Shown here: one piece after another, positions 1 to 64,000 of the stretch | How the letters are laid out: each line of letters begins with the position of its first letter | How positions within the stretch are numbered: position 1 is the stretch's first letter | DNA from: Aurantiacibacter atlanticus | GTDB taxonomy: Bacteria > Pseudomonadota > Alphaproteobacteria > Sphingomonadales > Sphingomonadaceae | Length of the DNA: 64,000 nt | Reading direction: 5' to 3' | NCBI RefSeq assembly: GCF_001077815.2 | Contig: NZ_CP011310.1 | Location: 868,001-932,000 of the forward strand | Notes under the pieces: generated by a model | The model's database searches: none | What the model was told of the DNA's origin: nothing | Seen by the model: the letters and a program-made list of their open reading frames with translations, nothing else | Program-made: the position numbers and the translations under genes

Positions 1-92
1 GAGACCTGATCGACGGTGCGGAAATGGCCCTGTCCGCCATGACTGCTCATGCCATGCTGCAACAGCAAGGATATACGGTGAACCCGTTTTAA
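1..92 (+). CDS. 3' end of an unidentified protein (partial)
   Basis: Only the last 29 codons are inside the window. The open frame enters at position 3 and ends with TAA at 90-92. The visible tail is helical and alanine/methionine-rich and finishes GYTVNPF. The stop shares its last A with the ATG of ruvB (TAATG), so the two genes are probably translationally coupled in one operon. The tail does not resemble the C-terminus of RuvA, which precedes ruvB in many bacteria, and I cannot name the family from so little sequence. Confidence 0.6.
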
Positions 93-1120
93 TGGCATCC
101 ACTCCTGATCTTTCCCCAGAGCGCCAGCCGGAAGATCCGGACGCGGCGCTGCGTCCGAAATCGCTTGGCGAATTTATCGGGCAGGAAGCGGCGCGGGAGA
201 ATTTGCGCGTCTTTATAGAGGCGGCGCGGGGCCGGTCCGAGGCGATGGATCATGTGCTGTTCTTCGGTCCACCCGGACTTGGCAAGACGACGCTGGCACA
301 AATTGTGGCACGCGAAATGGGCGTGGGCTTTCGCGCAACTTCTGGTCCCGTGATTGCCAAGGCGGGCGATCTGGCCGCGCTGCTCACCAATCTTGAGCCG
401 CATGACGTCCTGTTCATCGACGAGATTCACCGGCTCAATCCGGTAGTCGAGGAAGTGCTTTATCCCGCAATGGAAGACCGCGCGCTCGACCTTATCATTG
501 GTGAAGGGCCATCGGCGCGCAGTGTGCGGATCGATCTGCCGCCTTTTACATTGGTGGGCGCAACCACGCGGCAAGGCCTGCTCACAACACCCTTGCGCGA
601 CCGGTTCGGCATTCCGGTGCGGCTGATATTCTACACGCAGGACGAATTGACCGAGGTGGTGACACGCGGTGCGCGGCTGTTGGGCATGCCGATGGACCCG
701 ACGGGCGCAGGCGAGATCGCGCGGCGTTCGCGCGGCACCCCGCGTGTGGCGGGGCGGCTGCTGCGCCGGGTGCGCGATTTTGCGCAGGTGAAGGGCGTCG
801 ATGCCGTCACTGCGCAAGTGGCTGACGAGGCGCTTATCCGGCTGGAGATCGATGCGCTTGGCCTTGATGCGATGGACCGGCGTTATCTCACCATGATTGC
901 CGACATTTATAAGGGCGGCCCTGTCGGGGTGGAAACCCTGGCGGCGGGCCTCGCCGAGCCGCGCGATACGGTGGAAGAGGTGATCGAGCCTTATCTGATT
1001 CAGCTTGGACTGGTGGCACGCACGGCACGCGGACGCTGCCTGAATGATCGCGGATGGAATCACCTTGGCCTTTCCCCTCCGCGCGGGCAGCAGGACGGCC
1101 TGTTTGACGCGGACAAATAG
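92..1120 (+). CDS. ruvB: Holliday junction branch migration ATPase RuvB
   Basis: RuvB is the AAA+ motor that, with RuvA, drives branch migration of Holliday junctions during recombinational repair; RuvC then cuts them. The 342-residue length fits the family. Walker A (GPPGLGKT, about residues 59-66), Walker B (LFIDEIHRL, about 107-115) and the sensor region with GATTRQG followed by PLRDRFG are all visible, followed by the C-terminal winged-helix domain. The ATG overlaps the stop of the preceding gene by one base, so the start is well supported. It ends about 230 bp before the next gene. RuvA and RuvC are not in the window. Confidence 0.97.
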
Positions 1121-1353
1121 CTGACGCAGCAGTCTGAAGCGTAGGATGGGCGGCGGTTTCGGTTCCATTGTGGGACAGACTGCCGGAATCGCGCAAAAAT
1201 GGCCGAATTCCTAGCCTCTCAATGGCTCAATTCATGGTTAACGCCATTGCCGCGACAGCCCTTGTGGGTCTTGTTGGCAGGACGCGGAAAAAGCCGTCGG
1301 TGCCATTACGGGGGCTGCAGGCTGATTTCGCGAAGGATCAAGAGAGATTACGC

Positions 1354-2364
1354 ATGTCGGTACGCATGGCCATTGCGAAACTGAGCGCCGCAGTTGCAGG
1401 CGCGGGCACTTTGATCGGGGGGGCGGTGCATGTTGCAGAATCGCAGACCTCCGTCGTCCGTTACAAATCGGACAAGGATGCCGCACCACAACAATTGGTG
1501 GACGTGAAGACACAGCGCCCGGCACCCATGCCGACGCCGCGTGCCCAGCGCCGTTTGCGCCGCACGATTGAACGTGAATGCTGCGAGGAAGAGGCAGAGT
1601 ATGATCTCGCCGGGGTTCCTCTTCCACTTCCCCCGCTTCCCGCTGCGCCTCTCCGCGCCAGTGGCAGTAGCCAGCCCGTTGTGATCGGCGGTTCGGGAGG
1701 ATTTGGCGGCGGCTTCTTCGGCGGCTTCTTTGGCGGCAGCGGTGGTGGCGGCAGCGCCAGTGCGGTTGTCGACATGAGCACGACCACGACAACAGGCGGC
1801 GAAGGGACGAGCGGCGATATCATCATCGATATCGACAATTCCTCGACTGGATCATCAACATCGACTTCGGGCGGTTCGACATCCAGCTCGACTTCGAGCG
1901 GCGGTTCTTCGGGTGATGTGTCATCCTCCACTTCGTCGGGCGGGTCTTCCACTTCGACCAGCACGGGTGCGATCACCAGCACGACGACGTCCGGCACAGT
2001 GACGAGCACATCCTCCACTTCGGGCGATGTCAGTTCGTCATCCTCCGGTGATGTAAGCTCTTCAAGCTCCACATCCTCATCCACATCAAGTTCAAGTTCG
2101 ACCTCCGGTGATGTGAGCACTTCGACCAGCACTTCGAGCTCGGGGGATATCTCTACCTCGACAAGCACATCCACCAGTACGTCAACCTCGACCAGTTCGG
2201 GTACGACGACCAGCGGAACCACTACCAGCGGCACGACGACTTCGGGTACGCCGGTTCCTGCTCCGGGCATGCTGTTGCTGTTTGGCGCTGGCGCTGGCGC
2301 GGTTCTCATCCGCCGCCGCCGTCGCTTCAGCGATGATGGCGGAAAGCAGCCTGAAGTCAGCTAG
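1354..2364 (+). CDS. Ser/Thr-rich secreted protein with PEP-CTERM-like C-terminal anchor
   Basis: A 336-residue low-complexity protein. The N-terminus (MSVRMAIAKLSAAVAGAG...) looks like a signal peptide. Next come a short charged segment containing a Cys-Cys pair (ECCEEEAEYD), a proline-rich stretch, a glycine/phenylalanine-rich stretch, and about 170 residues that are almost only Ser, Thr and Gly with repeated SGDVS and TTTSG units. The last 30 residues have the tripartite PEP-CTERM layout: a VPAPG motif, a hydrophobic helix, then RRRRR. In known systems such proteins are exported, cut by an exosortase and often glycosylated. ATG 1354 was chosen because it follows AAGGATCAAGAGAG and gives a proper signal peptide; in-frame ATGs at 1168 and 1219 would lengthen it. 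Function unknown. Confidence 0.7.
   Translation: MSVRMAIAKLSAAVAGAGTLIGGAVHVAESQTSVVRYKSDKDAAPQQLVDVKTQRPAPMPTPRAQRRLRRTIERECCEEEAEYDLAGVPLPLPPLPAAPLRASGSSQPVVIGGSGGFGGGFFGGFFGGSGGGGSASAVVDMSTTTTTGGEGTSGDIIIDIDNSSTGSSTSTSGGSTSSSTSSGGSSGDVSSSTSSGGSSTSTSTGAITSTTTSGTVTSTSSTSGDVSSSSSGDVSSSSSTSSSTSSSSSTSGDVSTSTSTSSSGDISTSTSTSTSTSTSTSSGTTTSGTTTSGTTTSGTPVPAPGMLLLFGAGAGAVLIRRRRRFSDDGGKQPEVS
2203..2247 (+). repeat. Three tandem 15-bp units encoding TTTSG
   Basis: Three consecutive 15-bp units each encode Thr-Thr-Thr-Ser-Gly, just before the PEP-CTERM-like anchor. Third-position differences between copies (for example acg/act/acc and agc/tcg) show that the peptide repeat is kept while the DNA repeat has drifted, which suggests selection on the protein sequence. 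Confidence 0.75.
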
Positions 2365-2378
2365 GCTGCGGAAAACGG

Positions 2379-2418
2379 CAAAAAAAGGGCGGCCCCGCAA
2401 GAGGCCGCCCTTTTTTTT
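2379..2418. terminator. Bidirectional rho-independent terminator
   Basis: A perfect 8-bp GC stem (gggcggcc at 2387-2394 with ggccgccc at 2403-2410) closes an 8-base loop. It is followed by eight T on the plus strand and preceded by a run of A, so it also gives a T-run on the minus strand. It lies between the convergent PEP-CTERM-like gene and acnA and can stop transcription from both sides. Confidence 0.9.
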
Positions 2419-2435
2419 GTGTGTTTTGAATGTCG

Positions 2436-5108
2436 CTACGATGCGAGCTTGCGCAGCACGTAATGGAGGATGCCGCCATTGCGGTAATATTCCATTTCAT
2501 TCGCGGTATCGATGCGGCATTTCGCGGTGAAGTTGAATGTCTCACCATTCGCGCGGGTGACTTCCACGCTCACATCCTGCTGCGGCGAAAGGTTGCCGAG
2601 ACCGAGGATCGAGAAGCTGTCATCGCCGGTCAGGCCGAGCGTGTTGCGCGTGTCACCGTCGGCAAATTGCAGGGGCAAGACGCCCATGCCGATGAGGTTG
2701 GAGCGGTGAATACGCTCATAGCTTTCCACAATTACCGCACGCACGCCCAACAGGATCGTGCCCTTGGCTGCCCAATCGCGGCTGGAACCGGTGCCATATT
2801 CCTTGCCGCCGACAACCACCAGCGGCGTACCGTCCGCCTGATGTTTCATCGCCGCGTCGTAAATCGGCATGGTCTCGCCATTATAGGTGGTGAAGCCGCC
2901 CTCGATACCCGGCACCATTTCATTCTTGATGCGGATATTGGCAAAGGTGCCGCGCATCATGACTTCGTGATTGCCACGGCGCGAACCGTAGGAGTTGAAA
3001 TCCTTCTTCGGCACCTGATGGTCCACAAGATAGGAGCCGGCAGGGCTGTCTTCCTTGATTGAGCCTGCCGGGCTGATGTGGTCGGTCGTGACGCTGTCAC
3101 CCAGCACAGCGAGCGGCTTTGCCCCGACGATATCCTGCACCGGATCAGGTTCCATCCCCATGCCATCGAAATAGGGCGGGTTGGCGACATAGGTGCTGGA
3201 TGGGTTCCAATTATACGTGTCGGACGCATCGACTTTGATCGCCTGCCAATGCTCATCACCCTTGTAGACATCGGCGTAGCGGTTCTCGAACATCGAGCGA
3301 TCGATATTGGCGGCGCGGTTTTCTGCGATTTCCTGATTGCTGGGCCAGATATCGGCCAACATCACGTCCTGGCCATTCTGGTCCTGCCCGATTGGCGTAG
3401 TGGTAATGTCCTGCGTAACAGTGCCTTTCAGGGCGTAGGCAACCACAAGCGGCGGGCTGGCGAGGAAGTTTGCACGGACATCGGGTGACACGCGCCCTTC
3501 GAAATTGCGATTGCCCGAAAGGACGCTGGCGGCAACGATATCGTTATTGTTGATTGCTGCGCTGATCGGCGGAGCAAGCGGACCGGAATTGCCGATACAG
3601 GTGGTGCAACCATAGCCGACCAGATCAAAACCGATGGCATCGAGATCAGACTGCAATCCGCTTTTTACGAGATAATCCGTGACCACCTGCGATCCGGGTG
3701 CAAGGCTGGTCTTGACCCACGGCTTGGGCATCAGGCCCTTGGCGCGCGCCTTCCTGGCGACAAGGCCAGCGGCGATCAGCACATCGGGATTGGAGGTGTT
3801 GGTGCAGCTGGTAATCGCGGCAATCACGACATCGCCATCGCCAACATCGTGATCCTTGCCTTCCACCGCCACGCGTTCTGGCTCAGATTTGGAATAGACG
3901 TCCTTGAGATCATTGTTGAACAGTTCGCCCACCATCGGCAGCGCGACCTTGTCCTGCGGGCGCTTGGGACCGGCAAGGCTGGGGACGACAGCGTCCATGT
4001 CGAGTTGTAGCGTGCTGGAGAAGATTGGTTCGGCTTCGGGTGTAAACCACATGTCCTGTTCCCGGGCGTAGGCTTCGACCAGGGCTATCGTTTCTTCTTC
4101 GCGGCCCGTCAGACGCAGATATTCCAGCGTCTTGTCGTCAATGCCGAAAAAGCCGCAGGTTGCGCCATATTCGGGCGCCATATTGGCGATAGTGGCACGG
4201 TCTGCGAGGCTGAGATTTGCGACGCCTGGGCCATAAAACTCGACGAAGCGGCCAACCACGCCATGTTCACGCAGCATCTGCACGCAGGTCAGCACCAGAT
4301 CGGTTGCGGTCACGCCTTCGGCCATGCGGCCATCGAGGCGGAAGCCAACGACTTCGGGGATCAGCATGGAAATCGGCTGGCCGAGCATGGCGGCCTCTGC
4401 CTCAATCCCGCCAACGCCCCAGCCCAGCACGCCAAGGCCGTTGATCATAGTGGTATGGCTGTCGGTGCCGACGCAGGTATCGGGATAGGCGACGAGCTGG
4501 CCATCCTGATCCTCGCTCGACCACACACCACGGCCGATGTGTTCGAGGTTAACCTGGTGGCAGATGCCAGTGCCCGGCGGCACAGCAGAGAAGTTCTTCA
4601 GGCTCTTTGCACCCCATTTAAGGAAGTCATACCGTTCCGCATTCCGCTCATATTCGAGGGCCATGTTGTTTTCAAATGCCTTGGGGTGGCCGAATTCATC
4701 GACCATCACAGAGTGATCGATGACGAGGTTGACGGGCACTTGCGGATTGATCTTGGCTGTATCGCCCCCCAGCTTGCCGATCGCATCGCGCATTGCAGCC
4801 AGATCGACCACGCAAGGCACGCCGGTGAAATCCTGCAACAGCACGCGTGCAGGGCGATACTGGATTTCGTTGCCGGTCGCGGGGTTCTTCTGCCAGTCCA
4901 CGATGGCGCGGACGTGATCTTCACCGACAGTGAAGCCTTCATCCTCGAAACGCAGCATATTTTCCAGCAGCACTTTCATCGAATGGGGCAGACGGCTGAC
5001 ATCGCCAAATTTCTCTGCCGCGGCATGCAAGGAATAATAGGCATATTCCTTGCCATTCACGTCGAGTGTCTTGCGCGTGTTGAGCGAGTTGGCGCCAACC
5101 TGGGTCAT
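2436..5108 (-). CDS. acnA: Aconitate hydratase AcnA
   Basis: The [4Fe-4S] aconitase of the TCA cycle, interconverting citrate and isocitrate via cis-aconitate in the cytoplasm. At 890 residues it has the usual AcnA/IRP-type length and domain order: a large catalytic aconitase part, then the C-terminal swivel domain with [20 protein letters not shown]. The cluster cysteines are visible in [10 protein letters not shown] and in [12 protein letters not shown]. It begins with ATG at 5106-5108 and stands alone between a divergent small membrane gene and the shared terminator at 2379-2418. Confidence 0.98.
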
Positions 5109-5274
5109 GTGCTGGGTTTCCTGTTTAACGGTTGCGTAATCACCCCTCCTGATGCGAGGAGAGGGTCATGTTTTGGCGCGACCTGCGCGTTTGGCGGCGG
5201 CACGTCAAGTGGGCGGGCCAATATTGGCGCTGCAGGCAATTTTGTTACGCATTTCTGCAATAAAGGATTGGTCG

Positions 5275-5451
5275 ATGGCATTGGGAAATCCACAGGGCAA
5301 AAAAGCACCCTTGGGCGTGTTCGTCATGCTGATTGCCCTGGTCGTGGCAGCTTTCCTCGGCGCTGCTGCGGGGCTGATCTGGCAGGGTTCGGACTGGTTT
5401 AGCGAAGAGCCTGAAGAAGAGGTGCTGACCAAGCGGGCGCAACCGGTTTAG
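5275..5451 (+). CDS. Small single-pass membrane protein, unknown function
   Basis: A 58-residue protein: a short polar N-terminus (MALGNPQGKKAPLG), one hydrophobic helix of about 23 residues (VFVMLIALVVAAFLGAAAGLIW), then an acidic tail (SEEPEEE) ending in KRAQPV. The ATG at 5275 follows AAAGGA with good spacing. A longer in-frame reading from 5152 would add residues with poor coding character and no ribosome site. Its stop overlaps the stop of the convergent exporter gene by 3 bp. Topology suggests the N-terminus inside. No family recognised. Confidence 0.7.
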   Translation: MALGNPQGKKAPLGVFVMLIALVVAAFLGAAAGLIWQGSDWFSEEPEEEVLTKRAQPV

Positions 5452-6350
5452 CTGGCAGGATCGGACAGGGCCTTGCGCTTGCGCCGTGCCTTGGGCGCTG
5501 CGATCCAGCAGGCGACAACTATCAGCACCACGCCGATGATTGTCGGCCCTGTGACAACTTCCTGAAAGAACATCCAGCCGAACAGCGCAGCCCAAAGGAA
5601 GCCGGTATATTCCACCGGGACCAGCACCTGCGCCTGCGCGCGGGCATAGGCCCAGGCAAGCATCATGGAAGCAGTTACGGTGAGAATGGCAGCCATGCCG
5701 ATGGTCCCCAGCTCCGGCATAGCGGGCATTGCAAAGAAGAAGGGCGCGGCCAGCAATTGCACCAATCCGCCCACGCCAGAGTGAAATGTCGCCACTTCCA
5801 GCGGCCCGGCAAGCTGTGACTGGCGCCGCATCACGACGAAATTATAGGCGTAAAGCACAGCGGAAAAGAACAGCGAGGCAAGCCCCAGCGCAGCGCCTTC
5901 GTCAAAATCGCTGTGGCCAAGCCGTCCGCTGACAATGACCAGCGTTCCCGCAAGCCCCACCAGCGATGCCCAGATGGCTGAGCGCGAGATGCTTTCTCCC
6001 AGCAACAGATGCGCGAAATAGAGCGCGAGCAGAGGGGCGACAAAACTGATCGCGATGGCTTCGGCGATGGGCAGCTTGGTCAGCGCATAGAAGAAGGACA
6101 GTGCCATCACGGCAGACACGATGCCGCGTTCGATATGCAGACGCAGAATGCGCCCGCGCGGCCAGGTGAATCCACCGCCAAGCCAGAATGGCGCGACAAC
6201 CACGGCAGCAAACAGAGAGCGTAACAAGGATGCGCTGTAAACGCCGGCCACCAGGGCCGCATTCTTCATCAGCGCGTCCATCAGCGACAGCAGGCCCACT
6301 CCGGCAAGCGCGACAAGGAAAGGCATCCACAGGCGATGGGCTGGTTGCAT
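5448..6350 (-). CDS. EamA/DMT-superfamily membrane transporter
   Basis: A 300-residue, very hydrophobic protein with about ten predicted transmembrane helices in two similar halves, as in EamA-domain drug/metabolite transporters (RhaT/YdcZ-like). The first half includes ALTKLPIAEAIAISFVAPLLALYFAHLLLGE, the kind of helix pair that marks the EamA repeat; the second half repeats it with AQVLVPVEYTGFLWAALFGWMFFQE. The tail is basic (ARRKRKALS). These proteins usually export amino acids, nucleosides or other small metabolites; nothing here fixes the substrate. ATG at 6348-6350. It overlaps the convergent small membrane gene at the stops. Confidence 0.85.
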   Translation of the reverse strand: MQPAHRLWMPFLVALAGVGLLSLMDALMKNAALVAGVYSASLLRSLFAAVVVAPFWLGGGFTWPRGRILRLHIERGIVSAVMALSFFYALTKLPIAEAIAISFVAPLLALYFAHLLLGESISRSAIWASLVGLAGTLVIVSGRLGHSDFDEGAALGLASLFFSAVLYAYNFVVMRRQSQLAGPLEVATFHSGVGGLVQLLAAPFFFAMPAMPELGTIGMAAILTVTASMMLAWAYARAQAQVLVPVEYTGFLWAALFGWMFFQEVVTGPTIIGVVLIVVACWIAAPKARRKRKALSDPAS

Positions 6351-6482
6351 CTCTGCGTCCTGTAGAAGCCCAATCCCTGGCCGTCACCTTGGATTAACGG
6401 TGAACGATGCCGGTTCAGGCCCGTGAAAGCGCGAATGCTTGATAGACTTGGGCTAAATCGGCACTATTTAAGCTTGCCCTTG

Positions 6483-7946
6483 ATGAACAGGAACACGAAA
6501 CTGATGCGTATTGCCGGTGCCTTTGGCGTTATTGCCATGTCCGCAACTCTTGCTGCCCCCGGCATGTCCCAGACCATGTCCGCGCAGGACATCCTGCAGG
6601 ATGATGATTCTGTCGAGGCTTCCGATACGCAAGTCACCGTACCGCAGGATCTGAGGCCGGAAATTTTCCAGGAGGAACCGGTGCATGATGATGCACCGGA
6701 TCGGGTCCAGGAGATCCCCGGCTTCCAGTCCGGCGAGGTAGTGCAGGCCGATCCACGTATTGTGGAAATGATGCAATGGCCACTGGCCCATGCCGATGCA
6801 CTCGTGGAGGTGATCGAGAATATCGGCGCTGAGGGCCTCGATCCGGCCGATTACCATGCCGATCAATTGCGCGCCGAGATCGCTCGTGGACCGGGTGAGG
6901 AACTGGATGCCCTGGCCAGCGAAGCTTTCGCATGGCTGGCAGAAGATTTGCGCGACGGACGCACGCCAATGGAATCGCGCCGCCAGTGGTTCGTTGTGGA
7001 TCCCGATGCTGATGTTTTGGCGACAGGCGCGCTCATGACAGAGGCGCTTGAAACGGGCGAAATTGCACGGGTGCTGGGATCGCTTAACCCGACCCATCCC
7101 GATTATGCCGCCCTGCGCGAAGCACTGGCCGCCACGCCGGAGAGCGATACGCAACGTCGCAGGATCATCCGCGCTAATATGGATCGCTGGCGCTGGCTGG
7201 CGCGCGATCTTGGCGCGCAGTATCTGATTACCAATGTGCCCGAATACCAGCTGCGGCTGACGGTGAACAACCAGATTATCCGGTCTTATCGCACCATTGT
7301 CGGCGCGCCGGGACGCACCGCGACGCCGCAATTGGCCGAAACGGTGGAAGGCGTGGTGTTCAACCCGACCTGGACAGTGCCACAAAGCATTGTGCGAGGC
7401 GAAGGGCTGGGCAACCGTGTCCTCAACAACTCGAACTGGGCGCGTGCAAATGGCTATACTGCCACGCGCGGCAACAATGGCTGGGTCACTGTCGTCCAGC
7501 AGCCCGGCCCCGACAACTCCCTTGGCATGATGAAGCTCGACATGCCTAATCCGCACGCCATTTTCCTGCATGATACGCCTGCGCGTGGCCTGTTCAACAG
7601 CGATAACCGCGCCCGCAGCCACGGCTGCATCCGCGTGGAAAGAGCACTGGAACTGGCGATGACGGTGGCGATTCTGGGTCAGGGCGCATCGCGCGATGAA
7701 GTTGTCAGCATCTCGACCAGTGGCGAATATACCCGTGTTCCGGTCGAACGCACGATGCCGGTCTACATCACCTATTTCACCATGGGCGTGGATATCGACG
7801 GCAATCTGCGCACCTTTGATGACATTTACGATCGCGATGCACCGGTGCTGGCCGCGCTGGATGCGCCGCGGGTCGGCAATCGCGCGCGCGAAAGCGACGA
7901 AGAAGTGATCGAGATTGTGGAAGATGCCCGCACCACGGTAAGCTGA
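6483..7946 (+). CDS. L,D-transpeptidase with YkuD domain (YcbB/LdtD-like)
   Basis: A periplasmic enzyme expected to form 3-3 crosslinks in peptidoglycan or to attach proteins to it. After an N-terminal signal segment (MRIAGAFGVIAMSATLAAPG) come an acidic linker, a scaffold region containing AEGLDPADYHADQL (seen in YcbB-type enzymes) and a YkuD domain with HDTPARGLFNSDNRARSHGCIRV. The SHGCIR catalytic Cys is near residue 382 and the partner His is in IFLHDTP. At 488 residues it is somewhat shorter than E. coli YcbB (about 615). Possible starts are GTG 6423, ATG 6483 and ATG 6504; the last has AGGAA 10 bases upstream. It converges on a second L,D-transpeptidase gene. Confidence 0.88.
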   Translation: MNRNTKLMRIAGAFGVIAMSATLAAPGMSQTMSAQDILQDDDSVEASDTQVTVPQDLRPEIFQEEPVHDDAPDRVQEIPGFQSGEVVQADPRIVEMMQWPLAHADALVEVIENIGAEGLDPADYHADQLRAEIARGPGEELDALASEAFAWLAEDLRDGRTPMESRRQWFVVDPDADVLATGALMTEALETGEIARVLGSLNPTHPDYAALREALAATPESDTQRRRIIRANMDRWRWLARDLGAQYLITNVPEYQLRLTVNNQIIRSYRTIVGAPGRTATPQLAETVEGVVFNPTWTVPQSIVRGEGLGNRVLNNSNWARANGYTATRGNNGWVTVVQQPGPDNSLGMMKLDMPNPHAIFLHDTPARGLFNSDNRARSHGCIRVERALELAMTVAILGQGASRDEVVSISTSGEYTRVPVERTMPVYITYFTMGVDIDGNLRTFDDIYDRDAPVLAALDAPRVGNRARESDEEVIEIVEDARTTVS

Positions 7947-7962
7947 GGTGAAGGGTTAAGAC

Positions 7963-8742
7963 CTACCGATCGAGATCGGTCTGTAAGCCGGGGTTGGCTT
8001 CCATATACGCACGCTCCAGCGCGCTTTGTTGCTCCGCCGAAGCAAGAGCGCCTTGCTCACGCGCGTGGTTATTTGCAGCCAGACGATGGAAATCGACCGG
8101 CTCCTGCGCGGGCCGGGCAATATCCGCGCCAGACGGTCCGATGCCCAGCGTATCGGCGAACAGCAATCGCCCGCCGGCAAGCCGGACCAATGCCTGTGGG
8201 AATATGTCGGGCGCAAAAGCAAAGCAGCCGTTGGAGCGGCCAAGCCGGCCCCAGCGTGCGACATGTTCCGGCGTGGAATAGGATGCGGCGTGCATCACGA
8301 TGGCGCGCGGAAAGGCATTGGAATTATCCTGATCGAGCCCGCCCAGGCGAACAGACGTGCCATATCGCCCTTCATACCATTCCCAAGTGATATACGCCCC
8401 GCGGCTGGTTGCCCAGCTATCGTGAAGGTTGGAATATCCGTTGAGCCAGCCATCATGTTCCGGATCGGAGCCGCTGCCATGGCTGACCAGCACACTATCC
8501 GCAGTGCCCGCTTCGAGATTGACGAAATGGAAACGTGGCAGGCTTGAATGAAGGCCATAATCGGCAAGGCCGACAACATCGCTGCGCCATAGCGTATTGC
8601 CATGCCGTGCCACTTCGCGTGCGGCCACATCGAGCAGGCGGCGCGTACGCGGATCGGGCGCAGCCTTGGCGAAAATACGTGCAGGCGTAGCCAATGCAGC
8701 GCTTGCGGCAAGGGACGAAGTGAGAAGCTGGCGACGGTTCAT
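7963..8742 (-). CDS. Murein L,D-transpeptidase catalytic domain family protein (YkuD_2)
   Basis: A 259-residue exported protein of the second L,D-transpeptidase type. The N-terminus MNRRQLLTSSLAASAALATPARIFA is a signal peptide with an RR pair that could be Tat-directed, although the full Tat motif is not convincing. The core has LVSHGSGSDPEHDGWLNGYSN and VMHAASYSTPEHVARWGRLGRSNGCFAFAP, matching the family's HG...S and HSA...S.GC pattern; the catalytic Cys is in SNGCF. ATG 8742 is preferred over GTG 8757 because it starts the signal peptide. It is convergent with the longer YkuD enzyme, only 16 bp apart at the stops. Confidence 0.85.
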   Translation of the reverse strand: MNRRQLLTSSLAASAALATPARIFAKAAPDPRTRRLLDVAAREVARHGNTLWRSDVVGLADYGLHSSLPRFHFVNLEAGTADSVLVSHGSGSDPEHDGWLNGYSNLHDSWATSRGAYITWEWYEGRYGTSVRLGGLDQDNSNAFPRAIVMHAASYSTPEHVARWGRLGRSNGCFAFAPDIFPQALVRLAGGRLLFADTLGIGPSGADIARPAQEPVDFHRLAANNHAREQGALASAEQQSALERAYMEANPGLQTDLDR

Positions 8743-8930
8743 TACTCTTGCATACACGATCTAAGTTGAACAAAGTCCATACAAAACCCCGGCTCTTTAG
8801 CTGGACCGGTAAAGAAGCGCGCTCACTTGCATCTGAATGAAGCGCATTGTCTCTTTCGTGCCCCTTTTCGCGCTCTCAGCAAGGCGCTACCCTTCTGCAG
8901 GGGTGTTTCTATCGGCGTCTGGAAGGCCAC

Positions 8931-9860
8931 TTAACCAGACAAATTAGCAATCGCCTGAAGGCTGGCGCGGATATAGGCATCATCATGGTGACGATGCGTC
9001 CCCACGAAATGCACGAACCTTGCATCATCGTCCCACGCCTCTCGCCAGTAATTGAGATAGCGATCATAGGGCAGTATCAATAGCGAGGTTTCGTTGGACA
9101 GGAGAAAGTTCGACGTGACCTGCTCGGTGCCCCAGATGCTCACGTCATGCTCGCCAATGATGGCTTTCATCTCGGCAAGAAAAACGGAGGCCAGTCGGCG
9201 GCCTGCACCCAGTGCCGCAAAGCCCGCAAATCCGGAACATCCGCGCACATATTCCCAGCCGCGCGCAGTATCGATCCGGTCAAAGCCGGATTCGATGCGT
9301 GATTGCACATGCGAGTCCTTCGCGCCTTCGGGGTAAAATTGCTGGAGGAATTCCGGCAGTGGCAGCGGACCGATGGAGGATTCAGCTTCGCCCAGAAACA
9401 GGAAGCTGCGATTGCGGGCAATGGCATCGACCACATCGGGCACAGGGCCTAGCGTCACCGTGTCACTATCGAGCTGGATCCAGTATTCACCGCCGCGCCG
9501 GTCAAGAATAGTGAGCAGGCGTTCCCATGTGCCGCCTTTCGGAAATTCTCCGAGCACTACATCTTGAATCCGCATGATTTCGGGATCGCTGCAATGATGC
9601 GCCAGAATAGCCTTGTCCTGCGCGGTCAGCGTTCCGTCATCAAGAATGGCAATGCGTCCCCGATCCAATTCGTGATGGAGGCTTTTGACCGCGACCAGAT
9701 AGGGCAGCAATACCGCCGTTCCGATCATGGAAAACAGCACCACGCCATCCTGCCTTGCGGCGATGGGCGGTGTCTGGAGGATCCCGGTAATCGCCTCTGC
9801 ATGGCGCGTGGCTTCAAGCTTGCTGCGCCAGCGCCGAGGTAGAAGGCTGCTCATGTTCAT
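8931..9860 (-). CDS. Putative glycosyltransferase-like protein (GT-A fold, DxD)
   Basis: A 309-residue soluble protein without an obvious signal peptide. The middle holds GGEYWIQLDSDTVTLGPV, where D-S-D looks like the DxD metal/nucleotide-sugar site of GT-A glycosyltransferases. Earlier strands (DGVVLFSMIGTAVLLPYLVAVKSL) and the later IWGTEQVTSNFLL and FVHFVGTHRHHDDAY resemble GT8-like acceptor regions. It lies 5 bp after the aspartic protease gene and is the last gene of the ispG operon. It could act on a polysaccharide or glycoprotein. The exact family is not recognised, so the call rests on the DxD motif and fold-like pattern. Confidence 0.5.
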   Translation of the reverse strand: MNMSSLLPRRWRSKLEATRHAEAITGILQTPPIAARQDGVVLFSMIGTAVLLPYLVAVKSLHHELDRGRIAILDDGTLTAQDKAILAHHCSDPEIMRIQDVVLGEFPKGGTWERLLTILDRRGGEYWIQLDSDTVTLGPVPDVVDAIARNRSFLFLGEAESSIGPLPLPEFLQQFYPEGAKDSHVQSRIESGFDRIDTARGWEYVRGCSGFAGFAALGAGRRLASVFLAEMKAIIGEHDVSIWGTEQVTSNFLLSNETSLLILPYDRYLNYWREAWDDDARFVHFVGTHRHHDDAYIRASLQAIANLSG

Positions 9861-9865
9861 GTCGG

Positions 9866-10417
9866 TCAGCTTTCCAGCATCATGCGGTCATCCGCGATTT
9901 CAACCGATTGCACAGTGGAAAGAAAAGACTGGCCCAGAAGCGAAATGCCAAGCCCCTCAGGAATGATGAGCGCCTCCACGTCATGCGCTTCGAAATTGCC
10001 TACTGTCACGCGGTTAAGTCGCGTCTGCACACCGTGGACAGCACCGCTGGCACCCCGCGCCACAGGGCCGACTTCGCTGGCATCCCAGTAAAGACCCATA
10101 GCTGCCGCGTCTTCACCGGTCAGCGCGATCACGCTTGCGCCTGTATCGACCATCATGCGTGCGGTGGTGCCATCGACCACAACATCGGCATAGAAATGGC
10201 CGTCCGATGCGCGATCAAGCACGGTTTCCGTGGCCCAAGTGGCAGAGCCTGCGCCACTGCCCACCATTGCCAGCGTTTCACCATCGCCATGTCCATCTAC
10301 CTGCGCGCCATCGGCAACAGAGCCCTGCGCGGCATCATCATCGGCGATCATCGGCATGGCGAGGCCAAGCAGACCGCCAGCGACCAGCACGCCGGCCAAA
10401 GGTATGCGGATATCCAT
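9866..10417 (-). CDS. Retropepsin-like clan AA aspartic protease (TIGR02281 type)
   Basis: A 183-residue protein with an N-terminal hydrophobic segment (IPLAGVLVAGGLLGLAMPMI) that should anchor or export it, an acidic linker, and one retropepsin domain. The catalytic site is MMVDTGASVIALTGEDAA, and the second signature LLGQSFLSTVQSVEI closes the fold. These single-domain proteases must dimerise to be active. The family is widespread in alphaproteobacteria and acts in the periplasm; physiological substrates are mostly unknown. ATG at 10415-10417, 25 bp after the deacetylase gene and 5 bp before the glycosyltransferase-like gene. Confidence 0.88.
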   Translation of the reverse strand: MDIRIPLAGVLVAGGLLGLAMPMIADDDAAQGSVADGAQVDGHGDGETLAMVGSGAGSATWATETVLDRASDGHFYADVVVDGTTARMMVDTGASVIALTGEDAAAMGLYWDASEVGPVARGASGAVHGVQTRLNRVTVGNFEAHDVEALIIPEGLGISLLGQSFLSTVQSVEIADDRMMLES

Positions 10418-10442
10418 GGTTTCGAAGTCTAACGGAGTGATC

Positions 10443-11384
10443 TTAAACCCCGGTAAAGGCCGCCTGACCCTTTTTCAGCATCGCAATATCGGCCTGCGGA
10501 TAGGCCATGGCGAGCATCGTGCGTGCGTGACGCGCTGCTACCTCGGACTGATCCCTCCCATATCCCCCGCCCAGCGCGCTAGCCAATGCCAAACCCCTTT
10601 TTCGCGCTTCGCCAAGGACATAGCGATCGCGTGCTACCAATCCATCATCGCTAAGAGAGAGCCGGCCAAGCTTGTCATTCACATGCGGATCGACCCCCGC
10701 CTGATAAAGCACAATATCGGGTAAAAACCTGTTCATCACGCGGGGTAAATGCGTTTCGAGCACTTCTAGATAATCAGCATCGGCCATCCCGTCAGGCAAC
10801 GCCACATCGAGGGTGGAGCGGGCCTTGCGAACAGGGAAGTTCTTCTCCGCATGAAAGGACAGGGTAAAAACGTCTTCGCGTCCAGCCAGGAGACTGGCGG
10901 TGCCATCGCCCTGATGCACATCGCAATCGATGATCAGCACACGCCGCGCATCGCCTTCTGCCACAAGGCGATTCGCGGTGACGGCGAGATCGTTGAAGAC
11001 GCAGTAGCCGGCGCCCGTATCATGCAACGCGTGATGGCTGCCCGCTGCGCTATTAGCGGCAAAACCGTGCTGCATGGCAAGTTTGGCAGCGAGCCATGTC
11101 CCGCCATTGGTGTGCCGCACACGGTTGGCGATATGCGCAGTTACGGGGAAGCCGATGCGTCGTTCCTTCTCGCGGGGGACATTGGCGGTGAAGACCTGCT
11201 CGACATAATCAGGGCAATGGATGGCTTCCAGCCAGCTTCGCGGCATCGGATGTGGCGCATGTTCTGTAATGGCGAAGCCGCTGTGCCGCAGCGCCGTCAT
11301 GACAAGTTGATATTTGTCGAATTTGAAGGTGCCGCTAGTGGGTGGCGGGGCCATGTAATCGGCGTGGTGAACGACGTGGAGCAA
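10443..11384 (-). CDS. Histone-deacetylase-family amidohydrolase
   Basis: A 313-residue zinc-dependent deacetylase/amidohydrolase of the HDAC/AcuC/AphA superfamily. Visible active-site motifs are GSHHALHDTGAGYC (tandem His), IIDCDVHQGDGT (zinc-binding Asp-His), YQAGVDPH (zinc-binding Asp) and GGGYGRD (catalytic Tyr region). Bacterial members remove acetyl groups from small molecules such as polyamines or from proteins; the substrate here is unknown. The only start that keeps the conserved MLHVVHHADY N-terminus is TTG at 11382-11384, because an in-frame stop sits just upstream. That places it 3 bp after the ispG stop, so translation is probably coupled. Confidence 0.92.
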   Translation of the reverse strand: MLHVVHHADYMAPPPTSGTFKFDKYQLVMTALRHSGFAITEHAPHPMPRSWLEAIHCPDYVEQVFTANVPREKERRIGFPVTAHIANRVRHTNGGTWLAAKLAMQHGFAANSAAGSHHALHDTGAGYCVFNDLAVTANRLVAEGDARRVLIIDCDVHQGDGTASLLAGREDVFTLSFHAEKNFPVRKARSTLDVALPDGMADADYLEVLETHLPRVMNRFLPDIVLYQAGVDPHVNDKLGRLSLSDDGLVARDRYVLGEARKRGLALASALGGGYGRDQSEVAARHARTMLAMAYPQADIAMLKKGQAAFTGV

Positions 11385-11387
11385 GCT

Positions 11388-12539
11388 TCACGCCGGGACA
11401 CTATCTGCCGCGCCTGCATCGATCATGTCGGATTCAATCTCGGCCGCCTTGGCTTCGACCAGCGTCACGATATGATCGAGCATGTCTGCGCTTTCGACAT
11501 GATGATCGGTCACGCCCGATAGATAGACCATGTGCTTGCCCGCGCCGCCACCGGTGATGCCGATGTCTGTTTCGCGCGCTTCGCCGGGGCCATTGACCAC
11601 GCAACCCAGAACCGAAAGCGAAAGCGGGGTCTTGATATGTTGCAGGCGTTCTTCCAGCGCCTGCACTGTCTTGATAACATCAAATCCCTGGCGCGCGCAT
11701 GATGGGCAGGACACCACGCGGACACCACGCGTACGCAGGCCAAGTGACTTGAGGATCTCGAAACCGACGCGCACTTCTTCTTCAGGCTGCGCTGAAAGCG
11801 ACACGCGGATCGTATCACCAATGCCGGCCCACAGCAGATTGCCGATGCCGATAGAACTTTTTACCGTGCCGCCGATCAATCCGCCAGCCTCTGTAATGCC
11901 GAGGTGGAGTGGGCAATCGACCGTCTCTGCAAGGCCCTGATAAGCAGCAACGGCTAGGAAAACGTCGCTCGCTTTCACCGCGACCTTGTAATCGTGAAAG
12001 TCATGGTCTTGCAGCAGCTTGATATGATCAAGCGCGCTTTCCACGAGCGCTTCGGGGCAAGGCTCTCCGTATTTTTCGAGCAAGTCCTTTTCGAGGCTGC
12101 CAGCGTTTACGCCAATGCGTATTGCGCAGCCATTGGCCTTTGCGGCGCGAACCACTTCGGCCACACGCTCGCTACTGCCGATATTGCCGGGATTGATGCG
12201 CAGGCAGGCAGCACCCTTGTCTGCCGCTTCCAGCGCGCGTTTGTAGTGGAAATGGATGTCGGCCACGATGGGAATGGCGGATGCCCGTGTGATCTTGTCG
12301 AAATGCGCTGTTGACTCAGCCGTGGGGCATGAAACGCGAATGATATCAGCGCCCGCATCCTCACACCGGCGGATCTGGTCAATCGTGGCAGCCACATCCT
12401 CGGTCGGCGTGTTGGTCATGGTCTGCACGGTGATCGGAGCATCGCCGCCAACAGGCACATTGCCCACCATGATCTGGCGTGACTTGCGGCGATCGATCAT
12501 GCGCCACGGGCGCACTGCGGAAATGGCATCAGCTGACAT
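11388..12539 (-). CDS. ispG: 4-hydroxy-3-methylbut-2-enyl diphosphate synthase IspG (GcpE)
   Basis: The penultimate enzyme of the MEP isoprenoid pathway: it converts MEcPP to HMBPP using a [4Fe-4S] cluster. The protein starts [44 protein letters not shown], which is the family's TIM-barrel N-terminus. The cluster cysteines are in [12 protein letters not shown] and in [11 protein letters not shown], with Glu of GEA as the fourth ligand. ATG 12539 gives 383 residues; an in-frame TTG extension to 12647 would run into the divergent zntB gene and has no conserved character. It is the first gene of the operon ispG - deacetylase - protease - glycosyltransferase-like. Confidence 0.96.
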
Positions 12540-12594
12540 GTCCGCCGATATAGACGCTGGCGTGTGAAGGGGCAATGACAGGAGAAATCGAATA

Positions 12595-13617
12595 GTGCAG
12601 GGTGCAATTATGCTCGAACAGAACATTACAGACGCGACCGAAGGCACTGATCCGTTGATCTTCGCCAGGGTGCTTGACGGGAAGGGCGGCGGCTATTCCA
12701 TCAATCGGGCAGATGTGGACGACTGGACGCCCTCCGCACCCGGTGAAGTCCTATGGGCACACCTTCGCCGTAATGTGCCGGAAATGAAGACCTGGCTGGT
12801 TGATGTGCTTGGTGTCCCGGCTGCAACAGCGGTAATGCTGGTTTCCGATTCCACACGGCCACGCGCCTTGCGCGAAGGCGATGCCCTTGTTGCCACCCTT
12901 CGCGGGATCAATTTCAACCCCTCCGCCCAACCAGAAGACATGATCTCCCTGCAATTATGGTGCGATGGCAACCGATTGATTACCTTGCGTAAATTGCCGA
13001 TGCAGACCCCGCGTGACATCATCGCGCTGCTTGATGACGGCAGAGGCCCGGTCGATGCAGGCAGCGCAATTGTCCAGATTGTTGAGCGCCTCGTCATCCG
13101 CATGAACCAGTCGATGATCGATATGAATGACAAGATCGACGAGCTGGAAGACGCCGATATCGAAGAAGAGCCGGAAAAATTGCTCGAACAGATTTCGACA
13201 ATCCGGCGCAATTGTCTGGCGCTCAAACGGCACATGGCGCCTCAGCACGAAGCGCTCGAACAGATAAACCGCGATGCACCAGCATGGTTTGAAGATCATG
13301 ACCGGCGTGAGATCGTGGAAAGTATCGCTCGCTTGCGCCGCTATCTCGACGATATCGACATCAGCAAGGAAAGCGCGCTGGTGCTGCAGGACGAATTGCG
13401 CGCGCGCAGTCTCGCCAGCAGCGAATCTGCAACCTACATGCTGACTATTGTTGCCGGTATCTTCCTGCCTTTGGGTTTCATCACCGGACTGATGGGGATC
13501 AATGTGGGCGGCATGCCTGGTGTGGAGGATGCATATGGCTTCTGGATTGTCGCAGGTCTGTGCGGCCTGATTCTGGTCGGCCAGCTGTTGCTGTTCTGGA
13601 AATGGAAATGGCTGTGA
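12595..13617 (+). CDS. zntB: CorA-family zinc/metal transporter ZntB
   Basis: A 340-residue inner-membrane cation transporter of the CorA superfamily. A large cytoplasmic alpha/beta domain and long stalk helix ([33 protein letters not shown]) lead into two C-terminal transmembrane helices. The selectivity loop reads [14 protein letters not shown] replaces the GMN of magnesium CorA, as is usual in ZntB-type proteins. The tail is FWKWKWL. GTG 12595 lies 10 bases after AGGAG, while the in-frame ATG 12610 is too far from it, so GTG is preferred. It is divergent from ispG across 55 bp and is followed after 32 bp by the antiporter gene. Confidence 0.88.
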
Positions 13618-13649
13618 TCACCTTTTTCACCCGGCTGGAGGCCTGAGCG

Positions 13650-15407
13650 ATGGAAGAACATGCCGGACCAATGCTGGGTGACATCCTACTGATGCTGGGT
13701 TTTGCATTGGTGGCGGTGCTTGCTTTCCGGCGCGCGGGGCTAGGGGCGACACTTGGCTATCTGGTGGCTGGGGCCTTGCTGGGTCCGCATATGCTGGGGT
13801 TGGTTGGCAACGCCGAGCAAATGGCCGGAATTGCCGAACTGGGCATCGTAATGCTGCTGTTTGTGGTCGGCCTGGAACTCAGCCCAGCGCGATTGTGGCG
13901 CATGAAAAGTGCCATTTTCGGGATGGGATTGGCGCAGGTAGCGGCCTGCGGACTGGCGGTAACCGCTACGATTCTGGCGCTGGCAGGTTATACATTTGAA
14001 GCCGCGCTTGCGATCGGCCTGCCACTTGGCCTGTCTTCCACCGCGCAAGTACTGCCCTTGCTGCAGTCAGCGGGGCGGCTGCGCACCCCGCTTGGTGAGC
14101 GCGCCTTTGCCATCCTGTTATTTCAGGACCTCTCGATCATCCCGCTGATTACCATCATTTCTGCGATGAGCCGCAATCCCGCGCAGGAAACGGGCCATTC
14201 CGGCTGGCTTCTCGGGCTGATTACGCTGGGCGCGATTGCCGGGCTGATCATTGCTGGTCGTCTGCTGATCCGACCACTGTTTCGCCTGATCGGGGGATTG
14301 GGCGAACGCGAGCTGTTTATCGTCGCCGCATTGTTTACGGTTATTGCCAGTGCGGTGGTGATGCAATCGCTCGGCCTGTCGGCTGCATTGGGCGCATTTA
14401 TCGCCGGTGTCATGCTGGCCGATACCCCTTACCGGCACGAGTTGGAGGCCGATATCGAGCCTTTCCGCTCCATTCTTCTGGGCCTCTTTTTCCTTGCGGT
14501 CGGCATGATGCTCGATCTGAACGCGGTAGCCCAGAATCCCTTCTTCGTGATCGGTTTTGCAGTTCTTCTTATTTTGGTGAAGACCGCAATCATCATGGGG
14601 CTTGGCCTGTTGATGAAGATGCGTTGGCGCGCTGCCCTGGCGTTGGGCCTGTTGCTTAGTCAGGGCGGCGAATTTGCCTTTGTGCTCTATGCGCAGGCAC
14701 GGTCCGCATTGCTGATTGCGCCTGAATCTGTCAGCATTTTCGGGGCCGTCGTCACCTTGTCGATGGCTGCCACGCCTTTCCTGATGATGGCCACGCGTCG
14801 CATACGGCAGGAACCGGGTGGCACAGAGGAAACCCGCGAAGAGCCAGTGGATGAGAGTGCAAGCGCAGTCATCATCGGATATGGCCGGTTCGGGCAGAGC
14901 GTTGCCAATACCTTGCAGGTCGCCGGTCTGGCGCTCACGATTGTCGAGCGGAAAACTGCGCAGATTGATCTCGCCGAAGATTTCGGCAGCAAGGTCTATT
15001 TTGGTGATGGAAGGCGGCTCGACCTGCTGCGACAAGCTGGGGCTGGTGATGCGCAGCTGATCATGTTCTGCACCGATGAAGTGCCCGACACGCAATTGAT
15101 CACATCAGTGCATGATGCCTTTCCGCAGGCGACGATCTATGTGCGCGGTTTTGACAGGCGTTCCATCATAGATCTTGCAAATAGCCCGGTCGAATATGTG
15201 ATGCGCGAGGTAAGCGAATCGGCCCTTCGCATGGCCCTTATGGCGTTGGAGAATGTTGGTCTCAGCGAAGAAGAGATCGAACGCGCAGAGGCGACCTACA
15301 GGGAAAACGATCACCGTCGCATGGAATTGCAGATCAAAGGCGGCGATATCTATGCAGCACAGGAAATGACGCGCGAACAGCAGGACGCTCTACGAGGCGA
15401 AAACTGA
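13650..15407 (+). CDS. Kef-type CPA2 monovalent cation:proton antiporter with RCK domain
   Basis: A 585-residue inner-membrane protein. Residues 1 to about 385 form the 12-13 helix Na+/H+ exchanger-type unit (for example GIVMLLFVVGLELSPARLWRMK and ALAIGLPLGLSSTAQVLPLL). A TrkA-N/RCK domain follows, beginning at about residue 405 with VIIGYGRFGQSVANTLQ, whose GxGxxG is the nucleotide-binding loop. KefB/KefC proteins export K+ against H+ and are gated by glutathione adducts; no ancillary KefF/KefG gene is present, so the gating ligand is open. GGAGG lies 8 bases before the ATG. It is probably co-transcribed with zntB. Confidence 0.93.
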   Translation: MEEHAGPMLGDILLMLGFALVAVLAFRRAGLGATLGYLVAGALLGPHMLGLVGNAEQMAGIAELGIVMLLFVVGLELSPARLWRMKSAIFGMGLAQVAACGLAVTATILALAGYTFEAALAIGLPLGLSSTAQVLPLLQSAGRLRTPLGERAFAILLFQDLSIIPLITIISAMSRNPAQETGHSGWLLGLITLGAIAGLIIAGRLLIRPLFRLIGGLGERELFIVAALFTVIASAVVMQSLGLSAALGAFIAGVMLADTPYRHELEADIEPFRSILLGLFFLAVGMMLDLNAVAQNPFFVIGFAVLLILVKTAIIMGLGLLMKMRWRAALALGLLLSQGGEFAFVLYAQARSALLIAPESVSIFGAVVTLSMAATPFLMMATRRIRQEPGGTEETREEPVDESASAVIIGYGRFGQSVANTLQVAGLALTIVERKTAQIDLAEDFGSKVYFGDGRRLDLLRQAGAGDAQLIMFCTDEVPDTQLITSVHDAFPQATIYVRGFDRRSIIDLANSPVEYVMREVSESALRMALMALENVGLSEEEIERAEATYRENDHRRMELQIKGGDIYAAQEMTREQQDALRGEN

Positions 15408-15422
15408 GGGCGCAAACCCGAA

Positions 15423-16679
15423 TTATCGAGGTTGGGCACCGCGATCCAGAAGGAAGCGCTGTGCCGCAACGATCGGAAGCGGGCGGGCATAATAATATCC
15501 CTGCCCGCAATCGACGCCCAATTCGCGCATGATCTTTTCTTCGCCCTCGGTTTCAATTCCCTCGGCAATCAGTTCGCAATTCAATTCATGCGCCAGATGT
15601 ACAAGTGCCGCTGTCATTGCCTTGCACGCTGGATCGCCCTCAATTCCCCGCGTTAGAACCATATCCATCTTCAGGATATCGGGTTGCAAATCGACGATGT
15701 GGCGCAGGCCTGCATAGCCTATACCGACGTCTTTTTTGAGCGCGATGCGCGCATAAGGCTTGATAGCGGCGATTTCGCGCGCCAACTTCGAAAGATCATT
15801 GGCTTGGCAATGCTCGGTAATTTCGATCACCAGACTGGCGGTGGGGGTATCCTGAAGCAACTTGCGCAGTGCACCAGATGCCACTGTTGCCGGTGACACA
15901 TTGATCGTTGCATAGACGCCTTCTGGCAGGTGCGCGACGGTATCGAGTGCGCAGGAAACGGCAGTCAGTTCCAATTCCTTGCCAAGGCCGACCAGTTCGG
16001 CATCTTCAAACCATGCATCAGGGCCGCGCTTCGTCAGATCAGGGAAGCGGGAAAGGCACTCCACACCCACAGGTTTGCCCGTCTCAAGCGAGATGATGGG
16101 CTGCTGGAAAGTAGAAACGCCATGCCCATCAAGCATGGATTCGACCAGCGCGCGCGCCTCTGGGCGGCTGACGTCTTTTTCAAGAGCGCTCTCGATACGT
16201 TCCGTTACAAGGCTGGCAAAACTCTTCAGAATCGCGAGATCCCGCATATTGAGCGTGTGGTCCGGGTGGTGACCCATCGCGCAAAAACTACCCCAGACCG
16301 TTCCGTCTGCCAGCCGCAGCGGCGTGCTTATGTGACAGCCCACGGGCAGAGACTTGGTAATCGAAAGGTCTTTGGCCAGCGGAAAATCAGCCGGGTCGGG
16401 GATCAACTCCGGCAGACTGCCTTGCAGGATATGCCAGCAATAAGAATTCTCTCGCGGCTCCTGAAAGCCCGGCCCCATATGCAGGTCATGATCGCTGCTG
16501 ACATGGGTGAGTTCGCGCTTGGCATCCTCAATATAGCGGGAAACGAAGGCGATTTCCACGCCGATATGCTCGCGCACGCTGGCAAGAATGCTCTTGATGC
16601 CCGGATCATTGATAAATTCATCGGTCAGCCGGGAAGCCGGGCTGGGGCATTGGGGAAGGATATATGCGACCTGTGACAT
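15423..16679 (-). CDS. GAF-EAL domain protein, likely degenerate c-di-GMP phosphodiesterase
   Basis: A 418-residue cytoplasmic protein. Residues about 20-165 form a GAF sensor domain (ENSYCWHILQGSLPELIPDP, HISTPLRLADGTVWGSFC) and about 175-415 an EAL domain. Several catalytic positions are kept: E207 in ECL, N260 in NVSP, E286 in EITEH, K337/D339 in LKMD, E373/E376 in AEGIE and Q393 in QGYYYARP. The DDFGTG metal loop, however, reads KKDVGIG: the first Asp is Lys and there is a one-residue insertion. That Asp is a metal ligand in studied enzymes, so activity is doubtful and a c-di-GMP receptor or other signalling role is possible. ATG 16679 is preferred over TTG 16697. Confidence 0.85.
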   Translation of the reverse strand: MSQVAYILPQCPSPASRLTDEFINDPGIKSILASVREHIGVEIAFVSRYIEDAKRELTHVSSDHDLHMGPGFQEPRENSYCWHILQGSLPELIPDPADFPLAKDLSITKSLPVGCHISTPLRLADGTVWGSFCAMGHHPDHTLNMRDLAILKSFASLVTERIESALEKDVSRPEARALVESMLDGHGVSTFQQPIISLETGKPVGVECLSRFPDLTKRGPDAWFEDAELVGLGKELELTAVSCALDTVAHLPEGVYATINVSPATVASGALRKLLQDTPTASLVIEITEHCQANDLSKLAREIAAIKPYARIALKKDVGIGYAGLRHIVDLQPDILKMDMVLTRGIEGDPACKAMTAALVHLAHELNCELIAEGIETEGEEKIMRELGVDCGQGYYYARPLPIVAAQRFLLDRGAQPR

Positions 16680-16738
16680 TGAGACAAATGTGCCCAAAAA
16701 GAGCTAATGGCGGCTTAATCCGGTTGCGCAAATCGCCC

Positions 16739-17257
16739 CTAAAGTATCAATTCATACAGAAGTTCATCGTCGCGCTGCTCGCCAACCCAGAAATCGATAT
16801 CGGCAATTTTCGCAAAGCCATAGCGTTGGTAAAATCGCTGCGCGGCGACATTTCCACTCCACACTGATAGCTGGATTGCATCGCAACCGCGTTGCCGAGC
16901 GTCGTCCAATGCCCAATCGATCAGAGCTGCGCCTATTCCTTCGCCGATCCGGGCAGGGTCACAATAAAGCTGGCCGAGCCCAAGTGGATTGGCAGCGTCG
17001 GAATGTTCGGCATAACCGCTTGGTTGCCTGACTTTGATAAATCCGGTCAGCGGCCCGCCATCGTCATCCTGCGCTAGCCGATGGGTGATCTCCGGATTCT
17101 CAATCTCTGCGGTAATAGCGCTGGCGCTATAGGCCTCTTCCAGAAAGACCGAGAGATCTTGCGGGCGATAGAGATGTTCGAAGGCGGCACAAAAACTGGA
17201 TCGGCCCAAATGGGCGAGGCTTTCGGCGTCCGAAATGAAGGCGGGGCGCAGTATCAT
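16739..17257 (-). CDS. GNAT-family N-acetyltransferase
   Basis: A 172-residue single-domain acetyltransferase. MILRPAFISDAESLAHLGRSSF is the usual GNAT first strand and helix. The acetyl-CoA-binding region is LGQLYCDPARIGEGIGAALIDWALDDAR, with IGEGIGAA as the R/Q-x-x-G-x-G/A loop. The end, GNVAAQRFYQRYGFAKI, is the typical GNAT motif B. It could acetylate an antibiotic, polyamine or protein N-terminus; substrate unknown. ATG 17257 gives the conserved start; an in-frame extension to 17311 is less likely. It is 59 bp downstream of the mechanosensitive-channel-like gene on the same strand. Confidence 0.87.
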   Translation of the reverse strand: MILRPAFISDAESLAHLGRSSFCAAFEHLYRPQDLSVFLEEAYSASAITAEIENPEITHRLAQDDDGGPLTGFIKVRQPSGYAEHSDAANPLGLGQLYCDPARIGEGIGAALIDWALDDARQRGCDAIQLSVWSGNVAAQRFYQRYGFAKIADIDFWVGEQRDDELLYELIL

Positions 17258-17316
17258 GGCTCTGCGCCCCGTAACTTCATTCAATGTCCGTCGTAAAGAC
17301 CGGACACCCAATTCGC

Positions 17317-18543
17317 CTATGCGCCAGGGGGCAGATCCTCTGGGTCGGCAGTGGGGGCGACATGTGCCGTTGCGCTGGAGGACGCATCGTCCATTTTCCG
17401 GTCAAGCTGTTCCAGCTTGCGCGCCGCCCATTCACGCCCACCCAGGCCAAAGGCCAGCGCACCGGCGACCGATGCACCCACCACCATTGCGGTGAAGGCG
17501 GTTCCGGTGATGACTTCGCCAACGCCGGTGAAGTTAAGCCCCATGAAGGTGAAGAGGATGATCGTCGCCCATTTGACAATCTGCCCGGCTGCGCTGCCGC
17601 CAGTGCCAGCAAGCACGCGTTCAAGAAGATTTGCCAGCAGGAAGCCGAAGCCGATCACTACCGCACCAAAAATCACGCGGCTGCCGAGTTCGAGCACTTC
17701 GTTGAGGATGGCGGTGAGTTCAGGAAAGGCCAGCAGCCGTGTCGCCGCAATGGCGAAAAACAGGATAATAGCCACCTGTGCTACGCGGGCAATGATGCTG
17801 GACGCATGCGTTCCATCGGGCAGGAGGCCGCTTTCCGCCAGAGAACGGTCAACGCCGAGACCAGCCAGCAATTGCTTCAATATATCCACCACGAAGCGGC
17901 TGATAAGATAGCCCAGCCCAAGCAGGATCGCCGCACCGATGATGCGCGGAATGGCATCGAAGATCAGTTGCAGCATATCGCTTGCAGGTGCCGAAATGGA
18001 TTCCAGGTTCAATGCTTCGAGCGCCATGATCGCGACCGGGATGATGACGAGGACATAGACGATCACGCCAATGGTCCGGCTGATGGTGGCATTGCCGGTG
18101 ACATTATCGACGCCGCCCCTGTTCGCCCATTTGTCGAAATCGACGGTCTGCAAGGCGGTGACGGTCAGATCGCGCAGGATCCGCGCCACCATAAGGCCGA
18201 TAAAGAAGATCAGCGCCGCACCGATCAGATTGGGCACAAAGCCCATGATCGAATCCAGCAAAGTCGTGACCGGCCGCATTACGCCGCCAAGATCAAACAC
18301 CTGCAACACAGCCAGCAGGCCGAATAGCCAGATAAGGAGGGAAACGATCTTGCCCAGTTGCAAGCCGAGGCTTTCGCCGCTGGACGTTGCTCGCTGGAGG
18401 AATGAGACATTGTCTACCAGCTTGGCGAAAGCCCATTTCGCAGCTTTGGCGAGCAGCCAGGTGACAATCAGGATGACGACAGCCAACCCGACCTTTTCCA
18501 GGATCTGCACGGCGAGATCCGGATCAAAGCGATATCTGCTCAT
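17317..18543 (-). CDS. Mechanosensitive ion channel-like membrane protein (TM-helix repeat)
   Basis: A 408-residue inner-membrane protein made of repeated amphipathic/transmembrane units such as VVILIVTWLLAKAAKWAF, FVPNLIGAALIFFIGLMVARILRD and AIPRIIGAAILLGLGYLISRFV. These match the conserved TM-helix repeat (PF05552) found with MscS-type channels. The last unit, VGASVAGALAFGLGGREWAARKLEQL, resembles the pore-lining helix of MscS-like proteins. It could release solutes under osmotic shock, but it lacks a recognisable MscS beta domain. ATG 18543 has AAGGA six bases upstream; ATG 18585 would add 14 residues. Confidence 0.8.
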   Translation of the reverse strand: MSRYRFDPDLAVQILEKVGLAVVILIVTWLLAKAAKWAFAKLVDNVSFLQRATSSGESLGLQLGKIVSLLIWLFGLLAVLQVFDLGGVMRPVTTLLDSIMGFVPNLIGAALIFFIGLMVARILRDLTVTALQTVDFDKWANRGGVDNVTGNATISRTIGVIVYVLVIIPVAIMALEALNLESISAPASDMLQLIFDAIPRIIGAAILLGLGYLISRFVVDILKQLLAGLGVDRSLAESGLLPDGTHASSIIARVAQVAIILFFAIAATRLLAFPELTAILNEVLELGSRVIFGAVVIGFGFLLANLLERVLAGTGGSAAGQIVKWATIILFTFMGLNFTGVGEVITGTAFTAMVVGASVAGALAFGLGGREWAARKLEQLDRKMDDASSSATAHVAPTADPEDLPPGA

Positions 18544-18631
18544 TATATTCCTTCCCGAAGTCTGTTCATTTTCATTGTCTAACATGGGAGTTCGGTAAAT
18601 GCGAACGGGCGCCGGGAGAAGTTACCCCTGT

Positions 18632-19519
18632 TTACGAATGCTTATTCCGTTTGCGCCTGCCAAAGCGCATTCCACTTTCCAGATGACCGCGAAGGGCAGC
18701 GTAAAAGGCTTCCAGGAATTCACGTTCGTCTCCGCGGCCGATTTGCCAGCCGATCTTGGTAGCAATGGCTTCTGCCACATCGCGCAGTGCGGTGGTCTGG
18801 TCCTGCCGCAAAACTCTTTCGAGTACCTGCAATTCATGTTCGCCATAGACAGATAGCTCTGCCTCACCGAAACGGTATTCGGTACTGCGATCGGGCGCGA
18901 GCGACATGGCTTCCTTGAGCTTGGCGGACTTGGCCTCGACCACCCAGGTTCCAGCAACAAGGTCGCCAGCACGCAAGGCATCCCTGTTGCAAAACGGAAA
19001 CAGGACGAAAACCGCCAACCAGAGGCCCGCTGCCGCGCCGGAAATGCCTGCTTCGTGCATTCCGCCAAGCAGGAAGAACAGGGGTAGGAAAACTTCCACA
19101 TCGCGCACCAGATTGCGGGCAATAACCATTTCTGCGGTTAGCCTTCCGCCATCGCGCGCGGCAACGCGCAGGCCTAGCAGGCGTTTGCCCGGTGTCGCTG
19201 CGCGCGGGCCAAGTTCGAACCACAGGAAATAGCCATAGCGAGCGAGAAAAAGCAGCAGGACAACCAGCACGATGACAAGTTCCAGCACCGGATTGGCAAT
19301 AAACCCGGTTTCCAGTTGGAAAAGGCCAATGCCTACTCCGGCCAGCGCCATGAAAAAGACAATCACACCGATGGTGATGATTATGAGATCGAGGAGCAGC
19401 GCCGCGGCTCGCGCGCCGCGGCTTCCCACTGTCAGCGGCAAAGCAAGGCCTTCTGGCGTTACCAGCATACGATCACGCTTATCCGGATCACGGCGTAAGG
19501 CGGCCAATTGACCGCTCAT
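18632..19519 (-). CDS. RDD-family membrane protein
   Basis: A 295-residue protein whose first half is an RDD domain with about three to four membrane helices: GSRGARAAALLLDLIIITIGVIVFF near the N-terminus and GPRAATPGKRLLGLRVAARDGG, the typical TPGK.L.GLRV segment. The second half is soluble and charged, rich in Glu/Arg. The ATG at 19517-19519 overlaps the stop of the SpoIIM-like gene (ATGA). Together with SpoIIM-like, DUF58, MoxR, DUF4350 and DUF4129 genes it forms a block whose order I recall from the mycobacterial moxR2 region. Function unknown. Confidence 0.87.
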   Translation of the reverse strand: MSGQLAALRRDPDKRDRMLVTPEGLALPLTVGSRGARAAALLLDLIIITIGVIVFFMALAGVGIGLFQLETGFIANPVLELVIVLVVLLLFLARYGYFLWFELGPRAATPGKRLLGLRVAARDGGRLTAEMVIARNLVRDVEVFLPLFFLLGGMHEAGISGAAAGLWLAVFVLFPFCNRDALRAGDLVAGTWVVEAKSAKLKEAMSLAPDRSTEYRFGEAELSVYGEHELQVLERVLRQDQTTALRDVAEAIATKIGWQIGRGDEREFLEAFYAALRGHLESGMRFGRRKRNKHS

Positions 19520-20565
19520 GTCTCGCTCTCGCGCGGTTGCTTCACGGTAAGGAAATAGCCCAGCCAGAACAACAGCATGAAACCCCCGATAAGCAGGCGC
19601 GAGCCAGTATCGCCGACCAGTTGGCGGGCATAGCCTTCCAGCAATCCGGCAACTACCAGCATGATTGTACACCCGGCCATCACCTGCGCGGCGCGCACAC
19701 CCGCATCCTGCATCGCTGCAAGAATCGATCGTTCTCCAGGGAAGGCCATCGTGCGGCCAACATGCATGCCTGCCGCGCCTGCCAGCAGGATGGCACCAAG
19801 TTCTGTGGTGCCGTGGATCGAGAGCCATGCAGCAAATTCAAGGCCCAGCCCGGCATCGGCAAACACCCAGAACATAGCGCCTAGTACGGCCATATTATAA
19901 ACCAGCAGCAATAATGTCGGGATGCCGAAAGCAAAGCCCAGTGCAAAGGCCATGATGGCAACGCCCGTATTATTGGAAAACAGCGATGCGGCAAATACTG
20001 TCAGCCCTTCAGAGCCATCCGCAATGCGAAGGCTTTCCTCCAACACCGCACGCTCTGCACCTGGCGCACGCCCGCCTGACATGCCGCCAGGAACGAGCGA
20101 GTAGAACCAGTCCGGGTCGCGTGCCACCAACAGCCAGCCTACCGCTGTGCCCGCTACCATCACTGCAAATGCAATGCAGATGTCGAGCCATATGGCGCGG
20201 ACAGATGCGCTCCACCCGCCAACAAAAAAACGTCGCAACCAGCCGATGAAACCGATGCGAGGACCATATATCTGGAACCATGCGCGCCGGACCAGCGCCT
20301 CGAGATAATCTAGCGTAGCCGCATCGAGCGAAGTTTCGCGCGCCACGGCAAGACTGGAAGCGGTTTTGCGATAGAGCACCGGCAGGTCGAGCAGATCATC
20401 ATCGCTGATACGGCGCGGACGTCCTTTTTCCAGCGCGGTCACGATTCCTTCCAGCCGCTGCCAGTCCACTTCGCGTTCCAGCCGGAAACGGTCTGACCTG
20501 AGCGAGGCGGCCTCGATATCGGCAGGCGGGGCGATTTCCGCAGTTTTGAAGAATGGAAGCGCCAT
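19516..20565 (-). CDS. SpoIIM-family membrane protein
   Basis: A 349-residue protein related to stage II sporulation protein M. A cytoplasmic N-terminal region of about 110 residues precedes six or so membrane helices. The signature segment AAWLSIHGTTELGAILLAGAAGMHVGRTMAFPGERS matches the family's HG..E......AG..LG motif. This organism is not expected to sporulate; outside sporeformers the family sits beside MoxR/DUF58 genes and is of unknown role. The ATG at 20563-20565 overlaps the DUF58 stop by one base. Confidence 0.9.
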   Translation of the reverse strand: MALPFFKTAEIAPPADIEAASLRSDRFRLEREVDWQRLEGIVTALEKGRPRRISDDDLLDLPVLYRKTASSLAVARETSLDAATLDYLEALVRRAWFQIYGPRIGFIGWLRRFFVGGWSASVRAIWLDICIAFAVMVAGTAVGWLLVARDPDWFYSLVPGGMSGGRAPGAERAVLEESLRIADGSEGLTVFAASLFSNNTGVAIMAFALGFAFGIPTLLLLVYNMAVLGAMFWVFADAGLGLEFAAWLSIHGTTELGAILLAGAAGMHVGRTMAFPGERSILAAMQDAGVRAAQVMAGCTIMLVVAGLLEGYARQLVGDTGSRLLIGGFMLLFWLGYFLTVKQPRESET

Positions 20566-21905
20566 CAGCCGATTGCCTCTGCCCGCTTGGTCTTGAGATA
20601 CAGATCAATCAATTGATAGCCGATCTTGTCATGCGGGGCTTCGATCACATTGACGCCCAGCCGCCGCAATTGCGTCAACACAAGCGCGCGCTGTCGGGCG
20701 AGGGCATCGGCGCTCACCGCGATGGAAATATCGCCCATGCTATCGGGCGGTGTAGCGGCGAGGTCTTCCAATTCGCTATCGACCATGGTGACGAAGATCA
20801 CCAGATGATGGCGGACCAACCGCTCCACGCTTTCGACCATCAATTGTGCCGATGTCGGGTCAGCAAAATCGGAAAAGAGCACGATAAGCGAACGGCGTTT
20901 GAGCCGCGCGGCAAGCGTTGCGAGCGCCAGAGTATAATTCGGTTCGCGGGGCACGTAATCGAGATCTGCCGCCGCGCTTTGCAGGCGATGGAATGCGCGT
21001 GTATCGGTGACGAAAGGCGTCATAAGCTGCGGATGATCGGCAAAGCCGAAAAGACTTACCCGATCGCCCCCCTTCAGGGCGACATAGGCTGAAGTGAGGG
21101 CTGCGGAAACGGCACGATCGATGCGCGGCAAGCCGTCTACCGGCTCACACATGGACTGGCCGCAATCGAAGGCGAATACCACCTGGTTGTCGCGCTCTGC
21201 TTCGTTTTCGCGGGCGTAAAGGGCGGTGTGGCGGGCGCTTGCTTTCCAGTCGATCCGGCGACGGTCCATGCCGGGCTCATATTCTGACAGGGCTTCAAAC
21301 TGGGTGCCTTCGCCTCGGATACGCCTTGCAACAATGCCGAACTGGCTGTCGCGCAGGAATGCCTGCAACACAGGGGACCGCACGGGCGAAAGATCAGGCC
21401 ACACCCTGATCCGCCCGTCCAGCGGCTGGTGAATCTGCCGCACCGCCAGCCCTAACGGGCCAGACCAGCGCAGCCACAGATCGTGCAATTCGCCCGTCCC
21501 GCGTCGCACTGGGGTAGCCGCGCCCGTGCCGCTAAAGCCATTTGCCGTGCCCGTCGGGCGCAAGCGGAAATTGGTGACGCCGCGCGTGCCAAGGCGCGGC
21601 TCGAACCCGATGGAGGCTTCGGGAAGGGCTGCATCGCTATCGCGTTCGATCTGCGCGGTGACGCGCAGTATGGCCGGCTGTCCGACTTCCGCATCGTCAG
21701 GAAATGTAAGGTCGATCTGTATACCGCTGCCGGCCAGCCAGCCATCGATCGACATTAGCAGCAGCAGCGTAAGCGCTGCGGCTGGGGCGATAATCCATGC
21801 TGTGGGGGCAGTTGCCGCTATCACCACTGCAACCGGCGCCAGCAATGCCAGCAGCAACAGCATGCGCCCGGTCGGAACAATGGGGAGGAACGGGATGCGC
21901 ATCAA
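20565..21905 (-). CDS. DUF58 domain protein (vWA-like)
   Basis: A 446-residue protein with two N-terminal membrane helices (MLLLLALLAPVAVVIAATAPTAWIIAPAAALTLLLLM), a beta-rich region, and the DUF58 domain with YEPGMDRRRIDWKASARHTALYARENEAERD. A von Willebrand A-like fold follows: VFAFDCGQSMCEP carries the D.G.S metal-site pattern and IVLFSDFADP is a later strand. DUF58 proteins pair with MoxR AAA+ ATPases, probably as partners in maturing or assembling other proteins. Its start is 1 bp after the MoxR stop. Confidence 0.92.
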   Translation of the reverse strand: MMRIPFLPIVPTGRMLLLLALLAPVAVVIAATAPTAWIIAPAAALTLLLLMSIDGWLAGSGIQIDLTFPDDAEVGQPAILRVTAQIERDSDAALPEASIGFEPRLGTRGVTNFRLRPTGTANGFSGTGAATPVRRGTGELHDLWLRWSGPLGLAVRQIHQPLDGRIRVWPDLSPVRSPVLQAFLRDSQFGIVARRIRGEGTQFEALSEYEPGMDRRRIDWKASARHTALYARENEAERDNQVVFAFDCGQSMCEPVDGLPRIDRAVSAALTSAYVALKGGDRVSLFGFADHPQLMTPFVTDTRAFHRLQSAAADLDYVPREPNYTLALATLAARLKRRSLIVLFSDFADPTSAQLMVESVERLVRHHLVIFVTMVDSELEDLAATPPDSMGDISIAVSADALARQRALVLTQLRRLGVNVIEAPHDKIGYQLIDLYLKTKRAEAIG

Positions 21906-21906
21906 A

Positions 21907-22869
21907 TCAGCGCGGCGCCTCTGTCTCTTCGATCAAGCCAGCGACGAGGTCTTCCACCAGCTTGCCTTCGATCTCTGCCGCAGGTGATAGCAGCAGCCTG
22001 TGGCGCAGCGTGGCCGTGGCCAACGCCTTCACGTCATCGGGAATAACATAATTGCGTCCTTGCAATGCGGCCCGTGCGCGTGCCGCATTGGCCAGCAGCA
22101 CGGCGGCGCGCGGGCTGGCCCCGCTGGCAAGATCGGGGCTTTCACGCGTCGCCCGGATCAACGAGACGGCATATTCGACAACTTCCTGCGAAAGCGTCAC
22201 GTCCTTTACCGCGGCTTGCGCGGCGGTGATGATATCTGGCGTGGCGATCCGCGCGATGCCAAAATCGGCAGGCTTTTGTGGACCGCTGCGATCCCCGAAA
22301 CGCCGGATGATCTGAGCTTCTTCTGCAGCGTCGGGATAGGGAACCAGCAGCTTGAAGGCAAAACGATCCAGCTGCGCTTCGGGGAGCGGGTAGACGCCCT
22401 GATTTTCGATCGGGTTCTGCGTTGCCACCACCATGAAACTGTCATTCAGATGATGCGTCTCCCCATCCAGCGTGACCTTGCGTTCCTGCATCGCTTCTAG
22501 AAGAGCGGCCTGTGTTTTTGGCGGCGTGCGGTTGATCTCGTCAGCCAGCAGCAATTCGCAGAAGATCGGACCGCGGGTCAGGGTGAACTGGCTGGTCTGG
22601 AAATTGAACAGATTGGAGCCAAGGATGTCGCCCGGCAAAAGATCCGGGGTGAACTGGATGCGCCCGAAATCGAGACCGGACGCATGGGCAAAACAATTGG
22701 CGAGAAAGGTCTTGGCAGTGCCCGGCGGGCCTTCGAGCAGGACATGCCCTTGCGATATTAGCGCGATAAGCAAATGCTCTATCGTCTGATCCATCCCGAC
22801 GATGGCCTTACCGACCTCAGTGCGGATCGCGCCCGCCAGCTCTGTGGTCTGTTCGAGGGTCATGCTCAT
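21907..22869 (-). CDS. MoxR-family AAA+ ATPase
   Basis: A 320-residue AAA+ ATPase. Walker A is GPPGTAKTFLAN, Walker B is LLADEINRTPPKTQAALLEAMQER, and VVATQNPIENQGVYPLPEAQLDRF is the sensor-1/arginine region typical of MoxR. The C-terminal lid has ASPRAAVLLANAARARAALQGR. MoxR ATPases are chaperone-like and act with vWA proteins on metal insertion, membrane complexes or envelope stress; here the partner is the adjacent DUF58 protein. The stop of DUF4350 overlaps its ATG by 4 bp. Confidence 0.95.
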   Translation of the reverse strand: MSMTLEQTTELAGAIRTEVGKAIVGMDQTIEHLLIALISQGHVLLEGPPGTAKTFLANCFAHASGLDFGRIQFTPDLLPGDILGSNLFNFQTSQFTLTRGPIFCELLLADEINRTPPKTQAALLEAMQERKVTLDGETHHLNDSFMVVATQNPIENQGVYPLPEAQLDRFAFKLLVPYPDAAEEAQIIRRFGDRSGPQKPADFGIARIATPDIITAAQAAVKDVTLSQEVVEYAVSLIRATRESPDLASGASPRAAVLLANAARARAALQGRNYVIPDDVKALATATLRHRLLLSPAAEIEGKLVEDLVAGLIEETEAPR

Positions 22870-24125
22870 CGTTTCAGCGTCCTTTCGAGGGATTTCAATG
22901 CGCTCGCGGCGCGGATTATGTCACCTGGCCGACTGGCGGCCTTCAATTCGCTGGCCAATCGACCGAAGCCCGGGCCTTCCACATTGCGCCGTTCCAGCGC
23001 GCGTTCAATCGCCGCAGTGCGGGCCTCGGGATTGGTTTCATTGATGCCCAGCGCATCGGCAATGCGCTTGCCCATCAGCGCGGCATAGGGATCGGCCAGC
23101 AGGTGGAAACGCTTGACCCGTGCCACCAGCGCCGCACCGTTTCTTGCCAGCTGGCGTTTGCCCTGCGCCATCGCAGGCGCCTCTGCCACGGGTGGACCGA
23201 ACCGGCGAAAGGCGCGCCACGCGATGATCAACGCGGCCAGCAGCAGGCACAGGGTCGCGGCCAGGAATGGCGGGCGGAAGGCAAGCGTAAGAAGATTTTC
23301 GCTTGTTCCAAGACCGGCCAGGGTCAGGTCGAAATATATCGGCATGTCCGCATGGCCCTGCATGGCATTTTCGACCAGAGTCAGGGCAAGTCGCGCACGA
23401 CCTTTGTCCGCCATGCCGAAATTGTTCATCAGATCGGGCTCGAACACCACTATGGTCGGATAGGGCTCATATCCCTGATCTATCGTGCTGAAGGGCGGCA
23501 ATTGTGCCACCAGAATGTCACCCTGGCTGTCCAAGATGCGTGCGCGCATTTCGTTGGTCGGCTGGGTAGTCAAGGCCTGAACCTGTGTTGGATCGGGCAG
23601 CGGTCCGCCCATGCGCAGACCGCTCCAGCCCTTTGTTTTCCCGATTGCCAGCGCGCCGCCTTCACCAAATTTCAAGGTGTTGAACCAGCTTGGACTGGAG
23701 GCGGACGTCAGAAGCACCCAGCCTTTTTCAGCCTCAATATCGGCCTGCTCAGGCACGGGACTTGCCAGCCATTTGGGTAAAATTACCAATGTCGGTCCGC
23801 TATCGGTTTTGCGCCGACTTTCGATGATCTCAGCCAGATCATCCACATTGCCGAAATGGGGCGGGGTCAACACCAGCAGGCCGTATTCGTCCTGACCGCC
23901 GGGGCTGCGAGACAGGATCACTTCATGGCCCTTGTTTTCGAGCATTGCGGCCAAGGCGGCAAAGCCTGTAAGGCCGTTTGAGGCAGCATGTTCCCCGCCA
24001 TTGCGATCATTCGATCCCGACCAGCCCTGGCCAATGGCAAAAAGGAACAGGAGGAATGCCCCGGCCCCCACTGTCAGAACGGCGAGCGTAACGCCTGGCC
24101 GGAAAGGATTGCGCGCCCGGCTCAT
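22866..24125 (-). CDS. DUF4350 domain protein
   Basis: A 419-residue membrane-anchored protein. One helix near the N-terminus (GVTLAVLTVGAGAFLLFLFAIG) precedes a large extracytoplasmic domain with SNGLTGFAALAAMLENKGHEVILSRSP, the DUF4350 motif resembling the GATase-like ABC-associated fold. A second helix (PPFLAATLCLLLAALIIAWRAF) leads to a cytoplasmic tail. ATG 24125 overlaps the DUF4129 stop (ATGA); the longer in-frame reading to 24185 lies inside that gene. Function unknown, within the MoxR-DUF58 block. Confidence 0.85.
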   Translation of the reverse strand: MSRARNPFRPGVTLAVLTVGAGAFLLFLFAIGQGWSGSNDRNGGEHAASNGLTGFAALAAMLENKGHEVILSRSPGGQDEYGLLVLTPPHFGNVDDLAEIIESRRKTDSGPTLVILPKWLASPVPEQADIEAEKGWVLLTSASSPSWFNTLKFGEGGALAIGKTKGWSGLRMGGPLPDPTQVQALTTQPTNEMRARILDSQGDILVAQLPPFSTIDQGYEPYPTIVVFEPDLMNNFGMADKGRARLALTLVENAMQGHADMPIYFDLTLAGLGTSENLLTLAFRPPFLAATLCLLLAALIIAWRAFRRFGPPVAEAPAMAQGKRQLARNGAALVARVKRFHLLADPYAALMGKRIADALGINETNPEARTAAIERALERRNVEGPGFGRLASELKAASRPGDIIRAASALKSLERTLKR

Positions 24126-24778
24126 GCGGCAAGGCTCCTTTGCTGTAGGGCAAAATCGGAATAAGCATCGCGCGCGGCCTGCCAATCATCGGATGAAAGT
24201 TTAGCCAGCGCAAACAGGCTGCGTTCAACCCGTCCGGCGATCACTGCAAAGGCGGTGCGTGCACCTTCGGGAATGCGCGGTTCCGCGGATAATTCGCGTG
24301 CGGTACTGGAAGGTTCGACGATGTCGGGGCGGGCCTGGGCGATCTGTCCGACCGAACGCCTGAGCAGCAAATGGGTCGCCTCGTCATAGCGGCCCTCTGC
24401 CGCCAGTCGGTCTGCCTCTTCCAGCAGGGCAAGTGCCTCTTGCTGATCGGGAACCCATTCCTCTTCCCTCGACGTCTTTCGTTTTACGCCTAGCGCAGGG
24501 CCGATCAGGCGCCAAAGAACATAGGCGAGCAAGGCAACGCCCCCTGCAATCAAGATCCAATAGAGAAATGGCCATAGATGAACCAGCAATGCGCCGATCG
24601 GGGAAAGCACATCGCCTAGCCAATGCATGAACTGTATCAGCCAATCGGGCGGTGGGGGCTGATCGGGCAATTCGACACGATCATACTGAATCGAAGCGTC
24701 GGCGCGTGTATCCTGCCACGCCTGCGCGAAATCTTCGCCCCGCGCCGGCAGCGCGTCATTCCCCTTGCCCGTGGTCAC
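24122..24778 (-). CDS. DUF4129 domain protein
   Basis: A 218-residue protein: an N-terminal soluble stretch (FAQAWQDTRADASIQYDRVELP), paired hydrophobic helices (SPIGALLVHLWPFLYWILIAGGVALLAYVLWRLIG), then the DUF4129 helical domain with ADRLAAEGRYDEATHLLLRRSVGQI. The domain often ends transglutaminase-like membrane proteins; here it stands alone. Start is uncertain: GTG 24778 (chosen from similarity of layout) or TTG 24799 just after an in-frame stop. It is the first gene of the six-gene MoxR block, 70 bp after the acetyltransferase. Confidence 0.75.
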   Translation of the reverse strand: MTTGKGNDALPARGEDFAQAWQDTRADASIQYDRVELPDQPPPPDWLIQFMHWLGDVLSPIGALLVHLWPFLYWILIAGGVALLAYVLWRLIGPALGVKRKTSREEEWVPDQQEALALLEEADRLAAEGRYDEATHLLLRRSVGQIAQARPDIVEPSSTARELSAEPRIPEGARTAFAVIAGRVERSLFALAKLSSDDWQAARDAYSDFALQQRSLAA

Positions 24779-24848
24779 CGCGGCAAGGTGGCATGGCAAA
24801 GGTTACGAAGCAATGACTTGAAGGCCGTAAATTCGTCGAGACCCGCGT

Positions 24849-25331
24849 TCAACCGATCTCTAATCCCATGCACATGACAAAATCATCTATCGGATAGTCA
24901 TTGTAAGGCGGACATTCCCGAAACCCGTGTTTTTGATAAAGGCGCTGAGCTGCCAGATATGCGGAGGCGCGCCCGGTCTCCAGGCCCACCCAGCGATACC
25001 TACGCGACCGGGCCAACCCCAGCAAATGCGAGAGAATGGCAGAGCCCGCGCCCTTGCCGAGATAGGCGTCTGCCGTGCGCATCGACTTGATTTCGCCCTT
25101 TGCAGCATTGATTTCACGCAATGCGCCAATCGCCGCCAGTGCGCCGTCGAGCCGCGCGGTAAAGAAACTGAGATCGCTTTGCGCCAGTTGTTCGGCAGAC
25201 AGGGCAGGTATCGTGCGGACGGGGGAACTGCGCGGCGCGCGGGCGAGATGCAGATCTATCAGGGCACGCACATCCGGGCAATCCAGCGAATCGGCTGCGA
25301 TGGTGAAGTCGGGCCTCGCCTTTGCGCTCAT
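24849..25331 (-). CDS. GNAT-family N-acetyltransferase
   Basis: A 160-residue acetyltransferase. ALIDLHLARAPRSSPVRTIPALSAEQL is the substrate-side start of this GNAT subgroup. SMRTADAYLGKGAGSAILSHLLGLARSR carries the acetyl-CoA loop (GKGAGSA), and AAQRLYQKHGFRECPPYNDYPIDDFVMCMGL is the typical C-terminus of YsnE/PA4866-like enzymes. ATG 25331 was chosen because it lies 10 bp after the pheA stop; an upstream GTG (25388) would overlap pheA by 47 bp. Substrate unknown. Confidence 0.88.
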   Translation of the reverse strand: MSAKARPDFTIAADSLDCPDVRALIDLHLARAPRSSPVRTIPALSAEQLAQSDLSFFTARLDGALAAIGALREINAAKGEIKSMRTADAYLGKGAGSAILSHLLGLARSRRYRWVGLETGRASAYLAAQRLYQKHGFRECPPYNDYPIDDFVMCMGLEIG

Positions 25332-25341
25332 CCGGCCCAGC

Positions 25342-26238
25342 TCATCCGCGTTGGCGTGCGAGGGGATAGCTGCCGAACATCGTGACACCCTTGCAGTGAA
25401 AGGCTAATTCTTCCAGTGCGCGGTCTACTGCGGGATCGCCCGGCGCGCCGATGATATCGGCATAGAACATGGTGGCGGAAAAGCTCGCGCCCCGCTGATA
25501 GCTTTCAAGCTTGGTCATATTGACCCCATTGGTGGCAAAACCGCCTATCGCCTTGTAAAGCGCAGCGGGAATGTTCTTCACCTCGAAAACGAACGTCGTC
25601 ATAGCCTCGCACCCGTCGAGCAGATCAGGGGCCAGCGGTTCAGGGGCCAGCACGACAAACCGGGTGGTGTTGTCAGCGCTGTCCTCCACATTTTCATCCA
25701 CAATGCTCAATCCGTAAAGATCGGCCGCCAGCGCCGGGGCAATAGCGGCAATGCCGGTGTCGCCAAGATCAGCGACATGCGCCGCTGCGCCGGCGGTATC
25801 GGCATGGCTGAGCGGCACCATATTGCGGTCACGCAGATATTGACGGCTCTGCGTCAGGGCGTGCGGATGACTGTAAGCAGCCGTGAACGGACCTGCGCCG
25901 GGCAGGGCCATCAGTGCATGATGAATGGCAAGAAAATGTTCTCCCACGATGCACAGCCCGCTTTCAGGCAGCAGAAAATGAATATCCGCTACGCGCCCGG
26001 CCTGCGAATTTTCAATCGGTATCATCGCGCAGCCCGCCTTTCCCGATTTGACCGCCTCGATCGCGTCGGAAAAGCTGAAGCACGGTAGTGGCAAAGCGGC
26101 GGGATCCCATTCCAGCACCGCACGGTGCGAATTTGCGCCCGGTGCGCCTTGAAAAGCGATTGCGTGCGCAGGATCTTCTGCTGCGGCAAGCCGCATTTTT
26201 TCGACCATGGCGAGGGCTGGGGGAGCGAAGCTGTCCAT
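25342..26238 (-). CDS. pheA: Prephenate dehydratase
   Basis: A monofunctional prephenate dehydratase (297 residues) that converts prephenate to phenylpyruvate in phenylalanine synthesis. The catalytic domain begins AIAFQGAPGANSHRAV, and the conserved TRF motif is in DNTTRFVVL. The C-terminal ACT domain (TTFVFEVKNIPAALYKAIGGFATNGVNMTKLESYQRG) should bind phenylalanine for feedback control; the classical ESRP is ESYQ, as I recall for alphaproteobacterial forms. ATG 26238 begins MDSFAPPALAMVEKM; the longer frame to 26439 would overlap the divergent cytochrome gene. Confidence 0.95.
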   Translation of the reverse strand: MDSFAPPALAMVEKMRLAAAEDPAHAIAFQGAPGANSHRAVLEWDPAALPLPCFSFSDAIEAVKSGKAGCAMIPIENSQAGRVADIHFLLPESGLCIVGEHFLAIHHALMALPGAGPFTAAYSHPHALTQSRQYLRDRNMVPLSHADTAGAAAHVADLGDTGIAAIAPALAADLYGLSIVDENVEDSADNTTRFVVLAPEPLAPDLLDGCEAMTTFVFEVKNIPAALYKAIGGFATNGVNMTKLESYQRGASFSATMFYADIIGAPGDPAVDRALEELAFHCKGVTMFGSYPLARQRG

Positions 26239-26359
26239 TGGATCGAAGCGCCTAGCTTGGCTATTGCAGGTCGACAAGCAGCTAAAGCCCTCTTGCGCGC
26301 TGCGCCAGTGGCCACTAGAGCGCCACCCACACCTAATCTCGCTGAAGAACGCCAGAGCT

Positions 26360-27043
26360 ATGAACGATCGCACGAACACCATTTTCGGCTGGGTCCTTGC
26401 CAGTTTGATTGTCGCCCTTGGCGGCTCCATTGTTGCCAATACCTATTTCCATGGCGGCGGCGTGGAGATGCCTGAAAATCCCGGTTATGTGATCGAGGCT
26501 GCCGAAGGCGGCGCGGGCGCGGATGCCGGCCCTTCGCTGGCCACGCTGCTTTCCACAGGTTCCGCCGATGCGGGCGAGGCAGTGTTTGCCAAGTGCAGCG
26601 CGTGCCACACGATTGCACAGGGCGGTGCGTCAGGGATCGGGCCAAATCTTTATGGCGTGCTCGGCTCGCCTATTGGCGGCCATGCGGCAGGCTTTGCATA
26701 TTCCAGCGCATTGTCTGGCAAAGGCGGCAATTGGGATTATGACAATATGGACGCGTGGCTCACCAGCCCGCGCGTATTTGCCAATGGCACCAAGATGAGC
26801 TTCGCCGGCCTTTCCAGCGGGGAAGACCGGGCCAATGTCATTCTCTACATGCTGGCCAATGGTGGCGGACCGGCACTACCGGAACCCGAACTCGAGATGG
26901 AAGAGACCGAGGGTGAAGATGGCGTCGATGCCCCAGGCGAAGGCCCGGGTGAAGTCGAAGGCGAATCAGCGGACGCAATTGAGGCGGCTGGCGGCATGGG
27001 CGATGATCAGCCGGTCGCCGAAAATGTCGGTGACGATGTCTGA
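26360..27043 (+). CDS. cycM: Membrane-anchored cytochrome c (CycM/c552-like)
   Basis: A 227-residue c-type cytochrome that should carry electrons from the bc1 complex to a terminal oxidase at the periplasmic face. The N-terminus (MNDRTNTIFGWVLASLIVALGGSIVANTYFHGG) is an uncleaved signal anchor. The class I haem domain has CSACHT for covalent haem attachment and GTKMSFAGL for the distal Met ligand. Unusually, the last 50 or so residues are a very acidic Glu/Asp/Gly tail (EMEETEGEDGVDAPGEGPGEVEGE...). ATG 26360 was chosen as the start of the anchor helix. It is divergent from pheA. Confidence 0.92.
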   Translation: MNDRTNTIFGWVLASLIVALGGSIVANTYFHGGGVEMPENPGYVIEAAEGGAGADAGPSLATLLSTGSADAGEAVFAKCSACHTIAQGGASGIGPNLYGVLGSPIGGHAAGFAYSSALSGKGGNWDYDNMDAWLTSPRVFANGTKMSFAGLSSGEDRANVILYMLANGGGPALPEPELEMEETEGEDGVDAPGEGPGEVEGESADAIEAAGGMGDDQPVAENVGDDV

Positions 27044-27461
27044 CCGCGTTCAGAGATAGAATTTGAAAAACCCTGGTCAGTGCTGGGGGGGTATAGTGAC
27101 AGCTGCCAGTAGGCGACGGCGTGACAAGCTCCGCTAATTCCGCACTTTGCCTGCAGAATTCTCCATATCTACCGACAATAAGCTCTCGACAGATTCGTTA
27201 TAAATTTGGACCGTCCGCAATTGCTGTGGATGGCGGAATGTCCCGTTGGCAAAGAAGCAGAGAGTGCGCCATAAACTAAGTGGTTTTGCCAAAGCTCATT
27301 CCTGGAACGACGCGAATGTTGCTGAAGTTTTTCGCTTCCTGAAGTGCAACTTCTTCGCACAAGAGCCAGATATGGAATGAGAATCACACCGAACTGCCCC
27401 CCGTTTCAAGTCTAATCATCAGTTCAAAGTCACAGTGCCCAACTACCGCGCAATCTGACAC

Positions 27462-27581
27462 TTAGGGTCCCTTCGGTTGATTATCCTGCGCCGTTTGGCG
27501 GTCGCGTCCGCGCTCCGGCGGCAACAGCGGCCCGACCAGCTCCCACTCATTATCCGATACCCCGTGCCGCTCGCCCAACAC
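27462..27581 (-). pseudogene. N-terminal fragment of an IS5-type transposase
   Basis: Read on the minus strand from 27581, the frame gives VLGERHGVSDNEWELVGPLLPPERGRDRQTAQDNQPKGP and then a stop at 27462-27464. The core pattern (S D x E W x L v x P L L P P E R G R ... x A q D N) is the conserved N-terminus of IS5-family DDE transposases. The rest of the enzyme is absent, so this is a decayed remnant. Confidence 0.75.
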
Positions 27582-27739
27582 TGCATCCAAAAGACAGTGT
27601 CGAATCGCAGGACGAGTCTCAGGTCAAGCTTCGTCCACGAAGTCGAGGTCGCGGACGGAAGTGAAAGCTCTAGCAAATATTCTTGGTAAGTGACGGCGTA
27701 GCTTACGGGCTAAGTGTGTTTTAGTTGCCATGACGAGGC

Positions 27740-27901
27740 TTGCATCATGCCATTCGGGCGGGAATTCGCGTTCTAATCATCCCGCCGCGCCCACTGACTA
27801 ATTCAAGGCTGCCTTTCGGAGACAGGTTTGATCCGGGCCGCTCAAACCGCAACGTGAGCATCGAATATAACCGGATACACTATAAGCAGCGCAACCAGAT
27901 C
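27740..27901 (+). pseudogene. C-terminal fragment of an IS5-type transposase
   Basis: The plus-strand frame reads HHAIRAGIRVLIIPPR, then an unrelated stretch, then RSNRNVSIEYNRIHYKQRNQI. Intact IS5-type transposases carry GI...IPPRSNRK followed by Y.K.RHKIE just before FGRLKDWRRI; here the frame ends after QRNQI, so the final catalytic Glu region is lost. It points away from the N-terminal fragment, so it is either a second element or the product of an inversion. Confidence 0.6.
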
Positions 27902-27932
27902 AGTGCCGGGGCTTTTTGGTTTCAGGGGCCTG

Positions 27933-28601
27933 TCAGTCCGGCCTGCCTTTGAAATCCTGCGCTACGACATACCATTCGCTCGATCCTTTGCGGCTGGCGG
28001 GGGGCTTGGCGTGTTTGACCGTGCGAAAATGCTTTTTGAGCAAATCCAGCAAGTCCTTGTCTGTGCCACCGGCAAACCCCTTGGCTAGGAACGCACCGCC
28101 TTTGGTCAGGTTTTCCACTGCGAACCATGCGGCGGCTTCCACCAGCGCCATCGTGCGCAAATGGTCGGTCTGTTTGTGGCCAACTGTATTGGCCGCCATA
28201 TCGGACAGAACCAGGTCGGCAGGGCCGCCCAGCGCCTCTTCAAGTGCGGCAGGGGCACCATCGTCCATAAAATCCATTTGCAGGATCGTCACGCCGTCAA
28301 TTGGCTCTGTTTCCAGAAAATCAATCCCGACCACGGTTGCCGCTGGTGCGCGTTTGCGCACCACCTGTGCCCAGCCGCCCGGCGCAATGCCAAGGTCGAC
28401 CACGCGTTTGGAGCCCTTCACGAGGCCGAATCGGTCATCCAGTTCAATCAGCTTAAACGCGGCACGGCTTCGCCAGCCTTCGTCCTTGGCCTTCTTGACG
28501 TATGGATCGTTCAACTGACGTTCCAGCCAGCGTTGCGAGCTTGCCTTGCGTTTCTTGCCGCTGGTGAGGCGGCGCGTCGAATCCTGTCCCGATCGGCTCA
28601 T
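27933..28601 (-). CDS. rlmE: 23S rRNA (uridine-2'-O)-methyltransferase RlmE (FtsJ/RrmJ)
   Basis: SAM-dependent 2'-O-methylation of U2552 in the 23S rRNA A-loop, a late step of 50S assembly. The 222-residue protein has the SAM motif [15 protein letters not shown] and the K-D-K-E catalytic set: Lys in [17 protein letters not shown], Asp in [18 protein letters not shown], Lys in [11 protein letters not shown] and Glu in SSEWYVVA. The basic N-terminus ([19 protein letters not shown]) is typical of alphaproteobacterial members. The ATG at 28599-28601 overlaps the ppx stop (ATGA), so the two are co-translated. Confidence 0.96.
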
Positions 28602-29794
28602 TTGCCCTGCCCCTGGCTGTGTTTGAGATTGCGCAGCGCTGCCTGCGCTTCTGCCCCTTCGGCATCCGCTGTCATCAGGTTGCGCAAGATACCTTCGCGT
28701 ATCCCGCGATCGGCTACGCCCAGGCGGGGGGCGGACCAGATTTCCAGTATCGCTTCCAGAATTGCACAACCTGCCACCACTAGTTCGGCGCGCTCATGCC
28801 CGATGCAATCGAGCTCGCTGCGCTGCTCTGGCGACATTTCGGAAAGCCGCTGCGAGATATCGAGCATGGCGTCAGTCGGCACCATCAACCCGTCAACTTG
28901 CTTGCGATCATATTGCGGCAGGCCAAGGTGAACGCTGGCCAATGTCGTTACCGTTCCGCTGGTGCCAAGCAGGCGCTGATCTGCCGATGCATGGCGCGAA
29001 ATGCGCTGAGCAAATTCCGCAAAACTGTCCAGCACGAGCTGTTTCATCGTGTCATACCGGGCAAGGCGTTCTTCCCTGCCGCCCGTTTCGTGCCCGACGG
29101 TTTCGGTTAGCGAAACCACGCCCCATGGCACGCTTTGCCAATCAAGAATGCGCGGCACCGGGGCGCCCGGTTCGATAAGCACAAGTTCGGTAGATCCGCC
29201 GCCAATATCGAAGATTACCGCCGGGCCCACGCCGTCTTCCAGCAAGATATGGCATCCCAGCACAGCCAATCGCGCTTCTTCCTGCGCGCTGATGATATCG
29301 AGCACGATACCGGTTTCGTCCTGCACCCTCTGGATGAATTTTTCTCCATTGCTGGCGCGCCGGCAAGCCTCTGTCGCGACTGATCGGGCGAGATGGACAT
29401 TGCGCTTTTTCAGTTTGTCAGCGCAGATTTTCAGGGCGCCCAGCGCGCGGTCCATCGCGACATCGGAGAGTTTCCCCGTCTGCGCCAACCCTTCACCCAG
29501 CCGGACAACGCGACTGAACGCGTCGATCACGACGAAGTTTTCATCAGCCGGACGGGCGATCAGCAGGCGGCAATTATTGGTGCCAAGATCAATGGCGGCA
29601 TAGGCCTGTTTGAAGGAATGGTGGGGCGGCCTTCTCCAGCTGCCTACGGGCTGCGGAGAGCTCTTCCTGCCTTCGCCGGGAGCGCGATTTCGAGCCTGTT
29701 TCGGCTTGGCCTGACGGTTGTTCGATCCGCCTTTGGCGCCCTGCGCCCGTGTCCTGGCCTTATCGCGTCCATCCGGCGGAATATGATCCGCCAT
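28598..29794 (-). CDS. ppx: Ppx/GppA exopolyphosphatase family protein
   Basis: A 398-residue member of the Ppx/GppA family of the ASKHA fold, acting on polyphosphate and/or pppGpp. A basic, disordered N-terminal 50 residues precede [24 protein letters not shown], the first phosphate-binding loop. [18 protein letters not shown] is the second loop, and [23 protein letters not shown] follows. Family members control phosphate storage and stringent-response nucleotides; which substrate dominates cannot be told from sequence. ATG 29794 is chosen over the in-frame TTG 29812. It is upstream of and overlaps rlmE, an arrangement I recall from other sphingomonads. Confidence 0.93.
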
Positions 29795-29943
29795 GGTAGT
29801 ACTTTCTTGCAATTATCACCCGCCACAAATGAGCGGAACCTGACATCAGGCTAGACGAAGCGTCGACAGCGCACAAGGACATGGGCTTGGGCAAGGTCGC
29901 AATGCGGGTCGCCAGCATTACGGCGGAAGGCTAGGGGAGGGGG

Positions 29944-30528
29944 ATGGTTCACCCGCCGCCCACGATTTCGCTATTCGCCAAGTTCCCGACACCGGGCGCA
30001 GCCAAGACCCGACTGGCCCCTGCGCTGGGGGATGAGGGTGCGGCACAGATCCATCGCTTGCTTGTCGAACGCACCATTGCGGTTTTGCAGGCGAGCGGGC
30101 TGCCCTTTGTGGTGCGCACGACCGGAGCCGAGCAGGGTGAATTTGCGAACTGGCTGGGAGCAGATTTTCTACTGGAAGACCAGGGTACGGATGATCTGGG
30201 TGCAAGGCTGGCGCGGGTAGTGCCGCCCGCCATTGTGCTGGGAGCTGATATTCCCGATCTTGAGGTGCAGCATCTGCACGATGCTGCGCATGCGTTGGAG
30301 GATGTGCCGGTGGTTATCGGTCCGGCGCGCGATGGCGGCTATTATCTGCTTGGTTTTCGAGAGGATATGCCGTTCCTGTGGGGCAATATGGCGTGGGGGA
30401 CTGAAACGGTCCTTAAGCGGACTGAGGCGCGCTTAGAGCAGCGCAACATCGCTTATCGCCTCCTAGAAACGCTCGACGATTGTGACCGCCCGGAAGATCT
30501 CTCCAATTGGCCCGATCTGGTACCGTGA
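29944..30528 (+). CDS. TIGR04282-type arsenosugar-associated glycosyltransferase-like protein
   Basis: A 194-residue protein with a CofC/MobA-like nucleotidyltransferase fold. ISLFAKFPTPGAAKTRLAPALGDEGA is the hallmark N-terminus; AIVLGADIPDLEVQHLHDA and VVIGPARDGGYYLLGFRED supply the rest of the active site. NCBI models name this family as a glycosyltransferase of arsenosugar biosynthesis because it co-occurs with ArsM/ArsS and TIGR04283. Its actual reaction is, to my knowledge, not well established. ATG 29944. The next gene starts inside its stop codon (GTGA), so the pair is coupled. Confidence 0.88.
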   Translation: MVHPPPTISLFAKFPTPGAAKTRLAPALGDEGAAQIHRLLVERTIAVLQASGLPFVVRTTGAEQGEFANWLGADFLLEDQGTDDLGARLARVVPPAIVLGADIPDLEVQHLHDAAHALEDVPVVIGPARDGGYYLLGFREDMPFLWGNMAWGTETVLKRTEARLEQRNIAYRLLETLDDCDRPEDLSNWPDLVP

Positions 30529-31250
30529 CCGGCCTTTCCATCATCATCCCCATGCTGAACGAAGAGCGAGCCTTGCCAGCACTGATTCACCACGTCAGCG
30601 CGCTGGAGCCTGCTCCGCTCGAAATCGTGGCGATGGATGGTGGCAGCGATGATGCCTCTGTCAATCTTGCAAAAGCTGCGGGGTGGCGCGTGGTATCCAC
30701 CAAGGCTGGACGCGGGCGGCAAATCAATGCCGGCGTCGAGGCGGCCAGAGGCGATTTGGTGGTGGTGCTTCATGCAGATACGGTGCCGCCACAAGACATG
30801 GTTGCGGTTGTGCGCCAGACATTGGCCGATGCGAAAATCGCGCTCGCCGGATTTACCCCGATAATCCGCGGCCCTGACAAGACCCGCTGGGGCACGACCC
30901 TGCATAATTGGGCCAAGACCTGGTATGCCCCGCTCCTGTTCCGACCGCATCTGTTCTTCAAGGGTGCACGCCTGCTGTTTGGCGATCACGCAATGTTCTT
31001 TCGCCGCAGTCAATTCATCGCCAGTGGCGGCTGCGATCCTGAAGCAATGGTGATGGAGGAGGCGGATCTGTGCATCCGCCTTACCCGTTTTGGCCGGGTC
31101 AGGATGATTCGGCGAACGGTGGAAACGTCAGATCGCCGGATTGCCGAATGGGGCGCGATCAAAGCCAATTGGATTTATCTGAAGGTCGGCTTCATGTGGG
31201 GGATCGGGGCGCGCCAGCGGCTCCATCGCCACTATCCCGACATTCGCTGA
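30525..31250 (+). CDS. TIGR04283-type arsenosugar-associated family 2 glycosyltransferase
   Basis: A 241-residue GT2-fold glycosyltransferase. LSIIIPMLNEERALPALI is the nucleotide-sugar-binding start, IVAMDGGSDDAS the second strand, RGRQINAGVEAARGDLVVVLHADTVPP holds the H-A-D-T metal site, and FGDHAMFFRRSQFIASGGCDPEAMVMEEADLCIRL the acceptor region. This matches TIGR04283, the second glycosyltransferase of arsenosugar loci. GTG 30525 overlaps the previous stop and begins exactly at the conserved start. Its 3' end overlaps the convergent SDR gene by 19 bp, so the two sides of the locus are packed tail to tail. Confidence 0.9.
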   Translation: MTGLSIIIPMLNEERALPALIHHVSALEPAPLEIVAMDGGSDDASVNLAKAAGWRVVSTKAGRGRQINAGVEAARGDLVVVLHADTVPPQDMVAVVRQTLADAKIALAGFTPIIRGPDKTRWGTTLHNWAKTWYAPLLFRPHLFFKGARLLFGDHAMFFRRSQFIASGGCDPEAMVMEEADLCIRLTRFGRVRMIRRTVETSDRRIAEWGAIKANWIYLKVGFMWGIGARQRLHRHYPDIR

Positions 31251-32254
31251 AGTTTCTCCGCAGGCAAATAGCCGCGCTGAAGCCCATAGGCGATTAGCCG
31301 ATCGAGCCATGCGTTGTCGGTATCAGGGCATAAAAGGCCGGTCAGGTCGCGAAAGCGTGCATCCGAAAATTGCGGATTGCGGGTGAAATACGCCCCGAAT
31401 GTGCCGATCATGCGTTCTGCCAGCAGCCTTTCGGCAGGCCGCAGCCCAGCAGGATCGTAATCGCCGGGCTCGACCACCAGAGGATCGGGAAAATGTGCCA
31501 CCCGTGCCACCCCATGCGCTAGCTGCGCCGCCTGTGTGGGCGCAGCAGCGACGAGGTGAAAATAGCCGCCCTCTGCTTCGTCCATCTGTTCTGCCAATGC
31601 GGCGATGCCACCTGCCACATGATCTATCGGCACCAGATCAAGCGTCGCGCCCGCGGCAGCCGGAAATTGCGTGACCTTGCCACGCGCCATCAAGCGGAAA
31701 ACATTACAGAGCGAAGGGAAATCGCGGATTGTCCCGCCTGCGCTGTCTCCCAGTACGATGGACGGGCGCGCCACGGCAAAGGGCACTCCACTTGTTGCAA
31801 CCACCGCTTCTGCCGCAGCCTTGCTCGCTTCATATCTATTGGTGAACTGCGTGCCTTCAGGCACTGCTGCTTCTGCGATCATACCATCACGCGTGCCGCA
31901 GGTGTAGGCGGTGCTGACATATAGGAAACGCGCACCCGCAGCCTGCGCATATTCTATCGCATTGCGCGTGCCCCCTATATTGACGGCCCGTAATTCATTT
32001 TCCGGCGCATCGAATTCGAGGCTGGCCGCGCAATGCACCACCACGTCAAAGGGTGCAGTTGTCACGCCCATCATAGGCAGTGTCACATCGCCCGAAACAA
32101 TGGATATACGATCAAGCTGCGCGCCGTCATTGCCGCGCACTTCGCGTATGCGCCGGACCATTGCAGTGACCTTATGGCCCCTTGCCACCAGTCTTGCGCA
32201 AACTTCGCCGCCGATCAGTCCGGCAGCCCCTGTCACCAGGATGTTCAGCAACAC
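31232..32254 (-). CDS. Extended SDR / NAD(P)-dependent epimerase or acyl-reductase-like protein
   Basis: A 340-residue extended short-chain dehydrogenase. NILVTGAAGLIGGEVCARLV is the dinucleotide-binding loop. VVHCAASLEFDAPENELRAVNIGGTRNAIEYA resembles the NAD_binding_4 (fatty acyl reductase-like) group, and RYEASKAAAEAVV holds the catalytic YxxxK. The later VARPSIVLGD is also typical. It begins with GTG at 32252-32254, overlapping the end of arsM by 10 bp, so it is translated together with the arsenite methyltransferase. Possible roles are sugar-nucleotide modification or reduction of an acyl group for an arsenolipid; both are inference from position. Confidence 0.78.
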   Translation of the reverse strand: MLLNILVTGAAGLIGGEVCARLVARGHKVTAMVRRIREVRGNDGAQLDRISIVSGDVTLPMMGVTTAPFDVVVHCAASLEFDAPENELRAVNIGGTRNAIEYAQAAGARFLYVSTAYTCGTRDGMIAEAAVPEGTQFTNRYEASKAAAEAVVATSGVPFAVARPSIVLGDSAGGTIRDFPSLCNVFRLMARGKVTQFPAAAGATLDLVPIDHVAGGIAALAEQMDEAEGGYFHLVAAAPTQAAQLAHGVARVAHFPDPLVVEPGDYDPAGLRPAERLLAERMIGTFGAYFTRNPQFSDARFRDLTGLLCPDTDNAWLDRLIAYGLQRGYLPAEKLQRMSG

Positions 32255-33303
32255 GGTGACCCATCGGGCGTTGCAATTGTGCGGTCAACATTTGTCTCTC
32301 CGAAGGGCGCGTCCGTCCCGCAGCCGGGGAAAACGCCGTAATGGCGGGAAAAATCACCGATGAACCCGAAATGTTCGGCAAAGCGGGTTTCCGCCAGCAT
32401 CAGCCAGCTATTGCCGCATATCGGGAAGGTACGGCCCGTTTCCATCGCGTGATGCGCATCAAGGTGAAAGACCTGCGGATGTTCTGGCACCGTGCCTTTA
32501 TACCGCACCGCCTGTCCGTAATCCTCGCATTGCGGCTCCAGCTCATCAAGCTTGAACAGGCGGTAGGTTGCAGAGACGAAGGCAATGCTTGACAGCTTTT
32601 CTGCGATTGTCTTATCATTGATGGCGAGCGGCCTATCCGTGACAAGACGCGGATCAGCAAAGCCTGCAGCCTTGGCCAGCGTATCGAAATCACCCCAATA
32701 CAGCGCGCCTGAAAGACATTCGCCATGCAGCACCGGATCATCCAGGAGATGAGCCGGGACGCGCCTGTCTGCATATACATCGGAGAAATACAGCTCTCCG
32801 CCGGGCTTAAGCAATTTATGCGCGGCGCGGAACACTGCTGCCTTGTCTGCCACCAGATTGATGACGCAATTGGATACGATGACATCGAAGCTGCCGGGCT
32901 CCAGGCCCAGCTCATCGAGCTTTTCGATATCGCCTTCGACAAAGTCCACATTGGCAAAGCCAAAACGTTCCGCATGCCAGCCCCGATATTCACGCGCCAC
33001 GGCCAGCTGTTCAGGCGTTGCGTCCACGCCTGTCACGCTGCCGTTTGCGCCTGCCAATTGCGCAAGCAGATAGGCATCCTGTCCGCTGCCTGATCCAAGA
33101 TCGAGCACGCGGCATCCTGTCAGCGCCTGGGGCACGACCAGCCCGCAGCCATAATAGCGCGCCTTCACTTCATCATGCACATTGGACAAGGCGGCCAGCA
33201 CAGCGGGCTGCGGCATTTCGAGTGTGGAGCAGGCATCGGTACGCAAATCGCCCGATCCGACCAGCACCTTGCCGTAATAGTCCTGCGAATTCTGAAGATT
33301 CAT
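32245..33303 (-). CDS. arsM: Arsenite S-adenosylmethionine methyltransferase ArsM
   Basis: Methylates trivalent arsenic using SAM, giving mono-, di- and trimethyl arsenicals. The 353-residue protein has the SAM loop VLDLGSGSGQDAYLLAQL. The arsenic-binding cysteines are C53 (RYYGCGLV), C146 (SNCVINL) and C196 (GECLSGALYW), plus C25 (DACSTLEM). The spacings C25-C53 (28) and C146-C196 (50) equal those I recall for algal CmArsM C44-C72 and C174-C224. The C-terminal half (CEDYGQAVRYKGT, FPICGNSW, YGVFPGCG) is also typical of ArsM. ATG 33303 is chosen over GTG 33366. It is divergent from the flavoprotein gene. No arsR is adjacent. Confidence 0.93.
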   Translation of the reverse strand: MNLQNSQDYYGKVLVGSGDLRTDACSTLEMPQPAVLAALSNVHDEVKARYYGCGLVVPQALTGCRVLDLGSGSGQDAYLLAQLAGANGSVTGVDATPEQLAVAREYRGWHAERFGFANVDFVEGDIEKLDELGLEPGSFDVIVSNCVINLVADKAAVFRAAHKLLKPGGELYFSDVYADRRVPAHLLDDPVLHGECLSGALYWGDFDTLAKAAGFADPRLVTDRPLAINDKTIAEKLSSIAFVSATYRLFKLDELEPQCEDYGQAVRYKGTVPEHPQVFHLDAHHAMETGRTFPICGNSWLMLAETRFAEHFGFIGDFSRHYGVFPGCGTDAPFGETNVDRTIATPDGSPCC

Positions 33304-33407
33304 GAAACCGATTATCCCGTGACAGCGAATGACTGGGCCATAGACACGAAACATTTCGTATCCCACCCTGTATCGGTTACGCCGAGATTTCTATCTTCCG
33401 GAGTTCC

Positions 33408-34826
33408 ATGAAATATTCGCATGATCTGATTGTAATCGGCGGCGGTGCCGCTGGCCTTGTGGCGGCGGGCGGCTGCGCGATGTTCGGCCTCAAGACCGCG
33501 CTGATCGAAGGCGAAAAGATGGGCGGTGAATGTCTTATTAACGGCTGCGTGCCGTCCAAGGCGCTGATCGCCAGCGCACGCCGTGCTGCCGAAGCGCGCA
33601 AGGAAAAGCGTGCCGGAGTGCAGCTTGCGCCGCCGGTTGTCGATTGGGGTGGCGTGCATGCCCATATTCATCGCGCCATTGCGCAAATCGCCCCCCATGA
33701 CAGCGAGGAACGCTTTGAGGATATGGGCTGCGAGGTATTGCGCGATTGGGCCAGAGTTATCGGGCCCAACGCTGTAGAAGTCGCCGGCCGCACGCTGACC
33801 GCGCCGCGCATTGTGATTGCCACAGGCAGCGCGCCGGCCATCCCGTCAATCCCCGGACTTGCCGACGTGCCTTTCCTCACCAATGAAAATCTGTTCGACC
33901 TTACCGAGCAGCCAAGGCATCTCGTCATCATCGGGGGCGGTGTAATCGGGATGGAGATGGCACAAAGTTTCTGCCGCCTCGGCAGCGTGGTGACTGTGAT
34001 CGAACCGGGCAAATTGATGAGCCGTGATGACCGCGCCAGCGTTGCGCTGGTGGCGGAGACCATGGAGCGTGAAGGCGTGCGCTTTGTGAAAGCGCGGGCG
34101 GAAAAAGTTACAGCGGAGCCAGAGGGTCAGATATCCGTCACCACCGACGGCGGTGAAACCATCACCGGATCGCATCTGCTTGTTGCAGCGGGCCGGAAGG
34201 CGCGGGTTTCCGGCTTTGGTCTGGAAGAGATCGGGATGGAAATGGGCGAAAACGGGATCAAGGTCGATGACCGTCGCCGTACTTCGATCAAACATATCTA
34301 CGCCATCGGTGATTGCCGCGAAGGTCCAAGGCTGACGCATATATCGGGCTATGAAGGTTCCAACGCAGTGCTGGAAATCGCGCTTGGCCTGCCAGCCAAG
34401 GCGGATTTCCGCGCCTTGCCGTGGTGCACCTATACCCAGCCAGAAGTGGCGCAAATCGGCCTTACCGAGGGGGAGGCGCGTGACAGATTTGGTGACCGGC
34501 TAAAGATCGTGACCGAAGGGTTTGATCATAATGACCGCGCAATTGCTGAAGGGCGAGAGCGCGGCCATCTGAAGGTGATGCTGAATGGCAAAAAGGTGGT
34601 CGGTGCCAGCATTTGTGGAGACAATGCAGGCGAATTGCTGCTGCCCTTCACGCAGATGATTACCGGCAAATCGGGCACGTTCGACATGGGCGGGGCGATT
34701 CTCGCCTATCCCACGCGATCTGAAATCACCAAGGCGGCGGTCTTTGCCGCATGGGAGCCGACCGTTTTTGGCAAATGGCCCAGACGCTGGGCTTCCTTTG
34801 TCCAGAAATTGCGGCGGGTTTTCTGA
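33408..34826 (+). CDS. Mercuric-reductase-like FAD/NAD(P) disulfide oxidoreductase
   Basis: A 472-residue flavoprotein of the pyridine nucleotide-disulfide reductase family. LIVIGGGAAGLVAAGG binds FAD, GGECLINGCVPSKALI carries the redox-active pair C42/C47, LVIIGGGVIGMEMAQSFCRLG binds NAD(P)H, and IYAIGDCREGPRLTH is the second FAD site. The dimer-interface motif that is usually HPTxxE reads AYPTRSE (Tyr about 434, Glu 439), a Tyr also present in MerA. It has no N-terminal metal-binding domain. Encoded beside ArsM, it may reduce arsenic intermediates or a thiol carrier; this is inference. Its stop overlaps the ATG of the radical SAM gene. Confidence 0.88.
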   Translation: MKYSHDLIVIGGGAAGLVAAGGCAMFGLKTALIEGEKMGGECLINGCVPSKALIASARRAAEARKEKRAGVQLAPPVVDWGGVHAHIHRAIAQIAPHDSEERFEDMGCEVLRDWARVIGPNAVEVAGRTLTAPRIVIATGSAPAIPSIPGLADVPFLTNENLFDLTEQPRHLVIIGGGVIGMEMAQSFCRLGSVVTVIEPGKLMSRDDRASVALVAETMEREGVRFVKARAEKVTAEPEGQISVTTDGGETITGSHLLVAAGRKARVSGFGLEEIGMEMGENGIKVDDRRRTSIKHIYAIGDCREGPRLTHISGYEGSNAVLEIALGLPAKADFRALPWCTYTQPEVAQIGLTEGEARDRFGDRLKIVTEGFDHNDRAIAEGRERGHLKVMLNGKKVVGASICGDNAGELLLPFTQMITGKSGTFDMGGAILAYPTRSEITKAAVFAAWEPTVFGKWPRRWASFVQKLRRVF

Positions 34827-35815
34827 TGGCCAGCCATTCGCTTTCACGCAATGTGCCATCGGGCGCTTCGCCCTTTGCAGTGCAATCGAAAAAGCTCTCG
34901 CAAGAAAAATTCGCCAATCCGCGCTTCACCGCCGATGGCAGCACGCGTGCTCAGGTGGCACTGCGCAAGCTTGAGACATTGTGGTTTGCAACCGGAACAC
35001 TGTGCAATCTGGCCTGCATCAATTGTTACATTGAAAGCAGCCCGACCAATGATGCGCTGGTCTATCTGGCAGCGGAGGAGGTGGCGCGCTTCCTCGACGA
35101 AATAGGCGGAACTGGCGTGCGCGAAATCGGCTTTACCGGCGGCGAACCGTTCATGAACCCGGCGATCATCGCAATGCTGGAAGATGCCCTTTCACGCGGC
35201 CACGAAGTGCTGGTGCTGACCAATGCGATGAAGCCGATGCGGCGGCATGAAGCAGCGCTGCTGCGGCTGCGCGATGCCTATGGTGACAAGCTCACCCTGC
35301 GCATATCGATCGACCATCACACACGCCAAGTGCATGAGGCAGAGCGGGGTCCGGGTAGCTGGCCGCCGATGCTGGATGGCCTGCGCTGGTTATCGACCAA
35401 TGGCTTTTCCATCGCCGCCGCGGGGCGCAGCATGGCGGGGGAGACGGAGGGAGCGGAGCGAACCGCCTATGCCACGCTGTTTTCTGCCAGTGGCATCCAC
35501 ATCGATGCGGCAGACCCTTTGCAGATGGTGCTGTTCCCTGAAATGGATGGATGCGCCGATGTGCCGGAAATTACTGAGGCGTGCTGGGATATACTCGACA
35601 CTTCGCCAGACAGGCAGATGTGCGCCAGCAGCCGCATGGTCGTCCACCGCAAGGGGGAGCCTGCGCCGCGCGTCGTCGCCTGCACGCTTTTGCCATATGA
35701 CCCTGCCTTCGATCTGGGAGGCAATCTGGCCGACGCGACGCAAACCGTCGCGCTCAACCACCCGCATTGTGCACGATTTTGCGTGCTGGGCGGGGCGAGT
35801 TGTTCGGCAGGCTGA
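34826..35815 (+). CDS. Radical SAM protein of arsenosugar-type locus
   Basis: A 329-residue radical SAM enzyme. The cluster motif is CNLACINC (C60, C64, C67) in LWFATGTLCNLACINCYIESSP. IGFTGGEPFMNPAIIAML is the GGE SAM-binding strand, and TLRISIDHHTRQVHEAERG lines the barrel. Further cysteines (CADVPEITEAC, MCASSRM, and C315/C319/C326 in the last 15 residues) could ligate an auxiliary cluster. It does not show the C-terminal DUF3641 half of ArsS that I remember. It is translationally coupled (TGATG) to the flavoprotein, so it probably works in the same pathway, perhaps adding a 5'-deoxyadenosyl group to a methylated arsenical. Confidence 0.82.
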   Translation: MASHSLSRNVPSGASPFAVQSKKLSQEKFANPRFTADGSTRAQVALRKLETLWFATGTLCNLACINCYIESSPTNDALVYLAAEEVARFLDEIGGTGVREIGFTGGEPFMNPAIIAMLEDALSRGHEVLVLTNAMKPMRRHEAALLRLRDAYGDKLTLRISIDHHTRQVHEAERGPGSWPPMLDGLRWLSTNGFSIAAAGRSMAGETEGAERTAYATLFSASGIHIDAADPLQMVLFPEMDGCADVPEITEACWDILDTSPDRQMCASSRMVVHRKGEPAPRVVACTLLPYDPAFDLGGNLADATQTVALNHPHCARFCVLGGASCSAG

Positions 35816-35851
35816 CCAACATACCTGCATCCTTTTGGGCGGTTGGCGCGT

Positions 35852-36295
35852 ATGTCATGCATGATCATACGCCGCGTCACCTTCGCCCCGATAGCTATGG
35901 CTGCTGCCAGCCTGTTTCTTTTGTCCGCCTCTGCCCCGGCCCAGCGATCTATTGACGGGACCTATATCGACCAGGGCGGCTATGTCGAAATTACCGTGGC
36001 ACCCTGCGGGAATGCCCGCTGCGGCGATACTACGCGAATCGTGCGCACCAAGCCGGGCGAAAGCAATCGTGACCGGCATAATGATGATCCATCTCTTCGC
36101 AACCGCCCTATTGTAGGAGTGGAGATATTGCAGGACCTGCGCTGGGATGATGGCGCGTGGCGCGGAAGAGTGTATAATCCAGAAGATGGCGGCACTTACC
36201 GCGCAGAAGTGCGCCCCGCCGCCAATGGCGCGCTGGAAGTGAAAGGCTGCGTCACGCTGTTCTGCCGGACTGTCACATGGTCTGCCGCCCGATAA
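35852..36295 (+). CDS. DUF2147 domain secreted protein
   Basis: A 147-residue exported protein: a signal peptide (VTFAPIAMAAASLFLLSASAPAQ) then the DUF2147 domain, with DGTYIDQGGYVEITVAPCGNARCGDTTRIV near the start and NPEDGGTYRAEVRP followed by EVKGCVTLFCRTVTWSA near the end. Two Cys pairs could form disulfides in the periplasm. Family function is unknown; members often respond to envelope conditions. Possible ATG starts are 35852 and 35861. It is 36 bp after the radical SAM gene on the same strand, but the domain is common elsewhere, so membership of the arsenic pathway is doubtful. Confidence 0.82.
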   Translation: MSCMIIRRVTFAPIAMAAASLFLLSASAPAQRSIDGTYIDQGGYVEITVAPCGNARCGDTTRIVRTKPGESNRDRHNDDPSLRNRPIVGVEILQDLRWDDGAWRGRVYNPEDGGTYRAEVRPAANGALEVKGCVTLFCRTVTWSAAR

Positions 36296-36314
36296 GAATG
36301 CGCGACACAACGGC

Positions 36315-36341
36315 TTGACCCAATCGTGCCTGCAGGATAAA
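36315..36341 (+). promoter_or_regulatory. Probable housekeeping promoter of tRNA-Gln
   Basis: TTGACC at 36315-36320 fits a -35 element, and GATAAA at 36336-36341 is a fair -10 after 15 bases. It ends about 15 bp before the tRNA. Assigned by position and pattern only. Confidence 0.45.
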
Positions 36342-36355
36342 GGCCCGCCCCGCGT

Positions 36356-36429
36356 TGCCCTGTCGTCTAATGGTAAGACTACGGACTCTGACTCCGTCAA
36401 TTGAGGTTCGAATCCTCACGGGGCATCCA
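36356..36429 (+). tRNA. tRNA-Gln (anticodon CTG)
   Basis: A 74-nt cloverleaf. The acceptor TGCCCTG pairs with CGGGGCA (one G-T). The D stem is GTC/GAC with loop TAATGGTAA. The anticodon stem ACGGA/TCCGT closes loop CTCTGAC, giving anticodon CTG for CAG (Gln). The T arm is TGAGG-TTCGAAT-CCTCA. The discriminator is T and CCA is encoded. The sequence is isolated between a DUF2147 gene and a convergent sulfotransferase gene; there is no adjacent integrase. Confidence 0.96.
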
Positions 36430-36468
36430 GCTTTTCTCCATGACATAGAGTGCCATCTGCTGCAGCAA

Positions 36469-38526
36469 TCACCAGGCTGTGTTGCTGACGGAAGACGGGT
36501 CAGAGGAATCGTGCGCCCAATAGCCAAACTGCCTGATCCACGGTTCCAGCACGGGAAGGACCGGTGCCAGATGGTGCGCATAGCGTTTCCAACGCCCGCT
36601 TGCCCGCCGGTAAATGGGCTCCGTTACTTGCGAATAGCTGGCCGTTGCGATCAGGCCGCGTGAACGGGCGGTGGCGCTGTGGTCGAGCAGAGTGTCGCTC
36701 CAGTCGATGCCCAGCCAATTGATCAATGGCCGCAATTCCTTCTCCGCATCCTCAACCAGACATTCATATGTGAAAGTGTGGATGTCAGCCGGGAAAAGCG
36801 CGCGCGATTGCCGCCAGTGGCGAAAACACAGATCGTAGAATGCGGCGGCATCCTCCAATCGCAGAAAATTCGACATGGCCGAATTGAGCCGGAAATTGCT
36901 CATGAAACAGCTCAGCACCACATCGCAGGGATGTCGCAGCGCCAGAATGATTTTGGCATTGGGGAACAGGCGGCAGATTAGCGGCAACCGATATAGGAAC
37001 AGGGGTGATTTATCGATCAGCAATTGCCCTGTGGCAAGCGGCTGTATCTTGGCGACTTCTGCGAAATAATGGTCCCGCGCGCGTGCAATTTCTCTGGCAT
37101 CAAGATCAGGCAGAGCTTGCAGGCCGCCCAGTTCCTCTTCGACGGTGTTGAGCGGCGGTTGTTCCTCCATCACAGCCGTTTCAGCATGCCCCATCAGGAT
37201 CGTATCGAGCAAGGTGGTGCCAGACCTTGGAAAGCCCAGAAGGAACACCGGATCGGGCCGGTCATCGTCTATCGCGATCGCAGGGAGAGTGTTGCGCCAT
37301 CGGGGCGTGAGCATTGCCAGTTCCTCAGCCAGTTTTGCACGTAATTCAGAGGCGCGTTCCAGTGGCCGGGTCGGGCTATCCTGCATCATTTCATTGACAT
37401 GGACGAAAGCGGAGAACGCATCATCGGTGCGCCTCAGCCGATCGAGCAAGGTCGCCCGGATATGCGCAGTGCGAACAGGCTCCAGATCTTCAGGAATGTT
37501 ATCGAGCCTTGCCAGCGAGTGCTCAAACTTGCGCGCCCGTCGCAATTCAAGTGCCTCGATAAAGGCCAGCTTGTTGTCGGCTATGCCATTCTGGCGGGCG
37601 AGTTCTATCAGTGGCGTAAACTCATCCTCGCGATTGGTGTGTTCATACTGGATTGCGAGGCCAAGATAGGCATCAAAATCCGTAGGATCGAGGCGGATTG
37701 CCTGCCGATAGGCGGCCTCGGCTTCGTCGGTGCGGCGCAGCACGCCATATTCGATGCCGAGTTTCAACTGGATGTCAGCATCTTGCGGGTCACATTGCGA
37801 GGCCTGCAGCAATGCAGCAAGAGCATCTTCCTGCTTCATCTGCTTCTTGCGGAGAACATACAGCTCATAAGGCAGCCGGGGATCGCCGGGAAAATCGGCA
37901 ATTGCCCGGACAAGCTCATCCTCAGCCTCTTGCAGCAGGTCGAGCGATTGCAAGGCGGCAGCCAGGTTGAGCCTTGCCGGCGCTGCGCCCGGATCAATTT
38001 TGATCGCCCGGCGCAAGGCATCAACCGCGCCTGCATGGTCCCCAAACCCCGCACGCGCATTGCCCAGATTGTTCCAGCATTCAAAATCATCGGGGTGTTT
38101 CTGAATGACCCTTTCATAGGCGCCTGTCGCGGCCCCAAAATCTTCCAGCTTCTGCGCAAGAAATGCGCGATAGCGGGCAATACGCAGGCTGGTATCCGCA
38201 TTCATCAGATCGGCACTTGCCACCTTTAACGCGTCTTCATCGCGTTTCTGGTCCATCAGGAGAGCGATGAGATTGCAGGCGATTGTAATGTCTTGCAGGC
38301 GCAGGGCATGCGCCTTTGCCAGATGCTGCGTAGCTGCCGCCAGATCGCCGCTGCGCGCGCAGACCATGCCCATAAAACCGTGAAGTGCTGCTGTGTCTCC
38401 GGTTCCGCCATCTATCGCAGTCTCGGCAATGGTGCGTGCCTGCGCCATGTCACCGCGTCGCACCGCCGAAATGGCCTGATCGAGCGGGTCGGCCCCACTT
38501 GTCATTCCGCTGCTTTGTCCGGACAT
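36469..38526 (-). CDS. TPR-repeat sulfotransferase
   Basis: A 685-residue cytoplasmic protein. About residues 10-420 are tandem TPR repeats (for example YERVIQKHPDDFECWNNLGNARAGFGDHAGAVDALRRAIKIDPGAAPARLNLAAAL). From about 440 a sulfotransferase domain follows: FLLGFPRSGTTLLDTIL is the 5'-phosphosulfate loop and ILALRHPCDVVLSCFMSNF the 3'-phosphate loop that binds PAPS. The acceptor is unknown. ATG 38526 follows GGGAGAG with good spacing; the longer frame to 38715 would overlap the receptor gene. It sits 73 bp after the TonB-dependent receptor, and such pairs recur in Sphingomonadales and Caulobacter. Confidence 0.88.
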   Translation of the reverse strand: MSGQSSGMTSGADPLDQAISAVRRGDMAQARTIAETAIDGGTGDTAALHGFMGMVCARSGDLAAATQHLAKAHALRLQDITIACNLIALLMDQKRDEDALKVASADLMNADTSLRIARYRAFLAQKLEDFGAATGAYERVIQKHPDDFECWNNLGNARAGFGDHAGAVDALRRAIKIDPGAAPARLNLAAALQSLDLLQEAEDELVRAIADFPGDPRLPYELYVLRKKQMKQEDALAALLQASQCDPQDADIQLKLGIEYGVLRRTDEAEAAYRQAIRLDPTDFDAYLGLAIQYEHTNREDEFTPLIELARQNGIADNKLAFIEALELRRARKFEHSLARLDNIPEDLEPVRTAHIRATLLDRLRRTDDAFSAFVHVNEMMQDSPTRPLERASELRAKLAEELAMLTPRWRNTLPAIAIDDDRPDPVFLLGFPRSGTTLLDTILMGHAETAVMEEQPPLNTVEEELGGLQALPDLDAREIARARDHYFAEVAKIQPLATGQLLIDKSPLFLYRLPLICRLFPNAKIILALRHPCDVVLSCFMSNFRLNSAMSNFLRLEDAAAFYDLCFRHWRQSRALFPADIHTFTYECLVEDAEKELRPLINWLGIDWSDTLLDHSATARSRGLIATASYSQVTEPIYRRASGRWKRYAHHLAPVLPVLEPWIRQFGYWAHDSSDPSSVSNTAW

Positions 38527-38599
38527 ATTCTCTCCCGGTCTGCATGGCGAGGGAGGGCCACCTTCAGGAAGCCCTCCATCAACATTGGCCAATGCGACC

Positions 38600-41500
38600 T
38601 TAGAAGTCGAGCGTGACGCCTGCGAAGATATAACGCCCAAGGGCATCATAGGTCGCAGGGTAGGTGTTACCGTTGCATGGGCCGGTCGGGCACAGATTCG
38701 GCGTGGCGCCGCCACCCGATGTTACCAGCGGCGGTTCCTTGTCGAACAGATTATTGATGCCGAGGCGGAAGATGTAGGAATCGCGGAAGCTGTATGACAG
38801 CGACGCATCGATATAGTTGAAAGACCCAATGCGCACGCCCGGCCCGGCATGGTCGGTGAGCCCATTGGGGTTCAGCGCGTCGAAGGACGAAATCGTTTCC
38901 GCCTTGACCTTACCGACATATCGCCATTGGGCCGAAACGCCGATGCCATTGTCCATATTGAGTGTCACGCGGGCCCTGTGGCGCCACTGCGGGAGCGGCG
39001 CACCAGCATCCGATGTGCCGCCAACGCTGCATGTCGGACCATACAGACCTGCACAATCATATGAGACGGGGCTGCCATCGGCATTCGTCAGGCCGTTCTC
39101 GACTTCGTAGGAATCGAGGTAGGTGCCATTCATCGCGAAGGACAGATTGCCAACATTCAGCGGATAACTGTAATTGGCAGCCACTTCGATCCCCGATGTC
39201 TGAAGGCGCCCGACATTGTTGGGGAGGTCTTCGGTAAAGCCATTGGGCGTAAGCCAGAGCGAACCGGCAGCATCGCGATTGACCAGAGCACAGGAATCCG
39301 GCGTGAAGCTGGCTGAGGCGTTGGTAACGCAATTATTCAGAATGGCATCCACACCGAAGCTGCGGATCGCATCGGTAACTTCGATGTTGAAATAGTCGAT
39401 CGTCACCGCCAGTCGCGGAACGAAACTGGGCTGAAGGACAACGCCGGCAGTCCATGTCTTGGCGGTTTCGGGCTGCAGATCGGGATTGCCGCCCAGCAGG
39501 CCATTATATTGCCCCGCCGGATTTGGCGTCACACCCTGACCAATGACAAGGCCCTGCGCGAGACAGCCATAATCCGTGGCCGAGACAGTTATGCCTGCGC
39601 AGGGATCGTTCGATCCGCTGAGACCAACCGCAGAAGTCCGGAACAATTCCTGGATATTGGGCGCCCGAACAGCCTGATTATACATTGCGCGAAGCCGTAT
39701 ATCGCTGATCGGGGCCAGTTCCGCACCGATCTTGAACGTATCGGTGTTATACGTGCGGCTCGCGCTCGTTTCATAATGCGAGCGGCGGTAACCAGCGCTG
39801 ATTTCAAACGAATCGACGAACCCGTCTTGCACGATGGGTATCTGAGTCTCTGCAAAGAACTCCCAGACGTCGAAGCTGCCCGAAAGTGGCAAGGTCGCGC
39901 CGCCCTGTCCCGTCAGATCTCCCGTTGCAAAGGCGTTGTCGACTTCGAGTTCCAGCGTTTCCTTACGCCATTCCCCGCCAATGTTGACCCGGACGCCATC
40001 AGCTGCCCACGGCGTGGCCATGCCGTAATCAGTGAGATCGCCGGTAAAGGAGATGTTGGCCACTTGCTCGGTCGTTTCGCCCGATTGGAAACCTGACACA
40101 GTAAGATAATCGACCGCCGCCTGGCTTGCCCCGCCTTCACCTGCGAAGAGATCGTAGGGCACGCAATTGGTGTTGCCTGCAGTTATCAGCGACCGGCACA
40201 CGATCTGACCTTGTGTGGCGCTGCCCGGGCGATTGTCTATTACTGCATCAAGCGCATTCACCAGGCGGGCGATTGAAAACTCGTTCGAATAGACCTGCGA
40301 ATAATCCACCTTCCCATATTGGTAATAGGCATCATAGCTCCACACGTCGGAGAGACCGCCCTGTGTTCCAATGACGCCGCGGAAGGTCGTATGGCCCAGA
40401 TTGGCGCGGCGTGGACCGCCTTCCAGATTGCGCCGGAGCGTCAGTGCATAACCTTGGTTATATGTCCCTCCCTGACCGTCTGCAAAATCTATCGGCGGGG
40501 CAGTCGGATCCGGGTTGAAGGGCGCGGTGGTGGCAGCGGGGAAGGTCCCGACAAAGCCGCTGATCAGATTGTCGTCATCGCAAATCACCGCAAGCTGGGC
40601 TGCAGACATGAGCGGGTTGTCGCAATTCATCGTGAGAGTGTTGCCGAAATTGCCCGATGGGGCGATCTGCGCCACCGTCTTATTGTCCATGAATTGGAAT
40701 TCCATATAGGGCCGAAACATCTCATCGACCTCGTAATTGACGAAGGCACCGGCAGTGAAACGCTCGTCAGGGCGCTGGTAATGATTGAATGGTGCAAAGT
40801 TGAACACGCCCAGACCATTCACGAAACCGCCATTGGGCGCGAAGGTGTAAAAGGTAGACGTCCCCGCTGTAACATCGGTATCGAACACCAGCACATTGCC
40901 GTTCGGCGTGGTTGCCGAACCACCGCAATTATTGCCGCCGCCGCCCACGTTCTGGATGACGCACGCGCTATAATCCCGCTCTATCTGGGTGACGGGTTCG
41001 ATCTTGCGATAGCCGCCGTAGATCATGAAATGGCCGCGATCATCGGCAAAGCCCGAACCAAAGGCTACCGTTGCATCAAAGGTGTCGCCATCCGTCGTGC
41101 TGCCGTCGGGGAAGGGGAAGCCGCGCGCATCCAGAAGCGGCCGGATGAAGTTGTTATTATTGTCATGCTGGTAGATCCCATATTGCGCATCGATCCTGAA
41201 TCCTTCGAATTCATCGTCGATGATGAAGTTGACAACGCCAGCAACGGCATCCGCGCCATAAACTGACGAAGCACCGCCAGTCAGCACCTCGACACGCTTC
41301 AGCATGGCGGCAGGTATGATATTGATATCTGCTGCAGAGCCACTGGCCGGTGAAGGATCGCCGGGCACGATGCGCCGTCCATTGACCAGCGCGAGCGTGC
41401 GATTGGAGCCAAGGCCACGCAGATCCACTGTCGCGGTGCCATCCGCACCATTGGCGAGCGATGAAGCCTGGCTTGCCGCAACCGAGGGCAGGGAATTCAG

Positions 41501-41749
41501 GATATCCTCGACGCGGGTCACGCCCTGTAACTTGATATCTTCACTGCCAACCACGGTAACTGGCGATGGCGATTCAACGCCTTCCCGCGCGAGACGCGAA
41601 CCGGTGACCACGATCGTGGATTGCGTTTCTGCCGGTTCGACCTGCGTTTCCACCGTGACGTTATCCTGCGCGAATGCGCAGGGGGCCAATGCAAGCGACG
41701 CAGCAAGTGCTGTCGATGCGTGGAGTTTTCGGATGTTTTTCGCTTTCAT
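38600..41749 (-). CDS. TonB-dependent outer-membrane receptor
   Basis: A 1049-residue outer-membrane transporter. A signal peptide (MKAKNIRKLHASTALAASLALAPCAFAQ) is followed by a TonB box-like segment (STIVVTGSRLAREG), the plug domain (PSPVTVVGSEDIKLQGVTRVEDILNSLPSV ... VDLRGLGSNRTLALVNGRRIVPGD ... VEVLTGGASSVYGADAVAGVVNFI), and a long beta-barrel. The C-terminal residue is Phe (IFAGVTLDF), the signal for barrel assembly. No FecR-like or sigma gene is adjacent. The substrate is unknown; this subgroup often takes up oligosaccharides, peptides or siderophores. ATG 41749 has GAGGAA upstream. Confidence 0.95.
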   Translation of the reverse strand: MKAKNIRKLHASTALAASLALAPCAFAQDNVTVETQVEPAETQSTIVVTGSRLAREGVESPSPVTVVGSEDIKLQGVTRVEDILNSLPSVAASQASSLANGADGTATVDLRGLGSNRTLALVNGRRIVPGDPSPASGSAADINIIPAAMLKRVEVLTGGASSVYGADAVAGVVNFIIDDEFEGFRIDAQYGIYQHDNNNNFIRPLLDARGFPFPDGSTTDGDTFDATVAFGSGFADDRGHFMIYGGYRKIEPVTQIERDYSACVIQNVGGGGNNCGGSATTPNGNVLVFDTDVTAGTSTFYTFAPNGGFVNGLGVFNFAPFNHYQRPDERFTAGAFVNYEVDEMFRPYMEFQFMDNKTVAQIAPSGNFGNTLTMNCDNPLMSAAQLAVICDDDNLISGFVGTFPAATTAPFNPDPTAPPIDFADGQGGTYNQGYALTLRRNLEGGPRRANLGHTTFRGVIGTQGGLSDVWSYDAYYQYGKVDYSQVYSNEFSIARLVNALDAVIDNRPGSATQGQIVCRSLITAGNTNCVPYDLFAGEGGASQAAVDYLTVSGFQSGETTEQVANISFTGDLTDYGMATPWAADGVRVNIGGEWRKETLELEVDNAFATGDLTGQGGATLPLSGSFDVWEFFAETQIPIVQDGFVDSFEISAGYRRSHYETSASRTYNTDTFKIGAELAPISDIRLRAMYNQAVRAPNIQELFRTSAVGLSGSNDPCAGITVSATDYGCLAQGLVIGQGVTPNPAGQYNGLLGGNPDLQPETAKTWTAGVVLQPSFVPRLAVTIDYFNIEVTDAIRSFGVDAILNNCVTNASASFTPDSCALVNRDAAGSLWLTPNGFTEDLPNNVGRLQTSGIEVAANYSYPLNVGNLSFAMNGTYLDSYEVENGLTNADGSPVSYDCAGLYGPTCSVGGTSDAGAPLPQWRHRARVTLNMDNGIGVSAQWRYVGKVKAETISSFDALNPNGLTDHAGPGVRIGSFNYIDASLSYSFRDSYIFRLGINNLFDKEPPLVTSGGGATPNLCPTGPCNGNTYPATYDALGRYIFAGVTLDF

Positions 41750-42305
41750 GGGTTCCTCACTTCCAGGCCGTGCCTGATCCATGAGAACAGGACGCCAATC
41801 AGGCCAAACCCGAAGGTCGGCCACGGTTAGTCAGTCCCTGCGCAAGCCGAAACATGCGCTGCCGAATAAATAGGCTTCTGTTTCGCCATATGTAAAGGTG
41901 GTGGGGGTACCAGCAAGCCTAATTCCGATAAGTGTAACTTACCGGCAACAGAAAGTGCTGTAAGTATACATGATATCGCGTCATAATTTGGTGGAGCATC
42001 GCAAATTGCTCTGCCGGGTCTTGGACATTCTTGCATGAGCGAATTCTTTAAAAAACCGCTATTTGGACTTTGACGATAACATCCGGGATTATGCCGCTTG
42101 AACAGGCACAATTTGCGAGAAACGGGCTACATCGGTTCCTATCGTGCCCCGCGCCAGTCTGGTGTCAATTGCCGATTTCTCTGAAGTCATGGAAACCCAT
42201 CAGGCGAGCCAACACCGCGCTTCTTCATGCGCAATAAATACATTCGACACATGCCCCTTGCACCGCGCTGCCAAGCCCGTAGGGCAGGGGGAACAGATCA
42301 GGGAG
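41750..42305. other. Intergenic region between receptor and LOG genes
   Basis: About 555 bp separating divergent genes, locally AT-richer than its surroundings. No convincing gene was found: the minus-strand open frame 41827-42111 has poor composition and no ribosome site. A possible plus-strand promoter is TTGGAC (42063-42068), an 18-base spacer, GATTAT (42087-42092). Promoter and regulator sites for the receptor should lie near 41830-41990, but I could not define an operator. Confidence 0.5.
42063..42092 (+). promoter_or_regulatory. Possible promoter of the LOG-purU operon
   Basis: TTGGAC and GATTAT with an 18-base spacer match a sigma-70-type promoter loosely. The leader to the coding start would be about 210 nt, which is long. 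Pattern only. Confidence 0.3.
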
Positions 42306-43220
42306 ATGTATGTGAGCGTGAACGACGATGCGGAAAATGCGGCAGCCAAGGACGATTGCGAGCTGAGCGATTCACGTTTCTATCATGCGGATAGCGAAGC
42401 CAAATTCGCCGAGTCTGCCCCGCAGGATACCCCGCAGACCCGCCATCCGGCCTATCGGCTTGCATTCCAGGACCGTGATTTCCTGGTGCGCGAGGAGTTG
42501 CGACCGATCCGCTTTCAGCTTGAATTGCTGAAGCCTGAAATGCTGCTGGAGGAAGCAGGCGTGGGCTCCACGCTGGTGATGTATGGGTCTGCCCGCATCC
42601 CGCCGCCCGAAGCGACCGCACTAGCGCTGGAACAGGCCGAGCAACTGCCAGAGGAAGAGGCGTTGGTGGTGCGCAATCTTGCCGCCAAGGCCAAATATTA
42701 CGATGAGGCATTCAAGCTCGGCAAACTGGTGGGTGAAAAGGCTATCATCGAAGGCGGCAAGCGCCAGTTCGTCGTGTGCTCGGGCGGTGGCCCGTCGATC
42801 ATGGAAGCAGCCAATAAGGGCGCCAGCGAAGCGGGTGCCGAAAGCATTGGTCTTAATATCGTGCTGCCGCATGAACAGGCGCCCAATCCCTATGTGACGC
42901 CCTATCTGAGCTTCCAGTTCCACTATTTTGCTCTGCGCAAGATGCACTTCCTGTTGCGGGCCCGCGCGGTGGCGGTGTTCCCCGGAGGGTTTGGCACTTT
43001 CGATGAATTCTTCGAACTGATGACGTTGATCCAGACAGGCAAGATGAAACCCATCCCGATCCTGTTGTTCGGCAAGCATTTCTGGAACCGCGTGATTAAT
43101 TTCGAAGCGCTGGCAGAAGAAGGCACGATCAGCCGCAAGGATCTTGATCTCATTACATGGTGCGAAACCGCTGACGAGGCGTGGAGCGCCATCGCCGATT
43201 TCTACGACCTCGACAGGTAA
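42306..43220 (+). CDS. LOG-family (TIGR00730) nucleotide 5'-monophosphate nucleosidase-like protein
   Basis: A 304-residue Rossmann-fold protein of the LOG/lysine-decarboxylase-like family, expected to hydrolyse (cytokinin-type) nucleoside 5'-monophosphates. An N-terminal extension of about 90 residues precedes VMYGSARIPPPEA. FVVCSGGGPSIMEAANKGASEAG is the phosphate-binding part, and VAVFPGGFGTFDEFFELMTLIQTGK carries the PGGxGTxxE active-site motif. Start is uncertain: ATG 42306, or GTG 42312, which has GGGAG six bases upstream. It lies 3 bp before purU, so the two form an operon. Confidence 0.9.
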   Translation: MYVSVNDDAENAAAKDDCELSDSRFYHADSEAKFAESAPQDTPQTRHPAYRLAFQDRDFLVREELRPIRFQLELLKPEMLLEEAGVGSTLVMYGSARIPPPEATALALEQAEQLPEEEALVVRNLAAKAKYYDEAFKLGKLVGEKAIIEGGKRQFVVCSGGGPSIMEAANKGASEAGAESIGLNIVLPHEQAPNPYVTPYLSFQFHYFALRKMHFLLRARAVAVFPGGFGTFDEFFELMTLIQTGKMKPIPILLFGKHFWNRVINFEALAEEGTISRKDLDLITWCETADEAWSAIADFYDLDR

Positions 43221-43223
43221 AAT

Positions 43224-44093
43224 ATGTCCGACATCTCGCCCGTTTTTATCCTCACATTATCGTGCGAGGATCGGGTTGGCATCGTGGCCGCCGTTACCGG
43301 CCACCTTGCCAGGCTGGGTGGTTTCATCCTCGACAGCCAGCAATATGCCGATCTGGATGCGGGCCGCTTTTTCCTGCGGGTGGAGTTCAGGCCGACGGGC
43401 AGCGCGTTTCCTGAGACGCTGGAAGAACTCCGCGCCGGTTTTGCGCCAATCGTGCAGCGTTTCGAGATGGAATGGGAGCTTTTGCCCTCTGCGCATAAGC
43501 CAAGGCTTCTCATCGCTGTTTCAAAGGGAAGCCACTGCCTCAATGACCTGTTGCATCGCTGGCAGACAGGCAATCTCCCGATAGAAATAGCGGGTATCGT
43601 TTCAAATCATGATGATTTGCGCAGATTGACTGAATGGCACGGTCTTCCCTTCCATCACCTGCCCGTCACCACAGAAACGCGCGCCGCGCAGGAGGATGCG
43701 CTGCTTTCAATTTTTAAGGCGGGCGAATGCGATTACCTTGTGCTGGCGCGCTACATGCAGGTTCTCACACCTGGTCTGGTTGAGAAGCTGGCGGGAAAAT
43801 GTATCAATATTCACCACAGTTTCCTGCCCAGCTTCAAAGGTGCGCGCCCCTATTTGCGGGCGCATGAGCGCGGCGTGAAACTGATTGGCGCGACGGCCCA
43901 TTTCGTGACCAGCGACCTGGATGAAGGACCGATCATCGAGCAGGATGTGGACCGGGTGGATCACCGTGCGACAGAGCAGGAGCTGGTTCGGATCGGTCGC
44001 GATATTGAAGCGCGTGTGCTGGCCCGCGCCGTGCGCTGGACGGCAGAGCGGCGGGTGTTCCTCAATGGTTCTCGGACAATCGTCTTTCGCTGA
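43224..44093 (+). CDS. purU: Formyltetrahydrofolate deformylase PurU
   Basis: Hydrolyses 10-formyl-THF to formate and THF, balancing one-carbon pools. The 289-residue protein has an N-terminal ACT domain (FILTLSCEDRVGIVAAVTGHLARLGGFILDSQQY). The formyltransferase-like domain has ARYMQVLTPGLVEKLAGKCINIHHSFLPSFKGARPY and LIGATAHFVTSDLDEGPIIEQD, holding the catalytic Asn, His and Asp. ATG 43224 is 3 bp after the LOG stop. It ends 10 bp from the convergent thiD. Confidence 0.95.
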   Translation: MSDISPVFILTLSCEDRVGIVAAVTGHLARLGGFILDSQQYADLDAGRFFLRVEFRPTGSAFPETLEELRAGFAPIVQRFEMEWELLPSAHKPRLLIAVSKGSHCLNDLLHRWQTGNLPIEIAGIVSNHDDLRRLTEWHGLPFHHLPVTTETRAAQEDALLSIFKAGECDYLVLARYMQVLTPGLVEKLAGKCINIHHSFLPSFKGARPYLRAHERGVKLIGATAHFVTSDLDEGPIIEQDVDRVDHRATEQELVRIGRDIEARVLARAVRWTAERRVFLNGSRTIVFR

Positions 44094-44103
44094 TCCGGCG
44101 TGG

Positions 44104-44856
44104 CTATCGCACGGCCTGATGCCCCAATGGCCCGTTGCCAAATCCAAGGCCAGGGGCAGACATTAATGCCGCGCGCACGAATTGGCGGCTTTTTGCAACA
44201 GCGTCTTCCAGCGTTAGGCCGCGCGCCAGATGGGTGGCGATGGCACTGGAAAGGGTGCAGCCGGTGCCATGGGTGTGCTTTGTGACGATACGCGCTTCGC
44301 TCCACACCCTATCTTCCCTGCTGGGGCGCACCAGCCGGTCTTCCACCATCGGCCCATCGGCGTCACCACCCTTGGCGAGATAGGCGATGCTCCGCTCGGC
44401 CATCTTACCTGCCCCGCCGAGAGCTTCCAGTTCAGGAACATTGGGTGTGGTCAGCGTGGCAAGGTCCATCAGCCATTCGAACACTTCGATAGTTGCTGCA
44501 TCGGCCAGCACAGAGCCGCTGGTGGCGATCATCACCGGATCGAACACGATTGGGCAGGGCAGGTCTTCCAACCGATCAGCCACCACCTCGGCGATATCGG
44601 CGCTGCCGAGCATACCGATCTTGACTGCATCGACACCGATATCCTCCATGCAGGCATCCATTTGCGCCGCGATCAGATCAGGCGATAATGCCTCTACCGC
44701 GCGTACGCCGCGGGTGTTCTGCGCGGTAATGGCGGTGATGGCTGTCATGGCATAGCCGCCAAGCATGGTGATGGTCTTGATATCGGCCTGTATGCCCGCG
44801 CCGCCCGAACTATCCGACCCGGCAATGGCAAGGATGCGGGGCGGGCGGGCGCTCAT
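44104..44856 (-). CDS. thiD: Hydroxymethylpyrimidine/phosphomethylpyrimidine kinase ThiD
   Basis: Phosphorylates HMP and HMP-P for thiamine pyrophosphate synthesis. At 250 residues it has the family length. Motifs are ILAIAGSDSSGGAGIQADIKT at the substrate site, DPVMIATSGS in the middle and HTHGTGCTLSSAIATHLARG at the ATP/anion-hole end. ATG 44856 overlaps the stop of the DUF1272 gene (ATGA), making it the third gene of glmM-DUF1272-thiD. No TPP riboswitch was seen before the operon. Confidence 0.95.
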   Translation of the reverse strand: MSARPPRILAIAGSDSSGGAGIQADIKTITMLGGYAMTAITAITAQNTRGVRAVEALSPDLIAAQMDACMEDIGVDAVKIGMLGSADIAEVVADRLEDLPCPIVFDPVMIATSGSVLADAATIEVFEWLMDLATLTTPNVPELEALGGAGKMAERSIAYLAKGGDADGPMVEDRLVRPSREDRVWSEARIVTKHTHGTGCTLSSAIATHLARGLTLEDAVAKSRQFVRAALMSAPGLGFGNGPLGHQAVR

Positions 44857-45077
44857 CCTGCAAACCGGCGCGTTTGGCTGGCGGGATGTTTGACAAGAGA
44901 GGCCAGGCTGCGTGTGGGCCGATCCATCAGTTCACCGCCGCAATTGGAGCAGATATCATCCAGCGCAGCAGAACAGGTCGCGCAGAATGTGCATTCAAAG
45001 CTGCAAAAGAGTGCGCCGGGCGATTGTGCCGGAAGGTCCGTTCCACACCGCTGACAATCAGGGCGCATTTCCAGCAT
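44853..45077 (-). CDS. DUF1272 zinc-ribbon-like small protein
   Basis: A 74-residue protein with eight cysteines in CxxC-like pairs: MRPDCQRCGTDLPA, GALFCSFECTFCATCSAALDDICSNCGGEL. This is the DUF1272 layout (M.P.CE.C...L.....A.ICSFECTFC..C......CPNCGGEL) and suggests two structural zinc sites. The tail is basic and variable. It overlaps both neighbours by a few bases (glmM upstream, thiD downstream). Its function is unknown. Confidence 0.92.
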   Translation of the reverse strand: MLEMRPDCQRCGTDLPAQSPGALFCSFECTFCATCSAALDDICSNCGGELMDRPTRSLASLVKHPASQTRRFAG

Positions 45078-46414
45078 CAGGCGGCTTTCTCCACCGCCTC
45101 GCAGATGCGGTCCACCACGCGATTGACCTGCGCTTCATCATCGCCTTCGGCCATGACACGGATCAGCGGTTCTGTGCCTGATTTGCGGATGACGAGACGG
45201 CCCTTGCCGACAAGTTCCTGTTCAGCGGCGGCAATACAATCCTGCACTGCCTGCGCGGCCAGCGGATCACCGCCTTCATAGCGCACGTTCTTGAGCAATT
45301 GCGGCACTGGATTGAACAGATGCAGCAGCTCGCTGGCTGGCTTGCCCGAACGCACCAGTGCGCATAGCACCTGCAATGCAGCGACGGTGCCATCGCCCGT
45401 AGTGGCATGATCGAGCATTATCATATGGCCCGATTGCTCGCCGCCAAGATTGTATCCGCCCGCCTTCATCGCCTCCAGCACATAACGGTCCCCCACCTTG
45501 GTGCGCACAAGCGAGAGGCCTTGTGCATCGAGAAAGCGTTCAAGCCCGAGATTGGACATGACAGTGGCCACGACGCCGCCGCCTTTAAGCCGCCCCTCCT
45601 TTGCCCAAAGGCTGCCGATCAGCGCCATGATCTGGTCCCCGTCGACCTGGCCGCCCTTTTCATCAATCACGATCAGCCGATCGGCATCGCCATCCAGCGC
45701 AATGCCGATATCCGCGCCTTCCTCCACCACCCGCGCCTTGATGGCATCTAGCGCGGTGGAGCCAACGCCATCATTGATGTTGCGGCCATTGGGCGCGACA
45801 CCCATAGCGATGACCTTGGCGCCCAATTCCCAGATCGCGGTGGGGGTGACGTTATAGGCCGCGCCATGTGCGCAATCGATCACGATGCTCAATCCGTCGA
45901 GCCGCACGTCCTGGGGAAGCGATTGCTTGACGGCGTGGATGTAACGTCCGCTCGCGTCTTCGATGCGCCGTGCCCGGCCAATGGCATCGCCTTCAGCCAG
46001 CAGCTGTTCTTCTGCCATCATCTTTTCGATCGCTTCTTCGTCGGCATCGGACAATTTGAAGCCATCGGGACCAAACAGCTTGATGCCATTATCAGGAAAG
46101 AGGTTGTGACTGGCAGAGATCATCACGCCCAGATCGGCGCGCATTTCGCGGGTGAGCAGAGCAACTGCCGGAGTAGGCAAAGGGCCTGTCATTATGACAT
46201 CCATGCCAACGCTGGTGAATCCTGCAACCAGCGCGTTTTCCATCATATAGCCGGACAGGCGAGTATCCTTGCCGATGACCACGCGGTGCTTGTGATCACC
46301 GCGCAAAAAGCGGCAGCCTGCCGCCTGGCCGACTTTCATCGCCACGGCTGCATTCAGTTTATTGCCATTGGCGCGGCCACGAATGCCATCAGTGCCGAAA
46401 TAGGTGCGTGCCAT
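45077..46414 (-). CDS. glmM: Phosphoglucosamine mutase GlmM
   Basis: Interconverts glucosamine-6-P and glucosamine-1-P for UDP-GlcNAc, the precursor of peptidoglycan and lipid A. The 445-residue protein starts [17 protein letters not shown]. The phosphoserine loop is [26 protein letters not shown], the metal loop is [15 protein letters not shown], the sugar loop is [10 protein letters not shown], and the phosphate-binding loop is [18 protein letters not shown] 46414 is chosen over the in-frame extension to 46528, which lacks family similarity. It is first in an operon with DUF1272 and thiD. Confidence 0.97.
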
Positions 46415-46594
46415 AAATCTCTCTTGCCGCGGGTAACTTGCTGCCCCATGCATGCCGCCTCGCGCCCGTATTGTCACGCCCCAAGCAGGCGGGCAGGGTG
46501 GATGACGAAATTTGGATCCGGGATGCAACTTGTGCGGTTCTTGCGCGTTGATTTATGAAGAATCCGGATAGCAAAACAGGAAGGACGGAAATTT

Positions 46595-47206
46595 ATGGCT
46601 TTTTCACTTATCCCGCTACCCTTTGATAATGAGGCAATCGCGCCCGCAATATCGGCGGAAACCTTCAGCTATCATCACGGCAAGCATCACCAGGCTTATA
46701 TCGATAAGACCAATGCTGCCGTTGAAGGTACGGACCACGCTGGTTCATCGCTGGAAGACATTATCGCGGCCGCGCGCGGTTCAAACCCCGGCCTGTTCAA
46801 CAATTCGGCGCAGAGCTGGAACCACGGCTTCTTCTGGCATTCTCTCACGCCTAGCGCTTCTGGCCCTTCCGGCGATCTTGGATCCAAGATTGATGAAGCT
46901 TTCGGCTCGGTTGACGATCTGAAGGGCAAGCTGAAGGAACGCGGCGCTGGACACTTCGCCAGTGGCTGGGTCTGGCTCGCAGAAAAGGGTGGCAAGCTTT
47001 CCATCGAAGAAACGCATGATGGCGATACGCTGGCAGACAGCGATTTCAATCCGCTCCTGACGATCGACCTGTGGGAACACGCCTATTATCTCGATCATCA
47101 GAACGCCCGCCCGAGCTATCTTTCGGCAGTGGCTGATGGCCATCTCAACTGGGATTTCGCCGCTGATAATCTGGCCCGTGGCAGTGCGTGGAAATATCCC
47201 GGCTGA
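46595..47206 (+). CDS. sodB: Iron superoxide dismutase SodB
   Basis: Dismutates superoxide to H2O2 and O2 in the cytoplasm. The 203-residue protein has metal ligands in AETFSYHHGKHHQAYIDK, SAQSWNHGFFWHSL and IDLWEHAYYLDHQNARPSYL. The pattern around the second-sphere residues (AQSWNH, no Gln in the Mn position) favours Fe, though metal use can vary. ATG 46595 follows GGAAGGACGG. A strong terminator follows directly. Monocistronic. Confidence 0.95.
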   Translation: MAFSLIPLPFDNEAIAPAISAETFSYHHGKHHQAYIDKTNAAVEGTDHAGSSLEDIIAAARGSNPGLFNNSAQSWNHGFFWHSLTPSASGPSGDLGSKIDEAFGSVDDLKGKLKERGAGHFASGWVWLAEKGGKLSIEETHDGDTLADSDFNPLLTIDLWEHAYYLDHQNARPSYLSAVADGHLNWDFAADNLARGSAWKYPG

Positions 47207-47227
47207 TCTATAGACAGATAATTGAGG

Positions 47228-47266
47228 AAAAGGCCCGCTCCTTCCACAGAGGGAGCGGGCCTTTTT
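47228..47266 (+). terminator. Rho-independent terminator after sodB
   Basis: A perfect 10-bp stem (ggcccgctcc 47232-47241 with ggagcgggcc 47252-47261), a 10-base loop and five T. The A-rich left flank lets it work also for the convergent permease gene ending at 47290. Confidence 0.9.
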
Positions 47267-47289
47267 CATTTCGCATGCCGATGTGCCGG

Positions 47290-48465
47290 TCAGTCTTCCG
47301 AGAAATCCAGAACACCAGAAGCAAACAATGGCTCTCCGAACAGGAAACCGATAAAATTAGGCTTGCCCAGATGATCGACCAGTGCGGTCAATGTCAGCAG
47401 TATGGGGACGGATAGCAATGCGCCGGCCACGCCCCAGATCCAGCCAAAATAGGATAGCGCCAGCAGGATGGCGATGGGATTCATGGTGAAGCGCGCGCCA
47501 AGGATGCTGGGGGTTATAACATTGGCTTCCACCGTGTGAAGGCCAAGATAGGCAGCCGCAGGAATTAACCCGACAAATACCGAATCCGCCGATCCAAGAC
47601 CGAACAGGCCGAGCAACACGACCATCATTACAGGCCCCAGATATGGCACGAAATTTAGCAGTGCAGCAAGGCCGCCCCACATGACCGGCGCATCCATACC
47701 CATTGCCCATGCACCAAGCGCCACGATCACGCCGATCCCTGTGTTGATAAGGCCGACTGTCAGGATATAGGCGGCAACCCTGTCCTGCACTTCGCGCATT
47801 GCACGTGCAGCCTTCAGGCTGGCGCCAACTTCCTGCCGTTCAAGCAGAAGGCGACGGCGCAGTCGCACGCGCGCCTCGATCATGAAGAAGGCGAGAAGGA
47901 AGGTCAGCAGCGTTTCCAGCACAACCGTCGGCGTTGCAAAGGCAAGTTGCTCCAGCATTGTCGGCCCAGCAAGGACGACCTGCTGCTGCTTCTCATCGCC
48001 TGACAATTCGGCGAACTGGTTGTTCAGATCCGAAATCCAGGCGAAACTCATCTGCAATTCGTTGAAATGTTCCCCCACCTGCCGGGTCATTGCCGGAATT
48101 TCGTCATAGAGAGAAACTGCAGGGGTAAGCACAACCGTCAACGCGAGGGCGAGGATGGCGAAAAACATCAATAGCGCGAGCAAGGACGCAATAAAATTGG
48201 GTATGCCCCAGCTCGCCAGTTTGTCAGCCAAAGGTGACAAGATGATCGTCAGCATCAGCCCCGCCACAAGGGGCAGAAAGACGACAGAGCCGATTGATAG
48301 GACAAAGGGCAGTGCAAGAAACAGGCCGAGGGCGAGTATGACGACCAGCGCCGAAATCAGGCGCAATTCCTGTGCGGCAAATGCCATTGTGCGTCGGCGT
48401 GGTGATGCCTTGCTGGGGCGGGGTGTATCGTCCGCAGGTTGTTCGACTGGTGCCCCCGCGCTCAT
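47290..48465 (-). CDS. AI-2E-family transporter (PerM/YdiK-like)
   Basis: A 391-residue inner-membrane protein. About eight helices include LISALVVILALGLFLALPFVLSIGSVVFLPLVAGLMLTIIL at the start, a central soluble segment, and GGLAALLNFVPYLGPVMMVVLLGLFGL plus LLALSYFGWIWGVAGALLSVPILLTL, which are the family signature (NFIPYLGP, WG..G..L..P). Members have been linked to autoinducer-2 export and Na+/H+ exchange; substrate unknown here. ATG 48465 is preferred over TTG 48486. It is 60 bp downstream of ecfG on the same strand. Confidence 0.9.
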   Translation of the reverse strand: MSAGAPVEQPADDTPRPSKASPRRRTMAFAAQELRLISALVVILALGLFLALPFVLSIGSVVFLPLVAGLMLTIILSPLADKLASWGIPNFIASLLALLMFFAILALALTVVLTPAVSLYDEIPAMTRQVGEHFNELQMSFAWISDLNNQFAELSGDEKQQQVVLAGPTMLEQLAFATPTVVLETLLTFLLAFFMIEARVRLRRRLLLERQEVGASLKAARAMREVQDRVAAYILTVGLINTGIGVIVALGAWAMGMDAPVMWGGLAALLNFVPYLGPVMMVVLLGLFGLGSADSVFVGLIPAAAYLGLHTVEANVITPSILGARFTMNPIAILLALSYFGWIWGVAGALLSVPILLTLTALVDHLGKPNFIGFLFGEPLFASGVLDFSED

Positions 48466-48525
48466 GGCCGCTATCTCTTGTTCCAATGGTAACCGGCGCC
48501 CCTGTTGGCCGGCGAAGGCACTATA

Positions 48526-49161
48526 TTACTTGCCGGGAGCCGCAGCAAGTCCGCGACCAGCGGCTACGTCATCAAGCTCTTCCAGGATCGCGCGGTGTGC
48601 TGCAGGATCCTGAAGGGAGCGATCGGGAATATCGCCATCCTGCAGCATGCTGGACAAGGCAGCGCGGGCGCGGCCCACCCGGCTCTTGATCGTACCCACG
48701 GCGCAGCCGCAGATATTGGCGGCTTCTTCATAGGAAAAGCCGCCTGCACCCACCAGCAGCAGTGCTTCACGGCGTTCAGCAGGAAGGGTCAGCAAGGCGC
48801 GGTGAAGGTCGGACAGGTGAATCGGTTCTTCCTGTCCGGCAGGAGCGGTCAGAATGCGTTCGGCCACACCTTCATCATATTCCCCGCGGAAGCGGTTGCG
48901 ACGCATATCGGTAAGGTAGGCATTGCGCAGAATCACAAAGGTCCAGGCACGCATGGATGTGCCCGGTTCGAACCGTTCCTGCGCAGCCCATGCCTTCAGC
49001 AGGGCTTCCTGCACCAGATCATCGGCCATATCAGGGCGTCCGCAAAGACCGCGGGCAAAGGCGCGCAAATGCGGCACGACTTCGGTCAATTCGCGTTTGA
49101 AATCACGCTTGTCGGAGGCGCTGCGTTCGGGCAGCTCACGTTTTTCAGGGTTCTTGCTCAT
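48526..49161 (-). CDS. ecfG: EcfG-type general stress sigma factor
   Basis: The alphaproteobacterial general stress sigma factor of the ECF15 (EcfG) group, 211 residues. Region 2 includes LRAFARGLCGRPDMADDLVQEALLKAWAAQERFEPGTSMRAWTFVILRNAYLTDMRR, and region 4 includes LLTLPAERREALLLVGAGGFSYEEAANICGCAVGTIKSRVGRARAAL, a helix-turn-helix for the -35 GGAAC element. The start overlaps nepR (ATGA), giving stoichiometric synthesis with its inhibitor. In this system NepR holds EcfG until phosphorylated PhyR takes NepR away. The site at 49485-49511 suggests autoregulation. Confidence 0.96.
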   Translation of the reverse strand: MSKNPEKRELPERSASDKRDFKRELTEVVPHLRAFARGLCGRPDMADDLVQEALLKAWAAQERFEPGTSMRAWTFVILRNAYLTDMRRNRFRGEYDEGVAERILTAPAGQEEPIHLSDLHRALLTLPAERREALLLVGAGGFSYEEAANICGCAVGTIKSRVGRARAALSSMLQDGDIPDRSLQDPAAHRAILEELDDVAAGRGLAAAPGK

Positions 49162-49391
49162 TTGGCCCCGTTTTCGTCAAGCTTCGAAAGCAGGTCTGCA
49201 AAAGCATCGGGAAGCGGTTCATCTAGGACGTTGTCATACAGACGTTTGAGGCCGGTGGTCCATTCAGGATCACCTTTCTTCCCATCCTTGTCATCGGCCT
49301 TGGCTTTGCCGGGCGCTTTTTGAGACGTATCTTTCGCCGCACGGGCGGCCACAGGGTCGCCTTTCGCCTTATCGTCTTCTGGGGATATCAT
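49158..49391 (-). CDS. nepR: NepR anti-sigma factor
   Basis: A 77-residue anti-sigma factor. A charged, disordered N-terminal half (KAKGDPVAARAAKDTSQKAPGKAKADDKDG) precedes the conserved core TTGLKRLYDNVLDEPLPDAFADLLSKLDE, which forms the two helices that bind EcfG or PhyR. It is the first gene of nepR-ecfG and starts about 95 bp from an EcfG-type promoter. PhyR, usually encoded next door, is not in the window. Confidence 0.93.
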   Translation of the reverse strand: MISPEDDKAKGDPVAARAAKDTSQKAPGKAKADDKDGKKGDPEWTTGLKRLYDNVLDEPLPDAFADLLSKLDENGAK

Positions 49392-49484
49392 GCTTTGCCT
49401 TGTTTCCCGTCGTCCAGCCGCGCCCTGATCCAGCAGTTAGCACGGCATGCCTTGTAAATTAGTCTAATTTCTTGCGATGCGGTT

Positions 49485-49511
49485 GGAACGAAATGGTATG
49501 CATATGGTTCC
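49485..49511. promoter_or_regulatory. Overlapping divergent EcfG-type promoters
   Basis: The plus strand has GGAAC (49485-49489), 16 bases, GGTT (49506-49509), facing the histidine kinase. The minus strand has GGAAC (49511-49507), 16 bases, CGTT (49490-49487), facing nepR-ecfG. Both fit the EcfG consensus GGAAC-N16/17-(C/G)GTT. The site is close to palindromic, so each -35 overlaps the other side's -10. Leaders would be about 75 nt (kinase) and 90 nt (nepR). Confidence 0.75.
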
Positions 49512-49591
49512 CCGCATGACAGACAATGTAGGTCATGTCCTATGCGAAACTTGCCGTGGGGCCTGTGAAAGAGCAGTGATTCAATACGGCA

Positions 49592-51292
49592 GTGTGTGCC
49601 CGAGGAGTGAAATTGCAGCATCAATCGGGCCGACGTAGCAGGACAACGCGATGGCTCCTCCGCTATCCGCGTGCCCTGCCGATCGGAATTTTCTTTTTGC
49701 TGGCAACGATCACAGCACTCAGCATTTTTGCCATCGAACGCGGTGATGTGCAGCGCGATGCAGCGCAGCTTGGGGCTCGCTCCACCGCTATCGTTTCTGC
49801 GCTGGAACGCCGCGCCAACGCCAGTAGTGCCTATCTGCGTGCCGGCGCAGCACTTCTGTCGACGATGAATGACGTTCCCGCTGACGATTTCAGGCGCTTC
49901 GTTTCAGAATTGCGGCTTGATGCTGATTATCGCGGGGCTGAAGGCATTGGGTGGGGAAGGATCGTGCAGCCCTCCCAGATAGAAGATTTCAACGCCGATG
50001 CGGCGACAAGCGGCCCCGGCAGCCATGAACTTTACCCGGCGCCCGACGGCAGTCAGCCATTTTCTGTTCCGGTGACATATCTGCAGCCCGATACGGAGCG
50101 TAATCGCCGCGCCTTGGGCTTCGACATGTTTTCAGAGCCAAAACGTCGGACTGCCATGATCGAAGGCGAGCGCACCTCACGCCCCACCGCCAGCGATTCG
50201 ATTGTATTGCAACAGGAAGCCTCCGGCGACGCTCCGGGGTTTGTGATTTACATGCCGGTGTTTGAAGCGAGCCGCGGCGGACGTGTGCTAAAAGGTTTCA
50301 TTTTCAGCCCGTTTAACGCCCGCGATTTCCTGCAGAGCGCGCTGGAACTGGAAGACGCGGGGTCTTACGGCGTACGGCTATATGATGGCGATCCTAGCGC
50401 GGAGGAAACGTCACTGCTTGCCAGCACATTTGAAGAAGCCGACCCCAAGATGCGCCATGTCAACCTGACAGTGACCATAGCCAACAACCCGTTCCACCTC
50501 ATGGTAAGCGAACGTAAAGCTGGCGGGCTTTCGGGGCTGTCCATGGCTACGCTGATCTTCGGAGTGCTTGTTGCTGCGCTGTTGATGTTGCTGGTCCGCA
50601 TGTTGACGCAGCAAGCGCAGGAGGACGAGGCATCGCTCGTCTGGTTTGAAGAGCAGGCGTCGATCCGCAATTCATTGACACGTGAGCTGAACCACAGGGT
50701 GAAAAACACCCTGGCGAATGTACTCTCTATCATCGCGCTGACACGGCGGCGGTCCGACGATGTGGACGATTTTGCCAACGGGCTTGATGGCCGGATCCGC
50801 GCTCTGTCTGCAACGCATGACTTGCTCACCCAGTCGGACTGGGGCTCCACGCCCGTGCGCTCGGTGATTGACGCTGAACTCCTGCCATATGCCAAGGGTG
50901 ATGATCACACGGTAACTGCTACCGGCCCGGATGTTGATCTGGCCCCCAATGATGCGTTGTCGCTGGGTCTTGCTGTGCATGAACTTGCCACCAACGCCGC
51001 CAAATATGGCTCGCTTAGCACCCCGGGTGGTTCTGTCAGTGTGGATTGGCGGCGGGTTGGAGAAGACATTGTCGAGGTGGAGTGGCTCGAACGCGGTGGC
51101 CCCCCCGTTAAGCAGGATATTGAGCGCGGTTTTGGCACCGATCTGATTGAACGGATCGTCGCGCATGAATTGCGCCATCCGGTCAAGTTGGAATTTGAAC
51201 CCGATGGCGTGCGTTGCGTGCTGGTAATCCCGGTCCGCCGCCCAAGCGAATTCATGATCCGCGCCAATCGCAGTGAGCAAGGCAGCCCATAG
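49592..51292 (+). CDS. CHASE-domain sensor histidine kinase of the HRXXN (HWE/HisKA_2) family
   Basis: A membrane sensor kinase of 566 residues. A first helix (LPIGIFFLLATITALSIFAI) and a second (LSMATLIFGVLVAALLMLLVRML, about residue 310) flank a periplasmic CHASE domain (AEGIGWGRIVQPSQIEDFNADAA, ERNRRALGFDMFSEPKRRTAM). The cytoplasmic part has the phosphoacceptor box RELNHRVKNTLANVLSIIALTRR with HRxxN and an ATPase domain with LAVHELATNAAKYGSL and GFGTDLIERIV. HRXXN kinases feed PhyR in Sphingomonas. Start uncertain: GTG 49592, GTG 49607 or TTG 49613 (AGGAG five bases upstream). It is divergent from nepR-ecfG with a shared promoter region. Confidence 0.9.
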   Translation: MCARGVKLQHQSGRRSRTTRWLLRYPRALPIGIFFLLATITALSIFAIERGDVQRDAAQLGARSTAIVSALERRANASSAYLRAGAALLSTMNDVPADDFRRFVSELRLDADYRGAEGIGWGRIVQPSQIEDFNADAATSGPGSHELYPAPDGSQPFSVPVTYLQPDTERNRRALGFDMFSEPKRRTAMIEGERTSRPTASDSIVLQQEASGDAPGFVIYMPVFEASRGGRVLKGFIFSPFNARDFLQSALELEDAGSYGVRLYDGDPSAEETSLLASTFEEADPKMRHVNLTVTIANNPFHLMVSERKAGGLSGLSMATLIFGVLVAALLMLLVRMLTQQAQEDEASLVWFEEQASIRNSLTRELNHRVKNTLANVLSIIALTRRRSDDVDDFANGLDGRIRALSATHDLLTQSDWGSTPVRSVIDAELLPYAKGDDHTVTATGPDVDLAPNDALSLGLAVHELATNAAKYGSLSTPGGSVSVDWRRVGEDIVEVEWLERGGPPVKQDIERGFGTDLIERIVAHELRHPVKLEFEPDGVRCVLVIPVRRPSEFMIRANRSEQGSP

Positions 51293-51415
51293 CGACCTCC
51301 ACGCTGCATCTATGAGGCCAAGGATGAAAGCTACGTCTGCCCTGTCGGAATGAAGGGGTAGGTGGATTTACATCGTGCGGAATGAGCTGCTTGAGGCCCA
51401 ACTTCGCCCGTCGGT

Positions 51416-51802
51416 CTAGGCCGCCTTCCTTGGCTGGCCCAGCAGGGACGCCGCGATATCCTTCAAATCGTCCCTCGTCATTTCTACCGCCGTGCGGTTG
51501 AAGTGCTTTTGCGCGTTGGTGACCCGCGCCAGCAGCGAGCGATAAAACACATCGAGAGACTTCGATACCGGCTGCGACGTATCGAGGCCTGAAAGCAGCG
51601 TGAGCAGGCCCATTTGCGCACGCTCCAGCGCTTTACGGCGTATGTCAGGCCGATCGTGCGCATCGGCCCAAAGTGCGCGTTCCAGTGCGGCCACTGCATC
51701 ATCGAAGCATACGCGCACCAGCCCTTGAGCATCGCAGCCCGAAATCAGGGCCTCGAAATCTACGCGCTTGTAGGCGGCTGCAGGGTCAGTTCGTTTGAGC
51801 AT
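51416..51802 (-). CDS. fliS: Flagellar export chaperone FliS
   Basis: The cytoplasmic chaperone that caps flagellin before export; 128 residues. The start MLKRTDPAAAYKRVDFEALISG carries the family's AAAY motif. Helical segments DAVAALERALWADAHDRPDIRRKALERAQMGLLTLLSGL and VSKSLDVFYRSLLARVTNAQ follow. An ATG at 51820 would add six residues and overlap fliD; ATG 51802 lies 1 bp after the fliD stop and is preferred. Last gene of the cluster on this strand. Confidence 0.9.
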   Translation of the reverse strand: MLKRTDPAAAYKRVDFEALISGCDAQGLVRVCFDDAVAALERALWADAHDRPDIRRKALERAQMGLLTLLSGLDTSQPVSKSLDVFYRSLLARVTNAQKHFNRTAVEMTRDDLKDIAASLLGQPRKAA

Positions 51803-51803
51803 G

Positions 51804-53240
51804 TCAATTATTGCTGCCATTCCAGATTGCGATCTGGTTTTTCAGGAAATCCAGCGTGGATTGCGATGCGGCCACGCGGGCATCGGCGGCGGCAAAGTTC
51901 TTTACCATGCGCTCGCGCAGGACGTCCTGCTGCTCTGCAATACGCTCGCGGCGGTCCTCCAGCCGTTCAAGCTGATCGGTATAGCGGGTTATCGATCCGC
52001 CCAGTGTGCCCGGATCAGTCGCGCTGCCCATGTCGCGGGCAAGATTGTCGATCGTGGCAAAGATGCCGAACGGCCCGACGGTAAACATGGCGCGCGCAGC
52101 GGCGAGGTTATTATCCAGCGTTTCACTCAACCGACTGTTGTCAAGAGTGAAGCTGCCATCGCGCCCGCGCACAAGGCCCAGGTCTGCCAGTGTTGCCGGT
52201 TCGCCTGCGGCAGCGTTCGGCATCACCACCTGAGAGGTAAGGCTTGCGAGTGCTCGTTTCAGCGCCCGTGCCCCCGGATCATTGCCCAATTCGCCACCCA
52301 GCGGCGCAGCAAGTTCTGCCAGGGACGCGGATATATCGTTCAACGCGCCAACGAAATCGCCCATCATGGAGGTGATCTGCTTGGTCTTGTCGGCAAAGGA
52401 AATTTGCGTGGGCTCGCCCTGATTGGTGTCCGTCAGGTTAAGCACTAGCCCGCTGGGCAGGCCGGTCACCTTATTGCCGGCAGACGTCATCTCCACGCCA
52501 TCGAAGAGGAAGGCAGCATCGCTGGCGCTGCCCTTCAGTTGGCCGGTATCGGAGGCCGGAGACCATGCGAGGTAATCGATATTGCCGGCCGCAGGCGAAC
52601 CGCCGCTGCCGCTGGCACCCGTGGCCTCGATCGTGAACGCGCGATCTGCCCCTTCCACGCCTTTCACAACCAGTTTCGCACCGGATGCAATTTCAGCGAC
52701 ATAGGCGTTTAGGCCGCTGCCAGAGCCGCGGATTTTCGCCGCTACATCGGCAAGGGTATCTGTGGCTGAAACGTCGATGGCCAGGGGCGCGCTCCCGCTA
52801 TCGGTGAATGCTCCGCCCGAGATGCTGCCGAAGCGCAGCGTAAGCTGTCCTTCGCCTACAAGGTCAGTACTGGCGGAATAGGCGCTGCTGGCCAGGGTTT
52901 GCGCGCTTGCAAGCTTTGTTACTTCTAGCGAATAGCTGCCGCGTGCATTGCTGCCTGAAAGCACTGATACTAAAGCCACGCCATCATCGCCAATATTCGC
53001 GGTAGGGGCGAGATCGCCATTGCGGATCCGGTCGCCCAGCGCGCTGGACAATTGGCTGAGCAGGTTCTTCAGCTCTGATGCGCCGGAGATCCGGGCCTCC
53101 AGTGCCTCGCTGCGGCTGTCTATCTGTGCGATTTGCGGCAGGAAGCGGGCTTCGGCCATGTCCTGCGCCAGTTTGACCATGTCGACGCCGCTGCCGCCGC
53201 CAAGGGCGGAAACAATGGAGGAGGTTGTGCTGGATTCCAT
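51804..53240 (-). CDS. fliD: Flagellar filament cap protein FliD
   Basis: The hook-associated protein 2 that caps the filament and folds incoming flagellin. The 478-residue protein has the FliD N-terminal coiled region (MVKLAQDMAEARFLPQIAQIDSRSEALEARISGASELKNLLSQL), a beta-rich Ser/Gly/Ala middle (exposed D2-D3 domains), and a C-terminal coiled coil (ITRYTDQLERLEDRRERIAEQQDVLRERMVKNFAAADARVAASQSTLDFLKNQIAIW). 30 bp after flhB. No flagellin gene is in the window. Confidence 0.93.
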   Translation of the reverse strand: MESSTTSSIVSALGGGSGVDMVKLAQDMAEARFLPQIAQIDSRSEALEARISGASELKNLLSQLSSALGDRIRNGDLAPTANIGDDGVALVSVLSGSNARGSYSLEVTKLASAQTLASSAYSASTDLVGEGQLTLRFGSISGGAFTDSGSAPLAIDVSATDTLADVAAKIRGSGSGLNAYVAEIASGAKLVVKGVEGADRAFTIEATGASGSGGSPAAGNIDYLAWSPASDTGQLKGSASDAAFLFDGVEMTSAGNKVTGLPSGLVLNLTDTNQGEPTQISFADKTKQITSMMGDFVGALNDISASLAELAAPLGGELGNDPGARALKRALASLTSQVVMPNAAAGEPATLADLGLVRGRDGSFTLDNSRLSETLDNNLAAARAMFTVGPFGIFATIDNLARDMGSATDPGTLGGSITRYTDQLERLEDRRERIAEQQDVLRERMVKNFAAADARVAASQSTLDFLKNQIAIWNGSNN

Positions 53241-53270
53241 GATACGTAGAACGGGCGCGTACCCTCTCCT

Positions 53271-54404
53271 TTAAGTGGGGATCGAGTGGCCTTCGGCGTC
53301 GAAATGCAGCTCCAGCGGGATGCCTACACGCGGACGCTCAGGCTGCTCACCCCGCTTCAGCGACATCACGAAGGCCAACACGCTGGCGATGGCAGCATAG
53401 AGTTCCGCCCGGATCATCTGTTGTTCGCGCGTGGTGAAATAGATGGCGCGTGCCAGCGTCGGATATTCCAGCACCGGCACCGCCATCTCTGCCGCCATTT
53501 CGCGCATGGCAAGCGCCCTTTCCCCTCGGCCCTTGGCAATCACATAGGGCGCGGATGCAACCGCGGGATCGTAGGCCATTGCGATGGAGAAATGGGTGGG
53601 GTTGGTGATGACGAATTGCGCTTCTTTCATGGCCGGGGCGAGGCCGCCCTTCGCCATGTCCCGCTGCCGCTGGCGGATCGCGGCCTTTTTTTCAGGAGAG
53701 CCGTCCTGCTCCTTGTGCTCGTCGCGCACTTCCTGATTGGTCATCTTCAGCTTGGACAGCCGGCGCACGTACTGGATTGGCCAATCCACCAGCGCAATCA
53801 GCACCAGGCCAGCGGACAGCAGCAGCAGCAGGTTGGCAATCGCATCCCATGCAGCGGAAAGCTGGCCGGTCAATTCGCCGCGGCCCAGTTGCAGGATCGC
53901 CAACAGGTTTGCGCTGCCCCAGAACCACGCGATGGAGCCTAGCAGGCCGAGCTTTGCCAGCCCCTTTCCCAATTCTATCCAACCTTGCGGACCGAACATG
54001 CGCTGAAGGCCGGTGAGCGGATTGAGCTTGGAAGGCTTGGGCTTCAGATTGCCGATCACCCATACACCACCGCCCAGCGTCAATTGCGCGGCCATGGTTG
54101 CCGCGATCACGACTAGCCCCAGCGTCAGGATCGGCGGGACGATCGCCAACACCAGATCCTGCATCATCTGTCCCGGCTGGAAATCTGTGATCGTGGTGCG
54201 ATCGAACGTCCAGCTGCCTTCCGCCGCGGTTTCAATATTGCTCAGTAAGCCGGGCCCTGCCAGCTTCAGCCAAACGGCGCCTACCAGCACGCTGGCCGCC
54301 GTGGCCACTTCCTTGGAACGCAGGACGTTGCCCTTCTTGACCGCGTCCTTTTTGCGCTTTTCCGTTGGCTCGAATGTCTTTTCGCCGGCGGGTTGTTCGC
54401 TCAT
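53271..54404 (-). CDS. flhB: Flagellar type III export switch protein FlhB
   Basis: A membrane component of the export gate that switches from rod/hook to filament substrates. The 377-residue protein starts GEKTFEPTEKRKKDAVKKGNVLRSKEVATA, has four membrane helices, then FlhB-C with the autocleavage site NPTH in FVITNPTHFSIAMAYDP. The tail LKRGEQPERPRVGIPLELHFDAEGHSIPT is extended. Its ATG overlaps the fliR stop by 4 bp. Confidence 0.96.
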   Translation of the reverse strand: MSEQPAGEKTFEPTEKRKKDAVKKGNVLRSKEVATAASVLVGAVWLKLAGPGLLSNIETAAEGSWTFDRTTITDFQPGQMMQDLVLAIVPPILTLGLVVIAATMAAQLTLGGGVWVIGNLKPKPSKLNPLTGLQRMFGPQGWIELGKGLAKLGLLGSIAWFWGSANLLAILQLGRGELTGQLSAAWDAIANLLLLLSAGLVLIALVDWPIQYVRRLSKLKMTNQEVRDEHKEQDGSPEKKAAIRQRQRDMAKGGLAPAMKEAQFVITNPTHFSIAMAYDPAVASAPYVIAKGRGERALAMREMAAEMAVPVLEYPTLARAIYFTTREQQMIRAELYAAIASVLAFVMSLKRGEQPERPRVGIPLELHFDAEGHSIPT

Positions 54405-55198
54405 GTCGCGGTCCCGGCAGGTGTCACCACCATTCCGGCCTGTTCGATTGCAAGCTGCGCAAGTTCCACGAAATGGTCATGCAGCAGCGAGGTCGAGGCG
54501 ATCAGTGCAGCGATCCCTGCCAGCACACTGGCGGGCAGGCCAAGCGCAAAAAGATTGAGCGACGGGGCAGAACGGCCGATTACGCCCGTTACCAGCTGCA
54601 CGAGCAACAGCACCAGAGTGACGGGCAGGGCGATGGCGACCGCGGTGGCCAGAGCCTGCGTGAAAAAGCTGGCAACCAGCCAGCCGCGCTGTGCCAGATC
54701 CCAGTCGGAACCGGGAGGGAACATCACATAGCTTTCCACCACAAGCCGCAGCCACAGCAGATGGCCGCCGATTCCCAGGAAAAGCAGGGTTAGAGTCACG
54801 CTGAACATCTGCCCCACCACGCCGGACTGGCTGCCGCTGGAAGGATCGACGGCGGTGGCCATGGCCATACCCATGCCGCCTGCAATCTGTTCACCCGCAA
54901 TCATGGGAGCGGTGAAGGCAATCTGGAGGACCATGCCCAGTGTGAAGCCGATCACTGCTTCCACCAGCAGCGAGATGAAGGTGGGCAACGCCAGCATGTC
55001 GGCGGGTATTTGTACTGGCACCCAGTTTAGAATGAAAACCGCCATCGCGCCTGCCAGCACCGTACGCACCTGTGGCGGCACCAACCGTGCGCCGAATATG
55101 GGCGCGGCGAGAATTGCGGCGCCTACGCGCACCATCACGAAGATGAGCGCCCACAGGTCCGCCTCAATCGCGCTAAGACCAAAATGCGGCAGATTCAT
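54401..55198 (-). CDS. fliR: Flagellar export gate protein FliR
   Basis: A core membrane protein of the FliPQR gate; 265 residues and about six helices. It starts MNLPHFGLSAIEADLWALIFVMVRVGAAILAAPIFGARLVPPQVRTVLAGAMAVF, then QIAFTAPMIAGEQIAGGMGMAMATAVDPSSGSQSGVVGQMF, a typical conserved stretch. ATG 55198 overlaps the fliQ stop (ATGA-like); the longer in-frame reading lies in fliQ. Confidence 0.95.
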   Translation of the reverse strand: MNLPHFGLSAIEADLWALIFVMVRVGAAILAAPIFGARLVPPQVRTVLAGAMAVFILNWVPVQIPADMLALPTFISLLVEAVIGFTLGMVLQIAFTAPMIAGEQIAGGMGMAMATAVDPSSGSQSGVVGQMFSVTLTLLFLGIGGHLLWLRLVVESYVMFPPGSDWDLAQRGWLVASFFTQALATAVAIALPVTLVLLLVQLVTGVIGRSAPSLNLFALGLPASVLAGIAALIASTSLLHDHFVELAQLAIEQAGMVVTPAGTAT

Positions 55199-55470
55199 TG
55201 TAAGCTCATGGTGGCGATACGAGCGAAGATTTCCTCCGTGAAATCGCCGATCAGGCCGAACATGCTGGCCCCCATAAGCACCAGAACCACGGCTACCATC
55301 GCCAGTTTGGGCACGAAGGTGAGCGTCTGTTCGTTCACCGAGGTTGCCGCCTGGATTACGCCGACCAGCAACCCCACGGCCAAAGCTGCTATCAGAATCG
55401 GAGCTGCCACCAATGCTGTGGTCCACAACATGCGGTCGGTCAGCGCAAAAAGTGCAGAGCCTTCGTCCAT
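55195..55470 (-). CDS. fliQ: Flagellar export gate protein FliQ
   Basis: A 91-residue protein of the FliPQR gate with two helices: TALVAAPILIAALAVGLLVGVIQAATSVNEQTLTFVPKLAMVAVVLVLMGASMFGLIGDFTEEIF. The Q-A-x-T-x-x-x-E-x-T-L motif is the family hallmark. 13 bp after fliP. Confidence 0.96.
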   Translation of the reverse strand: MDEGSALFALTDRMLWTTALVAAPILIAALAVGLLVGVIQAATSVNEQTLTFVPKLAMVAVVLVLMGASMFGLIGDFTEEIFARIATMSLQ

Positions 55471-55483
55471 CGCTCGTCTCCTT

Positions 55484-56251
55484 TTAGCCGAAACTCATCG
55501 CGAGCGAGCCCATCAGCAGCGCCCACCCATCGACGAGGACGAACAAGAGCAATTTGAAGGGCAGCGATATGATGGTGGGAGATAGCATCATCATGCCAAG
55601 GCTCATCAGCACACTGGCCACGACAAGGTCGATCACGAGGAAGGGCAGGAACAGCATGAAGCCGATCTGGAATGCGGTCTTCAATTCGCTGGTGACGAAG
55701 GCAGGAAGAAGAATGGAGTAGGGGATATCCTCAGGACTTTCGAACTGCTGCTGTCCTGCCATATCGGCGAACATCCCCAGATCGGTCTCGCGCGTCTGGC
55801 GGATCATGAAACTGCGGAAGGCATCGCCTGCGCGGACGATTGCCTCATCGGCCTCGATACTTTCGGCGGCATAGGGTTCGATCGCCTGCGTGTTCACCTG
55901 CTCCAGTGTCGGCCCCATGACGAATAGCGAAAGAAAAAGCGACAAGCCTATCAACACCTGATTGGGTGGCGATTGCTGCAAACCCAGCGCTTGGCGCAGG
56001 ATGGCCAGCACGATGATGATGCGGGTAAAGCTCGTCATCATCAGGACCAGCGCGGGCAGAATGGTAAGCAGGCCCATGACCAGCAACAATTGCAGTGATA
56101 GGGAAAGTGGCGTGTCCTCGCCACCAGCCGCGCCTTCCATCGCGCGTTCCAGCGCGCCGCCGATCCCTGCTGCCGGCGCGGCCTGAGCGATATCAGGTGC
56201 AAGCATTGTCAGCGCAGCGATCGCAATTGCAACCAGGCACGCCCGATTCAC
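55484..56251 (-). CDS. fliP: Flagellar export gate protein FliP
   Basis: A 255-residue gate protein with a cleavable signal peptide ([24 protein letters not shown]). [72 protein letters not shown] is the FliP signature, with [45 protein letters not shown] later. Its ATG overlaps the fliO stop by 4 bp. Confidence 0.97.
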
Positions 56252-56526
56252 GGGTTCGGCTCCACCACCGGGGGGCTCGGCTCGGCTTCGGCCAGCCGGA
56301 CCAGCCCCTGCTTGCTTGCACCGACAAGGATCTCGCGGCCGTGGAATTCAATCACCGCCAGCCGCATGCCGGGTGCCAGCATGGTTGTTTCTATCAGTCG
56401 CGCGCTTTTTGATCCATTGCGCGCCGTCATCCCGCCCTGGGTCTTTTTGGCTAGCCACAGGCTACCCCAAATTAACCCTGCCAGGAGGGGCAGAAGCAGT
56501 AGCAGCTTGGCGATATACCAAAGCAT
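56248..56526 (-). CDS. fliO: FliO-like flagellar assembly protein
   Basis: A short 92-residue FliO: an N-terminal membrane helix ([24 protein letters not shown]) and a cytoplasmic part with [39 protein letters not shown], the conserved FliO core (l.p...l.lv...g..lllGv....i). FliO helps FliP assemble. Identified by motif and its position between fliN and fliP, overlapping both. Confidence 0.85.
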
Positions 56527-56834
56527 CAGGCATTTTCCGCCAGTGGTGCGGAACGCTCTTCGGCACGGCGATCCTCGCCCGAGCGACGCTCCGAGATCAT
56601 CTCGACGATGCGCAGCGCGAAACGTCCGCCTTCGGTTATCACTTCACCCTTGGCGATGGGTTTGCCGTTCACATAGATATCGAGCAGTTCGTCGATCTGC
56701 CTATCGAGTGGGACGATCGAATCCTCCACCAGTTCCAGAACGTCCCTGAGTGCCAGCCGGGTGCGGCCAAGCTCAACTGTAAGCGATACGTCGACATCTC
56801 GGATCAGGTCGAGCCCGCGCAAATTATCGGTCAT
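56526..56834 (-). CDS. fliN: Flagellar motor switch protein FliN
   Basis: A 102-residue C-ring protein. The SPOA domain is DLIRDVDVSLTVELGRTRLALRDVLELVEDSIVPLDRQIDELLDIYVNGKPIAKGEVITEGGRFALRIVEMI, a close match to FliN. The C-terminal tail (SERRSGEDRRAEERSAPLAENA) is charged and probably disordered. ATG 56834 overlaps fliM by 11 bp; the stop overlaps fliO by 1 bp. Confidence 0.95.
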   Translation of the reverse strand: MTDNLRGLDLIRDVDVSLTVELGRTRLALRDVLELVEDSIVPLDRQIDELLDIYVNGKPIAKGEVITEGGRFALRIVEMISERRSGEDRRAEERSAPLAENA

Positions 56835-57720
56835 TGATTTGGTCCTTTTTATTCCAGGCAATGGAGGTGAGGCGCAGCGCCAGCGCGCCATCCGACGCGC
56901 CGATTTCTCCCCGTGCAATTTCGGTATCGTCCAGCCGCAGCGCGATGTTCCTGCCGATGGCGAGAGGAATGGTGTCGCCGGGCCGCAGGTTGGAAATGCG
57001 CGAAACCGGCAGTTCCAACCGCGCCAGCATGGCGGTGAGCGGAAGCGGAATATCCGCAAAAGGTTTGGCGTCGGGACGTCGCTTGTCGCCCCCAGCTCTT
57101 GCGGGGCGCGTGTCTGCATTGTCATTGAGCAGCAGCGCAGCGTGCCCCTCTCGCAAGACCAGATGCAGATGCCAGGGTTCGGCATCGTTGAGGGTGATCT
57201 GCGCGCGGAACACAAAGAATGTGTCGGGATCGCTCAAGGGAATGAACTTACCCATCACATCGCTGCGTGCCCGCAGTGCCAAGGCATCTGAAAGCTCGAA
57301 TGTGCTGGCCCACGCCCTGCCAATGCCATTGACGGCACGGCTCAGCGTCATGTTGGCCGATGCAGGGAGCTTTTTGGGGCTCACTGCCGACCAGTCCCCC
57401 TTGCCGCCGAAAACCTGATCGGTCAGCACCAGCGCGCTGTGATAATCGAGCGAAGCCAGAACCTGCGCGCCACCGGTGTCCACAAGCTGGAAATTGGCCG
57501 CTGCTGGCGCGATGAACTTGTGCAGCTTTGCCGCGGGTGCCTTTCCCACCTTGTCGATATTGACCTGTAGCGAGGTTCGCCCAATCAGCTCGCCAAGCTC
57601 CTTCGTCAGCGCGGCAGACAGCCGCGTCGTGCAATCGCCCAACGCCTTGGCTAGCTCGCCCGTTTCAGGCGGACGCTTAGCAAGCAATTCGCTGTGCCGG
57701 GCGAGCGGAAGCTGCGCCAT
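56824..57720 (-). CDS. fliM: FliM-type motor switch protein lacking the canonical N-terminal CheY motif
   Basis: A 298-residue FliM-type protein, shorter than the usual 320-350. The middle CheC-like domain runs over LHKFIAPAAANFQLVDTGGAQVLASLDYHSALVLTDQVFGGKGDW, and the C-terminal SPOA domain has FADIPLPLTAMLARLELPVSRISNLRPGDTIPLAIGRNIALRLDDTEIARGEIGASDGALALRLTSI. The N-terminus MAQLPLARHSELLAKRPP lacks the LSQ.EIDALL motif that binds CheY-P in well-studied FliM. ATG 57720 is the only start clear of fliL. Confidence 0.87.
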   Translation of the reverse strand: MAQLPLARHSELLAKRPPETGELAKALGDCTTRLSAALTKELGELIGRTSLQVNIDKVGKAPAAKLHKFIAPAAANFQLVDTGGAQVLASLDYHSALVLTDQVFGGKGDWSAVSPKKLPASANMTLSRAVNGIGRAWASTFELSDALALRARSDVMGKFIPLSDPDTFFVFRAQITLNDAEPWHLHLVLREGHAALLLNDNADTRPARAGGDKRRPDAKPFADIPLPLTAMLARLELPVSRISNLRPGDTIPLAIGRNIALRLDDTEIARGEIGASDGALALRLTSIAWNKKDQINDR

Positions 57721-57737
57721 CGAGGGGCTTTTCTTCT

Positions 57738-58316
57738 TCACTGGACCAGGAACGTGCGGAAATAGACTGCATCCACGCCGCCGAACCCTTCCTGTTCTTC
57801 CAGAACGCGGTTGATGGCGGCGGCCAGACGTTGCTTCAGCCTTTCCTTGCCTTCCACGGTAAAGACATCTTCTTCCATCGTGTCTGCCAACTCGACGAGT
57901 ATGGCAGAACGGATCGCCAGCTCGTGCATCCTCAGCCACTGGATTACACGGCCATCATGACGGGTGGACGCCGCCAAACTCATCTGCACGAGAGCAGGCG
58001 AATCCTTGAGATTAGAGGTAAAACCTTCCTCAAAGCTGTAATAAGCGGTGCGATATTCACTGCCACCTTCGCCATGTACGGATGCGGTGGAGGAATCGTC
58101 TTCGGGCGCAAATGGGTCAGTATCATCCTTGCCGACCAATTGCGGCACGTCAGGACCATGATCGCTCTTGCTTGGGCCAACCAGTCCCGATGCCACGGCG
58201 CCATAGGCGCCCCCCGCGCCCACTCCCAGCAGCACGGCTGCGCCGATAATCAGCTTCATTTTGCTGGATTTCTGTTTGCCCTCGGCGGTGCCCTCAGCGG
58301 GTTTGTTCTTGCTCAT
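57738..58316 (-). CDS. fliL: Flagellar basal body-associated protein FliL
   Basis: A 192-residue inner-membrane protein supporting the stator. A basic start (MSKNKPAEGTAEGKQKSSKMK) and one helix (LIIGAAVLLGVGAGGAYGAVASG) are followed by an acidic linker and the periplasmic FliL domain: YYSFEEGFTSNLKDSPALVQMSLAASTRHDGRVIQWLRMHELAIRSAILVELADTMEEDVFTVEGKERLKQRLAAAINRVLEEQEGFGGVDAVYFRTFLVQ. 21 bp after fliK. Confidence 0.95.
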   Translation of the reverse strand: MSKNKPAEGTAEGKQKSSKMKLIIGAAVLLGVGAGGAYGAVASGLVGPSKSDHGPDVPQLVGKDDTDPFAPEDDSSTASVHGEGGSEYRTAYYSFEEGFTSNLKDSPALVQMSLAASTRHDGRVIQWLRMHELAIRSAILVELADTMEEDVFTVEGKERLKQRLAAAINRVLEEQEGFGGVDAVYFRTFLVQ

Positions 58317-58337
58317 CTATCTAACTCCGATGGTCGG

Positions 58338-59780
58338 TCAGGCGAACAGGGCGTTGTCGCGTTTGGGATTTTTGCGAGCGGCAGTGTCACTTTCTCGATC
58401 GGCTTCGTTTTCACGAGGTTGCGATTGCACGGTGTTGGCGCGCTGGGCTTCTGCATGGCGTTGTTGTCCATCTCCCTGCGAGTGTCCGGCAAGCGGTCCA
58501 CCAGATGCAGCGGTGCTGTGTTGCGGTGACGAAGATTGGCTGCCCTGCTGGTTTGTCTGGGCATGCGTCATTTCTGCGCGGACAGTCTCCGTCGGGATGT
58601 TTGCAGGCCGTTCCGCCAAGGCGGTATGCACGGCAGGGGCGAACCCGGCATGGGCATTTGCCAGCGCGACTTTCAGCGCGCCGCCATTGACATCGAACTG
58701 CATGGAAACCTGGCCAAATTCACGGTGCATCACTTGCATCTCTGCGCGCCCTGGTCGCGCCAATTCACGCGCTTCTGCGAGACGTTCTACCACCAGACCG
58801 AAATCGTGGCGTTGCGGGGCTGGTGTAGCGGGGGAGGTGACATCTGTACTGTTTGCGACAATCAATGGTCGCGGTGTTTCCGCGATCTGGGGCAGGGGGG
58901 CAGGGGCGGCGGCTTGTGATAGCTGCGAAACGCCGGGGGCATGAGCTTGTGAGCCGCGCGACGACAGATTTTCTACACTCCCTTCGCCGGCCGCAGCCGC
59001 TACTGGCATTGGGGCGTTCAAGCCCCGGCTTTTTTCGAAATTCCGCAGGATCTCGACATGGCTCGCGGAGGCTGGAGGCAGGTCAATCTGCAACGGGTTA
59101 GCACGCGTTGCCTGTTCGGCAGAGAGCATCGAGGGAGCTCCCCCCGGCGCGGCCTGCAATACCGGCGAAACAACATGGGCCATCTGTGATGTAGCAGCAT
59201 TCGCCTGCAAATTCGCACGAAGGGGAACGGTGAATTGTAGCTGCACCGAAGACGTAGCCGGTTCTATCCTGGCAGGATTGCCCTTGTTAGCGGGAGGAGT
59301 TTCGATTTCCTGCGTATTTTCCCGCAAAACCGAGTGTGTCTGCGCAGCGATCCGTTCGCGCTGAGAAAGCTGGGCATCTGCAGCAGGCTGAGGACGCAAT
59401 GGGGCTTCAGCAGGCGCAGCGCTACCCCCGACATCGGGCGCGGCAGATCGCGTCTCCAGAAGGGTCTGCGGCATAGGGGAGGCTGTTGTCAGGACCTGTA
59501 GTGACGGGTCGTCTTGCTCCGCATCAAACACCTCTTCGGCAATACCCGGCAATTGCGCGCCGCTTTCGAGCGGCAAGATATTGCCGCCCGGCAATGGCAG
59601 CATCTGTTCATCGCTGGCGCACTGAACCGTTCCGGTAAGCCGCAGGGTAAGCGAGTACGTATCGGCGAAACTGTCAAAAACCCCGGTTTCAAGGGGTTTT
59701 GGACCGTTTCTAGCGGACGTGATCGTGTCTGCCGCCGTGGCAGTGGGCTTTGTCGAGAATAGGCTTTCAATCGCGTTCAA
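58338..59780 (-). CDS. fliK: Flagellar hook-length control protein FliK
   Basis: A 480-residue molecular ruler. The first 330 residues are low-complexity, rich in Ala, Pro, Gln and Ser. The Flg_hook core is near residues 350-405 (LARPGRAEMQVMHREFGQVSMQFDVNGGALKVALANAHAGFAPAVHTALAERPANIPTE). The tail is Gln/Ser/Arg-rich. Assignment rests on this core and on its place between fliJ and fliL, since FliK sequences diverge strongly. Confidence 0.85.
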   Translation of the reverse strand: MNAIESLFSTKPTATAADTITSARNGPKPLETGVFDSFADTYSLTLRLTGTVQCASDEQMLPLPGGNILPLESGAQLPGIAEEVFDAEQDDPSLQVLTTASPMPQTLLETRSAAPDVGGSAAPAEAPLRPQPAADAQLSQRERIAAQTHSVLRENTQEIETPPANKGNPARIEPATSSVQLQFTVPLRANLQANAATSQMAHVVSPVLQAAPGGAPSMLSAEQATRANPLQIDLPPASASHVEILRNFEKSRGLNAPMPVAAAAGEGSVENLSSRGSQAHAPGVSQLSQAAAPAPLPQIAETPRPLIVANSTDVTSPATPAPQRHDFGLVVERLAEARELARPGRAEMQVMHREFGQVSMQFDVNGGALKVALANAHAGFAPAVHTALAERPANIPTETVRAEMTHAQTNQQGSQSSSPQHSTAASGGPLAGHSQGDGQQRHAEAQRANTVQSQPRENEADRESDTAARKNPKRDNALFA

Positions 59781-59807
59781 TTGTCGTGTCCCGGCAAAAA
59801 TTCAGGT

Positions 59808-60233
59808 TCACGAAGGTCTTTTCAATTTGCGTGCCAAACTCGTCGCCTCACGCGATTGGACGCGCATTTTTTCCTCTCGCTGATGGATGGAGAGGTTTTC
59901 GTCGGTTATTTCGAACCGTCGTCCCGCCAAACGTAAATGCGACACGGCGGCGCGATAGGAATGTTTTGCCCGGAGGGCTTCGTCTGCTGTGTTGCCTCGG
60001 ATGCCTTCCAGCCCTGCTGTGAATTGTAGCTGGAGGCCAAGCGCTGTCCCGTCACCGGCATCCCTGCGCGCGGAATAGCTGGCGGCGATATCCGAACTGC
60101 GGTCTTGCAATGCCAGCAGCTTGCCATGCATATCTTGCGCTTGCGCAGCCTTCACTGCTGCCTGCCGCTTCTCCACCTCGCGCATTCGGACGACGCGCTG
60201 CAGCAGCCTTATCTGGCGATTACCTGCCGGCAT
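59808..60233 (-). CDS. fliJ: Flagellar export protein FliJ
   Basis: A 141-residue coiled-coil protein, mostly helical and charged (LLQRVVRMREVEKRQAAVKAAQAQDMHGKLLALQDRSSDIAASY ... HQREEKMRVQSREATSLARKLKR). It resembles FliJ in length and composition and overlaps the fliI stop by 14 bp, the usual fliI-fliJ order. It acts as the stalk of the FliI ATPase. Confidence 0.85.
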   Translation of the reverse strand: MPAGNRQIRLLQRVVRMREVEKRQAAVKAAQAQDMHGKLLALQDRSSDIAASYSARRDAGDGTALGLQLQFTAGLEGIRGNTADEALRAKHSYRAAVSHLRLAGRRFEITDENLSIHQREEKMRVQSREATSLARKLKRPS

Positions 60234-61557
60234 CGTCCATCAACCCCGCCAGTGCGGCAGCCGATTCCGGCAGGGAGAAATTCTCTCCTGCATCTTGCGC
60301 AAGGAAATTCTGGATCGGTTGCTGCAACGCCATTGCCCGGTCCAGCTGCGGGTCGGTTCCAGCCTGGTAGGCCCCCATCAGCACGAAATCGCGATTGCCT
60401 TCATGCGCTGCGATCAGGCCGCGCAATGCGTTGGCGTCGCTCCGGTGACCGGGCGCCGTCACGTCGGTCATCACGCGGCTGAGCGAGGCGGGAATGTCAA
60501 TTGCGGGATAATGCCCGCGCTGTGCGATATCGCGGCTCAACACGATATGCCCGTCCAGGATGGCACGTGCGGTATCCACAACTGGATCGGACTGGTCGTC
60601 TCCATCGGCAAGTACGGAATACAGTCCGGTGATCGCCCCGCCGCTGGTGGCGGAATTGCCTGCACGCTCGATCAATTTGGTGATGGTGGCAAGGGCAGAA
60701 GGGGGATAGCCGCGCGCCGCGCCTGTCTCCCCCAGCGAAAGCGCGATCTCGCGGGAGGCATGGGCAACACGGGTCAGGCTATCGAGCACCAGCAACACGC
60801 GCTTTCCCTGCGCGCGGAAATACTCGGCCAGCGATGTGGCCAGCTGCGCGCCGCGCAGACGAAGGTTTGCTGCGTGATCGGACGGAACAGCAACAACGAT
60901 TGTGCGCCCCCGCTTTGGACCGTGCATATGTCGTCCGACAAAATCGGAAACTTCGCGCGCCCGTTCCCCGATCAGTCCGACAATAGCGATATCACAATCC
61001 GCACCGCGCACCATGGTGTCGAGCAGGACGGATTTGCCGACGCCAGATCCGGCAATCACGCCCAGCCGCTGCCCCACGCCCATTGTGGCGAGTGCATTGA
61101 TCGCACGGACACCACAGTCGAAGGGTTCGATGACACTGGAGCGTTCAAGCGCGCTTTCGCGCTTGCCGCCCAACAGCCAGTTGTTGCGCGCTTTCACTGG
61201 CGGCCCACCATCTATCGGCTGGCCCTGGCCATCCACTGCGCGCCCCAGGAATTCCTCGCCAACCTGCACCACGCCGGGACGCCCCTCGGCACGCACAAGC
61301 GCACCGGGTTGCAGGCGCACCGTATCGCCCAGCAGCATCATCAGGCTGCGCCCGCCGCGAAAGCCAACCACCTCGGCGGCCGGAGCGGCTTCGTCTGCGC
61401 GTGTCTGAACGCGGCAAAGCGTGCCGATGGGCGCGTTCAGGCCGGAAACTTCTATTAGCCCGCCATCACAATTCACAATCCGACCAAGACGGACGGGCGC
61501 AAAAACCGGTGCGGCGCGGGCGATCTGCGATAGCACATTTTCCGCCGTATTCAGCAC
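60220..61557 (-). CDS. fliI: Flagellum-specific ATP synthase FliI
   Basis: The ATPase energising export, related to F1-beta. Walker A is GVIAGSGVGKSVLLDTM, Walker B is VLLVLDSLTRVAHASREIALSLGE, and GRHMHGPKRGRTIVVAVPSDHAANLRLRGAQLATSLAEYFRAQGKR is the conserved mid-region. ASLSRVM near the end matches the FliI C-terminal domain. 445 residues from GTG 61557, which overlaps the fliH stop by 7 bp; an in-frame GTG at 61590 is an alternative. Confidence 0.95.
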   Translation of the reverse strand: MLNTAENVLSQIARAAPVFAPVRLGRIVNCDGGLIEVSGLNAPIGTLCRVQTRADEAAPAAEVVGFRGGRSLMMLLGDTVRLQPGALVRAEGRPGVVQVGEEFLGRAVDGQGQPIDGGPPVKARNNWLLGGKRESALERSSVIEPFDCGVRAINALATMGVGQRLGVIAGSGVGKSVLLDTMVRGADCDIAIVGLIGERAREVSDFVGRHMHGPKRGRTIVVAVPSDHAANLRLRGAQLATSLAEYFRAQGKRVLLVLDSLTRVAHASREIALSLGETGAARGYPPSALATITKLIERAGNSATSGGAITGLYSVLADGDDQSDPVVDTARAILDGHIVLSRDIAQRGHYPAIDIPASLSRVMTDVTAPGHRSDANALRGLIAAHEGNRDFVLMGAYQAGTDPQLDRAMALQQPIQNFLAQDAGENFSLPESAAALAGLMDDAGR

Positions 61558-62192
61558 AGCCCCAGCGCCTCTCTCAGCGCGAGGCGCCACTCCTCTGGGC
61601 CACCTTGAACCACGCCATCGGGCGTCTCAAACACCACGGTGCCGCGTTCCTGTCCCGGTTCGCAGATAATGGTCCAGCGGGAGGCGAAATCCTGATCGAG
61701 AAGAGGAATGTCGTCCGGATGCAGGCGCAGTGTTATATCGCCCACTTCGCCGCCAATCATGGCAGCGGCGGACAGGCAGCGGTGTTGCAGGGCATTGGCA
61801 TCGAGCGCCAGCGGCGCGAGTGTCGCCTCGCAAAGCGCCGCGACAGCCTCGGCCATGTGCTGGGCGAGTTGCTCGTGCAATCGTTCGTCAAGACGCTGGA
61901 AGGCCAGATTCAACGCTGCGCGCGCAGCACCCTCGCTGGCCATTTCCTCCAGAGCTGTCTCTCGTCCGCGCCGTTCAGCATCGGCAAGAGCATCGGCCAG
62001 CACGGCGTCGGCTTGCTCCTGCGCGATGTCGACCGGCGGTGGAGCCGCAGTCGTGGCGAAACGCGGATCGGGCTGGAAACCGCCGCTTTCGCAAAGCGCG
62101 GTAAACCAGGGTTTCGCGGGAGCCGGCGTATCGCCCAAGGTTGATGCGGCAGGGGCGAAACTCGTCAGCGGTTCAAACGAATTCGCCATCAT
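61551..62192 (-). CDS. fliH: Flagellar assembly protein FliH
   Basis: A 213-residue regulator that binds FliI. The middle is a long Ala/Glu-rich helix (VDIAQEQADAVLADALADAERRGRETALEEMASEGAARAALNLAFQRLDERLHEQLAQHMAEAVAALCEATLAPL) followed by VGDITLRLHPDDIPLLDQDFASRWTIICEPGQERGTVVFETPDGVVQGGPEEWRLALREALG. That C-terminal domain is FliH/YscL-like. It overlaps fliG by 20 bp and fliI by 7 bp. Confidence 0.9.
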   Translation of the reverse strand: MMANSFEPLTSFAPAASTLGDTPAPAKPWFTALCESGGFQPDPRFATTAAPPPVDIAQEQADAVLADALADAERRGRETALEEMASEGAARAALNLAFQRLDERLHEQLAQHMAEAVAALCEATLAPLALDANALQHRCLSAAAMIGGEVGDITLRLHPDDIPLLDQDFASRWTIICEPGQERGTVVFETPDGVVQGGPEEWRLALREALGLC

Positions 62193-63177
62193 CGGCCCCC
62201 AGACTGATTTCGCCGTCGTCGGCCAGTTTACGGGCGATCTTGATCACTGCATCCTGGGCCGCGAACATTTCTGATTTCTTCAGGCGTCCACGCTCCTCTA
62301 TTTCGTCCCTCACGCCGTCGGCGGCGCGGCTGGACATGGCGGCGAAGAACGGCTCGCGCTCGCCTTCCGGCAGACCCTTGAGTGCATCGACCAGCACTTC
62401 GTTTTCTACTTCGCGCAGCAGTTTGCCCATAGCCATCGGCTCCAGTTCGAAGAGCATCTCGAAGGTGAACATCTCGGCCTCGATCGCGCGGGCAAGCTCG
62501 GCATCCTTCTGGGTGATGGCAGGCATCACTGTTCCGCTGACAGAGCGAGCGGCCATATTGATCAGTTCCGCCGCCTCTCGCGCGCCGCCCATTGCCAGCG
62601 CGCTCTTGCCAAAGCGTTGCGAGATGCGCTGTGACAGCAATTCGTCGAGCATGTCCATCGCATGACCTGATGCCTGTCGCATGCGTGCGATCCGCTCCAC
62701 CAGGTCCGGCTGGATCGCTTGCGGCAATAGCGACAACAACTCTGCCGCAGGTTCTGCATCCAGCAGCAACAGCAGTACGGCAATGGCCTGGGGATGCTCA
62801 TCTTCCACCAGCGGCAACAGCACTGCAGGCGCCAACCAGCGGGCCAATTCCAGCGAGCGGGTAGGGCCAGCGGGCGTGATCCGCTGCATGATGGAATCCG
62901 CTTTCACCTCGCCCAGCGCCCGCGTCATGCGCTGTCTGACCTGTGCGGGCCGGTCATGCGCGGTCATGGTGTTGTCGTCGGCAAGCTTGACGAAGCCTTC
63001 GATGGCCCCAGTGATTCGACCAGGGTCGACATCGCCCAGCGCGATCATCTGCTCACCCAATTGCTGCAATTCGTTGGGTTCGAGGGAGCCGAGCAGCCTT
63101 GCGGCCTCGGCATCCTCCATCAGCATCAGGATAACGGCGGCACGTTCCGCATTGCTGACAGTGTCCAGATCGGTCAT
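62173..63177 (-). CDS. fliG: Flagellar motor switch protein FliG
   Basis: The C-ring torque protein, 334 residues. N-terminal AAVILMLMEDAEAARLLGSLEPNELQQLGEQMIALG, middle LPLVEDEHPQAIAVLLLLL (EHPQxIA), then MFTFEMLFELEPMAMGKLLREVENEVLVDALKGLPEGEREPFFAAMSSRAADGVRDEIEERGRLKKSEMFAAQDAVIKIARKL. The torque-helix Arg, Asp and Glu (SSRAADGVRDEIEERG) are kept. Its start overlaps the fliF stop by 4 bp. Confidence 0.96.
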   Translation of the reverse strand: MTDLDTVSNAERAAVILMLMEDAEAARLLGSLEPNELQQLGEQMIALGDVDPGRITGAIEGFVKLADDNTMTAHDRPAQVRQRMTRALGEVKADSIMQRITPAGPTRSLELARWLAPAVLLPLVEDEHPQAIAVLLLLLDAEPAAELLSLLPQAIQPDLVERIARMRQASGHAMDMLDELLSQRISQRFGKSALAMGGAREAAELINMAARSVSGTVMPAITQKDAELARAIEAEMFTFEMLFELEPMAMGKLLREVENEVLVDALKGLPEGEREPFFAAMSSRAADGVRDEIEERGRLKKSEMFAAQDAVIKIARKLADDGEISLGADDGEFV

Positions 63178-64000
63178 TGGCCAGTTCCTGTGGCGGGCGC
63201 TGCCAGCATTCGGCGCAGCGCCACGACTGCCCGTTCGGGCTGTTCACTAGCAAGTCGGCGGGCAAGCTCGACCTGCTCGCGCAGATCGTCCTGGCCAGTG
63301 GGCAGTGCAACCGAGGGCTGCGCGGGGATAGCTGTGACCTCCAGCGTCTCGACATCGCCTTCGATGGTATCATCCGTATCGGACTGCGGATCGCGCAGCG
63401 CCTTCAGAATCGGGCGTACCCCGAACAACAGGCCGAGTATCACGGCCAGCAAAGCCGTGCCGTAGCGCAGCGCCATTGCGAACCATCCCGCTTCGTAAAA
63501 CGGCGGTTCAAAATCCGCAATGGGTTCGAAGGCGCCTGCGATTACCGTGACCTGATCTCCGCGCTGCGGATTTGCGCCCACGGCTGCGGAAACCAGCTGT
63601 TGCACCTGCTCGGCGGTCGCGGGCTGGATTGCCTGCAAGGCCTCGTCGCTCAGCGCGACAGCCACTGAAATGCGCCGCACTGTACCGGGCTGGGTGGAGG
63701 TGACAGCAACTTCACGGCCCACCTCGAAGATACGCTCTGCACTGCTCTGGCCGGTTTGCGGGGTGGTAGCGAAATTGGTGGCTTCGCCGCCCTGCGGTGC
63801 GCCCTCTTCCAGCTGTGCCGGATCGGGCGGAGTGTTCGCGGTGACGCCGGGAACACCGCCCGCCATTGCGTTGCCGCCACGTGTGGAAGTGGTCTCGCTC
63901 ATCGAACGAACCACCCCGTCATCGTCATAGCTTTCTCGCGCGCGGGTCTCTTCGGAAAGATCCAGTTCCACCTGCACCTGGCTGGAGAAATTGCCTTCGC
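63174..64000 (-). CDS. fliF: Flagellar MS-ring protein FliF (partial, C-terminal part)
   Basis: Runs off the right edge of the window; 275 C-terminal codons are visible. It includes the periplasmic ring-building part (SSQVQVELDLSEETRARESYDDDGVVRSMSETTSTRGGNAMAGGVPGVTANTPPDPAQ, typical of FliF), EVAVTSTQPGTVRRISVAVALSD, the second membrane helix (WFAMALRYGTALLAVILGLLFGVRPILKAL) and a cytoplasmic tail that binds FliG. The N-terminal half lies beyond 64000. Confidence 0.94.
   Translation of the reverse strand, partial: EGNFSSQVQVELDLSEETRARESYDDDGVVRSMSETTSTRGGNAMAGGVPGVTANTPPDPAQLEEGAPQGGEATNFATTPQTGQSSAERIFEVGREVAVTSTQPGTVRRISVAVALSDEALQAIQPATAEQVQQLVSAAVGANPQRGDQVTVIAGAFEPIADFEPPFYEAGWFAMALRYGTALLAVILGLLFGVRPILKALRDPQSDTDDTIEGDVETLEVTAIPAQPSVALPTGQDDLREQVELARRLASEQPERAVVALRRMLAAPATGTGQ

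Follow-up and report, generated by a model that had tools for sequence, protein, structure and literature searches.

A six-gene block in Aurantiacibacter atlanticus that probably encodes arsenosugar-type synthesis, with a radical SAM enzyme outside the ArsS family

In marine food webs, arsenosugars and arsenolipids rank among the major organic forms of arsenic, and the known bacterial route to arsenosugars is tied to ArsS, the key enzyme known from cyanobacteria. The part of the published account available to us describes a radical SAM enzyme that adenosylates arsenic during arsenosugar synthesis (PMC12159101). For arsinothricin synthesis, the available portion of a second paper proposes that the radical SAM enzyme ArsL acts on As(III) and is followed by ArsM, and it assigns only three conserved cysteines to ArsL (PMC8552651). 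Here we compare with these systems a gene block in a 64,000-nucleotide stretch of the Aurantiacibacter atlanticus genome (NZ_CP011310.1, positions 868,001 to 932,000; hereafter the window). Among the papers listed by a literature search, judged by titles and the opening lines of abstracts, none describes such a cluster.

Composition of the block

Six tightly packed genes occupy positions 29944 to 35815 of the window, and their open reading frames all lie where a sequence-only reading of the locus had placed them. That reading assigned the first two, on the plus strand, to the two glycosyltransferase families associated with arsenosugars, which holds for the first and is borderline for the second: gtC (29944..30528) encodes a CofC-like TIGR04282/DUF2064 transferase (PF09837) that scores 172.9 bits against a TIGR04282 cut-off of 134, and gt2 (30525..31250; GTG start, frame open from 30507) encodes a TIGR04283-like glycosyltransferase of the GT2 family (PF00535) that reaches 177.6 bits with TIGR04283, slightly below the cut-off of 182. 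The minus strand carries an SDR gene (31232..32254), whose product is NAD_binding_4/thioester-reductase-like (PF07993, E = 4.7e-33), and arsM (32245..33303), encoding an As(III) S-adenosylmethionine methyltransferase. On the plus strand again are the genes for a pyridine-nucleotide-disulphide flavoprotein (33408..34826; PF07992/PF02852), with a CxxxxC active site and a Tyr at a YPTRSE motif, and for a radical SAM enzyme, here called rSAM (34826..35815; frame open from 34751), with a CxxxCxxC motif and a Cys-rich C-terminal part. The gtC and gt2 genes overlap by 4 bp, and the overlaps of 4, 10, 19 and 1 bp reported earlier fit a GTG start at 30525 for gt2 and an ATG start at 34826 for rSAM. Since the strands run + + / - - / + +, no single transcript covers all six genes. 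Downstream lies a gene for a DUF2147 protein (35843..36295, plus strand; PF09917), a possible passenger; all 12 other loci examined in the genus, like the window, have it beside the block. An Rfam search of positions 26000 to 44000 of the window at gathering thresholds found nothing beyond one tRNA.

The presence of an ArsM with all conserved cysteines was borne out: C25, C53, C146 and C196, which we take to be the arsenic-binding residues, are invariant across 14 aligned ArsM proteins, and the best match is PDB 5evj (E = 4.4e-99). The protein falls below the cut-offs of both NF008823 (161.4 bits against 263) and NF038099. Its reading frame is open to 33366, and the start may instead be the ATG at 33303, because alignments with many relatives from outside the genus begin only near residue 20; the divergent gap to the flavoprotein gene would then be about 104 bp.

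Of the two enzymes that had been thought to set the locus apart from described ones, only the SDR does so. Coupling to a flavoprotein is not distinguishing, since a related protein is encoded in 10 of the 20 canonical ArsS loci. The window flavoprotein has the motifs CLINGC and YPTRSE, and the two Cys and the Tyr recur in all 21 aligned members, including nine from ArsS loci; these nine, the ones aligned of the ten, share the motifs of the window protein. The SDR, on the other hand, is a real local addition: of the 101 rSAM carriers whose neighbourhoods were examined (window included; a subset of 109 carriers), 64 encode it no more than 6 kb from rSAM, and none of the 20 ArsS loci has it.

Relation of the radical SAM enzyme to ArsS

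Judged by profile scores and domain content, rSAM is not a member of the ArsS family. It scores 52.6 bits against TIGR04167, the ArsS model (52.9 in the genome search), far under the cut-off of 300; this is no higher than its score for StsB, sactipeptide maturase (55.3), and lower than that for Rv1681 (97.3). The DUF3641 domain (PF12345), present at 199 bits in the ArsS of one canonical locus (L175), has no match in the window enzyme or in its relative at locus L084, and these two results together rule out a plain ArsS missed by annotation. An ArsS encoded elsewhere could have explained arsenosugar formation, but none scored above the cut-off anywhere in this genome, nor in any of the 396 genomes of the order (Sphingomonadales). 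Conversely, the rSAM family was found in none of 72 ArsS genomes, in a search that carried no internal positive control.

The earlier statement that the locus has no recognisable ArsS is nevertheless too strong, since the rSAM-family profile aligns with that of ArsS over 264 columns, C-terminal cysteines included (E = 2.4e-17), and does so better than with MoaA (1.2e-12, 182 columns) or with a PqqE set of 14 rows (1.6e-11, 136 columns). For scale, MoaA and PqqE match each other as well (4.6e-18) as the rSAM family matches ArsS. Nine cysteines are invariant among 50 sequences of the family, so that conservation extends beyond the CxxxCxxC cysteines, which alone are conserved in ArsL according to the available description. 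SPASM/Twitch radical SAM enzymes generally end in cysteine clusters, which makes the C-terminal cysteines a weak argument by themselves, and the case for an ArsS-like role thus rests on the partners of the enzyme rather than on its motifs.

Conservation of the block and the place of ArsM

Conservation of the six genes in relatives had been named beforehand as a check, and the identical order and strands recur in 32 of the 101 carriers, window included, indicating that the block is not a chance arrangement and supporting the proposal of one unit; in 24 more of the 101, arsM is missing and the remaining five genes are kept. On a distant branch of the rSAM family (36-39% identity), the order is gtC-gt2-arsM-rSAM in one direction (L083, L084, L086 and L087). 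The three strand blocks would suit six neighbours without common function, in which ArsM serves detoxification and the rest are redox and sugar genes of a general kind. We consider this barely credible, since gene order is kept and co-occurrence persists when the genes are unlinked. For example, in 21 genomes the rSAM gene has no kit member on its stretch, and 20 of them encode TIGR04282 elsewhere (17 above the cut-off), with gt2 adjoining the distant gene in all 20, whereas TIGR04282 was found in none of 20 rSAM-negative genomes, a comparison set not matched by taxon. An accidental neighbourhood is ruled out by these two observations.

At least 577 stretches in a species-level collection encode some rSAM relative (tblastn, E <= 1e-3). 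Of these, 80 loci with 57-73% identity were kept, and most of them have alphaproteobacterial titles. Within this named-contig panel, no kit gene lies within 6 kb in 44 of the 80 loci, 19 of the 80 being shorter than 12 kb.

ArsM (E <= 1e-40) was found in 64 of the 396 genomes of the order, and 63 of these also have the rSAM gene, the one exception being a genome that is 69% complete (G104). The association includes genomes in which the two genes are present and unlinked (e.g., G065, G203, G020 and G006). In the other direction, ArsM is absent by both searches from 37 of the 109 rSAM carriers (three of the 37 less than 85% complete), and it is encoded near rSAM in only one of the 62 panel loci L113-L174, which lie outside L095-L112. 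On a 90-row rSAM tree, the state of arsM changes about 15 times, with at least nine changes forced by well-supported branches. ArsM is thus an accessory, optional member of the unit, many relatives holding the rest without it.

Because of the carriers without ArsM and the five-gene loci without arsM, the genomic evidence can be accounted for without an arsenic substrate. Both absences, together with the scarcity of ArsM in the named panel, are expected if an rSAM-gtC-gt2 core makes an arsenic-free sugar or nucleoside derived from 5'-deoxyadenosyl, arsM being an optional add-on. We regard this as rather unlikely, since rSAM accompanies nearly every ArsM in the order even when unlinked, and since a related kit goes with ArsS, for which arsenic chemistry is reported in the part of the literature available to us.

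Proposed pathway and comparison with known systems

We propose, with moderate confidence, that the six genes form an assembly line of arsenosugar type whose arsenic-carbon coupling is performed by a non-ArsS radical SAM family, and with similar confidence that this family fills the ArsS position in an alphaproteobacterial arsenosugar-type pathway. The block probably builds arsenic-containing sugars, the product being predicted from gene content; of the alternative organoarsenical pathway proposed earlier, the arsenosugar-type context is upheld, and arsenosugar or arsenolipid as its end product is still an extrapolation. ArsM, whose enzyme identity is well supported by sequence, would methylate As(III) to dimethylarsenic(III). 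rSAM would then cleave SAM and transfer 5'-deoxyadenosyl to arsenic, as ArsS does, a role suggested by common partners and partial profile similarity. An MTA-phosphorylase-type enzyme could strip adenine to give 5-arsinoyl-5-deoxyribose 1-phosphate, and the TIGR04282 and TIGR04283-like enzymes could activate the sugar and transfer it to an acceptor. Finally, in what is the weakest step of the scheme, the flavoprotein may keep arsenicals or thiol partners reduced and the SDR may tailor the sugar or aglycone.

A PF01048 phosphorylase gene lies within 6 kb of rSAM in 29 of the 101 carriers; the best such gene in the genome of the window is about 1.6 Mb from the block. ArsL-like cleavage of SAM releases MTA, and this proximity is two-edged, because MTA recycling fits it as well as nucleoside cleavage does. 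An improbable variant would have rSAM act first on inorganic arsenite, as ArsL does, with ArsM methylating later where present and the phosphorylase recycling MTA. The dispensability of ArsM in rSAM carriers and the order proposed for arsinothricin in the available part of PMC8552651 favour it, whereas the nine conserved cysteines (against three reported there for ArsL) do not, and the glycosyltransferases and partial ArsS profile match better fit a nucleoside product. Returning to the assembly-line view, we would extend it only tentatively: a second, non-ArsS radical SAM family spread through Alphaproteobacteria may make the C-As bond also in the roughly one-third of carriers without a genome-encoded ArsM, via arsenite or scavenged methylarsenicals, and products would then include arsenosugars with unmethylated or differently substituted arsenic.

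If the rSAM family does perform the ArsS step, arsenosugar-type synthesis reaches more widely into Alphaproteobacteria, with a key enzyme different from the cyanobacterial one and in a group for which the titles and abstract openings listed gave no description of this chemistry. The genomes also offer a clean comparison: some have the full block, some have all of it except arsM, and G100, from the same genus, has neither form, making the contribution of ArsM directly testable.

Among described proteins, the best NCBIfam model for the rSAM core is that of the Rv1681 family (NF049973; 97.3 bits over residues 76-250), a match that is far below the 380-bit cut-off and ends before the C-terminal third. 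The solved radical SAM structures BlsE and SkfB share 19% identity with rSAM and belong to different pathways. As far as PMC8552651 is available, the arsinothricin cluster arsQML resembles the block in that arsM adjoins a radical SAM gene; it differs in the number of conserved cysteines, and transferases are present here. The canonical arsenosugar cluster (ArsM and ArsS with TIGR04282 and TIGR04283) differs in that the window rSAM falls below the TIGR04167 cut-off and shows no match to DUF3641, and in that the SDR is added in close relatives. TVP38 is common to the canonical cluster and to relatives of the window block, which itself has none. The likeness lies in related transferases, a flavoprotein that shares the Cys and Tyr motifs and, in some loci, a phosphorylase gene, as in relatives of the block. 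Across the 20 canonical ArsS loci, we counted gtC-type and gt2-type transferases in seven each, a flavoprotein in 10, TVP38 in eight, a phosphorylase in three and ArsM in five; ArsM-like matches in L188 and L191 were left out of the count because they matched no family at E <= 1e-15. ArsM is not universal there either, being absent by the same model from 12 of the 72 canonical ArsS genomes. In two canonical loci (L185 and L193), ArsM is 62-64% identical to that of the window, and L193, at 62%, has the order mtap-arsS-tvp38-fad-gt2-gtC-arsM.

Gene content and conservation of the block

All six genes proposed in the sequence-only reading were found between positions 29944 and 35815. On the forward strand, a TIGR04282 transferase assigned by profile match (gtC, 29944-30528) is followed by a TIGR04283-like GT2 glycosyltransferase (gt2, 30525-31250) that scores about 4 bits under the TIGR04283 cut-off. 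The reverse strand encodes an SDR (31232-32254) and ArsM (32245-33303), four of whose cysteines are invariant in an alignment of 14 ArsM proteins, and the forward strand resumes with a disulphide-type flavoprotein (33408-34826) and the radical SAM enzyme, rSAM (34826-35815). Judged from sequence, the block is a conserved arsenosugar-type cluster with a non-ArsS radical SAM enzyme in the position of ArsS; among the papers listed by literature searches, none was found to describe such a cluster. Directly after the block, a DUF2147 protein is encoded on the forward strand (35843-36295), and its gene also adjoins the block in all 12 other loci of the genus examined. Just beyond lies a tRNA-Gln (CTG) gene (36356-36429), a possible insertion site.

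An rSAM gene was present in 109 of the 396 Sphingomonadales genomes searched (E<=1e-10), and gene order was examined in 101 of these carriers, the window included. The proposed check for conservation of the six-gene neighbourhood in relatives found the exact order and strands in 32 of the 101; in 24, the order is identical except that arsM is absent. Both gtC and gt2 lie within 6 kb of the rSAM gene in 74 carriers, while in 21 (a few on short contigs) rSAM has no gtC, gt2, flavoprotein, ArsM, SDR or phosphorylase within that distance. The block is present in all but one of 14 members sampled from the genus of the window (13 of 14); the remaining member, G100, gave no rSAM, ArsM or TIGR04282 match when its genome was searched for each, and is a natural negative comparator.

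Relatives of rSAM of any degree are encoded on at least 577 stretches of the genome collection, the best 80 of these loci being 57-73% identical to rSAM and mostly alphaproteobacterial by title. One contig titled as a Klebsiella pneumoniae MAG (L115, CAMDRJ010000009.1; rSAM 63% identical to that of the window) is probably mis-binned DNA from another bacterium. In a named panel of 80 contigs, 44 rSAM genes had none of the partner genes named above within 6 kb (19 of the 80 loci were shorter than 12 kb), and ArsM was near rSAM in one of the 62 loci L113-L174, counting the neighbourhood only; this counts against an arsenic substrate.

Two other settings were seen. Lone rSAM genes adjoin a metZ-like gene in 12 of the 101 loci (L059, L060, L064, L067, L069, L071, L074-L077, L079, L082), often beside GTP cyclohydrolase I-like and TrkH-like genes, assigned by reading. 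On a distant branch (L085, L088-L092), the partners lie alongside genes for TVP38 and for an ECF-type sigma factor, joined in L089, L091 and L092 by one for a PiT-type transporter (also assigned by reading); control by phosphate or arsenate is possible.

Co-occurrence of unlinked partners

ArsM of the window type (E<=1e-40) was found in 64 of the 396 genomes, 63 of which have an rSAM gene; the sole exception, G104, is 69% complete. This co-occurrence includes several genomes in which rSAM and arsM are far apart (e.g., G065, G203, G020 and G006). Among the 21 genomes whose rSAM lacks nearby partners, 20 encode TIGR04282 elsewhere (E<=1e-15; 17 over the cut-off), and gt2 adjoins gtC in all 20, as in G020, where tvp38-fad-duf547-gt2-gtC-arsM lie on one strand (fad, flavoprotein). 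The genome without a match, G089, is split over about 370 contigs. The same search found TIGR04282 in none of 20 rSAM-negative genomes. These negatives, taken from the top of the list, come from the family and genus of the window, while many positives belong to other families, so that the sets are unmatched by taxon. On a 90-row rSAM tree the arsM state shifts about 15 times, at least nine of these forced by well-supported branches, indicating that the core is stable and that ArsM is gained or lost.

Proposed chemistry and the place of arsenic

According to a passage of PMC12159101, arsenic is adenosylated by a radical SAM enzyme in arsenosugar synthesis, and a passage of PMC8552651 has SsArsS acting with SsArsM in the first steps. 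By its position and partners, rSAM would take the ArsS step, after which adenine would be lost and a sugar transferred. The data establish the gene identities, their conservation and co-occurrence, and the lack of ArsS in the order as sampled; substrate, transferred group, step order and product are what we infer. A PF01048 phosphorylase gene, which we take to be of the MTA-phosphorylase type, lies within 6 kb of the rSAM gene in 29 of the 101 carriers. It suits a 5'-substituted adenosine substrate and would equally recycle MTA if rSAM cut SAM as ArsL, of arsinothricin synthesis, does; the phosphorylase therefore leaves the transferred group unsettled. In the window genome, the better of the PF01048 matches is found at C1:2535561-2536268, on the same contig as the block but some 1.6 Mb away; it shares 40-62% identity with the copies linked to rSAM.

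The absence of ArsM from many carriers counts against an arsenic substrate. Window-type ArsM is missing from 46 rSAM carriers, of which 37 gave no ArsM match at E<=1e-25 (G078, G111 and G113 being less than 85% complete) and nine a divergent ArsM-like match (G015, G021, G023, G045, G048, G060, G084, G089, G092). In seven of the nine, the match is broken into two parts of a single open frame some 380-400 aa long, which suggests an inserted segment. ArsM is likewise missing, by a broad model, from 12 of 72 ArsS genomes, and is thus dispensable in both, more often in rSAM genomes. This leaves three readings: uptake of methylated arsenic, a radical SAM enzyme that accepts arsenite, or a core product free of arsenic.

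Comparison with canonical ArsS loci

TIGR04167, the canonical ArsS model, exceeded its cut-off in none of the 396 genomes of the order. Among 388 genomes sampled from the phylum, 114 had a match above the cut-off, and 116 had one at E<=1e-60. Window-type rSAM (E<=1e-25) was found in none of 72 of these 116 ArsS genomes, in a search with no positive control and between sets that differ in taxonomy. Within about 10 kb, the 20 ArsS loci read contain gtC-type (7), gt2-type (7), flavoprotein (10), TVP38 (8), ArsM (5) and phosphorylase (3) genes, the presence of the last leaning toward the nucleoside reading. Two weak ArsM matches in ArsS loci matched no family and were left out of the count. The ArsS locus L193 reads mtap-arsS-tvp38-fad-gt2-gtC-arsM (mtap, phosphorylase), its ArsM being 62% identical to that of the window. 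A redox-active CxxxxC and a Tyr at a YPT/YPN motif, where disulphide reductases usually carry a catalytic His, are present in all 21 aligned flavoproteins, nine of them from ArsS loci. These common partners and flavoprotein motifs indicate that canonical ArsS loci and rSAM loci share one set of partner genes, whereas the radical SAM enzyme differs.
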